Assembly (NCBI GenBank): GCA_950295325.1
Contig: OX485807.1
Coordinates: forward strand, 50,890,796 to 50,954,795
Direction of reading: 5' to 3'
Origin: Polytrichum commune
Lineage: Eukaryota > Streptophyta > Polytrichopsida > Polytrichales > Polytrichaceae
DNA: 64,000 nt
In this document: positions 1-64,000 of the stretch, one piece after another
Numbering within the stretch: position 1 is the first letter of the stretch
Layout: each line of letters begins with the position of its first letter
Translations under genes and position numbers: made by a program
Notes under the pieces: model-generated
Told to the model about the DNA's origin: nothing
The model's database searches: none
The model's input: only the letters and a program-made list of their open reading frames with translations

Positions 1-870
1 CACAGGGTAAACCCACCACACTCGGAAGGGGTTTGGGTCGGTCGACCCAAACTTTCACAGGGTAAGTCCACCCACACTGGGAAAGGGTTTGGGTCGGTCG
101 ACCCAAACTTTCACAGTGTAAATCCACCCACACTGGGATGAGGTTTGGGTCGCTCGACCCAAACATTACATATGATGGGATAAGGTTCCTACTCTGTCCG
201 TCCAAACCTTCTGAGTACCTTGGGTAAGGGCCATTAACAATTCGTTCACGATGTGCGAAAAAGTTTGGGTCGACCGACCCAAACCTTCTGAAAGGTTTTA
301 CGATAAACGCCCATAGTGGGGTAGGGGTTTGGGTCGACCGACCCAAATCTCAGAAGGGTCAGACTAGACCCCCCCCCCCAACACTAGTGAGGGGGTTTGG
401 GTCGACCGACCCAAACCTCACAAGGGTCAGACTAGACCCCCCCCCCCCCCCAAACACTAGTGAAGGGGTTTGGGTCGACCGACCCAAACCTCACAAGGGT
501 CAGACTAGACCCCCCCCCAACACTAGTGAAGGGGTTTGGGTCGACCGACCCAAACCTCACAAGGGTCAGACTAGACCCCCCCCCAACACTAGTGAAGGGG
601 TTTGGGTCGATCGACCCAAACCTCACAAGGGTCAGGCTAGACCCCCCCCCCCAACACTAGTGAAGGGGTTTGGGTCGACCGACCCAAACCTCACAAGGGT
701 GAGACTAGAACCCGCCCACACTAGTGGAGGGGTTTGGGTCGATCGACCCAAACCTCAGAATGGTCAGACTAGAACCCGCCCACACTAGTGGAGGGGTTTG
801 GGTCGACCGACCCAAACCTCACAAGGGTCAGACTGAAACCCGCCAACACTAGTGTCGACCGACGTATAAT
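1..870. repeat. Upstream palindrome array (locus 1)
   Basis: Twelve copies of an interrupted palindrome (10-bp arm GTTTGGGTCG, 2-bp centre, arm CGACCCAAAC) start at about 31, 87, 143, 263, 327, 395, 468, 534, 600, 668, 732 and 796. The last seven sit in a tandem unit of about 66 bp that also holds a poly-C run and ACACTAGTG. The centre dinucleotide varies (GT, CT, AC, AT) while the arms are nearly invariant. Reading frames across this stretch only reflect the repeat and I do not regard them as genes. The array may extend beyond the left edge of the window. Confidence 0.95.
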
Positions 871-1674
871 ACAGCGTATAATGCGGCGTATAATGCAACG
901 GATATTGAGAGGTGTGTGGAATTTCATCTCATTGCAAAGTTCACTGCGGACTTGCATGCTGTGAATAGGTCCTCATGAACAACAGCGTGAACGAACCTCG
1001 AAGTACAGCTCCGACTAAGAGTTCTCTCTACGAATTCAGGAGTGGAAGAAGAGCAAAAAAGAACCAACTTTTGGGGGGTGCGCCCCTTTATACTATCCAC
1101 CTCCACTTGCCCGACTTCCTCATTGGATGCCTTTCCCGCCTTCTTATTTCAAACCTCCTGACATAATTCCCCGTTTTCTGTTTATTGTAGAAAATGCGCA
1201 TCTTTCAATGCCCCTCTCATACCCCAGCCGTCATATGTCTTAGTCTATAATATTTAATATTTTTTTGGTTTTGTGTGTATATGACATACGACATTGGGAG
1301 GAAGGGTGGCGGCCACATTAATTTTTTCAAGTGTCACAACGGTATATTTTAACCAATATGTATACCCAACCACAACTCCATTCAATGCTTTCAAGTGCAA
1401 ACCTATTTAGGTGGGGTTGGGGCCATTTGGAGGTTGCAATTATGAGAGAGTTTCCAAGGCTTGAGGCCATTGTCATGATGAATAAAATTATTTATTTGTC
1501 TCCCCTAAACCCTAAACCCTAGAACATTGCGGCTCTGTTATCTCGCATGGAAGTGTAGCAATGATAAACGTATGTGGACGTTGTTAAGGGGATACTAACT
1601 AGCAATGTCGCTTTTTGGTTCAATCTTTTAATGTTATTTCAATCCATCCTCAAGTTCACTTCAAGTTTACTAAT
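871..1674. other. AT-rich stretch without a supported gene
   Basis: It begins with three GTATAAT-type direct repeats (about 861-900) and then unremarkable AT-rich sequence. A telomere-type run (about 1502-1521) lies inside it. No reading frame has recognisable content. Confidence 0.6.
1502..1521 (+). repeat. Interstitial telomere-type repeat
   Basis: Nearly three units of CCCTAAA, the plant telomere repeat. It is too short to be a telomere and more likely a remnant or a chance or regulatory telo-box. Confidence 0.7.
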
Positions 1675-2520
1675 GTGTGTGACCAAAACATCCAAAGTTG
1701 GACCCTAAACCCTTATAACATCCACAACATGAAATACGTATTGACAAAATACAAAACCAATTAGTATATCATGTTTAAACGTCCCAAATAACATATTAAC
1801 ATGATCAAGATTGTATTTACTATAACCTTCCTATTAGACTCTTCTTCATATTATGCAAACAATATCTGTTATATCTTTCTCCATTATCCAATACATGTGG
1901 AGGGAACAATGAATAAGAACATGATTGCGTGAATGGCTTCATTTGATGTTGTGCTTCTCTTATTTACTTTTGCATCACATTCCATATATTAAATACATCA
2001 TGAACCATGGTTTATTGGCAACTATGTGATTCCCTAAAGTGAGCAAAACATCCAAAGTTGAACCCCTTACCCCTAATAACATCCACAACATTTCATGTTA
2101 TTTGAATAAACACAAGACCATTCACTATATCACGTTTAAACGTCCGTAATAACAAATAAACATAATCAAGATCGTCTTTTCTATTACCTTCCAGTAAAAA
2201 CCTATTCTCACCAGTAAGTCAATGTTATATGTTAATATTGGATAGATTAATATGTTATAAACCTAACTCCTAAACCCTAAACCCTAAACCCTAAATACAA
2301 AAATTCGTAGTTGTTCACTGCTACCTCCACATACAAACAACATGAACTTTATCTTGCGCCATTATGTAATATACGTGGAGGGAACATTCAATAACAACAT
2401 GATTGCGTCAAAGGGCTTCATTTGATGTTGTGGTTCTCCGATTTACTTTTATATCACATTCGAAGTACATATATCACGATCCATGGTTTATTGGCGACTA
2501 TGTGATTCATTCAAGTGAGT
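1675..2520. repeat. Diverged tandem duplication of about 0.4 kb
   Basis: Two diverged copies (about 1675-2037 and 2038-2520) share long collinear words, for example AAAACATCCAAAGTTG, TGGAGGGAACA, ATGATTGCGT, CTTCATTTGATGTTGTG and CCATGGTTTATTGGC, in the same order and orientation. The second copy contains a telomere-type run. No coding potential is visible. Confidence 0.75.
2268..2296 (+). repeat. Interstitial telomere-type repeat
   Basis: About four consecutive CCTAAAC units, longer than the run near 1502. It lies in the spacer between the upstream array and the leader of locus 1. Confidence 0.75.
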
Positions 2521-2955
2521 ATGTAAGGGATTTACTAAAAACTTGAGCATGTTAGCATTTCGACATAAGGATCATGCAATTCCAAACCCTGAGAAAATGC
2601 TCTTGGGGAAGGTATACATTTAGCAAACACATTCAAATATCCTAAATTTCCGAATTTCATGTTGGGGGACGGGGGTTATATTTTTTATTCATTGCATATT
2701 GTGTGAGTTCTTGGCATCATTGGTAAAGTCTAAATGTCAACGATTACATCGTTAAATGTCACGCAATTGTATTATTTTTCTAACTTGCTCAAACAAAAGA
2801 GAAACCAATGATTTCAACTTGTTTGGGAAATTTAGGTTATGGTGTCATGTGAGTAGGGGTTAAGTCTTAGTTTTAGCATAACGTTGCGTTGTAAAAATGC
2901 ATTAGTTGTATAAATGGTTTCATTTTGTAGAATACCGCATTTGATGTGCACCTTA

Positions 2956-3486
2956 TGGGGCATTCCCACTTGACATTAGTTAGAAGTAGTATTAGTCTAA
3001 ATGCGGTTTTAGTTATCTAGGTTTCACACATATGGCTCTTTTTAGTGCCGAGCCTAGGTGGCAAATGATGTGGCATGGCTTAAAAGTGGAGGTTTTAAGC
3101 CTCAACCACCGACGCTCCCATCGGTACCTAAACATTAGGCAAGAATATAGGAATTTTAAAAGTGTCGCCTCCCACCCTTGTGATTGGTTGCTTTTTAGTC
3201 TTAGCTATGAGGGCACGAGGAGCTTCATTAACAAAAACCGATGGTAAGATAGGTGAGTAGTAAGGCATTTGGGGATGGGACAAAAACTACCCAACATTCA
3301 TTGCTTGGTAGATAAAACCATGAACATGTGTGAAAGCTACTTAACTAAAACCTACTTGAAAATCTCCGGAGCAAGTTCTTGTAGGTGCATTGGGATAGTT
3401 GGATGCCTCCGCTATAACCGAGGGAGCTTTACCCGGTCTTTATAAAATAGTGAGGGTCTTAACTAAAGTCAAGTGGGAATGCCCCA
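2956..3486. mobile_element. 531-bp MITE, Tourist/PIF-Harbinger-like
   Basis: The ends are inverted repeats of about 30 bp starting TGGGGCATTCCCACTTGAC, with the right end reading GTCAAGTGGGAATGCCCCA. A TTA trinucleotide stands directly on both sides (2953-2955 and 3487-3489), as expected for the 3-bp target duplication of PIF/Harbinger elements. There is no transposase, so it is non-autonomous. A short open frame at 3032-3247 inside it is not considered a gene. Confidence 0.8.
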
Positions 3487-3639
3487 TTAGGGTACTCCAA
3501 AGTGTCTTGAAAATACTAATGCCCGCTAAGGGTTTACAGTTTGGCTTTAGGATTTAGGGTTCCCCGTAATCCTAATTCCGTTGGTGCCCTAATCCCGTTG
3601 GCACCCTATTCGTGCGGTTGGGGGCCAATTCCCGAGGCA

Positions 3640-4400
3640 TACAAAACCCCAGCCGTCACAACTTTTCGCTCTTTCTCTCTCTCTCCGCGCCAAGCATTCG
3701 CTCCGCGCCTCTTGTGGAAGCGCCGCCTCTCCTGAAGCGCCGCTTTCGCGAAGCGCCGTGGCGATTCAGGGTGGCGATTTTCTTCTCTTCCCTCCCTTCT
3801 TGTTGCTTTGGCGCCTACTGATTCTTCTCCTTCCCTCCCTTCTCTTGCTGTAGAAGTTAGGAAGTGTTTGCAATAGAACAGAAACCTAAGGAGAGAGTTT
3901 TAGAGTGCGTGAGAGTTAGTAGAGTGATTGTTGTAGAGTGAAGTAAGTAGAAGATTGTTGAAGGGTTTTCCAACATTCTAAGCTTGCGGGTTTTGGAGGC
4001 TGTATTGTAGTTGGAGAGTTTGTGAGATTTAGGAGTTCTATAAGATAATCAGGAGGTGTTTGAGAGATACAAAAGTCATTTGAGAGAGTCAGTCATTGTT
4101 TTGAGAGATTCACTTGTTCTTAGGGATTCAGAGGTTGTTTGAAACACTCAATTGTTGTTTGAGAGATATCTAAGTCATTTGAGAGAGTCAGTTATTGTTT
4201 TGAGAGATTCACTTGTTCTTAGAGATTCAGAGGTTGTTTGAAGTATTGAATTGTTGTTTGAGAGATTCAAAAGAGATCTAGGAGTTGTATGAGAGATTGT
4301 GGATTTGTGTGAGAGGTTACATTCAACTGTTTCTGTGTTATTGGAAGAAGAACACCTGTTCTAAAGCAACTGTTTACAACAACTGCTACATACAACAAAG
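3640..4400 (+). promoter_or_regulatory. Putative promoter/5' leader exon of the ParB-like gene
   Basis: A pyrimidine-rich stretch (TCTTTCTCTCTCTCTCCGC near 3668-3688) is followed by a GAGAGTT-rich leader. The leader contains two copies of a repeat of about 115 bp (roughly 4070-4270: TTTGAGAGAGTCAGT, TTCACTTGTTCTTAG, GATTCAGAGGTTGTTTG). It ends in CAACAAAG followed by GTATTT at 4401, a plausible splice donor. An acceptor TTACAG sits directly before the start codon at 5105, so this is read as a non-coding first exon. The transcription start is not determinable. Confidence 0.5.
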
Positions 4401-4519
4401 GTATTTTCTTTTATTATATGCAATAAGTGTTTGTCAATTGAAGGTATTGTAGCATACACAACGCATAAGCATTGTATATGCTACGTGCCAACTTTTAAAA
4501 ATTACATTAAAATAGGAAA

Positions 4520-4817
4520 GTTTGGGGAGACGACCCAAACACGGCCACAGGTTTGGGTCGGTCGACCCAAACACAGCCTCTTGTTTGGGTCGACCGACCC
4601 AAACACAGCCTCTTGTTTGGGTCGACCGACCCAAACACAAAACAAAGCATCATGTTTGGGTCGACCGACCCAAACACAGCCTCTTGTTTGGGTCGACCGA
4701 CCCAAACACAAAACAAAGCATCATGTTTGGGCCGAACGACCCAAACACAGCCTCTTGTTTGGGTCGACCGACCCAAACACAAAACAAAGCATCATGTTTG
4801 GGCCGAACGACCCAAAC
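4520..4817. repeat. Palindrome array in the 5' leader intron
   Basis: About nine copies of the locus 1 palindrome start at 4520 (degenerate), 4551, 4583, 4615, 4654, 4686, 4725, 4757 and 4796. They are spaced 32-39 bp apart by ACAGCCTCTT or ACAAAACAAAGCATCAT linkers. The copies at 4725 and 4796 carry GGGCCG-AA-CGACCC. The array lies wholly within the inferred intron 4401-5104. One further degenerate copy is at 5057-5078. Confidence 0.95.
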
Positions 4818-5104
4818 AACGTCTTCTAATTATAAACTCATAAAGAAATCCATGATTTTTGCATCAATATAAAATTCACATCCACTAAAAAATAATAATC
4901 AAGGAATGTATCAAGGAAAAGTATCAAGTAATCCTGCATGTCACAAACAATATAAAATGCAAATCCACCCAATAATCAAAACATTCTTATTATCAATACA
5001 AATGATGCTGAAATATATAAATATACAATCCACCTAAACCTATTCATGTCGTAGATGTTTGGGTCGAACGACCGAAACTAACATTGCACATTATTTTCTT
5101 ACAG

Positions 5105-8100
5105 ATGGCTCCAAAGAAAAGACCCGGCGAAAGGTGGTTCATGCCTGCGCCGGACATGTTGTGGCAGGAGCACGAAACCCCGCAGGATGACTCCTATTCC
5201 CCTAAGGACGGGCTTGTCCTCGCGTGGTCTATACAAGTGGTTAAGGGTTCGCAATACAAAATGATTTTTGTTGTGAAGGTTGGGACCGTGGAGAAGCACA
5301 CATGGGCTACTCTTACGGGGTGGGAGGTGGCATCGGTTCAGTCTCTTGGAGACTACGTGGATGTCATCCTCGAGAACAACGCTGTCCAGAACGCGCATAT
5401 GTTTATGCACCAGTTCTCCGAACCCTTTGACGCTATCTATGCAAAAGAAACATGTGTAGAACCAGACGTCATCAAACCGGAGTCCATATTCATCGATAAC
5501 AGTACATCGAACACAAAGGTGTCGAGCAGATTCACGAAACTAAAGCATGCAATCAGCGTGCTCAACAAAGCCCTGCAGAGCAAAACCAAGTCTCAGCAAC
5601 CCGTGAGGCGGAAAGCAACCACAGAGGAAGGAGCAGGGTCGTCAAGATCTCAATCGGTGAGGAAGCCGCGACCAGTACCGGCTGACTCGCGGAGGACCAC
5701 TCCCTCCCAAACACCTGCGGATAGCGAGACGCCTACACCTTCTGGGAGCCGTCAAACAACTCCATCCAAGAGGGGGAGAGAGTCATCTGTGATGACTGAC
5801 GAGCCAGTTTCACCGGAGTTGCGCATGCCGAAGCCCGGCGAAGAGGTGGATGCAGGGGAGCTGCAGAAAATCGTGAACAATTTCACGACGAAATGCTCCC
5901 ACTGTTTTTTCATGGGCAGGGATTTTAAGTTCGACGTGAACATCAGCCAGTGCCATCTAGCGCCACCGGAGAAGTGTGTCCGGGCAAAGGAGGACGCCTA
6001 CGTTGACTGGATAATCGCGCAGATCGTTTGCGAGCAGTTTAAAGACGACAGGCAAACGATAGTAGTGATGCCACAGGGTCTCAAGAAAATGCCTACACCT
6101 GAAATGTGGCCCACAATTCAGAAGGGCGATTTTTGGCTCATAGACGGCCAGCACAGCGTGGAGGCATCCAAGAAAATCCAACTCATGAATGAGTGGGATG
6201 ATCCGAACAATCAGAAGGAAAAACTGAAGGTTTGGAAGGCACTAGTGGTGTGGTCTGACGACGAGACCAAGCTCAGCGACATCTCCCGGTACTTCAATAT
6301 GGGAAATAAGAAGAGGGCCTACCAAGCTTCCTGGATAAGGAATATCATGGCCTCGCGGGAGGTGTGGGAGTTCTATGGTAGGCCTCCCAAGGAGAGGGAG
6401 AATGCGAAGGACAAGAATCCCAAATGGGAGGTGAGTATTGTTTAGGTCGACCGACCCAAACTCCTGATGCAGCCTTGTTTATTTAGTTTGGGTCGACCGA
6501 CCCAAACTCCTGATGCAGCTAGTTTATTTAGTTTGGGTCGACCGACCCAAACTCCTGATGCAGCTAGTTTATTTAGTTTGGGTCGATCGACCCAAACTGT
6601 TGTTGCAGATGTTGGTCATGATATGGGTTGGAAATCACATGTACATATCTAACACGCATTCAAATGTTCTGTTTTGTGGACGTGCAGGATTTCAAATACC
6701 AAATGATCAACAAATTCTCCTCCATTGATAATTCGAGCCACAAGCAGAAGAAATACAGCGACCTCAAGGGGGAGATTTACTTGATTACAGCATCTGACTC
6801 AGTTTGGAGGAAGTGGAAAACCGTGTTTGAAAAGCACGAGACGGGGGATTTGATCGACCCCGACACTGGCATTTTCTTCAGCCAAACCTCGCGCTTCAAG
6901 CAGATGAAGCCTCTCGTGAGAGAGTTCTTTAGAACTCTTCAAGGGCTGTCAGAGACGGAGGTGGAGAAGGCGGCATCTCACATCCTGCACGTGGCACCCA
7001 CGGCGAAGAGGTGTTGGGTGCACCCGAAGATTGTCTTCCAAAAGCCCAAATCCTTCGTTCCTTCATGCTACACCATGAAGGAATGGACGGATAACAGGAA
7101 AAAGAAGACGACTATCGTGCAGGAGCTGCATAAACTAGTGCCAGAGAGGAATATTGTCGTGGACGGCGAGGTCCATGAGGCTAACTGGAGAGCATTCAAA
7201 GCTGAATATAAGTTCACCAGTGCCTCCATGGCGGCTCTAATAAGGGAAGCGGGGGACAACTTCTTGCGGGCCAAGATGGTGAAGGGTGGGAAGAACCGGG
7301 CGCTTCCGGATCACACAGCGCGTGCGTTCTCGAACTTCATCAAGGAGAAGAAGATTGTCCAGTTTGAAGGGGAAGCGTACTTCAACCTTGTCACCGCCGA
7401 CCCGTTGAAAATTCAGGGCTGGCCAGGTCAAGACGCCAGAATGGCGATAAGGACGAAAGCAAGGGACCGCTTTCCTTTTGGGATGATTGATTTCAGGAAT
7501 ATTCCTGGAAGCTCATTTGAGGGCACGATGAGCACCCTCTTCTATGACCCCTTCCTATCTAAGTTCGTCGATTATGCAAGCCCTAAGTTCAGGGAGGTAG
7601 ATATCTGGCTTTGGATAGTCGAGGATAGGAGGGCGGAGCAGGTGTACGAGCTTGTCCGGAAACTGCAGCCGGAGTATGCAGTCTCCAAGTCTCACTACAT
7701 CGCCGCACCGGCGGAGGGAGCTTACACGACGTTGAGGGACAAGAAGACCAAGTTCGTCAACGTCTTGTGTTTGTACTTCGTGTACAAAGCGGAGTTGCTG
7801 AAGGTGCCGAACCACCCTATATCCCGGATGGACAAACTCTTCCAAGTTCCAGAAGGGTTGGGTGTCAACAAGTGCCTCTACGACGAGGCTAAATACGCGA
7901 ACTATCCTTTAGATGAGCTGCGGATGGAATTTTACGTGAGAATGATGAGGACGCTGACGAGGAGAGGGGATTGCATCTTCAACGTCTTCGGAGGCTCTAA
8001 ACCTATCTATGTTGCCATGGTAAGCGACTTTCTATAACTCGTGCGCAGTTTGGGTCGATCGACCCAAACTAGGCTCTGTGTTGGTTTGGGTCGATCGACC

Positions 8101-9021
8101 CAAACTAGGCTCTTTGTTGGTTTGGGTCGATCGACCCAAACTAGTCTCTTTGTTGGTTTGGGTCGATCGACCCAAACTACACATTGTACTTGGTCTTGTT
8201 TATGTCCCTCGCCTAATTCTAATGTCTATATAACTTGGATTGTGTAGATGTCGGGGCTGAGTATATACTCCTACATAGAGGATGGCGATCTGCCATTTTA
8301 CAGGACGCAGAGATCGTTGGCGAAGACGATGGACATCCTCGATTGGATCCCGGGTAGCTACGTCGACGAGGTTGTTCAGGGGGGCGAAAACCCTCTTGAT
8401 AGGGTGAGGCGGATCAACCCGGAAGAAATGGCCATGAGGGCCACAACCCAAGAACCCGAACCTCTTGTCGGGTTGCATCCGGGCAATCCGTCCCGCACAG
8501 AAGGTGGCGATGTCGAGGAGGAGGAGGAAGAAGAGGAGCACGAGGAGGCGGAGAAGGAAGGCGACGTGGAGGAAGGGGCAACGGGCTTCACGCAAGAATC
8601 CGAAGCCCCTCAACGGAAGAAGGCGATGCGGGCGGCAACCCCGCAGAGTAAGCTCGTGCCCGTCCTGACGGTGGACGATGCACGGGACATGTACTCCAGG
8701 GACGCGACCGCCACGTTCAGGGAGAGGAGGAAGATGAAGGGGAAGAAGCTGTATGGCGACTACTCCGTGGAGGAGACCATTGCCATAAGCAGCGAGGACG
8801 ACGATGACATTGAGCTCGCCAAACGGCTAAGATCAGATCCCCCGTCCCCGACAGCGTTCGCTGGCATGGTTAGGGTGAAGCCCGAGGTCCTGACTGTGGA
8901 GGAGGCGAACGAGAAGATGAGGAGGGACGAGGAGCAGCGAGTCCGCCTGCAGAAGGCTGCCGCGGAAGAACCCTCAATGCGGAACGAGGTAGCAGAGCTA
9001 AGGGCTCTCGTGTTGGAGTAG
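5105..9021 (+). CDS. ParB-like / degenerate N4/N6-methyltransferase-like protein
   Basis: Three exons are inferred: 5105-6430, 6688-8019 and 8248 onward. All junctions are phase 0 with GTGAGT/GCAG and GTAAGC/GTAG borders, giving 1143 aa before a TAG at 9019. The ATG at 5105 follows a splice acceptor directly. Residues about 330-440 resemble a ParB/sulfiredoxin-type domain: WLIDGQHS (D347, H350), then a segment like the helix after ParB domains (DISRYFNMGNKKRAYQ). The second half follows the order of a circularly permuted N4/N6 DNA methyltransferase: a strand-rich region ending KTKFVNVLCLYFVYK, then ANYPLDELRMEFY, then GDCIFNVFGGSK at 869-880, which matches the cofactor motif GDxVLDPFxGSG but with Asp to Asn and the last Gly to Lys. 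The match spans the exon 2/3 junction. Exon 3 adds an acidic stretch and charged, coiled-coil-like sequence. Catalysis looks lost. The family is inferred from motifs only. Confidence 0.55.
6440..6597. repeat. Palindrome array in intron 2 of the ParB-like gene
   Basis: Four copies start at 6440, 6486, 6531 and 6576, about 45 bp apart, with the linker TCCTGATGCAGCTAGTTTATTTA. All lie inside the inferred intron 6431-6687. The first copy has one arm mismatch (GTTTAGGTCG). Confidence 0.95.
8048..8177. repeat. Palindrome array in intron 3 of the ParB-like gene
   Basis: Four perfect copies with AT centres start at 8048, 8084, 8120 and 8156, a strict 36-bp period, with the linker TAGGCTCTTTGTTG. They fill most of the 228-bp intron 8020-8247. 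The linker differs from those of the other arrays, so each array expanded locally. Confidence 0.95.
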
Positions 9022-9732
9022 GAACGACAGAGGGCGATGGCCCAACCTCCGTCCCACGCCGAATTGATATCACAAGTGATACAAGGAATGTGGGCGCAAG
9101 GTTTGGTGGTGGCTCCCTCCAGCTCCTTCCCGCACTTGCCCCCCGGCTTCCCTCCGCAGAGCATCCCTCAGCAGCCTGTGCCGCAATCGTCTTTCAGCTT
9201 CCAGCACTTGATTCGGCCCCACCAAGTTCCGTACGCGCCGGTCCAGCAAGTGGATGACCCCAACATCTGGCGCGTCTCTGGAGCCTCCTCCCCTTTGGGC
9301 CCTCCACCACTTCGGCCCCCGATAGTCATGGCGCCCCCTCACCAATCGGACGACCCCAGGATGTTTGGGTCGACCGACCCAAACCCACCATCCACTGGAG
9401 TGTCCGAAAGGCCCTCTCCAGATGCAGGACAGTTTGGGTCGCCCGACCCAAACCCCGTTGCAGTGCAGTCCTCCCTTGACCAACATGGGTGTCAACTAGA
9501 CACGGCCATGCTAGATGTTGAAGGCTTGCAAGGGCCTGGTGATACCTCTACTCCTAACCAAATCGATGAACCCATGCATGATGCAAATGCGGAGATTGGT
9601 TTAGGACAAGGGCCTGATGCCGATCGTTTGCAGGAGAAGGTTCCTGACGTCGTCGGAGAAGGCGGTGGCGAGAGAGGCGGGGCAGCGGGGACGGTGGAGG
9701 CTTCCACATCGTCGAGACATGACCAGGGCGAG
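9022..9732 (+). pseudogene. In-frame continuation of the ParB-like gene after TAG
   Basis: The frame of exon 3 continues open past the TAG at 9019-9021 with the same codon style to a phase-0 GAG|GTAATA donor at 9732/9733 (next stop at 9742). The sequence is Pro/Gln/Ser-rich at first, then acidic. The TAG is one base from CAG in a charged segment (LVLE-stop-ERQRA), so a recent nonsense change is the simplest reading. Read-through or a short unrecognised intron ending at that TAG are alternatives. Two palindrome copies (9363-9384, 9432-9453) lie inside this coding stretch and encode FGSTDPN and FGSPDPN. Confidence 0.55.
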
Positions 9733-10224
9733 GTAATACACTGAGCCCTCCCCAGTTTGAGTCGACCGACCCAAACTTGCTGGGTCATTGTCTTGTTGGC
9801 GTGGTCGTGTCCCCCTTGCTAGGAGGAAATGCACACCCCCTGCCCCCCATGCTCTACACTTGCTCCCCCTCCCCCCAACGTGCCCCCCCGCGATCCCCTT
9901 CGTCTCACCTGCACTCGACTATGCTCGACCTTGGCGGCGCGCAACCAATTTTGTAGATGTAGAATTAGGATAGTGTGAATGCCCTCGTTCACCGCAGTCC
10001 CCCCCCCCCAATCAAATTGTACATAGAGATTTGTAAAAATAAAATTATTATTTTTGGCGCCCATATGTTTGCATCCGTGTCCCAATGTATGTTGTTCCCC
10101 TTGTATGTTTTTGTTGCCACCAATGGTCCAATTCTTCTTGTGTTTGCACAAAATTTCCGTTCTGCTTGAGATGGACATAACATAACATAGTCCTCGTCCG
10201 CCTTCTCTCGCTCGTCGCCGCAAG
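9733..10224. other. Probable intron or spacer between ParB-like and FCP1-like frames
   Basis: It holds one imperfect palindrome copy (9755-9776, GTTTGAGTCG arm) just after the donor, then C-rich and AT-rich sequence without coding signals. No phase-0 acceptor of good quality leads into the FCP1-like frame, so it is unclear whether the two frames belong to one transcript. Confidence 0.45.
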
Positions 10225-11036
10225 GTTCGGAGCATAGCGTCGCAGCTCCCCACCGATCCTCTCCGAGGAGTGTGGAGGACAGCGCGGTGGTCCCCCCGAT
10301 TTTGCCCTCGCCACCTTCGCCTCCCAAGACCCGGTTCCTGGTGCTAGACCTCAACGGGGTCCTTGTCCAGTGCGTGCATTGTCCGAGGGTCCCCACGGTG
10401 CCTTTCTGCAAGCCCGAGGACGCCAACTACGATGGTCCCCCCGCGTACATCAAAAGCAAGCTAGTGTACCTCCGCCCGTGGCTTCGGCGCTTCCTGCAGG
10501 TCGCCCTATCCAAATGGTGGGTGATCGTGTGGAGCTCCATGAAGTCCGAGAACACCCAGGCCGTCGTGGAGTTCATCTTCAAGGGACTCCAACCCCCGTG
10601 CTTGGTCCTAGGACAGGACTCTTGTAGAACGTTATACACCCCCGAGGGCAGGGTTGTGAAAAAGCCCAACAACCCCGCCGTAAACCAATTTCTTAAGGTC
10701 TTGAAGCCAGTCGTATGGGACCAGCGTCCGACCATGGTCGGCTGTCCCTACGACGTTCGCCCCACCCGTGACAACACGTTGATGGTGGACGACAGCGCTT
10801 CCAAAAACATTTTGAACCCGACCTCGAACTTCATAGTTTGCCCCACGTGGACGGTCGAGAAGGTCCGAGACCGCTTTTTGTTAGACCTACTTAAATACAT
10901 TCAAACGCTCGTGGGGAGCGGACTACCCGTGCCCCGGTTCCTTAGTTGTAATCCGATAGGCGAAAGATACATGGATCCGAAGGACTATATGTACAGAGAG
11001 TTGTACGCTCACGCGAAATATAATAAACTCATTTGA
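10225..11036 (+). CDS. FCP1/NIF-like (HAD) phosphatase-like protein
   Basis: This is a single open frame with no in-frame ATG. It probably starts at an exon border near 10225-10233 and ends at TGA 11034-11036. HAD motif I reads FLVLDLNGVLV: the first Asp is kept, but the second Asp of the FCP1 signature (DLDET) is Asn. The usual downstream segment follows (KLVYLRPWLRRFL), then motif II VIVWSSMKSEN, then an acidic motif TLMVDDSASK. This order is that of CTD-phosphatase-like NLI-interacting-factor domains. From general knowledge, plant FCP1-like relatives with DxNG exist, so the Asn need not mean decay, but classical phosphatase activity is doubtful. A partial relative lies at 26957 inside the 9.7-kb transposon. 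The cellular role is unknown. Confidence 0.7.
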
Positions 11037-13326
11037 GATACTACATGGTGTGCCATTGTGTGTGATATATTATGCCTCAATTGTATATCGATTTTCACAT
11101 GCTCCCCCCTCCCCCCCTGTGAGGCCAAACCCCCCACCCTTAAGCGTCCGTAGTCCGAGTAGTGGGTTTGGGCTCACATTCCTCCGCGGTATTGGATTTG
11201 GACTTGGATGAGTCCATAGTGCAAGGTTCACCCTTCAAGTGGTCTTGGATTTAACTGGAATTTCACTTTTAACAACTCAATGTACGATTTCAATACGTAT
11301 GTGGAGAATGCACAAATTAACTATGTTATTTTAACCTCCTTATGCTCGGGTGCTATTTTGTCTTTGTTTGCTTCTAACGTCCATCCGGCTGCTTTAGCTA
11401 CACAAGCCCTTAAGGATATCCCTCTCCTAAATGGAGTCCGTGCCGTTGACTCTATACTACCACTTGAACTATCACTTGTGTATTCCGTATCGCTACTATA
11501 AGAGGTCTCACTTGGTGTCTCCATACCGTACATAAGCCTTTAAGTATTAAGAAATACTTATGTGACTTATGTCAATCTCTCCCTCGCACCTTTGGTCTTT
11601 GCTTCCTTTGTCTTGCCATCGCAAGAGTGCTCCACATTCTCCATTAAGTTGTGCACGTGGTTTATTTTTAAAGAGAGGATGCAAGTGTTAAAAAAAAACA
11701 CTATTCTCTATAGTCAATCTCAAATACATTTACTTGTGAAAGCCACACATAACACTAACTAGCATAATGTAACTAACTACTTGTCTATGAGCTAATTAGG
11801 TAGGCTATCTACTAAGCTCCTTCATGAACCCATCTCTTTACTTTCTAATTACATAAACCTAGCTCCTTCATAAACCCAGCTCCTTCATAAACCCAGCTTC
11901 TTAGCTTCTAACTAAACAAACCCAGCTCCTTCATAAACCCAGCTCCTTCATGAACCCAGCTCCTTAGCTTCTAACTAAACAAACCCAGGTCCTTCATAAA
12001 CCCAGCTCTTTACTTTCTAACTAAACAAACCCAGCTCCTTCATAAACCCAGCTCCTTCATGAACCCACAACTTTGTAGTTGTAATCCCCAACTACCTCAC
12101 TAATTATTCAAGCCCTTAACTAATCTTCCTACCTAATTTCCCTAATTCTACTAACAACCCCTTTCTAATCACACAATTCTTCTCTAATCCTAAAATCCTA
12201 AAATCCTAGAGAGGAGAGGGGGAGAGAGAATTTCCTAACTTCACTAAGACTAACTAATCCACACAAGTATATTTTTGCACTCATCACAACATCAAGTGCT
12301 CAACTCTTAAACATGGAACTTGCAACCACGTGTATTCAAAACATGAACTTTAAGTACCACAAATTGGAATCATGAATTAACTTTAAAATCCTTCACGTCA
12401 ACACTAATTCTACCAAGAGGTCAAGCCCTCTTCAAGGCTAACAAGCCTTGGCTCTCAAACTAAAAACTAAGCACACACATGTGCTCCAATATGGCTTCCC
12501 ACACCCACACTTATAACTCGTGGGGTGCCTTGGAGCACAAAGGAAAGAGAGGATGAGTGAGGGAAGAATGAGGGATTATATAGTAAGCTTGAGGGGGTGA
12601 GCACCCTCAAGGCTCACGATAAGCCCTTGAGATTTCCTCCTACTTAGTAGGCGCCAATCCTATCTTCTAAGTCTTCCTCCCTCAAATGATCAACAAGGAT
12701 CCTAATTCGAACATTTAACTAGCCTTGGCTTTCTACCTACCACACTTTACCAAACTTGGGATGCTTCAACCCAAACTTAGCCTCCTTCGCTTTCCGCCGC
12801 CATAACTTTCTCCCCTTACTTTCCCAAATCGTCGCTCACCACTTAATTCAAACCACGATGCTTAACTCGTGATTTGATTGGTGCTTTGAGAATTTGCTTA
12901 TCCTCCACCTTGCATTCTTCCTTGGGCCTTCCCCATTAAGTGGCCATGATGAGGTGGTCCACTTGTGCGCTCCATGTGATCCTCCATTCATCCCAATTCG
13001 AATGCACTTGCCTCTTGAGTCACTTTGGTTGTCTCCATCCATTTGTACTAGCCTACTCACTAACTACTCAATCCAAGTTCTCCTTACCTATCCTCATTCA
13101 CTCAAATCCTTCCGAAGGTAAAAACACAATAACAACTCACATCCTAGCCTCTTACAACATGGTACTTCTAAGACTAACATTTCACTCTTTTTATATTTTT
13201 GTGAAGTAACATGCTACTTCAAAGTGCATCAACTAACGTTTCAAGGGTCTAAGACTAAATGTGGGCACCCTTTTGGGCTCACACCCCCTCCCCTTGGGTT
13301 TTGTTTTGTTTCCTTTTTTGCGCCAG
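11037..13326. other. AT-rich stretch with short tandem repeats
   Basis: Nothing recognisable as a gene is seen. It separates the FCP1-like frame from the tail exons. In the 9.7-kb element the corresponding exons are only about 0.1 kb apart, so much of this stretch could be an insertion, but no clean terminal repeats or target duplication were found. Short open frames here (for example 11280-11501 and 12894-13209) show no family features. Confidence 0.5.
11814..12066. repeat. CCCAGCTCCTTCATAAA minisatellite
   Basis: About ten copies of a unit built on ACCCAGCTCCTTCATAAA alternate with TTCTAACTAAACAA segments. Non-coding. Confidence 0.85.
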
Positions 13327-14127
13327 CGTTTGGAGCCCTCGATTGAGATCGTCAGCGAATCAAACTTGGGGAGCTTCTTCTACGAGACCGTCTACGATGC
13401 CGCGTCCACCATCGACTACTCCAAGGAGCCTATCGACGCCGGCGTCGTCGATAGCCCCCCACCCAAGCAAATCTTCCGGCCATCTCCGTCCCCGTCGCCG
13501 CTCAAGGGCATAAATCGCAAATGCGTCCGGACGTCCCCGTCTCGGCCCGGCGGCAGTAGTACACCTCAACGGCGGCTGCGGATGGACGCTCGGCCTACGA
13601 AGAGTGGCACCCTTCCTATTCCTTTGCGGGACGCATTGCCCCTCCTCGCCGACTCCGACGGGAACGCCCCCGGTGACAAGGTGAACCCCCCCCCCCAAAC
13701 ATGGTTAACCGCGCATTACAATCATCCGGCACTTAAAAAATGAACGTGTGACACGTTTGGGTCTTCCTCCCTAAACTAACACGTGTGTTCTTGCATTGAC
13801 GCGTTGCAGGTTGCTCCCACCCGTAAACCTATGCGGGCTAGTGCGTCCGTCGAGTTGGAGCGTTTCTACTCCATGACCAGAAATGCAAGACAGTCCACTT
13901 CATCGTATTCGAATTCTTCGTCGTATAATTCGGGCGGCCGACGGAATCCAAAATGTGTTTTTGATGGCGGTCACCCCAAGAATGGCTATAGTCGCGGGGC
14001 GGAGATTTTCAGGAATGTTGAAGCAATGCGAGCAAAAGAAGCCGCAGCAAAAGAAAAAGAGGCAAAAGAAAAAGAGGCAAAAGAAAAAAAAAAGCAAAAG
14101 AAAATGAAGCAAAAGAAAAAGAGGTAG
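13327..14127 (+). CDS. Two-exon basic-tail reading frame (unknown function)
   Basis: Exon 13327-13680 follows a CCAG acceptor and ends AAG|GTGAAC. Exon 13810-14127 follows TTGCAG. The junction is phase 0, and upstream exons are not resolved. The first exon is acidic and then Pro/Ser/Arg-rich. The second holds SYNSGG and a YSRGAEIFRNVEAM block and ends in a Lys-rich tail of EKEAK repeats (coiled coil or nuclear-type basic tail). The second exon is clearly related to 27367-27735 in the 9.7-kb transposon (shared YNSG, GYS-G-EIF, EA). It may be the 3' end of the ParB/FCP1-like transcription unit or a separate gene. No known family recognised. Confidence 0.5.
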
Positions 14128-14279
14128 TCTCCGAGGCTAGATAGGCCATAGTAGGCGTAGGGTTGTGGGCCATAGGCAAGAACATTTTGGGTCGCACTAT
14201 CCAATGGATGTGTGGTGTTAGCATGCTATGCATTTTACATGCCACACTTTGTATGTTTTTTTTGCAATAATATAAGTGT

Positions 14280-14530
14280 CACATGATTTCCCCTTCCATA
14301 TGGTCTAAGGTTTGGATTGCCCTACCTAAACCATCACAAATATGAGTTTGGAATATTTTGTATGTTATATTATATTGGTTCACATATTTCCCCTTCAATA
14401 TGATCTATGGTTTGGATTGCCCTACCTAAACCATATTCATACAAGTTTTTGTGCGATAATATGAATGTTTTAAGATTTCCCCTTCAACTTGGCCTAAGGT
14501 TTGGATTGCCCACCCTAAACAATCCCAAAT
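14280..14530. repeat. Three copies of a GGTTTGGATTGCCC...CCTAAACC unit
   Basis: A unit of about 95 bp recurs at about 14300, 14395 and 14490. It starts TTTCCCCTTC and contains AAGGTTTGGATTGCC followed by TAAACC, an imperfect inverted repeat. The unit sits just after the tail exon of locus 1. Confidence 0.8.
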
Positions 14531-14636
14531 ATGAGTTATTAATGGGGATCTTGTTCTAAACACCCGCTTCAAAGTGTTCGCATCTTACAACTTTCTCCAA
14601 TATGTGTTCCATTTATCCTTGTTCTTATTTTTGTGA

Positions 14637-14692
14637 ATGTCTCAAAATGCCCAAAAAGTCTCAATTTAACGAATATAGTGTTATAATACCTA
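14637..14692. repeat. Subterminal motif shared with the 9.7-kb transposon
   Basis: The words GTCTCAAAAT, CAAAAAGTCTC and CGAATATAGTGTTATA occur in the same order and spacing as at about 28046-28099, near the right end of the 18793-28499 element. The inverted form of part of it lies near that element's left end (about 18927-18980). This marks locus 1 as the same mobile family or a derivative. Confidence 0.75.
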
Positions 14693-14962
14693 GCTTCCTC
14701 CGAAATTGGATTGAAAGTCAACTCATCATCTTCATGCATTTGAAAAGTTTAGTACATGTTTATCACTTCAACCATCCAATGCTCATTAATAAACAACATC
14801 TTTGAATGAAGCAAGAAAATTTCATAGATTAAATAACACCTACTAACTTAGAAAAAAAATTCCACAACAATCATGCATGATTTGTACACTAGAAAGAACA
14901 TTAGTCATTTTGTGATATGGGTATGGAGTAACAAACAATATCTTACATCACTATTAATTTCA
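14693..14962. other. AT-rich sequence, no gene seen
   Basis: It lies between the subterminal motif and the minus-strand transposase-like frame. No terminal inverted repeat of the CCTGGGTACGC type was found here, so the right end of locus 1 is not located. Confidence 0.5.
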
Positions 14963-15140
14963 TGTTGACTTTTCAACAAATTCATTCAAAGAGTTCCCAT
15001 CAACCGGATCAAGCTCAAAGACATCCCTCTCTACATCAAATGACATAGTCACTGTGCAAATTATGCTATCTATATCAACCCAAATAGAATCTGAGTGGTC
15101 ATATTTGAATTTGAAGTGTCCGGGGACTTTTCTAAAATAA
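14963..15140 (-). CDS. Possible last exon of the transposase-like gene
   Basis: On the minus strand an acceptor ATTTTAG is followed by an acidic open frame of about 59 codons (RKVPGHFKF... ending EFVEKST). It lies directly downstream of the 517-codon frame at 15070-16623. The splice phase to the best donor at 15196/15195 does not fit as read, so the link is tentative. Confidence 0.3.
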
Positions 15141-16623
15141 TTAAGATAGACCATAAAACTAGATCCAACAATATTTGTTTTTTACCTTTGTTTACCTCCC
15201 GATTAAGAAGGTCAATAGGATGCCTGCAACTTCCCCACCTTGTACCTACCTTTCGTCTCATTTTCTGAACTCGTCCTATACACCATGTGCCCCGGTCAAC
15301 TCCATTAAGGACACATGTAGGTTGCAGATTTTTGGAAAGTTTTCCCCTAGTCCTCCTAACAACTGATTTAACTGTAGATGAGATAGTTGTCGTACTTCTC
15401 TGCATAAAATACACTCCACAATCCATCCCAAGAGCCAACAACATTTTTTCTGTAGAAGATGAGGCATTGATATAATCATCAGCATTATTAAAATAGATTG
15501 AATTTTTCACTTTAGTTAGTCTATCCTTAGACAAAAAAGGATTAACATTCAATTGTGATACTAATGTGGACTTATAAATATTATGACCACCATATTCAAC
15601 AAAAGGTATTACCTTATCTATGGGAAGTGCAGTGCTAACTTGAGGCTCCTCCAAGTTCAACATCTCTGACATTGCATTCCGTGTCTCAGATTCTAAAACA
15701 AGTAGATTTGAGGCCCCATCTTCAACAATGTCTACTTCTCCTTCAATATAAGGGTTAGAATTACTATTCACGCTATCATGATCTAGAGCATTCGCTTCAA
15801 GATCAACACGAAGAACCTCACCATCACCATCTTCCCCCCTCAACGGTGTTTTTGCAGGAACATATGCAAAATTTTGCGGGTCAACTTTTTCCAACAACCA
15901 AGGTGTCATAAACCATACCTTATTTGCACAATGAACTAAAGGTGACATGTTCAAAACTCTAAGCACAGATTGGGCTTCTTTCAAACCTTCTTGTAAGGCA
16001 GCTGTGACATCATCATCAGTGGCAATTAATGTGTAATCTGATAAATTGCAAGCAATTTCTCCCTCAACAAGCGGATGTAGGTCAGCCCAAACATTCTTCA
16101 TTTTATTATGGACCCTACCAAATTTCAACCCATTATCCTTGTATTCAGTTGATGTTAAACGATTCAATATGTTTGCAGCATTTACAAGTTGTTGAAAATC
16201 ATATGCTCTTTCATGCCCTTCCATTCCTCCAACCTTAGAAAAAAAAAATTCACATGAATCACTTCCAGTGAGATGGAGGGGAACCGCCAATTCAGGATAT
16301 TTTTCTCGAAAGTGACAAATTAACAACACTACAAAGTGACATGACATTTGAACATCTAAAAAACATTGTTGCGATACAAAATTAATGGCAAGAGTAAGTT
16401 TTTTTGAATTCCCACCAATTGAATGATTTCCAAATTGAAACCATAGTTTCCAAATGCGAAAGAAAAAAGACACTTTAGAAGCTAGAACTATCCTTGACCT
16501 CAAATCAAGACTAGGGGATAAAAAAATATCAATGTAGTTAGAACAAACCTCCAAATACAATTCCGTGCCAAGAGTGCGCTCTTGGTGAACCTCCTTCGAC
16601 ATCCGCATACTAATGTTTTTCAT
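15070..16623 (-). CDS. Transposase-like protein (C-terminal part), family unassigned
   Basis: A 517-codon frame on the minus strand. A GAG|GTAAAC donor at 15196/15195 suggests that only about 476 codons are used. The N-terminal half is helical and hydrophobic, with the pattern of the C-terminal half of RNase H-fold eukaryotic transposases: an arginine/leucine-rich helix, then an Asn-rich helix, then HLTGSDSCEFFFSKVGG, where an acidic residue plus aromatic pair recalls the last catalytic Glu region. The middle is acidic and the end basic (SVVRRTRGKLSK). No catalytic triad could be assigned. It lies just beyond the subterminal motif at 14637, so it may be the transposase of the 8-bp-target-duplication family whose defective copy occupies 18793-28499. 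That link is inference. Confidence 0.4.
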   Translation of the reverse strand: MKNISMRMSKEVHQERTLGTELYLEVCSNYIDIFLSPSLDLRSRIVLASKVSFFFRIWKLWFQFGNHSIGGNSKKLTLAINFVSQQCFLDVQMSCHFVVLLICHFREKYPELAVPLHLTGSDSCEFFFSKVGGMEGHERAYDFQQLVNAANILNRLTSTEYKDNGLKFGRVHNKMKNVWADLHPLVEGEIACNLSDYTLIATDDDVTAALQEGLKEAQSVLRVLNMSPLVHCANKVWFMTPWLLEKVDPQNFAYVPAKTPLRGEDGDGEVLRVDLEANALDHDSVNSNSNPYIEGEVDIVEDGASNLLVLESETRNAMSEMLNLEEPQVSTALPIDKVIPFVEYGGHNIYKSTLVSQLNVNPFLSKDRLTKVKNSIYFNNADDYINASSSTEKMLLALGMDCGVYFMQRSTTTISSTVKSVVRRTRGKLSKNLQPTCVLNGVDRGTWCIGRVQKMRRKVGTRWGSCRHPIDLLNREVNKGKKQILLDLVLWSILIILEKSPDTSNSNMTTQILFGLI

Positions 16624-16907
16624 TCAAATTTGGACAGAATTTACACAATTCTTCATCCAAGTAGTCAAACCCATAATTATTCTATTGGTTCTACTACACA
16701 CATTTGGGGGGATCCAATATCTATAACCCTATTTTTTTTCTACTGATTACTAAAATGGAGGAATTATTCACCGCCCTATTTTATATATAATCGTGTAGGG
16801 GACATATTTCCAAGGCTATGGTAGATCTAACGAAGTTATAAATTTTACCCTCAACGAATTAAATTGACCCTATTTTTTATCTCACGTGGTTTCTAAAATT
16901 CCGCTAG
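16624..16907. other. AT-rich gap between two minus-strand frames
   Basis: Probably intronic if 16908-17276 and the transposase-like frame belong together. Nothing else is seen. Confidence 0.35.
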
Positions 16908-17276
16908 TCACCTCCCCGTGGCGGAGGTTGGGTTCTTCAATAGTTGTAACTCTTTCTTATAAGACTGAATAAATGAATGAGTAGCCTTCGCCTCCAATTC
17001 AGAGTTATAATACTCCGGCAAGTGTGGAGCAATGCTATTGCTCCTGAGAACGGATTCCAAAACAACCTTTCGAAATAGCGGCCCATCACAGTCGCACTCC
17101 AACTCAACTACAATGAGAGAACAAATCTTGGTAGATACTCTAAGGACATCACGACGACCTGGGATCGCCAAATCCCCACTCTCTCTCAATAACGCCAACT
17201 GATCTGACTTTTGTTTCAGAAGGCTCTTCCTTGCTCTACATTGACGCTGGCGTTCTGCAGCATTCTCCCTTGCCAA
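16908..17276 (-). CDS. Unknown 122-aa basic, helical frame
   Basis: It starts at ATG 17276 with a strongly charged helix (ARENAAERQRQCRARKSLLKQK) that resembles a bZIP-like basic stretch. A Leu-rich part and a Cys pair (ECDCDG) follow. It lies upstream of and in the same direction as the transposase-like frame, so it could be an N-terminal exon of that gene. No family is recognised and coding status is uncertain. Confidence 0.35.
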   Translation of the reverse strand: MARENAAERQRQCRARKSLLKQKSDQLALLRESGDLAIPGRRDVLRVSTKICSLIVVELECDCDGPLFRKVVLESVLRSNSIAPHLPEYYNSELEAKATHSFIQSYKKELQLLKNPTSATGR

Positions 17277-18784
17277 CAGAAGAGAAGCAGTAGGTTCAGC
17301 CCTTGACCCTAAGTTTGCTCTCTGGGCAAGTCCAGGCCGTTTAACACCCGACGATGATCTTGAGCTCTACAATTGCCCATCTTGCAAGCACGATGCCACA
17401 CTGGATCCGCCGTTGTCGATTACAAAACCAGCAACCAGTAGACACATCGGTCGGCAAACCGCAAGTCCATCTCGAGCGGCACATGCATCAAAGTCTGAAA
17501 ACCCTAACAAAGAACAACATCCCCATTGTAACTCCTGCATTCGGCCACCACCCGTCAACCCTAACGTCAAAACAGACCGCGGTCCCAGATGGAAACCCTT
17601 AGACCCACGCGGTATCCATTTTTAGCCGACTTGGCCTTAGCCTGGCAATAGCATTGCCAGGACTGCCAAGAATATAGCAGGATCGGTGATGTCACGCGGC
17701 CGTCCACCATTGGCCGAATGACCTTGACAGAGTATGTTAAAGTACTATGGTAGTATATAAAGTATATGCACCCTGCCTTTTGGCATTTATTTTTAAGTTC
17801 GCATATCTGCAAGGAAAAAGCATTTGAGGCACGAAAATGCAGGAAGCCCACGTAGTGTTCTCCATGATGTGCACGGGCAGAAGTGTCTAAACCCAAAAAA
17901 GTTTTGATACCCTATGTTTTAAGCACGTACAAAAAAAACCCCATTATCTTTCATTAACCGGCGAGATGACTGCAAATGTAGGAATTTTTTTACAAAATAT
18001 GATTCATAGATATATATTACACATGTCACAAAAGAGTCATAGAAAAATACAACCCTTAACCCACATAATGAAGTACTTTTGGCCCAAAAATATACTGTGT
18101 GACAGGAAACCACTGGTATATAAATATACTTACCACGGCCAAACCATGAGGAGTTTCTTGATAAAAACTAGATGAGTTATTGCTCATCTATATCTACAAC
18201 CATATTATTACCTTTTATCCCTCAAAGAGATGCTACTTTGAAATCTACACCCAATTGAATGCAACATTCCTCTGAAAATGTACGTTGTGACAACATTTTT
18301 GTACTAGTGTAGCGTGCTTTCACCCTTATAGGACTTGTAAAGAGGTCATATGACTTATTTGGGCCACATCAATAGCAATTTCATTATTGAAGTGTACATC
18401 GAAGGTGAATTATTTCTTTTTTTCCATCCTAGTACCTTGGTTAAGTATCATGTGTCCATACATATATTTTTTATGTCTAATTTTAATACCAAACGTTCGT
18501 TTTTCATGTAGCCATGTTATTGTGTATTGTTGGCCATGTTTGGTGTCGTATGTAAAGCTATATAATTGGTATGCAATACCATTTTAGTTCCATTCGTACA
18601 CAATTGAACGATAATTGTGAGGAAAAAAATTGGAATCATTTCAATTAATTTTTGTTGTCCTTTTCATTCCTTGATCCTAAGGTCAACAATTTTGATGGTA
18701 CCCATGGATGTCTGTTAAGGAATCAAAATGATATCTTAGATACCCCTTTTCCTTGTAAATTAACTTTGTCAGTGTAGTCAATAT
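17277..18784. other. Stretch without a supported gene
   Basis: A short open plus-strand stretch (about 17310-17625) includes LYNCPSCKHDA, which looks like the end of a zinc-binding fold, but nothing upstream supports a gene. The remainder to 18784 is AT-rich with no repeats or motifs noticed. Confidence 0.4.
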
Positions 18785-18792
18785 GAAATATG
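18785..18792. repeat. Left target-site duplication GAAATATG
   Basis: GAAATATG directly precedes the left terminal repeat and is repeated exactly at 28500-28507 after the right terminal repeat. Confidence 0.95.
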
Positions 18793-18929
18793 CCTGGGTA
18801 CGCAACTCCCGTATTATATGGTCCTGATTATAATCACTTATAATGCGTTTTAGTCCAATATTGAGTGATACAATTTGTTTAATGTAGGAAACCCTTGTAG
18901 CCCTTCTAACAAGGAATCCAAAAATGTAA

Positions 18930-20240
18930 TTATATAACACTATATTCGTTAATCGGAGACTTTGGAAAGTCTCAAAATCAAATTCACCCATAGTTTGGGA
19001 TGCCAATATTGTGAGCATACATTATAATGGGAACATTGGGAACATTGGGAAAATGATAGTTCATAAGTTTGTACGCAAAGAATATTCACATTACTAAATA
19101 TAGTAAATTTAAATATCGTGATCAAAACATGAACTTCACATGGAAAATAACAATCAAATCTCCCAAAAAATGGTTTTATGTCATTATAGAGTCTAGGATG
19201 CGCATCCCATATGGAAAGGTCTTATTGAATTAGATGGCATATCCCAAACTTATTTAAAATAAGTTTGAATGTAGCCACAATACAACCAAGTCTATACAAT
19301 GCCCCTATTTTCACACTAATTCCAACCTATGTTATGTCCACCGAAAGATGTATCCACAAACACACCCACCACGATTGTCCCGTCAATATTGTCAGCCGAT
19401 CGGGAAGAGAGTTCACATTCATTATCTAAAGACGATGCATATGTCGACAACACAAAGGCACTATCTACTACATCCACTACCATCACACCTAAAAAACAAC
19501 CATGGAATGGACAACCGCATAACCGATGCTATGCAAATAAGAGTGGACACACTATATGTGAGTATATATGACCTGAAATACATACATTTTCCAACTAAAG
19601 AGACAATAATGACTAGCAAACCAAAGACACGCTCGCATTGTGGACATTAAAAAGTAGGTGTTGGGATACCATTGGAGAACCTCATAAATAAACACGAACA
19701 TGTGTTCCAAAACAATCCATGGTCAGGTGCAAATAATCCTTATTTTTCCATTCCAATAAACATGGGCATCACATGGTGTTATTTATTATCTTTAGAAGGC
19801 GTTGAAATGATTTGTTAAGTAACCATGGACATGGTTCTACATCAATACAAGACATGATTTTCACATATGTTCACGAACGCGCGGTCGTAAAGCACATCCC
19901 ATTTCATGATCAAATGTGCATGGGACAAACAACACATGATGTTAAAGATCACACGATACATATATTCACATTGGTGTCAAAGAACATTATACATGCATAT
20001 GAAAAAAACTGAATGATATGGATTTAAAAAATATTAGTCGCATACACAGTCGACACGATGTATGCCGTCGATTATAGGCCCAAAATACAAAAAAATACGA
20101 CTTGGGATATACGAATGGGCGTTCGTATACCTCCCTATACATATTCCAGGAGGGTATCTTTATGAACGGCCGCGCGTATGTCACATGTTGTATTTTTTAT
20201 GGCAAATAAAATTTAGACTGTAATAATTGTGGTATTTTAC
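18930..20240. other. Left interior of the 9.7-kb element, no gene
   Basis: AT-rich sequence. Short open frames here (for example 19329-19571) lack family features. Degenerate halves of the TTTACGAACG palindrome appear from about 19860 (TTCACGAACGCGCG) and 20110-20170. Confidence 0.5.
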
Positions 20241-20970
20241 GGATGTACTTTCGCAAAACGTATGCCATCATACGGGTATTTGGGGCAATTGGATTGGTAT
20301 ACTCCATACGAATGGCCGTTCCTAAAGCTTTGGTAGGTATCTTTATGAATGCCCATTCGTATATCATCATGACAGACTTGTATCATATATCATCATCATA
20401 TTTGGGTCGATGCATAGATGTGTCTATGTATGGATGTTGTTTGGATATATAGACCATATTCACAGGTGGTATTTACAAACGACCGTTCATAAGGCTTTGG
20501 GTCATATCTTTACGAACGTGCGTTCGTATATCACCATGACATATTATTTGGGTCTATGCATAGATGTATGTCCATCTATGGATGTTCCTAGACACATAGA
20601 CCATACTCATAGGTGGTATTTACGAACGCACGTTCGTATATCACTATGATATATTATTTGGGTCTATGCATAGATGTATGTCTATCTATGGATATTGCTA
20701 GATACATAGACCATACTCACAGGTGATATTTACGAACGCACGTTCGTAAACTCTTAGCCATCACATGTGATTGAATCATTAATACAAATGCGTTCATTTG
20801 TGATTTACGAACGCGCATTTGTAAACTCTCAATCACCATATATGTTTCAACCAATACTACAAATGCGTTGATTTGTGATTTACGAACGTGCGTTTGTAAA
20901 CTCTCAACCATCATCTATGTTTGAACCAATACTACAAATGCATTGATTTGTGATTTGTGATTTATATTTG
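20240..20970. repeat. Tandem units carrying TTTACGAACG palindromes
   Basis: Units of about 125 bp (about 20395, 20525 and 20645) contain ATTTGGGTCTATGCATAGATGTATGTC, CATAGACCATACTCA and one palindrome each (TTTACGAACG, 2 bp, CGTTCGTA). Shorter units of about 85 bp follow (20730-20960), in which TTTACGAACGNNCGTTTGTAAAC alternates with ACAAATGCGTTGATTTGTGA. Several copies are decayed in the right arm (CATTTGTAAA, CGTTTGTAAA). Confidence 0.85.
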
Positions 20971-21375
20971 TACCATAAGTTGGTTGAAGGCTTGAAGCTT
21001 AGAAACATTGGATCTGGATTCGGTTTGCGAAAACCACCTTTGACCAAAAATGTTAGCTAGTCATAAGGACCCGAAAACTCCACTATAGGTTGTAGAAGGT
21101 TACAAATGCCAGCTCTAAGCTTATATTATGGAAACAACATCTAAAAGTTGGCCATTCAGACCAAAAACGTGAGCTCGTAGGTAGTGTCCAAGACATATTT
21201 TTTAGCCTTAAACGGAAGTTTAAGGCGATCATACGTCAAAGGAGTTTTCTAGAGATGCACTAGGTTGGGAGGTGTTTTTGCAAGGCTTGGAAATGACTAG
21301 CAACAAAAGAGTTAATGTAGCAAGGAAGGACTGCAAACACCCATTAACAATGGGCTTTCATATATACGTACTATG
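20971..21375. repeat. Left arm of a nested long inverted repeat
   Basis: About 400 bp whose reverse complement is at about 25527-25921 with only scattered differences. Shared words include AAAACCACCTTTGACC, GGACCCGAAAACTCCACTATAGG, GTAGTGTCCAAGACATA and AACACCCATTAACAATGGG. Together with the palindrome arrays just inside each arm, the structure forms a potential foldback of about 5 kb inside the 9.7-kb element. No target duplication is seen at its outer edges. Confidence 0.9.
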
Positions 21376-21419
21376 CAGCATTTGGTTGCTGCGCAGAAGT
21401 TTACGAAAATGTGGGCCGA

Positions 21420-21925
21420 TGTTTACGAATGCCCGTTCGTAAATGTGCATCGAGGTTTACGAACGCCCGTTCGTAAATGTGGGCCGAGGTTTACGAACGC
21501 ACGTTCGTAACTGTGCAACACTTGGTTGCTACGCAGAAGCTTACGAAAATGTGGGCCGATGTTTACGAACGCCTGTTCGTAAATGTGGGCCAAGATAAAT
21601 GTGCGCCGATGTTTACGAACGCACGTTCGTAACTATGCAGCACTTGGTTGCTGCAAAGAAGTGTACGAAAATGTGGGCCGAGGTTTACGAATGTCCGTTC
21701 GTAAATGTGCGCTGACGTTTACGAACGCACGTTCGTAACTATGCAGCACTTGGTTGCTGCGCAGAAGTGTACGAAAATGTGGGCCGAGGTTTACGAACGC
21801 CCGTTCGTAAATGTGCGCTGACGTTTACGAACGCACGTTCGTAACTATGCAGCACTTGGTTGCTGCGCAGAAGTGTACGAAAATGTGCGCCGACGTTTAC
21901 GAACGCGCGTTCGTAAAACTCCGGA
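21420..21925. repeat. TTTACGAACG palindrome array, left
   Basis: About ten interrupted palindromes (arm TTTACGAACG, 2-bp centre CC, CA, CT or CG, arm CGTTCGTAAA or CGTTCGTAACT). They alternate with GCAGCACTTGGTTGCTGCGCAGAAGTGTACGAAAATGTGGGCCGA linkers. Period about 60-110 bp. The layout is like the upstream array of locus 1 with a different palindrome sequence. Confidence 0.95.
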
Positions 21926-21929
21926 ATAC

Positions 21930-24080
21930 GCGGCGGTATATGCGGTGGATATACATTGTACGTACATGAAGTGTGTAGTGTGGACGCATAGAAATGTGAT
22001 ATGCGCGCACTCCTACAAGTCTCTAGAGCAGTCTCTAGAGCATGCCGCAAAAAAGAGCTATGGTGTGGGGGGGAAGACCTTTAAGTACTGCTCTAGGGCG
22101 ATTCAAAATCCCTTGGATGCTCTTTAAAAAGCGGATTCCCGCTGCCTACCTTAACCTAACAATATGTCATTCTATCCATGCGAAACATGTATGACGCTAT
22201 GTATGGAACATGTATGGCATGCATGCAACATATTGAAAATATTAATGTCGCTCGCACACCTTAGGTGTTACCAAGGCCTCAGGATAAAAACATAAATACT
22301 ATAATAGTCAAATGTTATTGAAATATGATGATGCTTAACATTAAATAAATGATTTGTGACCAAGTTATGAAATCCAAGTTTTTTGGGCAATTGATACCTA
22401 TATGTTACCAAGGTCTAAGTGATATATATATATACACATACATACAATGAGGTAGGAGTGGGTCAAAATTAGTTGTGGAGGCCCCTAAAATTGTATATAT
22501 TATATGATTCACATCAAAACATGTCCAGAATATGCTCACTAAGTGTGTGGACACCAATAAAAAGTCGGATTAATTTGGAATGGCTTGTAAGGTAAAGGAA
22601 GGATATGATATGAAACCATACCTAAATATAATGTAGGTCTTAATTTAAGTGCAAACCTAGATGTGGAAAGATTGAATTAATCCGGAATGTGTGGCAAGAT
22701 TGAAATTAATTTGGAATGGTACATAAGGTAGAGTAAGCATATGAATTCAAAACATACCTAGGTCGAGTCACACTAATTGCATGTTTTTGCATCCTACGAG
22801 AAGTAGGTGCATAACTAAAAGTATTCATTTAAAGTTGAGTCTTAAGACATGCATGTTAGAATAAGATTAAGTATGGACTGTGTGATCAAAATGCACTCAA
22901 CATTATTAAGGTGAAAGAGGAAGAATTCCAAACTTCACTTTTGACGTAAACCAAAGTTGTATCCCAAATCCAATTTTAAATCTTGAAATGACAATCGGCA
23001 TGATTCTCAATAGTTGTTATTAACCGGATGAAGCAATATCCAATCCAAACAACATTGGTAGACCAGTTGGACATGCCCACATACCACAACATGGCCACAT
23101 ATTTTGAATATTGGTAAGATTAAAAGATTTAGGGATGTAGGGTTTAGGATTTGGGGTTAGGGTTTGTGAAAGTTGTGCATGCCCGACAGTTAATACAATA
23201 GATTACACACACAAACGATATTGACTACTCAATAGCCCATATTGCACTCACTTAATTATGTAGAATGCACATTTTATACTTACCAAACATCCGATCACAT
23301 GGCTCAAATACACTTAGTTCAAGTTGAAGTTAAAGTTCAATGCACTATACAAATGTTAGTTCAAGTTGACACCTAATTATATGAATTGATGACATGTTCG
23401 AAATTGAATTTCCCTCCACCTCTACTAAAATTAAGTTCACCCCGTCCCCCCAATCTCAAATTGTGTATTTTATGAAGCTAATAATTATTAGAGGAACTAA
23501 TGAACAACTTGAAAGATATTTCATTTTTGAAAACATTATATTTCAAAACACCATATGAGCATCCTTGGGGTTGGATTCTTCATCAAATTTCTACTAAATG
23601 ATGTGCATTGTTCACTACAAATTTATACTCCCTATGTACCTAATGTTTACAAAAGAACCAAATGTATAGGGACTAATAGAATGGGGAGAAAAAATTCATT
23701 TGTATTTATACTAAGCTATTCAAATCAATATGATAAACACCTATACTACATATACATAATACAAAACATGAATTAAACATGCCTTTATTACTTACAAATT
23801 CTACTTTTATTTTCATGCACGAGAGTCATCGAACGCTTTTCCATCCTAACAAGTATGGACAAGGTAGTCATATGACTGCCTCTATAATATGACAACAATT
23901 CATGTATCGTAACTTGGATGAAACTAACACATTTCAATGGTAACAAATTCCCTCCCCACCCTTATCCCATCCCATCCCATCCCATCCCATCCCCTCCCCT
24001 CCCCACACCCCATCCCACCACATCCCAACCCTTCTCACGTGGAGGAGGCCACGTAGCAACGATAGGGAAACCCTAGCGGC
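21930..24080. other. AT-rich spacer inside the 9.7-kb element
   Basis: No gene is supported. It includes a degenerate telomere-type run near 23145-23170 (GGGTTTAGGATTTGGGGTTAGGG) and an (ATCCC)n microsatellite at about 23966-24003. Its position corresponds to the spacer 870-3640 of locus 1. Confidence 0.5.
23966..24003 (+). repeat. (CATCC)n / (CCCTC)n microsatellite
   Basis: Five CATCC units followed by CCCTC units. Confidence 0.85.
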
Positions 24081-24865
24081 GTTGGCTACCTCCCCGCACC
24101 CCTTCTTCTCCTTTCATTGTCATTTGGAGCATAGAAAGGAGAAGCGGAACGCTGAGCACATGCGGAGCGGAGCTCTTGTCATTTCTTACACATATCTTTT
24201 TTTTGTTTTGTTGGCGCGCATGTTTGAGAGCCGCAGATTTCTTTTGAGAGTTGCAAGTTTGCTAGTAGAGAGCTTGAGAGCTACAAACTTGAAAGTTGCA
24301 TACACATAAGAGTTGTTGCAAGGGTTTGTATGTAACGTGCGAGGGCTTAAGAGTGTGAGGGAGGAATGACTAATGTGAGGGTGCAGTAGATTGAATTTAC
24401 AATTCTGAGGTTTTCGAAGTTTTTCACTAAATGAGGAAGCACAAGTTTTGGATGTATACCAATTCAACGTGCATAGTGTAATCCTCCTGAACTCACTTCC
24501 TTCACATTTTGAAATTTTTTTCATTGTTGAATTCCATGTGTTTTTTTCCATGTATGTTGAGCTTTGGCATGTTTTGTTTGCAAGCTTCCCCATGTTTTTC
24601 GATTTAGTGTTCTCTTACAACCTGAAACTCAATTATGTTTTCATTCGGTTGTTTCAATTTTTATCGTTCTCAAGTTTTATCTTCACTAGCAGTATGTAAA
24701 GGCACCAATTCAAGGTTGATAGGTATCAATCACAAACCAAAAGTGGCAAGACGCAATGGACAAATCACTGATACATATCAACCACTCCATTATAGACCAA
24801 TTCATATTTGTATTTGTTTATATATGAATATAAAAAACATATGTATATGCGTAAATACCGGAGCA
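24080..24865 (+). promoter_or_regulatory. Leader-like stretch, counterpart of the locus 1 leader
   Basis: A C/T-rich segment (CCCCTTCTTCTCCTTTCATTG) is followed by GAGAGTTGCAAG and GAGAGCTTGAGAGC-rich sequence, the same sequence style and order as 3640-4400 in locus 1. It is followed at once by a palindrome array. No coding content is supported, and transcription is an inference from the parallel. Confidence 0.35.
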
Positions 24866-25345
24866 TGTTTACGAACGGGCGTTCGTAAACTTCAGCGCAA
24901 CAACCAAGTGCTGCACAGTTACGAACGTGCGTTCGTAAACGTCGGCTCACGTTTACGAACGGGCGTTCGTAAATCTCGGCCCACATTTACGAACGTGCGT
25001 TCGTAAACCTCGGCCCACATTTTCGTAAAATTCTGCGCAGCAACAAAGTGCTGCATAGTTAGTAAATGTGCGCCGACTTTTACGAACGGGCGTTCGTAAA
25101 CCTCGGCCCACATTTTCGTAAAATTCTGCGCAGCAGCAAAGTGCTGCATAGTTAGTAAATGTGCGCCGACTTTTACGAACGGGCGTTCGTAAACCTCGGC
25201 CCACATTTACGAACGGGCGTTCGTAAATCTCCGCCACATTTACGAACGGGCGTTCGTAAACCTTGGCCCACATTTTCGTAAACTTCTGCTCATCAACCAA
25301 GTGTTGCACTGTTACGAATGTGCGTTCGTAAACCTCGACGAGTAT
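24866..25345. repeat. TTTACGAACG palindrome array, right
   Basis: About nine to ten copies with GG, TG or CG centres (at about 24868, 24918, 24952, 24985, 25078, 25169, 25204, 25238 and 25310). They alternate with AAATTCTGCGCAGCAGCAAAGTGCTGCATAGTTAG linkers, the reverse complement of the linkers in the left array. It forms the inner part of the right inverted arm. Confidence 0.95.
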
Positions 25346-25526
25346 TTACAAATGCGCGTTTGTAAACCTTGGCAAACAACAAAGGTTGCATATTTACGAA
25401 CATGCAATTGTGAACTTCGGCGTAATAACCAAGGGCTGCATGTTTACGAATGCACGCTCATAAACCTTGGCTACATACAATGAAAATGTGCACCACCCCC
25501 CTGCTACAATAATCAATAGCGAATAG

Positions 25527-25921
25527 GAGTACGTATATATGAAAGCCCATTGTTAATGGGTGTTTGCAGTCCTTCCTTGCTACATTAACTCTTTTGTTGC
25601 TAGTCATTTCCAAGCCTTGTAAAAACACCTCCCAACCTAGTGCATCTCTAGAAAACTCCTTTGACGTATGATCGCCTTAAACTTATGTTTAAGGCTAAAA
25701 AATATGTCTTGGACACTACCTACGAGCTCACGTTTTTGGTCTGAATGGCCAACTTTTAGATGTTGTTTCCATAATATAAGCTTAGAGCTGGCATCTCTAA
25801 CCTTCTACAACCTATAGTGGAGTTTTCGGGTCCTTATGACTAGCTGACGTTTTTGGTCAAAGGTGGTTTTCGCAAACCGAATCCAGATCCAACGTTTCTA
25901 AGCTTCAACCAACCTATGGTA
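25527..25921. repeat. Right arm of the nested long inverted repeat
   Basis: Reverse-complement partner of 20971-21375. One difference is an ACTTATGTTT versus ACGGAAGTTT change in the TTAAGGC stem. Confidence 0.9.
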
Positions 25922-26956
25922 CAGTTTTCAAGTCATTCTAACTACTTGCTCTAGACGTCTCCTATGAGTGTCACGTTCGCGCATACCCACCCTTTCTACT
26001 TTCTAATGCATTCTTTGTTCCCACATGACAAGTTGTCCAATGCACATTTTCAATAACACCTTCAACACCTTTGTCTTGCCAACACTAACGACTATGTTAT
26101 CTTAGAAGGAGAGCAGTAATAGGAGAATGCCAACAATGAATCTACTCTTCAAATCCCTCTTTCAACACTTTGTTGCTTGTTTTCCAAGACTGTTGTCCGT
26201 CTGGACTGCCTCACATTTCTAGGTCTAAACTTACAAGCATACACACCTTCTCTAAGAGTCTAAGCTATCTTCACATATGTGTTCTAAGAGAGCCAAAAGG
26301 TTCTAGGACAATCTTTATATACCTCAAAACAACTACCTACTAGGTGGGTCAACTTGGTAGGTTACCACCCTGTCAAAACACTGCAACTAGTTGTCCTCAC
26401 GCGTTTTTGCCCTTTGTCCAATACATGACCAACTGGCACACTGAGGTCATAAAAAATGATCAACTAGTCACAGAAATGCAATGCTATTTAATAACTTTGG
26501 ACCAACAAGTCATTATCTGACCAACTAAATTATTAACACCAAATAATTACTACTACTGAATAAATTGCTCAGTAGTAAAACAGTAAAAAACCAATTAGTG
26601 GACGTTTTAACAACTAATTGCATTAGGGACAAATTTGACGTCAACTAGTAAACTAGCATTCTTTTGCCCTTTCGACAATTCGCGACCAACTAGTCAGTTT
26701 TTGATGGGTTGGTTTACTATGAACATTTTATGTTCTTAAAACACGGTGCTAACTTCTACCTTAACTTCTATCTTATCTATGTTTGTGCAAATAAACGAAA
26801 CCACTATACATATTTGCAAACACACATTCGTAAAAATACGTAATGTTGATTTACACATTACACATTACACTGATTTACGAACGGTTGTTCGTAAATATGC
26901 TACCAAAATCTACTTTAACAATTGAATGTGGATATACTTTATATTGTGCATAAAGT
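25922..26956. other. Spacer with no gene; one palindrome copy
   Basis: AT-rich sequence with repeated ACCAACTAGTCA-type words (26400-26700). One palindrome copy lies at about 26875-26896 (TTTACGAACG, GT, TGTTCGTAAA). No coding signals. Confidence 0.5.
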
Positions 26957-27328
26957 ATGGTCTTGGAGAACACGGTGCCCATTTTCAAGTTCCTCATCTA
27001 TGATCTCCCAAGCCCTTGCCTCGTTCTCGGCCAAGAAGTATGCGATGAGCTAATTGACGAGAATGGTGTGCCAATGCCCAAGTTTGGTGGTCGAGGCGGA
27101 GGGCAACATTTCCTCAAGGTCTTGAGGTCCAGGTTGTGGCTAGAAGCCCCCCTATTGGAGGGAGTCCCCCACGGGAGCTGGCCAACTCCGGAGAACACCC
27201 TCCTCATCGACGACAACACCGCCAAGAGCCTTCTTTGTCCCCTCCTATTCTTTCACCGTTGCTCTCATTTTCTTGCATCTGCATGTTATGCACTTTACGA
27301 GCGCCCATCCCAAACCGCCCCTCCTTAA
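26957..27328 (+). pseudogene. FCP1-like fragment inside the 9.7-kb transposon
   Basis: The frame from ATG 26957 aligns with the second half of the locus 1 FCP1-like protein: SPCLVLGQE matches PPCLVLGQD, QHFLKVLR matches NQFLKVLK, and NTLLIDDNTAKS matches NTLMVDDSASKN. Similarity ends near codon 95 (about 27240), after which the frame is probably intron. HAD motif I and motif II are missing, so it cannot be a phosphatase. A captured or internally deleted copy is the likely explanation. Confidence 0.7.
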
Positions 27329-27366
27329 TTTACCCACTCCACTCTGTCTATGATATTGTTTCACAG

Positions 27367-27735
27367 GTCGCTCCACGCTCGTTTGGTGGCCGACCCTCCT
27401 TGACTTCTTCATTGGAGACGCACACAACTCAAGGTTGCATCTTCCGAGTCCGATCGTTGTTTGGCCCTCCGGAGAAGTGCAAGACATTCTCTCTTGCAGA
27501 TGCCTTTGTATTCCACTACAATACCACTTCGTACAATTCGGGAGCGCGTTTGGACATATTGAAGAACGACACATATTCGAGGCCAGTCAACAAACTTGGC
27601 TATAGTTGCGGGCCAGAGATTTTCAAAGCTATAGAGGCCATTGGAGCATTACAGAGAGAAGCCACCGTAAAAGATAAGGACATGGCCACGAGAAAAAATA
27701 TAGTGGGACGTACTAGTGGGACTATAAACGCCTAG
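27367..27735 (+). CDS. Tail exon related to locus 1, inside the transposon
   Basis: An acceptor TTTCACAG precedes 27367 and the frame runs open to TAG at 27733, about 122 codons. It shares with 13810-14127 the start VAP, a YNSG block followed by a basic/acidic segment, and GYSCGPEIFKAIEAI against GYSRGAEIFRNVEAM. It lacks the Lys-rich repeats and ends in mixed charged sequence. A signature such as CIFRVRSLFGPPEKCKTFSLADAFVFHYN has no match in locus 1. Function unknown. It is probably the 3' part of the same transcription unit as the FCP1-like fragment. Confidence 0.5.
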   Translation, partial: VAPRSFGGRPSLTSSLETHTTQGCIFRVRSLFGPPEKCKTFSLADAFVFHYNTTSYNSGARLDILKNDTYSRPVNKLGYSCGPEIFKAIEAIGALQREATVKDKDMATRKNIVGRTSGTINA

Positions 27736-28471
27736 ACTCCCTAAATGTGTGTAGGGGTAGAGCATAGTGCTTGGTTATCCATTCTATTTGAAGGTCTTCA
27801 AGACATTAATGGTATTTCCATTATGTTTGTATTTCAAACCCGTTGAATAGATTCAATTTCCAATCATTCTCCACATCTTCTTTTCCATTAGCAACAATTT
27901 GTCATTTTATACACATATGTTTTCATGTATGGTTCATTTTTTTGTTCACTTTGATGCATTTATGTTGATGATTATATCCAATGTTATACATATGGTATTT
28001 TAATGTTGTTAACATTGGCTCAAATTTGAAAACCACGTCCTTGAATAGTCTCAAAATCATCAAAAAGTCTCCGATTACCGAATATAGTGTTATATATAGG
28101 AAATGAATATATTTTGAAGCATATAATTGCATTAAAAACCTAATTATATGATTTTTTTTAATACATGTACCATAGGTCAAACTACCCAACTTTTTGGACT
28201 TTTTAATAAAATTTTAACATTGTGAATGAATTATAATTTTAATGGGAGGCAACTATTCATGGCTTATAATTTTAATGGGAGGCTTAATAAATATGCAACC
28301 CAACTTTTTTTTCATCTCATTTATTTAATTTGGTCTTTACCCAACTTTTTTTTCATCTCATTTTATTTAATTTGGTCTTCACCCAACTTTTTGATCATTT
28401 TAATTTGATAAAATTTGATATAATTTTTACAAAAGCCTTCCTCTAAGCCGTTTTAAGTACGATGCCCCCTG
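27736..28471. other. Right subterminal region of the 9.7-kb element
   Basis: AT-rich. It includes the motif block 28046-28099 and a CCCAACTTTTTTTTCATCTCATTT repeat, two full copies at about 28300-28400. The corresponding repeat has about four copies in the 598-bp derivative at 43611-43780. Confidence 0.8.
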
Positions 28472-28499
28472 CGTATAATATGGGAGTTGTGTACCCAGG

Positions 28500-28507
28500 G
28501 AAATATG
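28500..28507. repeat. Right target-site duplication GAAATATG
   Basis: Exact copy of 18785-18792. Confidence 0.95.
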
Positions 28508-30339
28508 AAATGTAGGTATGATCCAAAATATGCTTCACAATACAAATCTAGGCACACCAATTTTGTAAAGTTATCTAATTTAGTTCTTTAACCGTTAGAC
28601 ACCCAAAAGTAGTACCCCAACCGTGAATGCCCCCATCAAAGAATTCAAACCACATCCTTGCATACATTATGTTGTTATCATTGTCCTTATTGTAGTGTTG
28701 ATTTTTTGTTATTCATAATGTCACATGCTACATAATTTAAGGGAGGGTAAAGTGTGATCATATGTAGCATTAAGTACAAAATATCTCCACTTTGACCATT
28801 CATAGTAGTAGTGTCAGACGCATGCAAGAACGATTTAAGAAGAGTACCAACTTTGGCTAATCACAATGGCTAATCCGGGATCTCTCAGCTCAACAAGCCA
28901 ATATAAAAATGATCCACAAATGGAGTACAACACCTTCATCTAATAGAACACCCTTGCTTCTAATAAGGCTTTTTGTATGTTGATTCTCACCTAGCAATCC
29001 AACATCAATAGACCCCCCTAGTGAAGAGTAAAAGGATCATTTCTTTAAACAACTTTGCAAACTTTTGTAAGTTACATATGAAATTTTTATTTTTTGAATT
29101 ATTCTGGGTAGACTCTATATAAATTTGGTAATCTATTCAAGTTTTTTGAAAAATTTCCAAGCTATCAAACCTACATGAAATGGCAAAAGTTTCTTAAAGT
29201 GTTGCTTTTTGACTCAACTACCATATACATTGTATGTTGTCCACTTGTGCATGCTCTTCCCCATGCCGGCGTGGTGCTCACCACCTTAATCCACCCAACT
29301 ATGGTGGGGGGTCCTTGGACCTTGTTATATGGGTACCTCAAAGCCCTTTGGGGGGATACCATGTCCGGTATCTTCAAGGCACTAGTGGCTAGCTAGGAAC
29401 TAGTATAGTGTGTCACTATAGTGCCCATCCTCGAAAGGGGAGAGTAGTATTGCCCCAATGTCCCCTTGTCCGGTGGGCATCGGGTCATTGACATTACGAA
29501 TGGACACTTTATTCACGCCGGCCCCTTTCAAAAGGCACCGGAGTTTCTATCATCTATCTATCTATCTATCTGCATGCTCTTCGTATTGGACCGAGGAAGC
29601 CTTGAAACTATGAACCGGAGGATCCTTAGTGCTTGCGGTAGTGTTACTTGTCGTTCCAAAGATGATATTGATTGTTATACAGTGTGAGATAACGTAGCCA
29701 AGGGCATGATGGTTGTAGGGATTTAGTGGTACTGGTGCCGGTGCTAGGCCCGTTAGAAGTGATCACAACAGACAATTAAAACTAGAAACATTGGACACAT
29801 TCATGCGAGTGTCATTATGCGGTCTTCCAATCGAAAATATGGATTGGACTAGAATTTTTGACACTTGGAAATTCACAAAAAAAACTCGAAGACGTTGCCT
29901 TTGGAGTTGGATGATGATTAAGTGCATTATGTAGGGAATCTAAATATTTTTAGTGCATCATTTTAATGCATGTACTTCCTCAATATAGTGAGACATCATA
30001 TTATTTTCATATTCAATACATAACGGCCAATATCAAGTTTTTTTTAGTGAAGTGCTGCAATAAAGTTTGAAAGTTTGAGTGAAGTGTGATTATTTTGAAG
30101 CCATTCACATTGAAATGCATAAGCACACTTCAAACTTGAACACTAGGTGAAGTATGTTGTCGTTTGTTGATAAAGTGAGGACTCTGTTGGGTGCGGATGT
30201 TTCAATTATTAACTTATACAAGAGAGTCTCTGAATCCTCTGGGGAAACACCAAAAGCGCCTCTTTGAAGTTGACGGTGACCTTCACTGGGCGAGGTGGCG
30301 GGAGTTGCTCAAACCACATGTACTTACTCAGTGATTTGC
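28508..30339. other. Intergenic stretch, no gene recognised
   Basis: A TCTA microsatellite lies at about 29551-29571. Short frames at 29175-29396 and 29466-29687 have no recognisable features and no splice context. The inverted peroxidase duplication begins at about 30340. Confidence 0.5.
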
Positions 30340-31033
30340 ACGCTATGGACAAAGGTCAACAGCTTCTTTAGCAATCACCCAGCTACTCATGGAAGGAGTT
30401 TGAATTCAAAGTTCAGGAAGCCTGAAACCTCATAATTCTGATAGGTCAAGATAGTTGCAAATCTAATTGATAAGCATGAATCAACTCTTGTAAATATGGC
30501 TGTAGTCTCAGAACTCGTACAGAACGCATGACAAACTTGGCACATGAATATTACGTTTATTAACACAAAATTGACAAGACTTTTACGACACTGATGAATT
30601 CTTCTGGAAATGTTTCATGATCACTGTAATATGGGACATTTCCCACATGGATCAGAGAGGACATGAGATTATTTTTGAAGGCTGTGGTATCCGATTAAAT
30701 CGCTGGTTATCCCTAGACAATTATAGATGACACTAAAGCATGTACATGTGTGAGTATACTGGATTTGTATTGAACCTCAAGAATGAACTTCTTGTTCACG
30801 CTGTTACTTTACATTACATCGCTAAACTAGCTTGCTTGTGATACAATGTGTACTCTCAATGATTCTATTCAGACTCCTGTGGCACAATGTGTACCGTGAT
30901 AATGCTTTTGTTGTACACTGATTATGGTACAATGCGCACCACGCAATTTCTGTATCCCATATTCTGCAATGAGTAAGATTAGGATGTTTCTGAGAGGTTG
31001 ATAATCTTTGTCAACAGTTCCAACTTCCCGGTG

Positions 31034-34358
<3,325 letters not shown>

Positions 34359-36225
34359 ATTCTTAACGATTCCCTGGAGAGTTGCCGATCAGCCCTTTTC
34401 ACTCCCTCTGCAATTTGTATGTCCGCGGGAACTGGTCTACAATTGGTGTATGAACCCTCTATAGCTGACGATAGATACTAGATGAAATCTGATTCACAAG
34501 CTCAGCTTGCAGGGCTGATTCTTTCAACTTCTGTCAAGCTCTGATATCAACTGATGTCAACCCACTATTGATGGCGGCTCCGAGAGCGTGTTATTCTGCA
34601 TGGTCCCTGGGTCAGTTGGTTCCAGGAACCTGAATATGGAATGTTGTTGACTCTGACGACATTGCAGCTTGAACGATGCTCTTTCGTCAACTGTAGGCCT
34701 TTTGCACGAGGTGGTCTAGCTCCGGCTCTCGATTTGCGCGTTCGCTTGCTGGACTGTGCAAATTCTCACACTCTCAGCTATTTGGACCTGCGGGCTCATT
34801 TTGGATTTAGCAATCATTCAGGGCCCACCCGGAAGGGGTGTTGTCTGCGCACAACCTATATGCTGTAAGTCCCTAGACACGACACAAAGATGCCATAATG
34901 GATACTTTAATGATATGTGAGCCAAACCACAGTCTGCTTTCTACAGCAGAGAGAGAAAAAGAGATGCTGCAGCAGAACTGAGCTTAATACTTTAATCTCT
35001 GTCAACCATGATCAAGGTAAGGGTCAGACCTTGACAGGGAGTGAGAGTACATGTAATGAGCGTAAGATACTCCTAGGTAGTAAGCGCGAGATAAGAGTCG
35101 TCAGTATGAACGATCTAGTCCTTTAAGAAGAGGAAAGCGAAAGCATGGTATATATGTTCTACTACCCTGTAAGATCGATTAAGGCAAGTAAATATTCACA
35201 AGGTATTTTCTAAGTAATAATTTATGGCGAGTTACGTCAGCGCACTGGGCTGACGGTGCACAAGTTAAGTTGCCTCACGGGTAGCAAAGAGAAGATGGAA
35301 GCCACTTTTTTCTTTTCCTACACAAGATGTACGGAGTGGTTGGTTGTGTTTTGAGCCCATCTTCAACTGCGGCAAACTATGATTTTGTTGGAGGGGGCGG
35401 AGCCTTTGTTCTGGTTACTGACAAAACGAAGTCCTTCGTGTTAAGCGGCCTCCATCTCAGCCATCGATCTTTTAACTCAATCCCCACCCACTTTGTCCAC
35501 TGTGTCACTTATTTCGGGTCCACCTCATGGGGACCCAATGATTGTTTCCATGAACCTCAGCTGTTGCTCCACATCGGGCCTCCATTGCTCCTGTATCAAT
35601 CGCATGCTGCCTCACCATTCTCTTTTCCTCCTTCCAAACATTACGCAGGCAACCAACTTTTGTGCCCGCCTGCTATTCTGTACTAAGTTACCTTCTGTTG
35701 CGTGGAATTCTTTTGGATATTTTGTTTTCTTTATATTTCTTGGTAGAATACTTGCTCATCAAATGGTCATACAGGTCCCTCTAATAATGTTCTTATAGGG
35801 CCTTGCCTAGAATGGGTAGCATATGTTTGAGCACGTAGTCCACTCCTTTAACACACATGATGTCTTTATGGTGTCCATTCTTAGATCCACACCTAACCAC
35901 ATACCACTCAAATATAGGTGTCCGTGTTATTGATATATATGTTGGTTTAGGCACGTTTACCTTGTATCTGGTTTGAAATTTGAATTCCGATCAGCAAGGT
36001 TTGTGTATGCAGCAACTATTGCTTGTCAACAAAAACATCATTAATAATTAACACTATGTTGCCTCAATGAGTATATTGTTATGAAAGTGAAAATATGGTG
36101 TCCAAGCTGTTTGAAACATTCATGTGATCAGAGGTCTATCAGCATCATCTATTCTCAGTTGCCATGGGAGGGCCATGTCAATGAGAAATTGAAATTCTCC
36201 ATTCTAGATTCAAATGAAATGAGTA
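34359..36225. other. Upstream part of the left arm, no gene
   Basis: It contains the uninterrupted copia target (GACGAAAGAGCATC on the minus strand near 34680). Short frames around 35327-35798 are duplicated, inverted, at 37474-37852, but they carry no family features and are treated as non-coding. Confidence 0.55.
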
Positions 36226-37067
36226 TCTCATTAAACATTCTAATGATGTTTTCTGATTGTTCAAACTTGTGCAAGATCTTTAGAGTCATATTTCCAATAG
36301 CAACTAACGTGCATTTGATAGATGTCAACAGCCTCATTAGGCCTCCACTTGATTGAGATTTTTTGAGATGGATGATGCCAAGTGTTTACATTGTGTACCT
36401 TGATAATGAATGGATAGTTCTTACATTCATCCAAGCATTTGGACAGATGAATTCTGTAGGTTCATTAAGAACATTCTAGAGAGGATGGTTTTGGAAGAAT
36501 AGCTAACACGTAGATAGTATTACCATGAGAAATGTCACTTAGGCTTTATCTTGTAAATGTAGGTATTAGGAATAAGAGCTAAAGCTCTGGTAGATACTGG
36601 TTTGCATTGTACACAGATCAAAAGTACACCAGGCATAGGAATGATAGGAATTAGTATTCCGTAGGGTGTATGGATACAAAATAGAAATTTTCTTCAACCA
36701 GCAGAGTTATTTGCACATATATACTTGTGTAATTCATCCAATTTGCATCAGGATATGGGCCCAGTGCAATTAAAATAACTTTGCAATTGTTCTCTAAATT
36801 GTTTTAAACAATGGATAGAAGGGACTCTGGAGTCTCTTAAAGTATTCGATGGTGACAAATTCGCCGTATGGAAATATCACATGGAGATAAGTTTCGAAGA
36901 CAAGGAAATTATGCCAATCATGAATGGCACAATTCCTAAACCACCGGAAACTGCAACAGAAGCGGAAAAGATTGCATGGCAAAAAGCAAATGTCCAAGCA
37001 CGGCCAATGATAAGTTCATCAGTCTCACTGCCTATTCTTGAAAATCTTGTGAACTATTCTACTGCAA
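36226..37067 (+). pseudogene. Spacer of the inverted duplication with a copia Gag fragment
   Basis: From about 36811 the plus strand reads a Gag-like start (LKVFDGDKFAVWKYHMEISFEDKE) followed by MISSSVSLPILENLVN, typical of plant Ty1/copia Gag N-termini. It breaks off about where the right arm begins, so the duplication boundary cut the retroelement. The 36226-36810 part holds nothing recognisable, though it could contain the element's LTR or leader. Confidence 0.65.
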
Positions 37068-38244
37068 CATGCATACTCATTTCATTTGATCTGGAATGGA
37101 GACTTTCAATTCCTCAATGACATGGCCCTTCCATGGCAATTGAGAATAGATGATGCTAATAGACCTCTGATCACATGAATGTTTCAAACAGCTTGGACAC
37201 CATATTTTCACTTTCATAACAATATACTCATTGAGGCAACATAGTGTTAATTATTAATGATGTTTTTGTTGACAAGCAATAGTTGTTGCATACACAAACC
37301 TTGCTGATCGGAATTCACACTTAAACCCAGATACAAGGTAAACGTGCCTAAACCAACATATATATCAATAACACGGACACCTATATTTGAGTGGTATGTG
37401 GTTAGGTGTGGATCTAAGAATGGACACCATAAAGACATCATGTGTGTTAAAGGAGTGGACTACGTGCTCAAACTTATGCTACCCATTCTAGGCAAGGCTC
37501 AATAAGAACATTATTAGAGATGACCATTTGATGAGCAAGTATTCTACCAAGAAATATAAAGCAAACAAAATATCCAAAAGAATTCCACGCAACAGAAGGT
37601 AACTTAGTACAGAATAGCAGGCGGGCACAAAAGTTGGTTGCCTGCGTAATGTTTGGAAGGAGGAAATGAGAATGGTGAGGCAGCATGCGATTGATACAGG
37701 AGCAATGGAGGCCCGATGTGGAGCAACAGCTGAGGTTCATGGAAACAATCATTGGGTCCCCATGAGGTGGACCCGAAATAAGTGACACAGTGGACAAAGT
37801 GGGTGGGGATCAAGTTAAAAGATCGATGGCTGAGATGGAGGCCGCTTAACACGAAGGACTTCGTTCTGTCAGTAACCAGAACAAAGGCTCCGCCCCCTCC
37901 AACAAAATCATAGTTTGCACAGAGATTAGAGTATTAAGCTCAGTTCTGCTGCAGCATCTCTTTTTCTCTCTCTGCTGTAGAAAGCAGACTGTGGTTTGGC
38001 TCACATATCATTAAAGTATCCATTATGGCATCTTTGTGTCGTGTCTAGGGACTTACAACATATCGGTTGTGCGCAGACAACACCCCTTCCGGGTGGGCCC
38101 TGAATGATTCCTAAATCCAAAATGAGCCTGCAGGTCCAAATAGCTGAGTGTGAGAATTTGCACAGTCCAGCAAGCGCACGCGCAAATCGAGAGCCGGAGC
38201 TAGCTAGACCACCTCGTGCAAAAAGGCCTACAGTTGACGAAAGA

Positions 38245-39934
38245 TATTGTTACCTAGACCCAGACCAACTCACGTAATACGCACAACTCATGTGGTTAAC
38301 TCCTACTCTCTATCTTCATTACAGAAAATCATACAAGAGTGCTTAGGGCATCGCCACCCATTCCCCCCAACGCCAACGGGGGGAGGGTCTAGATGGCGTG
38401 GGCCGGGGCAGCTCCCGTGCTCTTTGCCAGCGGGCCCGGGCAGCGGCCCGCCAACCGCACACGTGGCGGACTGCGGAGGGGGGTCACTGACAAGGCCCCC
38501 TTCCTTGTGCTTTCCACCATCCTCCACCCCCTTCCCTACACCCCCTTCCTCTCCGCCCCTTCTAATGTCACATTGTTTTAGTGATGTTAAATGTCCAACA
38601 CCAATTCCCATGAGTTTGTCATGGATTTTTCCCATTCCTAACAAAACCTGAGTGTCGAAAATCTGGGAACCTTGGCTAGCCATAAATTTCAAAACATCTT
38701 TAGCATATTTTTAGGCCTCGAGATATGAGAGTCGTGCAACATTTTATAATGTTGTGACTAATGTGACTAATACCTCAGCAGGGTATTAGTCACATTAGTC
38801 ACATCATTATACAATCATCTCTAATCTTATTGTATTGTATATGAATTTGCATGTGAAACATTCCTATCATTACCATGACCAAAATCAACACACTCCAACA
38901 TGCACTAGACCATTTTAACGATTTCTCAATTTCTAATTGAATTTAAAGCAAATAAAAAATAAAAAATTCATTACAATATGTCACAATATCAAATGACCGT
39001 AAAAATTTGCACAATTGAACCTTCTGTAATGTGGCAACTATACCAAAAATTGTAACAAAGTTAAGCCTCACGGTGTGAGAGTTGTGCAAGATTTTATAAC
39101 GTTGTGACTAATGTGACTAATACCTCGGTAGGATATTGGTTACATTAGTCACATCATTATATAATCTTATAAAATATTATTTTATTTTATATTAAATTGC
39201 ACGCAAAGCATTCTTATCTTGACAATGACAAAAACCAACACATACCTATAGGTGTTTGGCCGTTCTATTATTATCTTAATTTAAGCTAAATTTGAGGTTA
39301 TTTAAAAACTACCATGATAGCGTTCAATTATTTAGTAATTGAAATCATTTAAAATATTAAATTAAATAACTATGAGTTACGTTATACTTAACATTTGTAT
39401 ATATGATGTTTTTGCTTTATGCTCTTTTACTTTGATATATTGCTTTTATATTTAATATACATTTATATTGGACCTTTTGTTGGCCCCCCTTCCGGTGATC
39501 CCATTCCACCACCTTGTTCCCTCCGACCAGCCATTGACAAAACCTCCAATAGTGTCAAACTGAAAAAGTCAAGTTTTGGAGGGTGGAAAAATTGCACACC
39601 AAGCTGCCGTCCAAGGCAGCTGGGATGGCATGACCGGCAGTGGGTTTAGGGTTGCCGGGAGGGCGGTGGCTGCTGTACCGGGACCCGCCCCAGCCACCTG
39701 CCATTGGCGTGGCCGTTGGGGGGAACGGTGGCGATGGCCTTACAACAATAACTTCCCACCTCAAGTGATCGACCCTAAGTATCAGAAAGAAGATGTCAAC
39801 TAACTACATGAACTAACTACCCTAAGAACTAACTATGTTCTAGATGGTTCTACGTTCTTCTATCTTCTAGATGGTTCCTTCTACGTTTTCCTACAATGCT
39901 CAATCAACAACTGACTAAACTAATGGTGCCAATA
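38245..39934 (-). repeat. 3' LTR of the copia element, split by an insertion
   Basis: 293 bp of LTR sequence in two pieces (38245-38345 and 39740-39934, with TTA duplicated around the inserted element). Confidence 0.95.
38346..39739. mobile_element. 1394-bp PIF/Harbinger-like non-autonomous element
   Basis: It starts GGGCATCGCCACCCATTCCC and ends with the inverted counterpart GGGAACGGTGGCGATGGCC. TTA stands on both sides (38343-38345 and 39740-39742). The intact second LTR (44959-45251) shows the uninterrupted site, proving the borders. The tips are GC-rich, unlike the AT-rich middle. Two internal repeats of about 75 bp (ATGTGACTAATACCTC..., near 38755 and 39110) are present. No transposase. 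Confidence 0.92.
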
Positions 39935-39958
39935 CTCCCACTCATTGTCGGAGAACGT

Positions 39959-40942
39959 TCAATTGCATAAACCGGTAAAATCTCCCACTTCCAAAGGAAC
40001 TTTTTGGCCGATATTGAGTGCATCTCTGAGCTTTTTAAAAATGTCTGGAGTGAGAGCCTTGGTCAGGATGTCAGCAAGTTGAAGCCGAGTTGGCACATAA
40101 AAGAGAGTGATCTCTCCGCGGGATTGAAATTCACGAATAAGATGGTAAAGTACATCAATATGCTTAGTCCTCTTGTGAAATTTAGGATTCTGCACCAGTC
40201 GTATTGCAGATTGGTTATTAGAAAACAAAGGGGTGGGCTTGGATTGAGCAAACCCTATATCAGCGAGAAGTCAACGAGCCCACACAATCTCTTTGTTGGT
40301 TAGGGAAGTAGCAACATATTCGGACTCCATCGTGGAAGTAGCGGTGCATGGTTGCTTGCGACTCAGCCACAAAACAGGTCCATTATTAAGAAAAAGAATG
40401 GAACCACTACGATTCTTACGGTCATTGAGATCACCAGCATAATCTGCATCGGTGTAAGCGAGCAAGATTTGATTTCCTGTGGAAACAGAAGAGTAACATA
40501 GGGCATAGTTAGTGGTACCACGAAGGTACTTAAGAATCCGTTTGATTGCAGTGCAGTGGATTTCACGGGAATTTGTGGCATATTGAGCCACCACAGACAC
40601 CGCTTGTGCAATGTCAGGTCACGAGTGTGTTGCCAAATAGAGAAGAGAGCCAACAATTTCCTAATAAGGAAAATTAGGGATCGTTGAATTACGATCATCG
40701 AGAGGAGGAGAGCTGAGATGAACATGAGGATCACTGGGAGTGGACACAGTATTAACATTATGAAAACTATACTTAACAAGGAGGGTTTCAGTAAAGCGTT
40801 GTTGATCCACAAACAGACGATAATTAGGAAGATCCCTGGTAATATGCATACCAACGTAGATATCAGCATCTCCCACTGTTACCTCGAACTTTGTTTTCAA
40901 GTGAGAAATCATTGTGCGAAGGAGAGACTGATCGCTACACAT
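39959..40942 (-). pseudogene. Copia RT C-terminal part and RNase H (broken)
   Basis: Minus-strand frames contain the VDDGLV active-site segment just upstream, then FEVTVGDADIYVGMHI and RLFVDQQRFTE. They continue to the copia RNase H region with AYTDADYAGD, KRSG-like NRSGSI, and STMESEYVA. At least three in-frame stops (near 40661, 40620 and 40271) interrupt it. It ends ADILTKAL followed by a short tail, in the normal place before the 3' LTR. Confidence 0.9.
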
Positions 40943-41012
40943 GACCAGGCCATCATCAACCCAGAGCGCAAGAATGAGTCGAGGGGCTTGAGTAGAATAA
41001 AAAATACACGGA

Positions 41013-41855
41013 TCAACTGTGCTCTGGATGAGAGCATACTCCTTTCAGAAATCGGAAAAAAATCTTGTTCCATCCACGGGCAGATTGTTTGAGTCCATAG
41101 AGCCCTTTGAGGATACGACAAACTTTACCACGACAACCTGGAAAACGGTTGTAGAAATATTCTTCGAAACCAATGGGAAGATCCATGAAAATGAGCTCTT
41201 CAATTGTTGAATTGAGATAAGCAGTCTTGATATCAAACTGGATCATAAACAAACCTTCAGCGCCGGCAATGAACAAAATAATGCGAATGCTCTCTGCCCG
41301 AGCAGTGGGGACGAAAATTTTGGTGTAATCCATCCCATGAGTCTGAGTGAAACCCTTAGCAACGAGCCGAGCTTTGAAACGTTCAATGGTGCCATCAGAT
41401 TTCACTTTGATCCAAAATGCCCACTTAATTTTCACAGTAGTGCGGCCGGGGGGAAGTGTTTCAAATGACCACGTCTCATTCTTCAAGAGAGATTCAATTT
41501 CCTCCATCATCGCTTGGTGCCACTCAATGTTGTGTTCAGATTTGATGGCTTGATTATATGTCTGGGGCTCAGGAGGTAAAGGGGCAACCCTAGGACTGTG
41601 AGTATTCTTGGTAGCGGCGACTAATGTTGTCGATGCTGAAGAAGGAAGAGATGAATGCACCGGCACGGTATTGCGATAAAGATCTTCGACAGCTCGAGTG
41701 CGTAACACGGGATGAATATCATCAGACGCTGGAGACGGGGAAGAGGGTGTTGAAAAAGAAAGAGGACTCCCAGCTGAGAAATAATCAGGCAGACAAGTGT
41801 CGGAGGAAGAAAACGGTGAAGGTTGTCCTGAAGAATTATAAGAAGGATCTCCCAC
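41013..41855 (-). pseudogene. Copia integrase-RT linker and reverse transcriptase
   Basis: A Ser/Pro-rich linker is followed by NETWSFETLPPGR, the RT fingers (FKARLVAKGFTQ) and palm strand QFDIKTAYLNS (first catalytic Asp), then GLYGLKQSARGW. The frame breaks near 41015-41035. The downstream segment with VDD lies in another frame. Confidence 0.92.
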
Positions 41856-41919
41856 TGATGAGGAAGACGGTGAGGCCTCTGGTGGAGAAACAGATGTAGA
41901 AACAGAAGAAGAAACATTC

Positions 41920-42774
41920 TCAAATAACGTCTCTCATGACCACTATTTTCTGCTTCTGAGGACACCATAGCCGATAGGCCTTGGATGTCGTACAATACCC
42001 CACGAAAATACACTCACGAGCTTTGCTATCCAGTTTACGCCGAAGAGACTTGGGTATATGCGCACAGCACAAACTACCAGAAATTCGAAAATAGCTCACA
42101 TCAGGTTTATGTCCATACCATTTAGTATACGGAGTATCCCCATGCAATGTACGGTTGGACACGCGATTAAAAACGTATACAGCAGTGTTGATCGCCTCAC
42201 CCCAAAATTGAAGAGGCATGGAGTGATGGTACAACATGCTTCGAGCACTTTCAACCACGGTTTTGTTGTCACGTTCAACAACAGAGTTTTGCTCAAGGGT
42301 ATAGGGAGCGGTGAATTCGTGACAAATGCCTTTGTGATGGATAAAATCTTGAAAATCTTTAGCCAGAAACTCACACCCGTTGTCAGTCCGTAGTTTAGTC
42401 ATAGAGTGACCGGTCTCTTTCTTTGCCAATTTATAAAGAGTCATGAACTTGCAGAGAACTTCAGTGCGGTCAGTCATAAAAAAAACGAAACGGAAGCTGT
42501 TATGATCATCCTTAAACGTGATGAAATAAGAATGGCCACCATGAGAAATCACTTGAAAGGGTCCTAATATGTCACAATGGAAAAATAAACCTGGCTTCGA
42601 AACGCGTTTACGCTCGTCATTCACGGGGAAAGTTCCACGATGATGCTTACCATGTGCGTAGCCAGCACAAAGAAACGAGTCAACCTTCAAAACTCCGGTA
42701 AACTTGCAACACGTTCTTGAGTACTCATTTGGTGGAGAGTGCGAAAATTCACATGGCCCAAGCGTGAGTGCCAC
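41920..42774 (-). pseudogene. Copia integrase core
   Basis: The catalytic residues are visible in order: Asp in HCDILGPF, Asp in LRTDNG and Glu in VVERDN, followed by the WGEAINTAVYVFNR segment and an SH3-like KARECIFVGY segment. The core looks intact in sequence, but flanking frames are broken on both sides (near 41910 and 42690). Confidence 0.92.
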
Positions 42775-43287
42775 TTCTGAAGTACCCGAGTAGCAACTGG
42801 TTGAGAAGAGGTGTTAACGAGATTGGCTGCACTCTGAGATTTGGTAGCAACAATGTGAAGACGCCAGAGACCGTGGAACTTGGAACCAATCATCAGTAGA
42901 TAACCATTGCCATCGTCTGTGATTATCTTGCACTGGTCACGAACATGAACTATAGCAACACGTTTTTCGATGAGTCGTCCTGTAGAGATAAGGTTGCACC
43001 GCAGTTGAGGAACGTATAAAACGTTTTTGAGCTTGAACGAAGTGACTATGCCATTGATTGTGGCTTGAACGTGAATGTCGACAATTCCTCTGACATAGAG
43101 AATGTGGTTGTCGGCAACTGTGACTGTCCAACATTGATCATCAATAGACTGAAAATTTGTAAACCAATGAAGTTTATCAGTCATGTGCTCAGTGGCACCG
43201 GAGTTTGCAAACCAAAAGGAATCTGCATTGGAGGAGGAAGAATCTTGAGATAGAGTGACACAATACGCATCGTTGGAGACAGAAGAG
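42687..43287 (-). pseudogene. Copia protease and GAG-pre-integrase
   Basis: The protease active site reads FANSGATEH where copia proteases have DSGA, so the catalytic Asp is replaced by Asn (codon AAC near 43200). The GAG-pre-integrase part includes WHSRLGHVNFRTL. Upstream the frame is interrupted by the 598-bp element at 43296-43893. Confidence 0.88.
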
Positions 43288-43295
43288 GATTCAGA
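43288..43295. repeat. Target duplication GATTCAGA of the 598-bp element
   Basis: Exact 8-bp copy at 43894-43901. Confidence 0.95.
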
Positions 43296-43893
43296 CCCGG
43301 GTACGCAACTCCCGTATTACATGGTCCTGATTATAATCACTTATAATGTGTTTTAGTCCAATATTGAGTGATACAATTTGTTTCAATGTAGGAAACCCTT
43401 GTAGCCCTTCTAACAAGGAATCCAAAAATGTAATTATATATAGGAAATGAATATATTTTGAAGCATATAATTGCATTAAAAACCTAATTATATGAATTTT
43501 TTTAATACAAGTACCATAGGTCAAACTACCCAACTTTTTGGACTTTTTAATAAAATTTTAACATTGTGAATGAATTATAATTTTAATGGGAGGCTTAATA
43601 AATATGCAACCCAACTTTTTTTTCATCTCATTTATTTAATTTGGTCTTCACCCAACTTTTTTTTCATCTCATTTTATTTAATTTGGTCTTTACCCAACTT
43701 TTTTTTCATCTCATTTATTTAATTTGGTCTTCACCCAACTTTTTTTTCATCTCATTTTATTTAATTTGGTCTTCACCCAACTTCTTGATCATTTTAATTT
43801 GATATAATTTGATATAATTTTTACAAAAGCCGTCCTCTAAGCCGTTTTAAATACGATGCCCCCTGCATATAATGTGGGAGTTGCGTACCCGGG
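43296..43893. mobile_element. 598-bp MITE derived from the 9.7-kb transposon
   Basis: The tips are CCCGGGTACGCAACTCCC, inverted at the other end, with the 8-bp duplication GATTCAGA. The first 145 bp match 18793-18937 and the last 455 bp or so match 28095-28499, joined at ATTATATA, so it is an internal deletion derivative. It contains about four copies of the CCCAACTTTTTTTTCATCTCATTT repeat against two in the parent. It sits between the zinc knuckle and protease of the copia element. Confidence 0.95.
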
Positions 43894-43901
43894 GATTCAG
43901 A

Positions 43902-44828
43902 TGCAGATGATTTGATGGAACTGGCCGTCACATGCACATGACTCTTTTTGCCCTTATGTGAGTGCGTGTGTTGATGACGCCGTGAAGAACGCGTAGTGTG
44001 CTTGCGTTTTGAAGAATCAGTACCTGAAGAACTGTCAGTATTGTTAGGACAGTCTTTGCCAAAGTGGCCACGCTTGCCGCATTGGTAACAACGTGCATGC
44101 CTCTTATGTCGGGCAATCTTCTCAGCACGCTCCTTCTTATGTTCTACAGTCCGAGATGAGTGAGAACGGGAGGTGTCGGAGGGAGCGCCTTTGGTGAAGA
44201 AGGCTTTCTCATTGGGCGCCTCTAGCTGTTGTGCGCTATCTCATAATTTATTTTGGAACTTGATGAGCCTGGATTGGAGACCAAGAAGGGTTTGACTACC
44301 GAGAGGAAAATTGTCCCATGCTAATAACAACGGATCAAATGAAGAAGGCAGACCACAGATGATCTTGTTGATTAACTGTTGTTCGGTGATTGCTTGGCCA
44401 AGGTCGGTTAACTGCGTGGCTAACTGCTGCAAAGAACTAATGAACACAGCGATAGACTCTCCTTCATTGAGCTTGCTACTGTAATACTTTGCCTAAAGAC
44501 TAATAATGCACTCTTCAGAATGCTGATCGTGATAAGCCTGAAGCTGTGTCCACATAGTATGCGATGTGGAGCAGTTGATGACCTCTTGTTTATGAAATGA
44601 ATCAAGAGTGCCAAGAATGGCAACAATGGCATGTTTATCCTTTTTCTCCCATAGAATTTGCTCAGCAGGATCTATAAGAGAAGATTTCTTAAGTGTACCA
44701 TCGACAATAGAGTACATATCGCGAGATTGGAAAATAAAGCGCATATGCATCTTCCATAACAAAAAATTGGAACCATTGTACTTATCGACTATGTGAAACT
44801 CCCGTATTTCACCAACATCTGACATCAT
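43902..44828 (-). pseudogene. Copia Gag with zinc knuckle, frameshifted
   Basis: It starts near the ATG at 44828 with YNGSNFLLWKMHMRF. The frame stops at 44493 and continues in another frame with LINKIICGLPSSFDPLLL, then a TGA at 44241. Beyond it is the CCHC zinc knuckle CYQCGKRGHFGKDC (near 44050-44095) and a His/Ser/Lys-rich end. Not translatable as one protein. Confidence 0.88.
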
Positions 44829-44958
44829 GAGTGATCGGTTAACCTCTTGGTTGAATTGACAACACAGACAATTCACAACCTCAGTAACTCAAGGAATATT
44901 CAACGCTCTTGTTTTCTGGAGTCTGCAGCGAAACAACAAACACTGTGGCCCCATAACC

Positions 44959-45251
44959 TATTGTTACCTAGAACCAGACCAACTCACGTAATACGCACAA
45001 CTCATGTGGTTAACTCCTACTCTCTATCTTCATTACAGAAAATCATACAAGAGTGCTTACAACAATAACTTCCCACCTCAAGTGGTCGACCCTAAGTATC
45101 AGAAAGAAGATGTCAACTAACTACATGAACTAACTACCCTAAGAACTAACTATGTTCTAGATGGTTCTACGTTCTTCTATCTTCTAGATGGTTCCTTCTA
45201 CGTTCTCCTACAATGCTCAATCAACAACTGACTAAACTAATGGTGCCAATA
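44959..45251 (-). repeat. 5' LTR of the copia element
   Basis: Uninterrupted 293-bp LTR matching the two pieces of the other LTR with about three substitutions. Confidence 0.95.
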
Positions 45252-45577
45252 AAAGAGCATCGTTCAAGCTGCAATGTCGTCAGAGTCAACAACATTCCAT
45301 ATTCAGGTTCCTGGAACCAACTGACCCAGGGACCATGCAGTATAACACACTCTCGGAGCCGCCATCATTAGTGGGTTGACATCAGTTGATATCAGAGCTT
45401 GACAGAAGTTGAAAGAATCAGCCCTGCAAGCTGAGCTTGTGAATCAGATTTCATCTAGTATCTATCGTCAGCTATAGAGGGTTCATACACCAATTGTAGA
45501 CCAGTTCCCGCGGACAGACAAGTTGCAGAGGGAGTGAAAAGGGCTGATCGGCAACTCTCCAGGGAATCGTTAAGAAT

Positions 45578-48909
<3,332 letters not shown>

Positions 48910-49600
48910 CACCGGGAAGTTGGACCTGTTGTCAAAGATTATCAACCTCTTAGAAACATCCTAATCTTACTCATTGTAGAGTATGGGATACAGAAATTGC
49001 GTGGTACGCATTGTACCATAATCACTGTAAAACAAAAGGATTATTACGGTACAATTGTGCCATATGAGTCTGAATAGAATCATTGAGGGTACACATTGTA
49101 CCACAAGCAAGCTAGTTTAGCGATTAATGTAAAGTAACAGCTTGAACAAGAACTTCATCCTTGAGGTTCAATACAAATCCAGTCAACTCACACATGTACA
49201 TGCTTTAGTGTCATCAATAATTGTCTAGGGATAACCAGCAGTGTAATCGGATACCACAGCCTTCAAAGTCATCACATGTCCTCTCTGATCCATGTGGGAA
49301 ATGTCCCATAGTACAGTGATCATGAAACATTTCCAGAAGAATTCATCAGTGTCATAAAAGTCTTGTCAATTTGTGTTAATAAACGTAATATTCATGTGCC
49401 AAGTTTGTCATGCGTTCTGTACGAGTTCTGAGACTACAGCCATATTTACAAGTGTTGATTCATGCTTATCAATTAGATTTGCAACTATCTTGACCTATCA
49501 GAATTATGAGTTTTCAGGCTTCCTGAACTTTAAATTCAAATTCCTTCCATGAGTAGCTGGGTGATTGCTAAAGAAGCTGTTGACCTTTGTCGATAGAATG

Positions 49601-50361
49601 CCTCCAACTGCTAGATGTACTGTAGGGTCGTTTGTGTGAAAGAAGTTCTGGAGGGTTTCAGAATTTCCTTCGGTGTCTGCCTACCAGTAGTGCCTAAGCT
49701 AGTAATATGAAATCATCCAAATCCTGTAAGGAACTACATTGAAACCAAAACTGCAAATTCACAATTATAAATATAAGGGTTTTTCATTATTCTGCAAAAA
49801 CCAGTTCTTCGTGTGCACAAAAAATTGATTCTTTTGCATTGCTTGTGTACCATCTCTCTGCAGAGAAACCCTTTTCCAACCCAACCTACAGTAATCCTAC
49901 ATGAAAACCGGTCCTAGGAACGCTAAGATCACCCTCTATTTCATCACTCCATAGCTACTCCTTTAACTGGCATTAGTTACTTGGGGACTGTTTGACTTGT
50001 GTGCACTGTCCAAACAGAGCACAAATGATATGTTTTGAGTCCATAATACTGTATCTTTGAAGTCTCAAGCAGACACTTTTCTGTATATTGACTGGCTCTC
50101 CAAATGTACAACACAAACCTTGGATCACCAGAAAACTACACCACATCGTCCAAGAAGACAGAAGCACCTAACTTCCAGTTATAGGCGCCTAATGTACCAA
50201 GGACTTATCTAATCTACCGCTAAGACAATACAAGGAAGATGTATCACTCCTTCACTTGGTTTTTAACTATGAAGGATCCCAGAAGAGATACTCACATAAG
50301 CTCCTGCTTGGCTTCTGTTTTGAAACAAATCGCTGATCAGCAAGAGCCAGAGTTTCAGATC
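49601..50361. other. Intergenic stretch beyond the right arm
   Basis: No gene or repeat recognised. It includes the 3' flank of the ZC3H15 gene. Confidence 0.5.
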
Positions 50362-53300
50362 TCAGGTGTCATCTACAGCTGTCTTGTGAATTCTAGCCTC
50401 CAACTCCTCCAACTCCTCCAAATCAAGCTCATCGTCATCATCAGCAAGTAACTGCTCGTCATTTTCACTGAAAACAGATCTGTCCCAGCTTTGCTTCTCT
50501 GGAGCCTGCAACGAACAACCTCTGCGTCAGTTGCTCATACTACTAAGGTAAGCAAGCCTTAAACAGACTTTTAGATCTGCACCCACTTCTCATAGGACAT
50601 GAAATGCGCAATTAGAGCAACATGATTACAAGTCCAAATCACACCCATAGCCATTTTCCTCCTAATTTTCTTATTCTTTGTCAAAGTGATGATTCTCTTG
50701 AACATTGAATGATCATATAGGTCCGCCCATGAGTTGACAATTGAGTCTAAAATGGTTAACAAATTTTGCACAACAAGTCCAATTTTTTTGAACATGTGTC
50801 TTTTCAAAGTCCGCTCTTACAACTCCATCTGTCCACACACCACTCAAATATAGGTGTCCATTTAAGATGAGTAACCAAATTTTGCTCACTTACCCTAAGT
50901 ACATACACTTCATCCCCAGATTACTGCCCGATTTGGAAACTGAATATAGAAAATGTTACATAGAGACCTTGCTCCACAACTCGATCCAGTAGGTGCAGTC
51001 TATGATGATTATTCACATGGACAATGTGGCCTACAGACAGACTGTCCTCTACACAAATGAAAAACCAACAAATGGATGGATTTAGTATCACCACCTCCTG
51101 TGAAGGAGCTGAAGTCTGAACAGAGGCAGGCTCTTCATCTTCCCGATCATAGACATCAATAGCTTCCACATCATCCACAAACAAGCTTGCATCGGACAGA
51201 AAGAGCTCTCGTCCACTGTTCCACAAAACATCCAGAATACGTAAATTCCAGTCACCCAGCATCAATCTCGTAGGCAACTACGCCTGTACTTGTGAACATA
51301 GCATGTATTTGTGGCAGGGACATTGATTCAAAAATCATGAAATAGCCACAAAAATACAAACCTCATTCTGTCATTCTTGGCTCTTTCAGCTCTTTTGGTA
51401 GCGAGTTCTGCTTCTTTAATTTCTGCCTTTTGCCTCTTCCACTCTTCAAAAAGTTCCGTTGTGATTTGAGTTGATGTTTTGGTCATATGCCTCTGCAAAC
51501 ACATCAGTAAGCTTCTGCATACTAAGAACTCTGAGATTCAAAAATTAATGTGCAGTAGCAGACCTACTACCCACATGCCATGGTTAAATCAAGTATGAAG
51601 AACTGAACTTTCTTTCCCTGTATCAATTGAGACATTGATATAACTCTCAAGCAAGATGCTGCCTGCAACTTACCATCGAAGTGAAAAACATAACCCACAT
51701 CCTTCTGGGCACAAACCTGGTTTTCAATTTCTTCCTCAATAGACATCTTCTCGCCCTCTTCTTCAAGCAACGCTTTCATCTGTGATTTTAACACATAACC
51801 TGGTGGCAATGCATGTCGATAATGACACTCTTTACCACCATTAGGGCACGACCAAAACCATCCATACTGCTTCTTTTCGACTGCATCCAAAAAGTGCTTG
51901 CACACCTGCGAACCAGAATCTCTAGGGCTCAGTCATTGAGGTATTCTGCACTTAGCAAAGGACGTCCCAACTGCCATCAAATCTTCATATTTGATTATTT
52001 AATCTGAAGTGCATATGAACATTAATGACTCATTGACAACACCACATTGTAATAGAGTTGTCCTTCCTGACTGACCACCATGATGTATTTAGGAATGTGT
52101 GAGTAACATCTAACGATTGAAGAGGATCCATTTCATATAATTTAAAGAATCTCTTCACTTGCTTTGTGAAGAACCAAATCAGATACAAAAGCGATCCTTA
52201 TACAAATTCCTGCTCCGCACTGCAGCTCTTAGAAATATCCAAAATGAGTGGAGAAATTTACGATTTCAGTCGGTTTGTTGTGGATATACTCATTCCCCTT
52301 GGATTCCACAACCTTTTCTAGGGTTTCCTGGTCCCAATCCTCCATGTTTTCTGCAATTCGTAATAAGCAAAGCGAGTAAGAGAATCATCATACCACCATA
52401 CCTAAAGCATCCAAAACTCACTATTCTCCAAAGACACCCATGCATTGTGGAGTAACCTACCATCACGTTGATCACTGTAAATATCGATCTTCTCTCCCTT
52501 CCTCTCCACGCTAAGATCGTGTGAATACTTGCACTTGAAACCCTTGGCACACTGCCCATGTCGAAAGAATTCGCACACGACAGACTTAGGGTCCACACCT
52601 GGCATGAATCAAAAATATCAATATAACATCCAGTACACTTTGATGAAATCCAGCCACATATGCAACAAGATACTAACTCTGCTAAAGGAGCTCAAATGTC
52701 CACAACTCGTCTTTTAGAAAACATCAGCACACGCACAAAACTGGCAATTTTGAGTGGGCGAAAGAATCAGAGAGCATACCCACAGGAACCTTGGGCTGAC
52801 TGATGGCAACTTTAAACAGCTCATTCAACTCCTTCTCCCTCGCACTCTCCTCTTCCTTCTTTTTCTGCGAAAATTCATAACATTTGGATTCAGAATGGGA
52901 AGAACACCCTAAAATACATCAGGAAGCAGCTGAGCCACACAAGAACTCTATATATGTCACAAGGTCAGGATCCAAAAATTCAGCAAAGACCTGACATAAC
53001 TTGGAATCTCCCTCCAAAACAATCATCACCACATGCATTCATCAACCATGCGTTCGCTCTTCCAAGTTACTATAAGGTAGAACCACCACACCTTGAAATC
53101 TACAATATAAGGACATAATAATTTTCAATTATCTCCACCACCTTAACATCAGGTCCCCTTTTGGTTTTCAGTCATCTACCAATGAAAACTCTGCACCCCT
53201 ATATGATTTGCATACAAAGTTCATATCATATAGAGGACTCTTCGGCACGTTGGAATCCCCCTTTTAATTGCTAACATTGAGAAACATCTAAACTTCATCA

Positions 53301-53639
53301 ATCTCATAATAACAGTACATATACACACTCAGCGCTTTAAAGTGGCAGTTTTACCACCACCTACCCTACCACATCCAGATGGATGTGTAGACGAAAAAGA
53401 AAGGAAGAAAGAAGGAAAGAAAGGAAGATTTAAGGAACCTTTAGGGCAGCCTTGGCAGTCTCCCCACTCTTGGGACCTGCTTGCACCGATTGATGCAAGC
53501 TCTGGACATACTTCTGGACATTTTTACTCTTGTTCTTATTCTTGAGCCCGAATGTTTTATCCTCCACCACTTTCTGCTTCTTCGCTATGTCTGCCTTCGA
53601 TTTCTCCTTTGAAGCCTTCGGAGCTGCCTTGGGAGGCAT
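50362..53639 (-). CDS. ZC3H15: ZC3H15/DFRP1-like CCCH zinc-finger protein (365 aa)
   Basis: Eight exons on the minus strand: 53639-53439, 52864-52780, 52598-52461, 52350-52262, 51905-51717, 51492-51362, 51215-51095 and 50505-50362. Phases close to 365 aa. The N-terminus is [13 protein letters not shown] with [14 protein letters not shown], then two CCCH fingers ([19 protein letters not shown], and the pair [19 protein letters not shown]...[10 protein letters not shown]). The conserved linker [17 protein letters not shown] lies between them. A Lys/Glu-rich helix leads to the MSGRELF motif, and the acidic C-terminus ([17 protein letters not shown]) matches the DFRP-type domain. In eukaryotes this protein binds and stabilises the GTPase DRG1 and associates with ribosomes. 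It is shorter than the animal protein. It is divergent to the p28 gene. Confidence 0.92.
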
Positions 53640-54162
53640 CTTGTCGAACTCTACTCTAACCAAACCCTACCCTCTAAAGCCCTCCTCTCTTCGTCCTGCC
53701 ACCGTCAAAAATGTTAGAAAATTTAAGAAAAATCAGCACGAATGCGATGTTTTCTACTAAATCTATTAGGCACCCGATGCTTTCAATTTGCTCTAGAAGC
53801 TAATTGCGATGCGAAGCAGCCATGCGGCACTGGTGCTACGAGAAATGCTGCGAGGAGAGTTAGGGTTAGCCTTTTGGGACGAAGGTAGTCGTGAAATGTA
53901 CCCATTTAGAACATCTGGCGAGGTTTGCTCATTGGAAGAAAGGGATCAAAAAGGCAAAGTCTGAATCTAAGATTCTTGAACATTCTAGAGAGAACGCTAG
54001 CGGGAAGGGATGAATGGTCGGGTGGATGGATGGATGAATACTGGTGCTTGTGACAAATGGTGAGTACGTTCATCCATTATGGATTGATAGTTTTTGAAAA
54101 AGTCCACCTTCAAAAGTTTCATTCGTTTCTCCAATTGATTGGTGTGGCTTTTCATAGTACAT
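53640..54162. promoter_or_regulatory. Upstream region of ZC3H15
   Basis: Contains the 5' leader and presumed promoter of the minus-strand gene. No specific element can be assigned. Confidence 0.4.
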
Positions 54163-54165
54163 TAA

Positions 54166-54645
54166 GGGTTGTTTACACCATGGACCATGAAGGCATCCCA
54201 AGGCCCTGTAAAATATGTGACTGGTAGTTGAACTTGTTCCAAGACCCCTTCAGTTTACACCAAGGAAAAATGTTAGTGACCATGGAGTTCAAGGTTTTCA
54301 AAAGACGTATTTTAAGGCCTACATTGTTCCCTGACATGGTCCAATGGGTTTTGTGGTGGGAAAGGCAAAATAGGTGCCCTAGTAGAAAAAGGCAAAGGCC
54401 CACGGCAAAGAAATGTTGTTATTATATTTTTTTATTGAATGTTTTTTGGGCATATATTAAAAAAAATCAACACATTCACTTATGGTGCATGATCATTCCT
54501 CTTGGTCCACATTTGGTTTACACCTAGTGAGGGGACCAAAGGCTTTGTAAATTGATTTTTAAAGAAATTGGACCATGAAAGTTGGACCATAAAGTTGGGC
54601 CATCTTCCATGGTCCAACTTCATGGTCTATGGTGTAAACCAGCCC
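54166..54645. mobile_element. 480-bp MITE, Tourist/PIF-Harbinger-like
   Basis: The inverted ends are GGGTTGTTTACACCATGGAC and, at the right, GGTGTAAACCAGCCC with a longer match through CTTCATGGTCTA. The 3-bp duplication TAA stands at 54163-54165 and 54646-54648. Non-coding; short frames inside it are ignored. Confidence 0.85.
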
Positions 54646-54648
54646 TAA

Positions 54649-56245
54649 ATGGGCCATAGTAATTTTCTAAAGCCCAAGCTAATTCTCATAATACAAAAAT
54701 GTAATGCAAGGCACATTCATTTTCAACCCACACTAAATTTCTGGTAAAATATTAAAATGGGCCACACTAATATTTTCTAGAAAATTAATGTGATTTTGTG
54801 CTACTTTTTTCAATGAACTAAAAGTTAATGTGTTAATTAGAAGTCTTTATAAAGACTTAGGGGAAGACTTGGGATTTGGACCCACGTTAATATCACTTTG
54901 ACTAGAAATTAGTGTGGCTCATGTTGATTATTTCCACGATAATCTTTCACCCACAAAAATAGGACTATTAAGTGTAGTTCATGAAGAATTTGGATTTTTC
55001 TACAATAATTACGAGCACTCATACCAAAGAGTCTATACATACTGGTTAATATGGTCTACATTATAATTTTTGTATTATGGTGGTAAATTTTCTTATATGA
55101 TTCATGTAAAAATATCAAGATCATTGTAACATTCTCGATGAGTTCAAAAATATTTTTGGTCATTTAGCATAGTAAGAATCATTAATTATTATCCACACTT
55201 TCGGCCATGGGTTGTCTAGTCCTTAAATGCTTGAGAAGCCAAAAATGGTTGTGAAGGTTTTTCAAAGTAACTCTCTTTCTCAAAATCTTTTGGTATTTAT
55301 CAAAATATTTGTGGAATTATAATTTCCATTAATAAATAATAAATAATAAAACAACTAAAGTTGTCATCACCCTATCCGCATGTGACACAAAGGATGACCA
55401 ATGTTTATTCTACATTCATTCTCGTAATTTATAGAATAACACCGTGAGTAGTTGTTTGCCCACTTTAGGGGCTCGAACTTCATGGCATATCAAGTAACTG
55501 ACACTTTTTTCCTTTTTCTTTTAAAAAAATCCACTTACATTTTGAACTTCCCAATGACTAATAAGTTTACAAAGATGAGGTGAAGCTTGAGCCCAATTCA
55601 AGGTAGCAAAAATATCGGTATCGGTATTGACAATTGTATGCAATAGTGTAACGGATTCATAACACCCATGTAAGTCAAAGGTGAAAATGTTGGAGGCTCG
55701 TGGCTGTAGTTTTAAAAAACATTTTATTAGTTAAATTGACCTTAAAATATAATCAAGTTGGGATGAATCACAAACTTATAGGGGCTAAGGATGTTTTTTC
55801 ACATACCCACAACACGGGGGCCACGAATCCCAAGCCGCACTTTAAGTTTGTATACACTCCCATATTTTCAAATTGAATGTCTAAATTTCTTAAACATGAA
55901 GTGGTGACAACACACATAAAGACCATTGTTAGTGTGTTCAATGAGGCGACATCGCATGAAGACATCGATACAAATTGGACCATATCAAATCTCCTAAGAG
56001 GGGTGAGTAAGGATTCACATTCATAAGAGTTTCCGACTTCTACAAGAAGTCTAATGGGTTTTAGGGTTTGTGATCGCGCACAGAGAATGGGGACGACAAA
56101 TAATCTTACACTACACTAAAACTTAAACAATTAAGGTTACTTTTCAAACCTCTCGAGCGTTGGATTTAGCATATTTCAATAGCAGTTTGGGAAATCTCAT
56201 TCTTTGATTCGAGCGTCATTGAATTGAGCTTTTTTGTTTTGCAGC
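54649..56245. other. AT-rich intergenic stretch and 5' flank of the p28 gene
   Basis: No gene is supported. A TTTTGCAG acceptor at 56237-56244, one base before the p28 start codon, suggests a non-coding first exon somewhere upstream of 56237. Confidence 0.5.
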
Positions 56246-58686
56246 ATGGGGGAACCAAAATCAGGTGAACCATGGCCGACTTTGCTCAAGTATGGAAACG
56301 CATCTGTTTTGCCAGACGAGAAAGGTGCTGGGCCTTCGAAACCACCAGCCAAGGTTCGTTCTTAGAGATGCAGCATCCTGAAATTTTGACGAAACTCGAT
56401 GCAATTTTCTTGGAATATAGTATCTCGATTGTCAACCTGATTGATTGATTCTTACCCACTTATTCAGATACTTAGTGAAGATTTTCAATCTGCGATTATG
56501 CAAACCTTTACTTGACCCGATCTTAACCCTCAGTTGTATATTAAGGCTTGGAATCTGAATGAAAGAATAGCTGCAGATATTGTTCAATATGCATCAAAGT
56601 CTTGGCTGTGAGACTTCATAATGCAATGTTCATTGTAACCAGAATGATAGTCAAGTTTTTTGTTAAATTGTGTTTGAAAATTACCATTTACATGGATTAC
56701 TTCTGTACGCAACATTTGTTGAAGAAAATCTTGTAGTTAGATAAATTTCAGTGATAAAATCCGGCAGACTTGCAGAAATTAATGCTACTTTATTTAGGGT
56801 TTGCACTTAAGACTTTCACTTAAATTGCAGGGAGCCAAAACTCCTCAACCGCCAACAGATCAAAGACCAAGTGTATCTCAAGTTGAAGATATCCTTGACT
56901 CCATCTTACCACCCCGGTAAAGACATCAAACATTTCAGAATGCAATTTCTTTTTCCATCCAGTGCAAAGTTGTTTGGGTTTCATGAATTTTGATTATTCA
57001 CCAATGTTGTGTTTGTAGACAATGGACACATGGAGATCAAATTTGGATCCAGCGGGTTTCAAGTGCACCGGCCACCCGCCTCGATGTCATCAATCTTCAA
57101 GTATTGAGAAAGAAATCTTTAGTCCTTCTTATCCATACATTATGGATTTTGGGAAATTGCATGTTGTTGGACAAATACAAGAGTAGACCATTTAAAATAA
57201 TACATTCATACATTTTTGTGTGAAATTGTGAAGGAAAAATTGGATCAACAACTGGAATATCGGCAAGCTCGAGAAGTGGGGATCTGCCCCATTCGCGAGG
57301 AGCTCTATGCTCAAGTAGGCACAATCCCATTTCATTCTCTGTCACATTTGTTGACACTTTCAGTTTGAGATGAATTTGGGTGAACCCTTGGGATTCGGAC
57401 CTTCATGATTTTTATACTTTTTTTGATGACTCTAAAAGTAATCCTGCAGTGTATGGATGAGCTAATTAGACAAATCACAATCAATTGTGCGGAGCGAGGA
57501 CTTCTTCTGCTTCGTGTTCGAGATGAGCTTCGCATGGCAAGAAGATTCCCAACACCCCACTCAAGCACATGATGTTTTACTGTGCAAAGTGCAATTCCTA
57601 AAACAGCTTAATGTTAATACTTGTGCAATTTAACATATTTTTCATTAAATAATGGATGTTAGTAATTAGTATTCTGAAAGGTTTTGATGATAGATAGGCT
57701 ATGGTGAATTTTTGCCTTGGACACAGACAATTGCTGCATACCAGACACTGTATGAGAGCAGCATTGCATTTGGACTGAGGAAAGCTCTGCAGACAGAATA
57801 TGGAAAAGCCCAAATGGAATTACGAACTCAACAAGTAAGTATATTTTACTTCCTCAAGAAATGACATGAAATTGATTTTAAAGTCCGGGAAGCCAAAAGG
57901 TATGCGTGACTAAAAGTACATCAAGGTGGTGTCAAACATGTTAATTTCCTAGAGTAAGGGGAGTGCAGTACATGGCCTATGGAGATAGAGGCTAGTATCA
58001 ATTTCATGGTCCAATTGGAAGAAAAGCTTGAGATTCCCTAAGTCTACATTCTCAAATGAAGGGAACTTATCTCCATGAAGTTGTAACAGGACACTCCAAC
58101 ACAAAGTATATCTCATTTTCAACTACATTGTAAGAGCAAAAGTGGTATAATTTGTTATGTCTAGAGATTGGCAGTCAACCACCAATCAGTTCCAATGGCA
58201 ACCAAAATCCGTTTTGTTTCAGGTGTGACACTTTTTTATATTAATGAATTAGGTGGAAATTAGATCATGATTTTAGTTTGTGACGGAAGTGATGTCCAAC
58301 ATCTTGGAGCATTGTAATGTGACAGTTGGAGACAGAGCTTAAAGAATTGGACCGACTAGTTGCTGAATGGAAGGTACAAATGTCTCTTCTTCCTTAATTA
58401 AAAAAAATGCAAATAACTTAGATAGCTAAGCTGTAAGGGCATTCATATGCCCTATCAAGATTAGGAGCTTGCTTATATCTTTGGATTTTGTGGATGCAAA
58501 CCGTATAAAAAACTGGTTAACGTTCATTGATTCCTCCAGAATAAGTGCGAGGTCAACGAAAGACGGGAAGCAGAGCGCAAACTGTATGAGGATAAGAGAC
58601 ATGCTGAGGAAGTTGCATATTTCAGCAGATCCAACAAACAACTGAAAGCCCAGCTTGAAGCATTCTTGGCTCCAGCTAAAAAATAG
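56246..58686 (+). CDS. DNALI1: Axonemal inner-arm dynein light chain p28 (248 aa)
   Basis: Eight coding exons: 56246-56353, 56831-56916, 57019-57100, 57234-57314, 57450-57536, 57727-57834, 58326-58373 and 58540-58686. The sum is 747 bp with all phases consistent. Signature segments of the p28/DNALI1 family are RVSSAPATRLDVINLQ, QAREVGICPIREELY, CMDELIRQITINCAERG, LLRVRDELRM and TIAAYQTLYESSIAFG, then a C-terminal coiled coil (ELKELDRLVAEWK, FSRSNKQLKAQLE). It is a light chain of single-headed inner dynein arms in motile flagella, which in plants means motile sperm. The intron after exon 5 begins GC (ATG|GCAAGA, 57537) and ends CACAG. Without that splice the frame ends after 10 more codons. 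Confidence 0.95.
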
Positions 58687-59229
58687 GATGTATGTATATC
58701 AGTTTCTTGTGTTTCCTAGTATTGATGTAGTAGTATTAGCAATGAATTTAAGCCATTCATTGAAAAGTACACTTGCATTGGGCTAATGCACATCAAAGAG
58801 CAACTTTGATGCCATTGGAAGTCAGTCTCACATCAGTACAAATTTGTTAATATCCAACAATTCAGTGATTCCAGAACAAAGCAATCGTGTTGAAAGGCAT
58901 ATAAATTGTTTGCAAACTAAATGTCACAAATCACACACATCTCAAGATGTAGAGTATCCACTGTGTTGGGAATAATTACATTCTATCTTCCTGCATTGCC
59001 TTAATAAAAAAAAACTCTCCCAATCTACCATCCTTTCAAGAATTCAAGAAGAATTCCAGGATTTATGTCTTTCAGCTTAGTTTACAGATATTAGAGCATC
59101 ACAATATTTTGGAAAAGACCAACTTGTCAATGGCCCCATTCCTAAACAAGTTCAAGCATGATTGAACATGATGAACGTATCCATCGAGATACAGCATTCA
59201 ACTCGCATTTCAATGCCAAAGGAAACATT
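58687..59229. other. 3' flank of p28, nothing else seen
   Basis: AT-rich, with an A-run near 59005. Presumed 3' UTR and terminator area between convergent genes. Confidence 0.5.
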
Positions 59230-59568
59230 TCATTGCTCCTGTGAGGTGCATTTCAAAACCAATTCTTCTATTTCAAGAAGGGTAAACGAGATTGACATTG
59301 GAGACCCGGTAGCATCAAGAGCACCCACTCTCTGAATTATCCAAATATCATGTACATTGTCCGCTCTGACTCGTACACAGCCAGAATGTTGAACGTATGC
59401 CTTAATTCCCAATGACAATACCTTGTTCTGAATGTCTCCTCCAAAATCTCCTAACCTAAGGAAAAAACTGCTGGAAGAAGGAAGGGAGGAGTATGACCTA
59501 ATCTTCATGAAATGCATCCATGAGGTACAATTTACTGAAACTTTGCCCGGCAAACCTGTCCCAACCAA
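59230..59568 (-). CDS. Unknown 112-aa frame between convergent genes
   Basis: A minus-strand frame downstream of the eIF3H stop. The first part is Ser/Phe-rich. The second reads like a folded beta/helical segment (VQHSGCVRVRADNVHDIWIIQRVGALDATG, then SFTLLEIEELVLK). No family is recognised. It could be a gene remnant, an alternative 3' exon of eIF3H, or chance. Confidence 0.25.
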   Translation of the reverse strand: MVGTGLPGKVSVNCTSWMHFMKIRSYSSLPSSSSFFLRLGDFGGDIQNKVLSLGIKAYVQHSGCVRVRADNVHDIWIIQRVGALDATGSPMSISFTLLEIEELVLKCTSQEQ

Positions 59569-59768
59569 TCAACCACATATCAAACGTGAGACTATGTTCA
59601 GAGCTACTGTCTCTCAGTACCACCTACATAAAGAATAACAAAAGATGACACTAACAAATATATGTCAAGCTAGCATATGGATAACAACATTTGCAATATG
59701 ACAACTTGAAGACATGTTGAAATTATGATCAATAATAGACATGTCTAGACCACATTGTTGCATATAGT

Positions 59769-62700
59769 TTATTGAAAGCAAGCCAAAAGAATAGTATTAT
59801 TACAGGTTCTGAATCCCTGCAATGCATAAGTATTACTCGGGTTCTTATCAGATGGATTGCTTCCATACCCATTCACTTGGCTGCAATAATTCGAGATCTG
59901 ATTGGTGATCAAGTAACTGTCCAGTCGCGAAGGCTCAGGGATGACTTTGAAAACAATATTATTGGGGTCCTCCTCGGGGAGTGGTTCCTCTCCAGCTGCC
60001 CTACGGGCTACATTCTCAGCTCTGCAATAACATCAGATGTGTATAAGCCACATGGATGAAGGAAATTTGTAGCTCTTCTTTTGAAACATCCATCTTTCAA
60101 AACATTTAGCATATTGTTCATTGATGTGAAAAATCTTCCAAATTCAGGAGCATATGAATACTTCACAACAAAATTTAAGGTTCCACTGGATACAAGTTAG
60201 GTTGCAATCCTAAATTGATGAATGTCAATCAACTACACTGATATGTGCTATTAGGTTGCCTTTGTGAATAGGTTGCCTTTTTAACCATGTAAATTACCTT
60301 CATTAGATCACAAAAACTTGTTTTTTTTTAAATCCTGCATTTTGTTACTGTGGTAACAATTTTTCAAAATAGTGCAGAATAGCAATAAATTAGCATGGGG
60401 CAACCTGATTGCACATATCAGTGTAGCTTAGTTTGGGACCAAGTCGATCCAATTGAGTAAGATAGAAGAAAAGGTCTGTTACCACACAATATATTCCTCT
60501 GAAAACATGATTGTAGATCAGTACTACAGTATTACTGTTGATGTTCTTGTTACCTTCGTTTCTGAAGCCATGTTTGTTGCTGTACTTGCTGCCTTGACAA
60601 GTTGCGATAGTAGTATTGGAACTGCACAATTCCAGAAGTAAATCTAATTGACATCTTACTTCATTTTGTTGTTTGATGTTGCTCTGATGTATATATACTC
60701 CACTCTGTTCTTATTATCTAAATTCTAAAAGTGTACTCAACTAGGCCTTATGTCAAGTTGTAAACACAGTTCAGACAGCTAAGATTTTGACCACCAATCC
60801 TTGCAACATCATTCCAATATACTAAATATAACAAAGCATTAATATGATAGTAAATCTACAATGTCTGAAAACACACCAAGTGACCACTAGCTTGTCAGAA
60901 ATACATCATACCTTCTGTTGTTCCATGGAAAGATCATCCATGCACTCGATCAGAAATTCCAGGTTTTTCTCCATGAAAGGGTTTGTGGACAAGACTAGTC
61001 TATCAAAGTCGCACTGCAAAATAGACCATAAAATATATAAGTATCACCAACAATTCAGCTCAAAAATCACAGATCTATTCTAGATGGGTTTCTATGGCAG
61101 GAAAATTCTCGTCTGATTGACCAATCTGTTGACTAGACAGATGGTTCAACAAGTAACTGCACATGCTACTACAATTGCCTTAGTCTGAAGTAGCCTGCAG
61201 CATATGCAATGCAGGGATAATATACTTGAAATGGGGGCCTCACTATTACTGATGCAGCCCATGACTTATATAGATAGTACCAGGAGAAGAGAAGGGTAAG
61301 AAGAAAAACCTGAGTAGCAGGAGCTTCGGGTTCCAGTTCTGTCATCAAAGAACTCACAAGAGCAGAATTGGAGATTTTCACCTGAAGCAGACGAAAAAAC
61401 AACTTCACTGAGAATGTTCAAGAAAATCTAATAAGCCCTGAACACCTTATAGATTGCTTTAAAATGTCATGAATTCAAGGAGACATTCAAGTGTCTTACT
61501 GGAATCTCCTCAAAAATATCCTTCCAGGTCATATTCTTTTCCCTCAACCTGTAACAGAAAAGAACATGCCAAGTCAGGTGGACAAAAACAGCCTGAAAAA
61601 TTCTGGTAATCTAGCACTTGATCAAACTGGGTAAAAAATAGGCGACTATCGATTCTAATTAAGAATGCAATACGCATTAATAAATTTTAAAAACTTACTT
61701 CTCTCCAGTGAAATTTTGATTGCGATAAAGATCCATAAAGGAGTCAGTGAGTTTCAAGGCCTTCAGTGCCAACACCCCTTGGCTAGAACGAAGAGGATCG
61801 TAGATAATACAAACACATCTCTTTATATTCTCCTGCACAATAGGTCAAGCAAATGCAACAATCAGATGACATACACATATGTCATGACTCGTACTTCAAT
61901 GTAACAAAGGGTTCACATACTGTTACTGCAGTTATTTGGTAAATTGAATCCTTAAAATATCCATTGTGAACAAAATACTTCCAACTTATATTGAACCCAC
62001 CTGATAATTCAGAAATGTCTCAATGAGCTCCACAGTCTGGAATGATCCCATGTAGGTCGACTGGTACCTTCAGATGCAGACAAGATGCAAGTTGTGAATT
62101 ATGGTCAGTCCAGATGTCAGCTTCGCACTTCCATCAAAGTGAACTCCACGGTTTGGTAGAGTGCTTTTGATATAACGTCTATACTTTGCCTCCCTGACAA
62201 CACTTTTATCACCCTAAGGAAGAGACAAGTTACTCCAACTCTGTTAAATCAGATCACTTCCATCTGATGCAAGTTAATAATCCTGAAAGATAAGTTAGGA
62301 AATGAATACCAGCCAACGGTATTATTGTCAACATTCACTTCCCGTAGACACCGCATCATCTCCAGCTGGTAATTTGCACCATCTGCTTCCACCTCATCCT
62401 CCTCTTCCCCTCCTCGACTCTACACCCAATACATATGCATGCAGCAGGTCAATACAACTGTGAGCTGATCCTGTTCAGATCTACTATGTGAAAATTTGAA
62501 AGTCAGAATGACTGAATTTGCTTGGAGGCACACACCTTCAGCAACATGCCCCCACTTTGCATTTCAGACCTTGTGATTGCCCAGATTACTATTTAGTGTA
62601 GCCATAAAGTGTGTTCCATGAGCTAGTCAGCGAAGTGCTGATAAATTACAAATATTTCCACAACTCTCTGCACAATTTCGGGGCACCTCCCAGGACTAGA

Positions 62701-63666
62701 ATGATTGTGATGGATCTGAGGAAATAACACGTGAAATTGAAATGAAAATTCAGAAAATCCCTCCAAAAGAATCTTCTGATAAAGATGTTTGCAACATCGA
62801 GGCTTCTACTATATGTACGGGTCAAGTCATCATCATCCAGCTGAAGCTATGGACCTAGGTATTTCAACGGACAAAAACAAAAGAACCGCCCACTACACTC
62901 TTTCATCTCTTTAGAGTGCGTACTAAAATAATGCGGGCGGGGTATGTGTCGCTCAAAGAGCAATAAGCTTCGAAATATGTTAATAGAAGAAATATGTTAA
63001 TAGAAGATGATTGGTTCCACTGCTCGGGGAGAACCGGCGGTTAGTTACAGATGAACCGGTTGAGTTTGAGAAATAACCGGTTGAAATTCGAGACTTCAGG
63101 AGAATTACCGATCATTTTAGAGGAATCTATAGAATATACCTCAAATGAATAAAGCAAAACTGGAATATGTCAACATGTAACCGGTTGGATTTAGAATCAC
63201 TAGGATCTTGACCGACTATGCCCAAAAACTTCCCGGGCAGTGATTGGTTCAGTAAAAAAAAAATTGAAGTAAATGAGGCCCACACTGAGAGAAGAGTTTA
63301 GCTCTGTAAATGGGCAACATACCGGGAATGGAAAACAGTTGGTGACTTCCAGAATGCTGCCGATGTCAAGACCAAGCAACTGACCCGTAACAAGTGCGGG
63401 CATGCACTCCTTGCAGTGTTTAATAATCTTCAACGCCACCTGAACACATAAAAGTGTCAAAGCTATGGCAATTCTGAACCATGTCCCATGTACATAATGT
63501 GCATAATGTCAATTTATAACTTATGACATCCTCGACACCACATTTGTAGTTTCGTCGAAAAGAATATCAGGCCACGTACCAAGCCATCGACCTGCACCAC
63601 CCGCAACGGCACCACAGTCTCTTCGGTGGCTGCCGCCTGCGCGAACGACCGCATCGGAGCTGCCAT
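59769..63666 (-). CDS. eIF3H: Translation initiation factor eIF3 subunit H (352 aa)
   Basis: Ten exons on the minus strand: 63666-63580, 63439-63323, 62419-62310, 62067-62001, 61832-61699, 61548-61500, 61381-61310, 61013-60912, 60621-60554 and 60021-59769. The sum is 1059 bp, with phases closed and GT-AG throughout. The MPN domain begins [15 protein letters not shown] and contains [19 protein letters not shown] and [10 protein letters not shown]. The later part has [33 protein letters not shown] and [16 protein letters not shown], all typical of plant eIF3h. The subunit belongs to the eIF3 complex, supports scanning and reinitiation after upstream ORFs, and its MPN lacks the metalloprotease zinc site. 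The last exon carries an unusual tail of about 37 residues after SNYCSQVNG, which may be an exon read through a missed splice. Convergent with p28. Confidence 0.95.
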
Positions 63667-64000
63667 GGCAACACACGAATAAATCAGCTACAATTCACAC
63701 GTTGGAAAACCTCGACCAGAACGCGATTGTCTTGCTCCTAACCCTCGCGTCAAGTCCTAAAGGTTGTGATTAATCACAAAACGGCAGTTTTCTCCGAACA
63801 TATGACTGAGGGGTGTTCAAGTATGCCATGACCGCCAAGAAAAAGCTAAAATTCATACATTATTGCAGTACCACGATGGAAAACTGGGACAAAACACGAT
63901 CGTCCCACTTGAAGCCCTCGGGCCAAACCCTAAAGAGACGAGAGATGCTTTTGACGTATCAAAATGCGGCAATTTTTGCAGAGAAGTCGGATTACGCGAT
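63667..64000. promoter_or_regulatory. 5' flank of eIF3H
   Basis: Upstream of the eIF3H start. Two diverged copies of a segment of about 170 bp (near 63690-63800 and 63865-63985) share GGAAAAC...GACCA/GACAAAACACGAT, GCCAAACCCTAAAG/GTCCTAAAGG and AAAATGCGGCAATTTTTGCAG/AAAACGGCAGTTTTCTCCG. They may be duplicated promoter or leader sequence. The window ends here. Confidence 0.4.

Follow-up and report, generated by a model that had tools for sequence, protein, structure and literature searches.

Palindrome arrays in a high-copy Polytrichum commune transposon and the element-encoded protein that may recognise them

Why would a gene carry copies of one 22-bp palindrome in its introns and on both sides, and what does its protein have to do with them? 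This question is raised by a locus near the start of the window, our term for the whole 64,000-nt stretch of Polytrichum commune DNA analysed here. The original prediction described a plant gene whose product, with a ParB-like region and a degenerate methyltransferase layout, or an active relative of it, binds these palindromes and marks or bridges them; we keep the name "ParB-like" for the gene. Its splice sites are predictions based on the consensus, an open reading frame, and conservation of position, and give the following arrangement:

31..817, no strand: array of 12 copies of palindrome A, between a divergent DUF7869 gene and the ParB-like gene
4401..5104, + strand: inferred 5'-UTR intron with 9 palindromes A
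5105..6430, + strand: exon 1, N-terminal region and putative ParB/DGQHR-like core (IDGQHS); dN/dS 0.05-0.12; 36% identical to paralogue B
6431..6687, + strand: intron 1 with 4 palindromes A; position equal in paralogue B, where it holds palindrome B
6688..8019, + strand: exon 2, an unassigned region that ends in NVFGGSK (the methyltransferase part of the original prediction)
8020..8247, + strand: intron 2 with 4 palindromes A
8248..9021, + strand: exon 3 as far as the in-frame TAG of the window copy
9022..9744, + strand: continuation of the exon-3 frame, open after the TAG, with palindromes A at 9363 and 9432
9755..9776, no strand: last near-exact palindrome A, just past the exon-3 frame

Palindrome A, GTTTGGGTCGRYCGACCCAAAC, is 22 bp long. 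The arrays reported earlier are real, but the count of 33 copies between 31 and 9776 becomes 24 exact or 32 near-exact copies (≤3 mismatches); the degenerate A-like sites at 13755, 14310, and 14410 enter counts at looser cut-offs and lie outside the 32. Twelve copies are upstream of the gene, as predicted, and 5 more sit just left of the window. The inferred 5'-UTR intron holds its 9 copies at 4551-5078, intron 1 its 4 at 6440-6597, and intron 2 its 4 at 8048-8177. Palindromes are indeed present in three introns, although one of these lies upstream of the ATG; likewise, the two copies assigned to exon 3 are in frame, but the TAG at 9019-9021 precedes both in the window copy. Copies L026 and L027 have no stop at this place. 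The arrays are tandem, with array-specific spacers. Shuffling the window plus the upstream 10 kb gave no match in any of ten 2-mer shuffles (≤4 mismatches), and the genome contains 9231 exact copies of palindrome A, compared with 0 for a reversed-pattern control.

The gene proved to belong not to the plant's own complement, as first described, but to a high-copy transposon with terminal inverted repeats (TIRs) and a target site duplication (TSD). Its features in the window are:

1..14682, + strand: window part of transposon A (G000:C5:50886705-50905477, 18,773 bp), delimited by a 28-bp exact inverted match
10272..11036, + strand: NIF-type (NLI-interacting factor-like) phosphatase ORF of element A (PF03031, E 1.1e-13)
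14655..14682, - strand: right TIR of element A, from the inverted match and reading of the flank
14683..14686, no strand: right TSD, ATAA

To the left, the element begins 4.1 kb outside the window (in locus L004). The ends are AACACTATATTCGTTAA, the TIR begins AACACTATATTCG..., and the 4-bp TSD ATAA flanks the element on both sides. Its cargo consists of the ParB-like gene, the divergent DUF7869 gene, whose product is the probable transposase, and the NIF-type phosphatase ORF; the ParB-like gene would be an accessory regulatory gene beside the other two. A genome search with exon 2 returned 1232 candidates, and 95 of these were scored at 92-100% identity. CACTA transposons have TIRs starting with CACTA and a 3-bp TSD. 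We rejected membership in that group: the TIR reads AACACTA, the TSDs are the 4-bp ATAA and ATAT, and starting the TIR at CACTA gives no 3-bp repeat.

The palindromes largely keep to this element. At ≤5 mismatches, 43 of 45 palindrome A matches in 274 kb fall in element A; of the other two, one is in a ~257-bp element with nearly the same ends and one is a stray. Among the first 100 A sites listed on contig C1, 61 lie between paired exact TIRs, pairs that cover 2.1% of the stretch, and another 16 lie ≤19 kb inward of a single TIR. Sites near no exact TIR make up 23 of these 100 A sites and 22 of the 86 B sites listed (palindrome B is described next), so some of the sites belong to copies that are older or of another kind.

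A second element in the window has the same ends as element A:

18936..28091, + strand: transposon B, 9,156 bp, TSD ATAT
19870..26895, no strand: palindrome B, TTTACGAACGNNCGTTCGTAAA, 34 copies at ≤4 mismatches and 36 at ≤5
20992..21372, + strand: left arm of an internal 381-nt inverted repeat; the other arm, 25528-25908, is 98% complementary
26957..27735, + strand: remnant that, by eye, looks like the later portion of the NIF phosphatase gene

Palindrome B is unrelated to palindrome A. All 36 of its matches in 274 kb (≤5 mismatches) are confined to element B, and there are 2909 exact copies genome-wide. We saw no ParB-like or DUF7869 ORF within 18936-28091, and transposon B is probably non-autonomous. 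Within the remnant, the stretch 26957-27328 gave no Pfam match.

Does palindrome B have a protein of its own? A locus picked from B-site positions contained a ParB-like paralogue whose introns 0 and 1 harbour B sites. Of the genes read, each of the 11 B-type ones carries B sites in both introns and lacks A sites, and each of the four A-type ones has A sites and lacks B sites; thus the palindrome arrays that were looked for near other family members do exist. Exon-1 protein alignments omit L027, L028, and L036 (an in-frame stop in exon 1 of each), L025 (exon 1 interrupted), and L033 (start aligned in two pieces). The A-type and B-type ParB-like proteins are 34-36% identical over long stretches, the DUF7869 proteins of the two branches are 55-65% identical, and both branches have the DUF7869 gene and the TIR/TSD. 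That each branch pairs its own gene version with its own palindrome version, in the same introns, upholds the proposed link between protein and palindromes and suggests that the encoded protein recognises the DNA of its own element. Since motif and protein match across branches and DUF7869 is less diverged, the ParB-like protein is most likely the palindrome binder. The two branches amount to one independent motif change.

The protein and the palindromes are both conserved. The ParB-like protein is under purifying selection, with dN/dS of 0.05-0.11 against two diverged copies (L025 and L026) and 0.12-0.26 against the closer copy L027. Intron spacers have diverged by 26% (L025), 27% (L026), and 11% (L027), and the palindromes are conserved relative to them: intronic palindrome A positions off consensus number 4/340, 6/240, 6/220, and 7/240, a conservation somewhat overstated because palindromes were counted by likeness to the consensus and decayed ones are missed. 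Aligned palindrome columns, including the variable centre, are 93-94% identical, which for L027 is just 5 points above the spacers.

Kinship of the protein to known families is harder to establish. The ParB_N profile (PF02195) matched neither exon 1, nor B-type exon 1, nor the cores at E up to 10, and a genome search with it found three matches in all, located on contigs C12 and C23. The core scores best against GmrSD_N (PF03235; E 0.095, 2 of 10 members) and DGQHR (TIGR03187; E 0.14, 3 of 10 members). These scores are sub-threshold (12.8 bits against a curated cut-off of 33.2, and 11.9 against 58.85), and the unrelated profile MPN396 equals them (E 0.11, 2 of 10 members). DGQHS, with S in place of the R of DGQ[HQ]R, is invariant in 10 of 10 aligned members. 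The predicted ParB kinship, like a wider ParB/DGQHR relationship, is at best weakly supported. The GmrSD N-terminal domain (DUF262, ParB-like superfamily; PMC4619093) has a DGQQR block that aligns with IDGQHS; its match here does not exceed E 0.095, no nuclease partner domain was seen, and any likeness of fold would be read from sequence. Exons 1 and 2 gave nothing significant against Pfam, PHROGs, NCBIfam, PADLOC, and PDB; their best chance-level matches are unrelated (e.g., PDB 5x2e, E 0.026), and no profile assigns a DNA-binding family above threshold. Viral contigs searched with exon 2 gave no match. AlphaFold2 without an alignment yielded models of the 954-residue spliced protein and the 203-residue core that are too poor for a fold search (mean pLDDT 34.1 and 37.9).

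The methyltransferase assignment is not supported. N4/N6 DNA methyltransferases carry a motif IV, DPPY/DPPW, and a motif I, FxGxG. No methyltransferase profile or PDB chain is among the matches, and in an alignment of three sequences from both branches (A1), the places where DPPY/DPPW and FxGxG would be expected, chosen by eye, read IDFR[NG]IP and NV[FC]GGSK instead.

The closest known parallel is VANC of the Arabidopsis VANDAL transposons (PMC5735166, PMC10398659), which is element-encoded and separate from the transposase. VANC21 motifs are described as tandem repeats that occur upstream of VANA21 and within the introns of both VANC21 and VANB21 (PMC5735166). As here, a family-specific motif is repeated in tandem within the introns of the gene that encodes the protein and ahead of a transposase-type gene, repeat number varies among copies, and protein and motif differ between related families. 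Unlike the 9-bp YAGTATTAY of VANC, the motif here is a 22-bp palindrome, and this element, unlike VANDAL, has a 4-bp TSD, DUF7869, and a NIF phosphatase gene. We found no protein profile in common, and a likeness in hypomethylation would be by analogy.

By this comparison, the likeliest role of the ParB-like protein is to bind the palindromes in dimeric form and, in a VANC-like way, to open or control the element that encodes it. The explanation that we favour, at somewhat better than even odds, is that an accessory transposon protein sits as a dimer on the 22-bp palindromes and keeps the element unmethylated and transcribed. The dimer would bind through the ParB/DGQHR-like core, and the many sites in the introns and the divergent promoter would gather many dimers on each element copy. 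Once bound, they would keep the non-coding DNA of the element free of methylation and active in transcription (anti-silencing), the role that VANC has in VANDAL. Local tandem duplication would enlarge the arrays, and joint change of motif and protein would set families apart.

Substitutions within the sites bear on this proposal. CpG transitions account for 24 of 46 substitutions in the B sites of the gene-less element (34 sites) versus 14 of 128 in gene-carrying pieces (130 sites), and for 0 of 12 and 1 of 19 in A sites; looser cut-offs give 2 of 24 for A and 28 of 56 for B. As a signal of anti-silencing this contrast is indirect, and it has other possible sources: gene-less element B is a single element that may just be older, and selection on the sites lowers CpG loss too.

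The main competitor, which we consider unlikely but well short of negligible, is that the protein, once on the palindromes, represses or autoregulates the genes of the element and so controls copy number, much as Salmonella DndB acts on its own operon. Such autoregulation would produce an identical pattern, and sites do lie between the divergent genes as well as in those introns that are close to the start of the gene. The promoter of DndB, a phosphorothioation regulator that has a DGQHR motif, contains TACGN10CGTA palindromes to which the protein binds (PMC4507180). DndB shares a DGQH motif and action on its own locus with the system described here, and motif B holds TACG-N10-CGTA, the exact spacing of the DndB operator; the chance of this in a random 22-bp palindrome is ~1 in 256, two motifs were examined, and motif A, which has TTGG where TACG stands, lacks it. 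In contrast, DndB belongs to a bacterial operon with two sites, and the profile match here is sub-threshold (E 0.14). Moreover, 9231 and 2909 exact genomic sites and arrays over 10 kb are beyond the needs of an operator, and the sites inside introns 1 and 2 and the coding sequence agree better with a protein that coats the element. CACTA (En/Spm) elements have an accessory DNA-binding protein, TnpA, with many sites in the element, in subterminal repeats. By analogy, the palindromes could serve the DUF7869 transposase or another element protein in transposition, and nearly all sites in 274 kb are within the element, with three degenerate A-like palindromes near the right end (14310, 14410, 14499). 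The element also resembles CACTA in its putative accessory DNA-binding protein with many sites and in ends that contain the letters CACTA; its TIR starts AACACTA, however, its TSD is 4 bp, and its arrays are internal rather than subterminal. A role in transposition seems improbable to us, as the motif is entirely different between branches though DUF7869 remains 55-65% identical, and it is the ParB-like protein that has diverged to ~35%.

The remaining readings carry little weight. A ParB-style CTP clamp able to spread along DNA and bridge it, or a methyltransferase acting on the sites to mark them, would suit palindromes clustered around the gene, the weak DGQHR/GmrSD_N matches, and the motif-I-like NVFGGSK (by eye), but with no ParB_N or methyltransferase profile, DPPY/DPPW, or such PDB match, we think this very improbable. 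Least probable of all are RNA hairpins or neutral tandem repeats carried by the element: intron location and tandem arrays with array-specific spacers would fit, whereas the palindromes are near-perfect while spacers diverge by 26-27%, occur also between the divergent genes, and switch as a whole motif with the protein branch.

The favoured anti-silencing explanation has a broader form that we hold tentatively, as possible but short of an even chance: a second class of transposon-encoded anti-silencing protein, sequence-specific and of independent evolutionary origin, with a ParB/DGQHR-type core of prokaryotic origin, a dead methyltransferase-like C-terminal part, and a target switched between families of one high-copy plant transposon. 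We found no paper on moss transposon-encoded anti-silencing or on DUF7869 in the open-licence literature searched. Among the matches listed there, judged by title and start of abstract, none describes a palindrome-based transposon anti-silencing system, and the nearest concern fungal transposons encoding TET/JBP dioxygenases (PMC12730594). If the anti-silencing reading is true, such self-targeting would have evolved two or more times among plant transposons, each time with a different protein. The target would be a clean 22-bp palindrome in two versions, open to simple binding assays, and the two branches would form a natural specificity swap that could reveal the residues responsible for site choice. 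The same system would offer a clue to the function of elements that contain DUF7869, a domain so far uncharacterised. As a minor observation on the rest of the cargo, the NIF phosphatase gene of element A perhaps has extra exons at 13320-14130 (by eye).

The original prediction set a ParB-like gene among arrays of a palindrome, GTTTGGGTCGNNCGACCCAAAC (palindrome A), which was found as described: 32 copies (≤3 mismatches) lie between 31 and 9776, and 5 further copies (≤4 mismatches) lie immediately left of the window. Across the genome searched (408 Mb, 64 contigs, with C1-C7 of 42 to 78 Mb each and the window at C5:50890796-50954795) there are 9231 exact copies and 0 of the reversed pattern, and 10 shuffles gave 0 matches. 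Spacer and period vary from array to array.

This gene is part of a transposon. When the window and the 10 kb upstream of it were compared with themselves, an exact inverted repeat of 28 bp emerged (-4090 and 14682); it delimits an element of 18,773 bp (element A) with ends AACACTATATTCGTTAAATTGAGACTTT and ATAA flanks on either side. It contains, in order:

Leftward: DUF7869 gene (PF25273, E 3.4e-40)
Palindrome array
5105-6430, + strand: exon 1 of the ParB-like gene
6688-8019, + strand: exon 2 of the ParB-like gene
8248 onward, + strand: exon 3 of the ParB-like gene (for all three exons, limits predicted from open reading frames and the splice-site consensus)
NIF-type phosphatase ORF (PF03031, E 1.1e-13)

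Judging from its place and conservation, the DUF7869 protein is probably the transposase. Genome-wide, there are 675 + 688 matches to the end pattern ACACTATATTCGNTAA (reversed control, 1 + 1). A second transposon in the window, element B (18936-28091), shares its first 13 bases at both ends with element A and is flanked by ATAT, and a relative of about 257 bp, 57 kb upstream, has almost identical ends (ATCACTATATTCG), is flanked on both sides by CTAG and contains one A-like palindrome. Element B also has an internal 381-nt inverted repeat (arms 20992-21372 and 25528-25908, 98% complementary) flanking its own palindrome arrays. Since a site layout of its kind, judged on positions alone, recurs at C1:640864-646099, a non-autonomous subfamily of this shape may have spread.

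The ParB-like gene of the window encodes 1143 residues before a TAG at 9019-9021; two other copies lack a stop at that position, and in L026, an A-type copy read far enough, the frame ends where that of the window copy ends, with another stop in between. Exon 2 had 1232 candidates in the genome, and all 95 that were scored are 92-100% identical, 72 of them without a stop. Comparisons with the A-type copies L025 and L026 gave dN/dS of 0.05-0.11 (dS 0.40-0.96), and the closer copy L027 gave 0.12-0.26 (dS 0.09-0.28). L025 has an insertion that interrupts exon 1, and L027 has one stop there; where exons 1 and 2 align, the pieces are free of gaps. The low dN/dS and gap-free alignments indicate that the ParB-like protein was needed during the spread of the element.

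The palindrome sites are conserved and their surroundings less so. Over the three introns (an inferred 5'-UTR intron 0, then introns 1 and 2), palindromes deviate from 20 fixed positions in 4/340 cases in the window copy, 6/240 in L025, 6/220 in L026 and 7/240 in L027, a measure biased toward conserved sites because palindromes were picked by consensus likeness. Aligned palindrome columns, including the variable center, are 93-94% identical, vs. 74% (L025), 73% (L026) and 89% (L027) identity to the window copy for the spacers. Palindrome numbers in the window copy, L025, L026 and L027 are 9/6/5/5 in intron 0, 4/3/5/4 in intron 1 and 4/3/1/3 in intron 2.

Element B carries a different palindrome, TTTACGAACGNNCGTTCGTAAA (motif B), with 36/36 matches in 274 kb falling within its ends and 2909 exact copies genome-wide (control, 0). 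Motifs A and B both have CGNNCG at the center and TTT/AAA toward their outer ends, the TTT/AAA of A being shifted inward by one base. We chose C1:2270108-2276150 for reading because B sites there are spaced in a pattern similar to that of element A's arrays in the promoter, intron 0 and intron 1. The gene at this locus is a paralogue, with identities of 36% in exon 1 and 40% in part of exon 2. Its intron 1 sits at the same position, introns 0 and 1 contain ten and two B sites, respectively, and the copy carries a stop plus insertions. A 224-aa piece of it had 955 genomic candidates, of which 150 were scored (89-100% identical). Ten further B-type genes were selected to cover a range of identities and open-frame lengths; in 10/10, intron 0 contains 6-12 B sites and intron 1 contains 1-2. 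At ≤3 mismatches, A sites are absent from all 11 B-type genes, and B sites from three fetched A-type genes and the window part of element A. Over long stretches, two B-type genes that were read further share 34-36% identity with that of element A, with 24% for the C-terminal part of one; they also have B sites in intron 2 and the exon-3 frame, and one reads into a NIF-type ORF (PF03031, E 4.1e-9). The B branch has a DUF7869 gene of its own, with 55-65% identity to that of A. Of the two proteins, the transposase-type one has therefore diverged more slowly and the ParB-like one faster. ParB-like protein and palindrome change together, as seen in one motif change between two branches.

Sites of both motifs were also placed relative to element ends (TIRs) on C1. 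Exact TIRs form three pairs in the first 2.16 Mb, enclosing 2.1% of it, and two of these pairs contain 61 of the first 100 A sites listed; another 16 are inward of an unpaired TIR by at most 19 kb, and 23 have no TIR nearby. Of the 86 distinct B sites listed, 26 are in one pair, 38 are inward of an unpaired TIR by up to the same distance and 22 have none nearby.

The ParB likeness of the protein is weakly supported: no profile passed the family threshold, and the nearest ones for the core are GmrSD_N (E 0.095, 2/10 members), the unrelated MPN396 (E 0.11, 2/10) and DGQHR (E 0.14, 3/10). For two of the three members it matched, the DGQHR alignment covers the IDGQHS block, which is at residue 165 of the pieces. 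A study of GmrSD assigns DUF262 (GmrSD_N) to the ParB-like superfamily and notes that it resembles the DGQHR domain (PMC4619093). The promoter of DndB, a protein with a DGQHR motif, is described as containing TACGN10CGTA palindromes to which DndB binds (PMC4507180); TACG-N10-CGTA is present at the same spacing in motif B and absent from motif A and, since about 1 in 256 palindromes would have it by chance, this likeness is only a lead. The predicted methyltransferase layout was not borne out: by eye, there is just a motif-I-like NVFGGSK, and no catalytic motif was found. True ParB_N matches occur elsewhere in the assembly, at C12:29034-29273 and C23:8829-9982 (best E 5.7e-10 and 2.1e-9), and are perhaps organellar or bacterial.

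The layout of element A resembles that of VANDAL21, where VANC motifs are reported to be tandemly repeated, both within VANC21 and VANB21 introns and in front of VANA21 (PMC5735166); these motifs are described as differing between copies and as associated with methylation loss (PMC5735166, PMC10398659). By analogy, the ParB-like protein probably binds its own palindromes as a dimer and opens up the element that encodes it. CpG transitions make up 24/46 substitutions in 34 B sites of the gene-less element B and 14/128 in 130 B sites from pieces that carry the gene (Fisher p 4.6e-8 with sites treated as independent), a comparison in which some gene-carrying copies are broken and the gene-less side is one element. 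A sites gave 0/12 and 1/19, and looser cut-offs in the window gave 28/56 for B and 2/24 for A. The contrast is expected if sites in gene-carrying elements are less methylated, of which it is a modest sign; it could instead come from age or selection.

The B-type gene copy at L028:2864-5335 is disrupted by insertions, by eye copies of a single repeat that is found again, inverted, further on, which suggests that another repeat inserts into elements of this family in turn. Just outside element A, a 614-aa ORF in the stretch left of the window (L004:1832-3676, − strand) has no significant Pfam match; its pattern SDGCAGQFK...GTGHGKGEWDGAG recalls transposase-like proteins. A 517-aa ORF between elements A and B (15070-16623, − strand) has no Pfam match, and fragments at 41013-44876 (− strand) resemble, by eye, a copia-type retrotransposon polyprotein.
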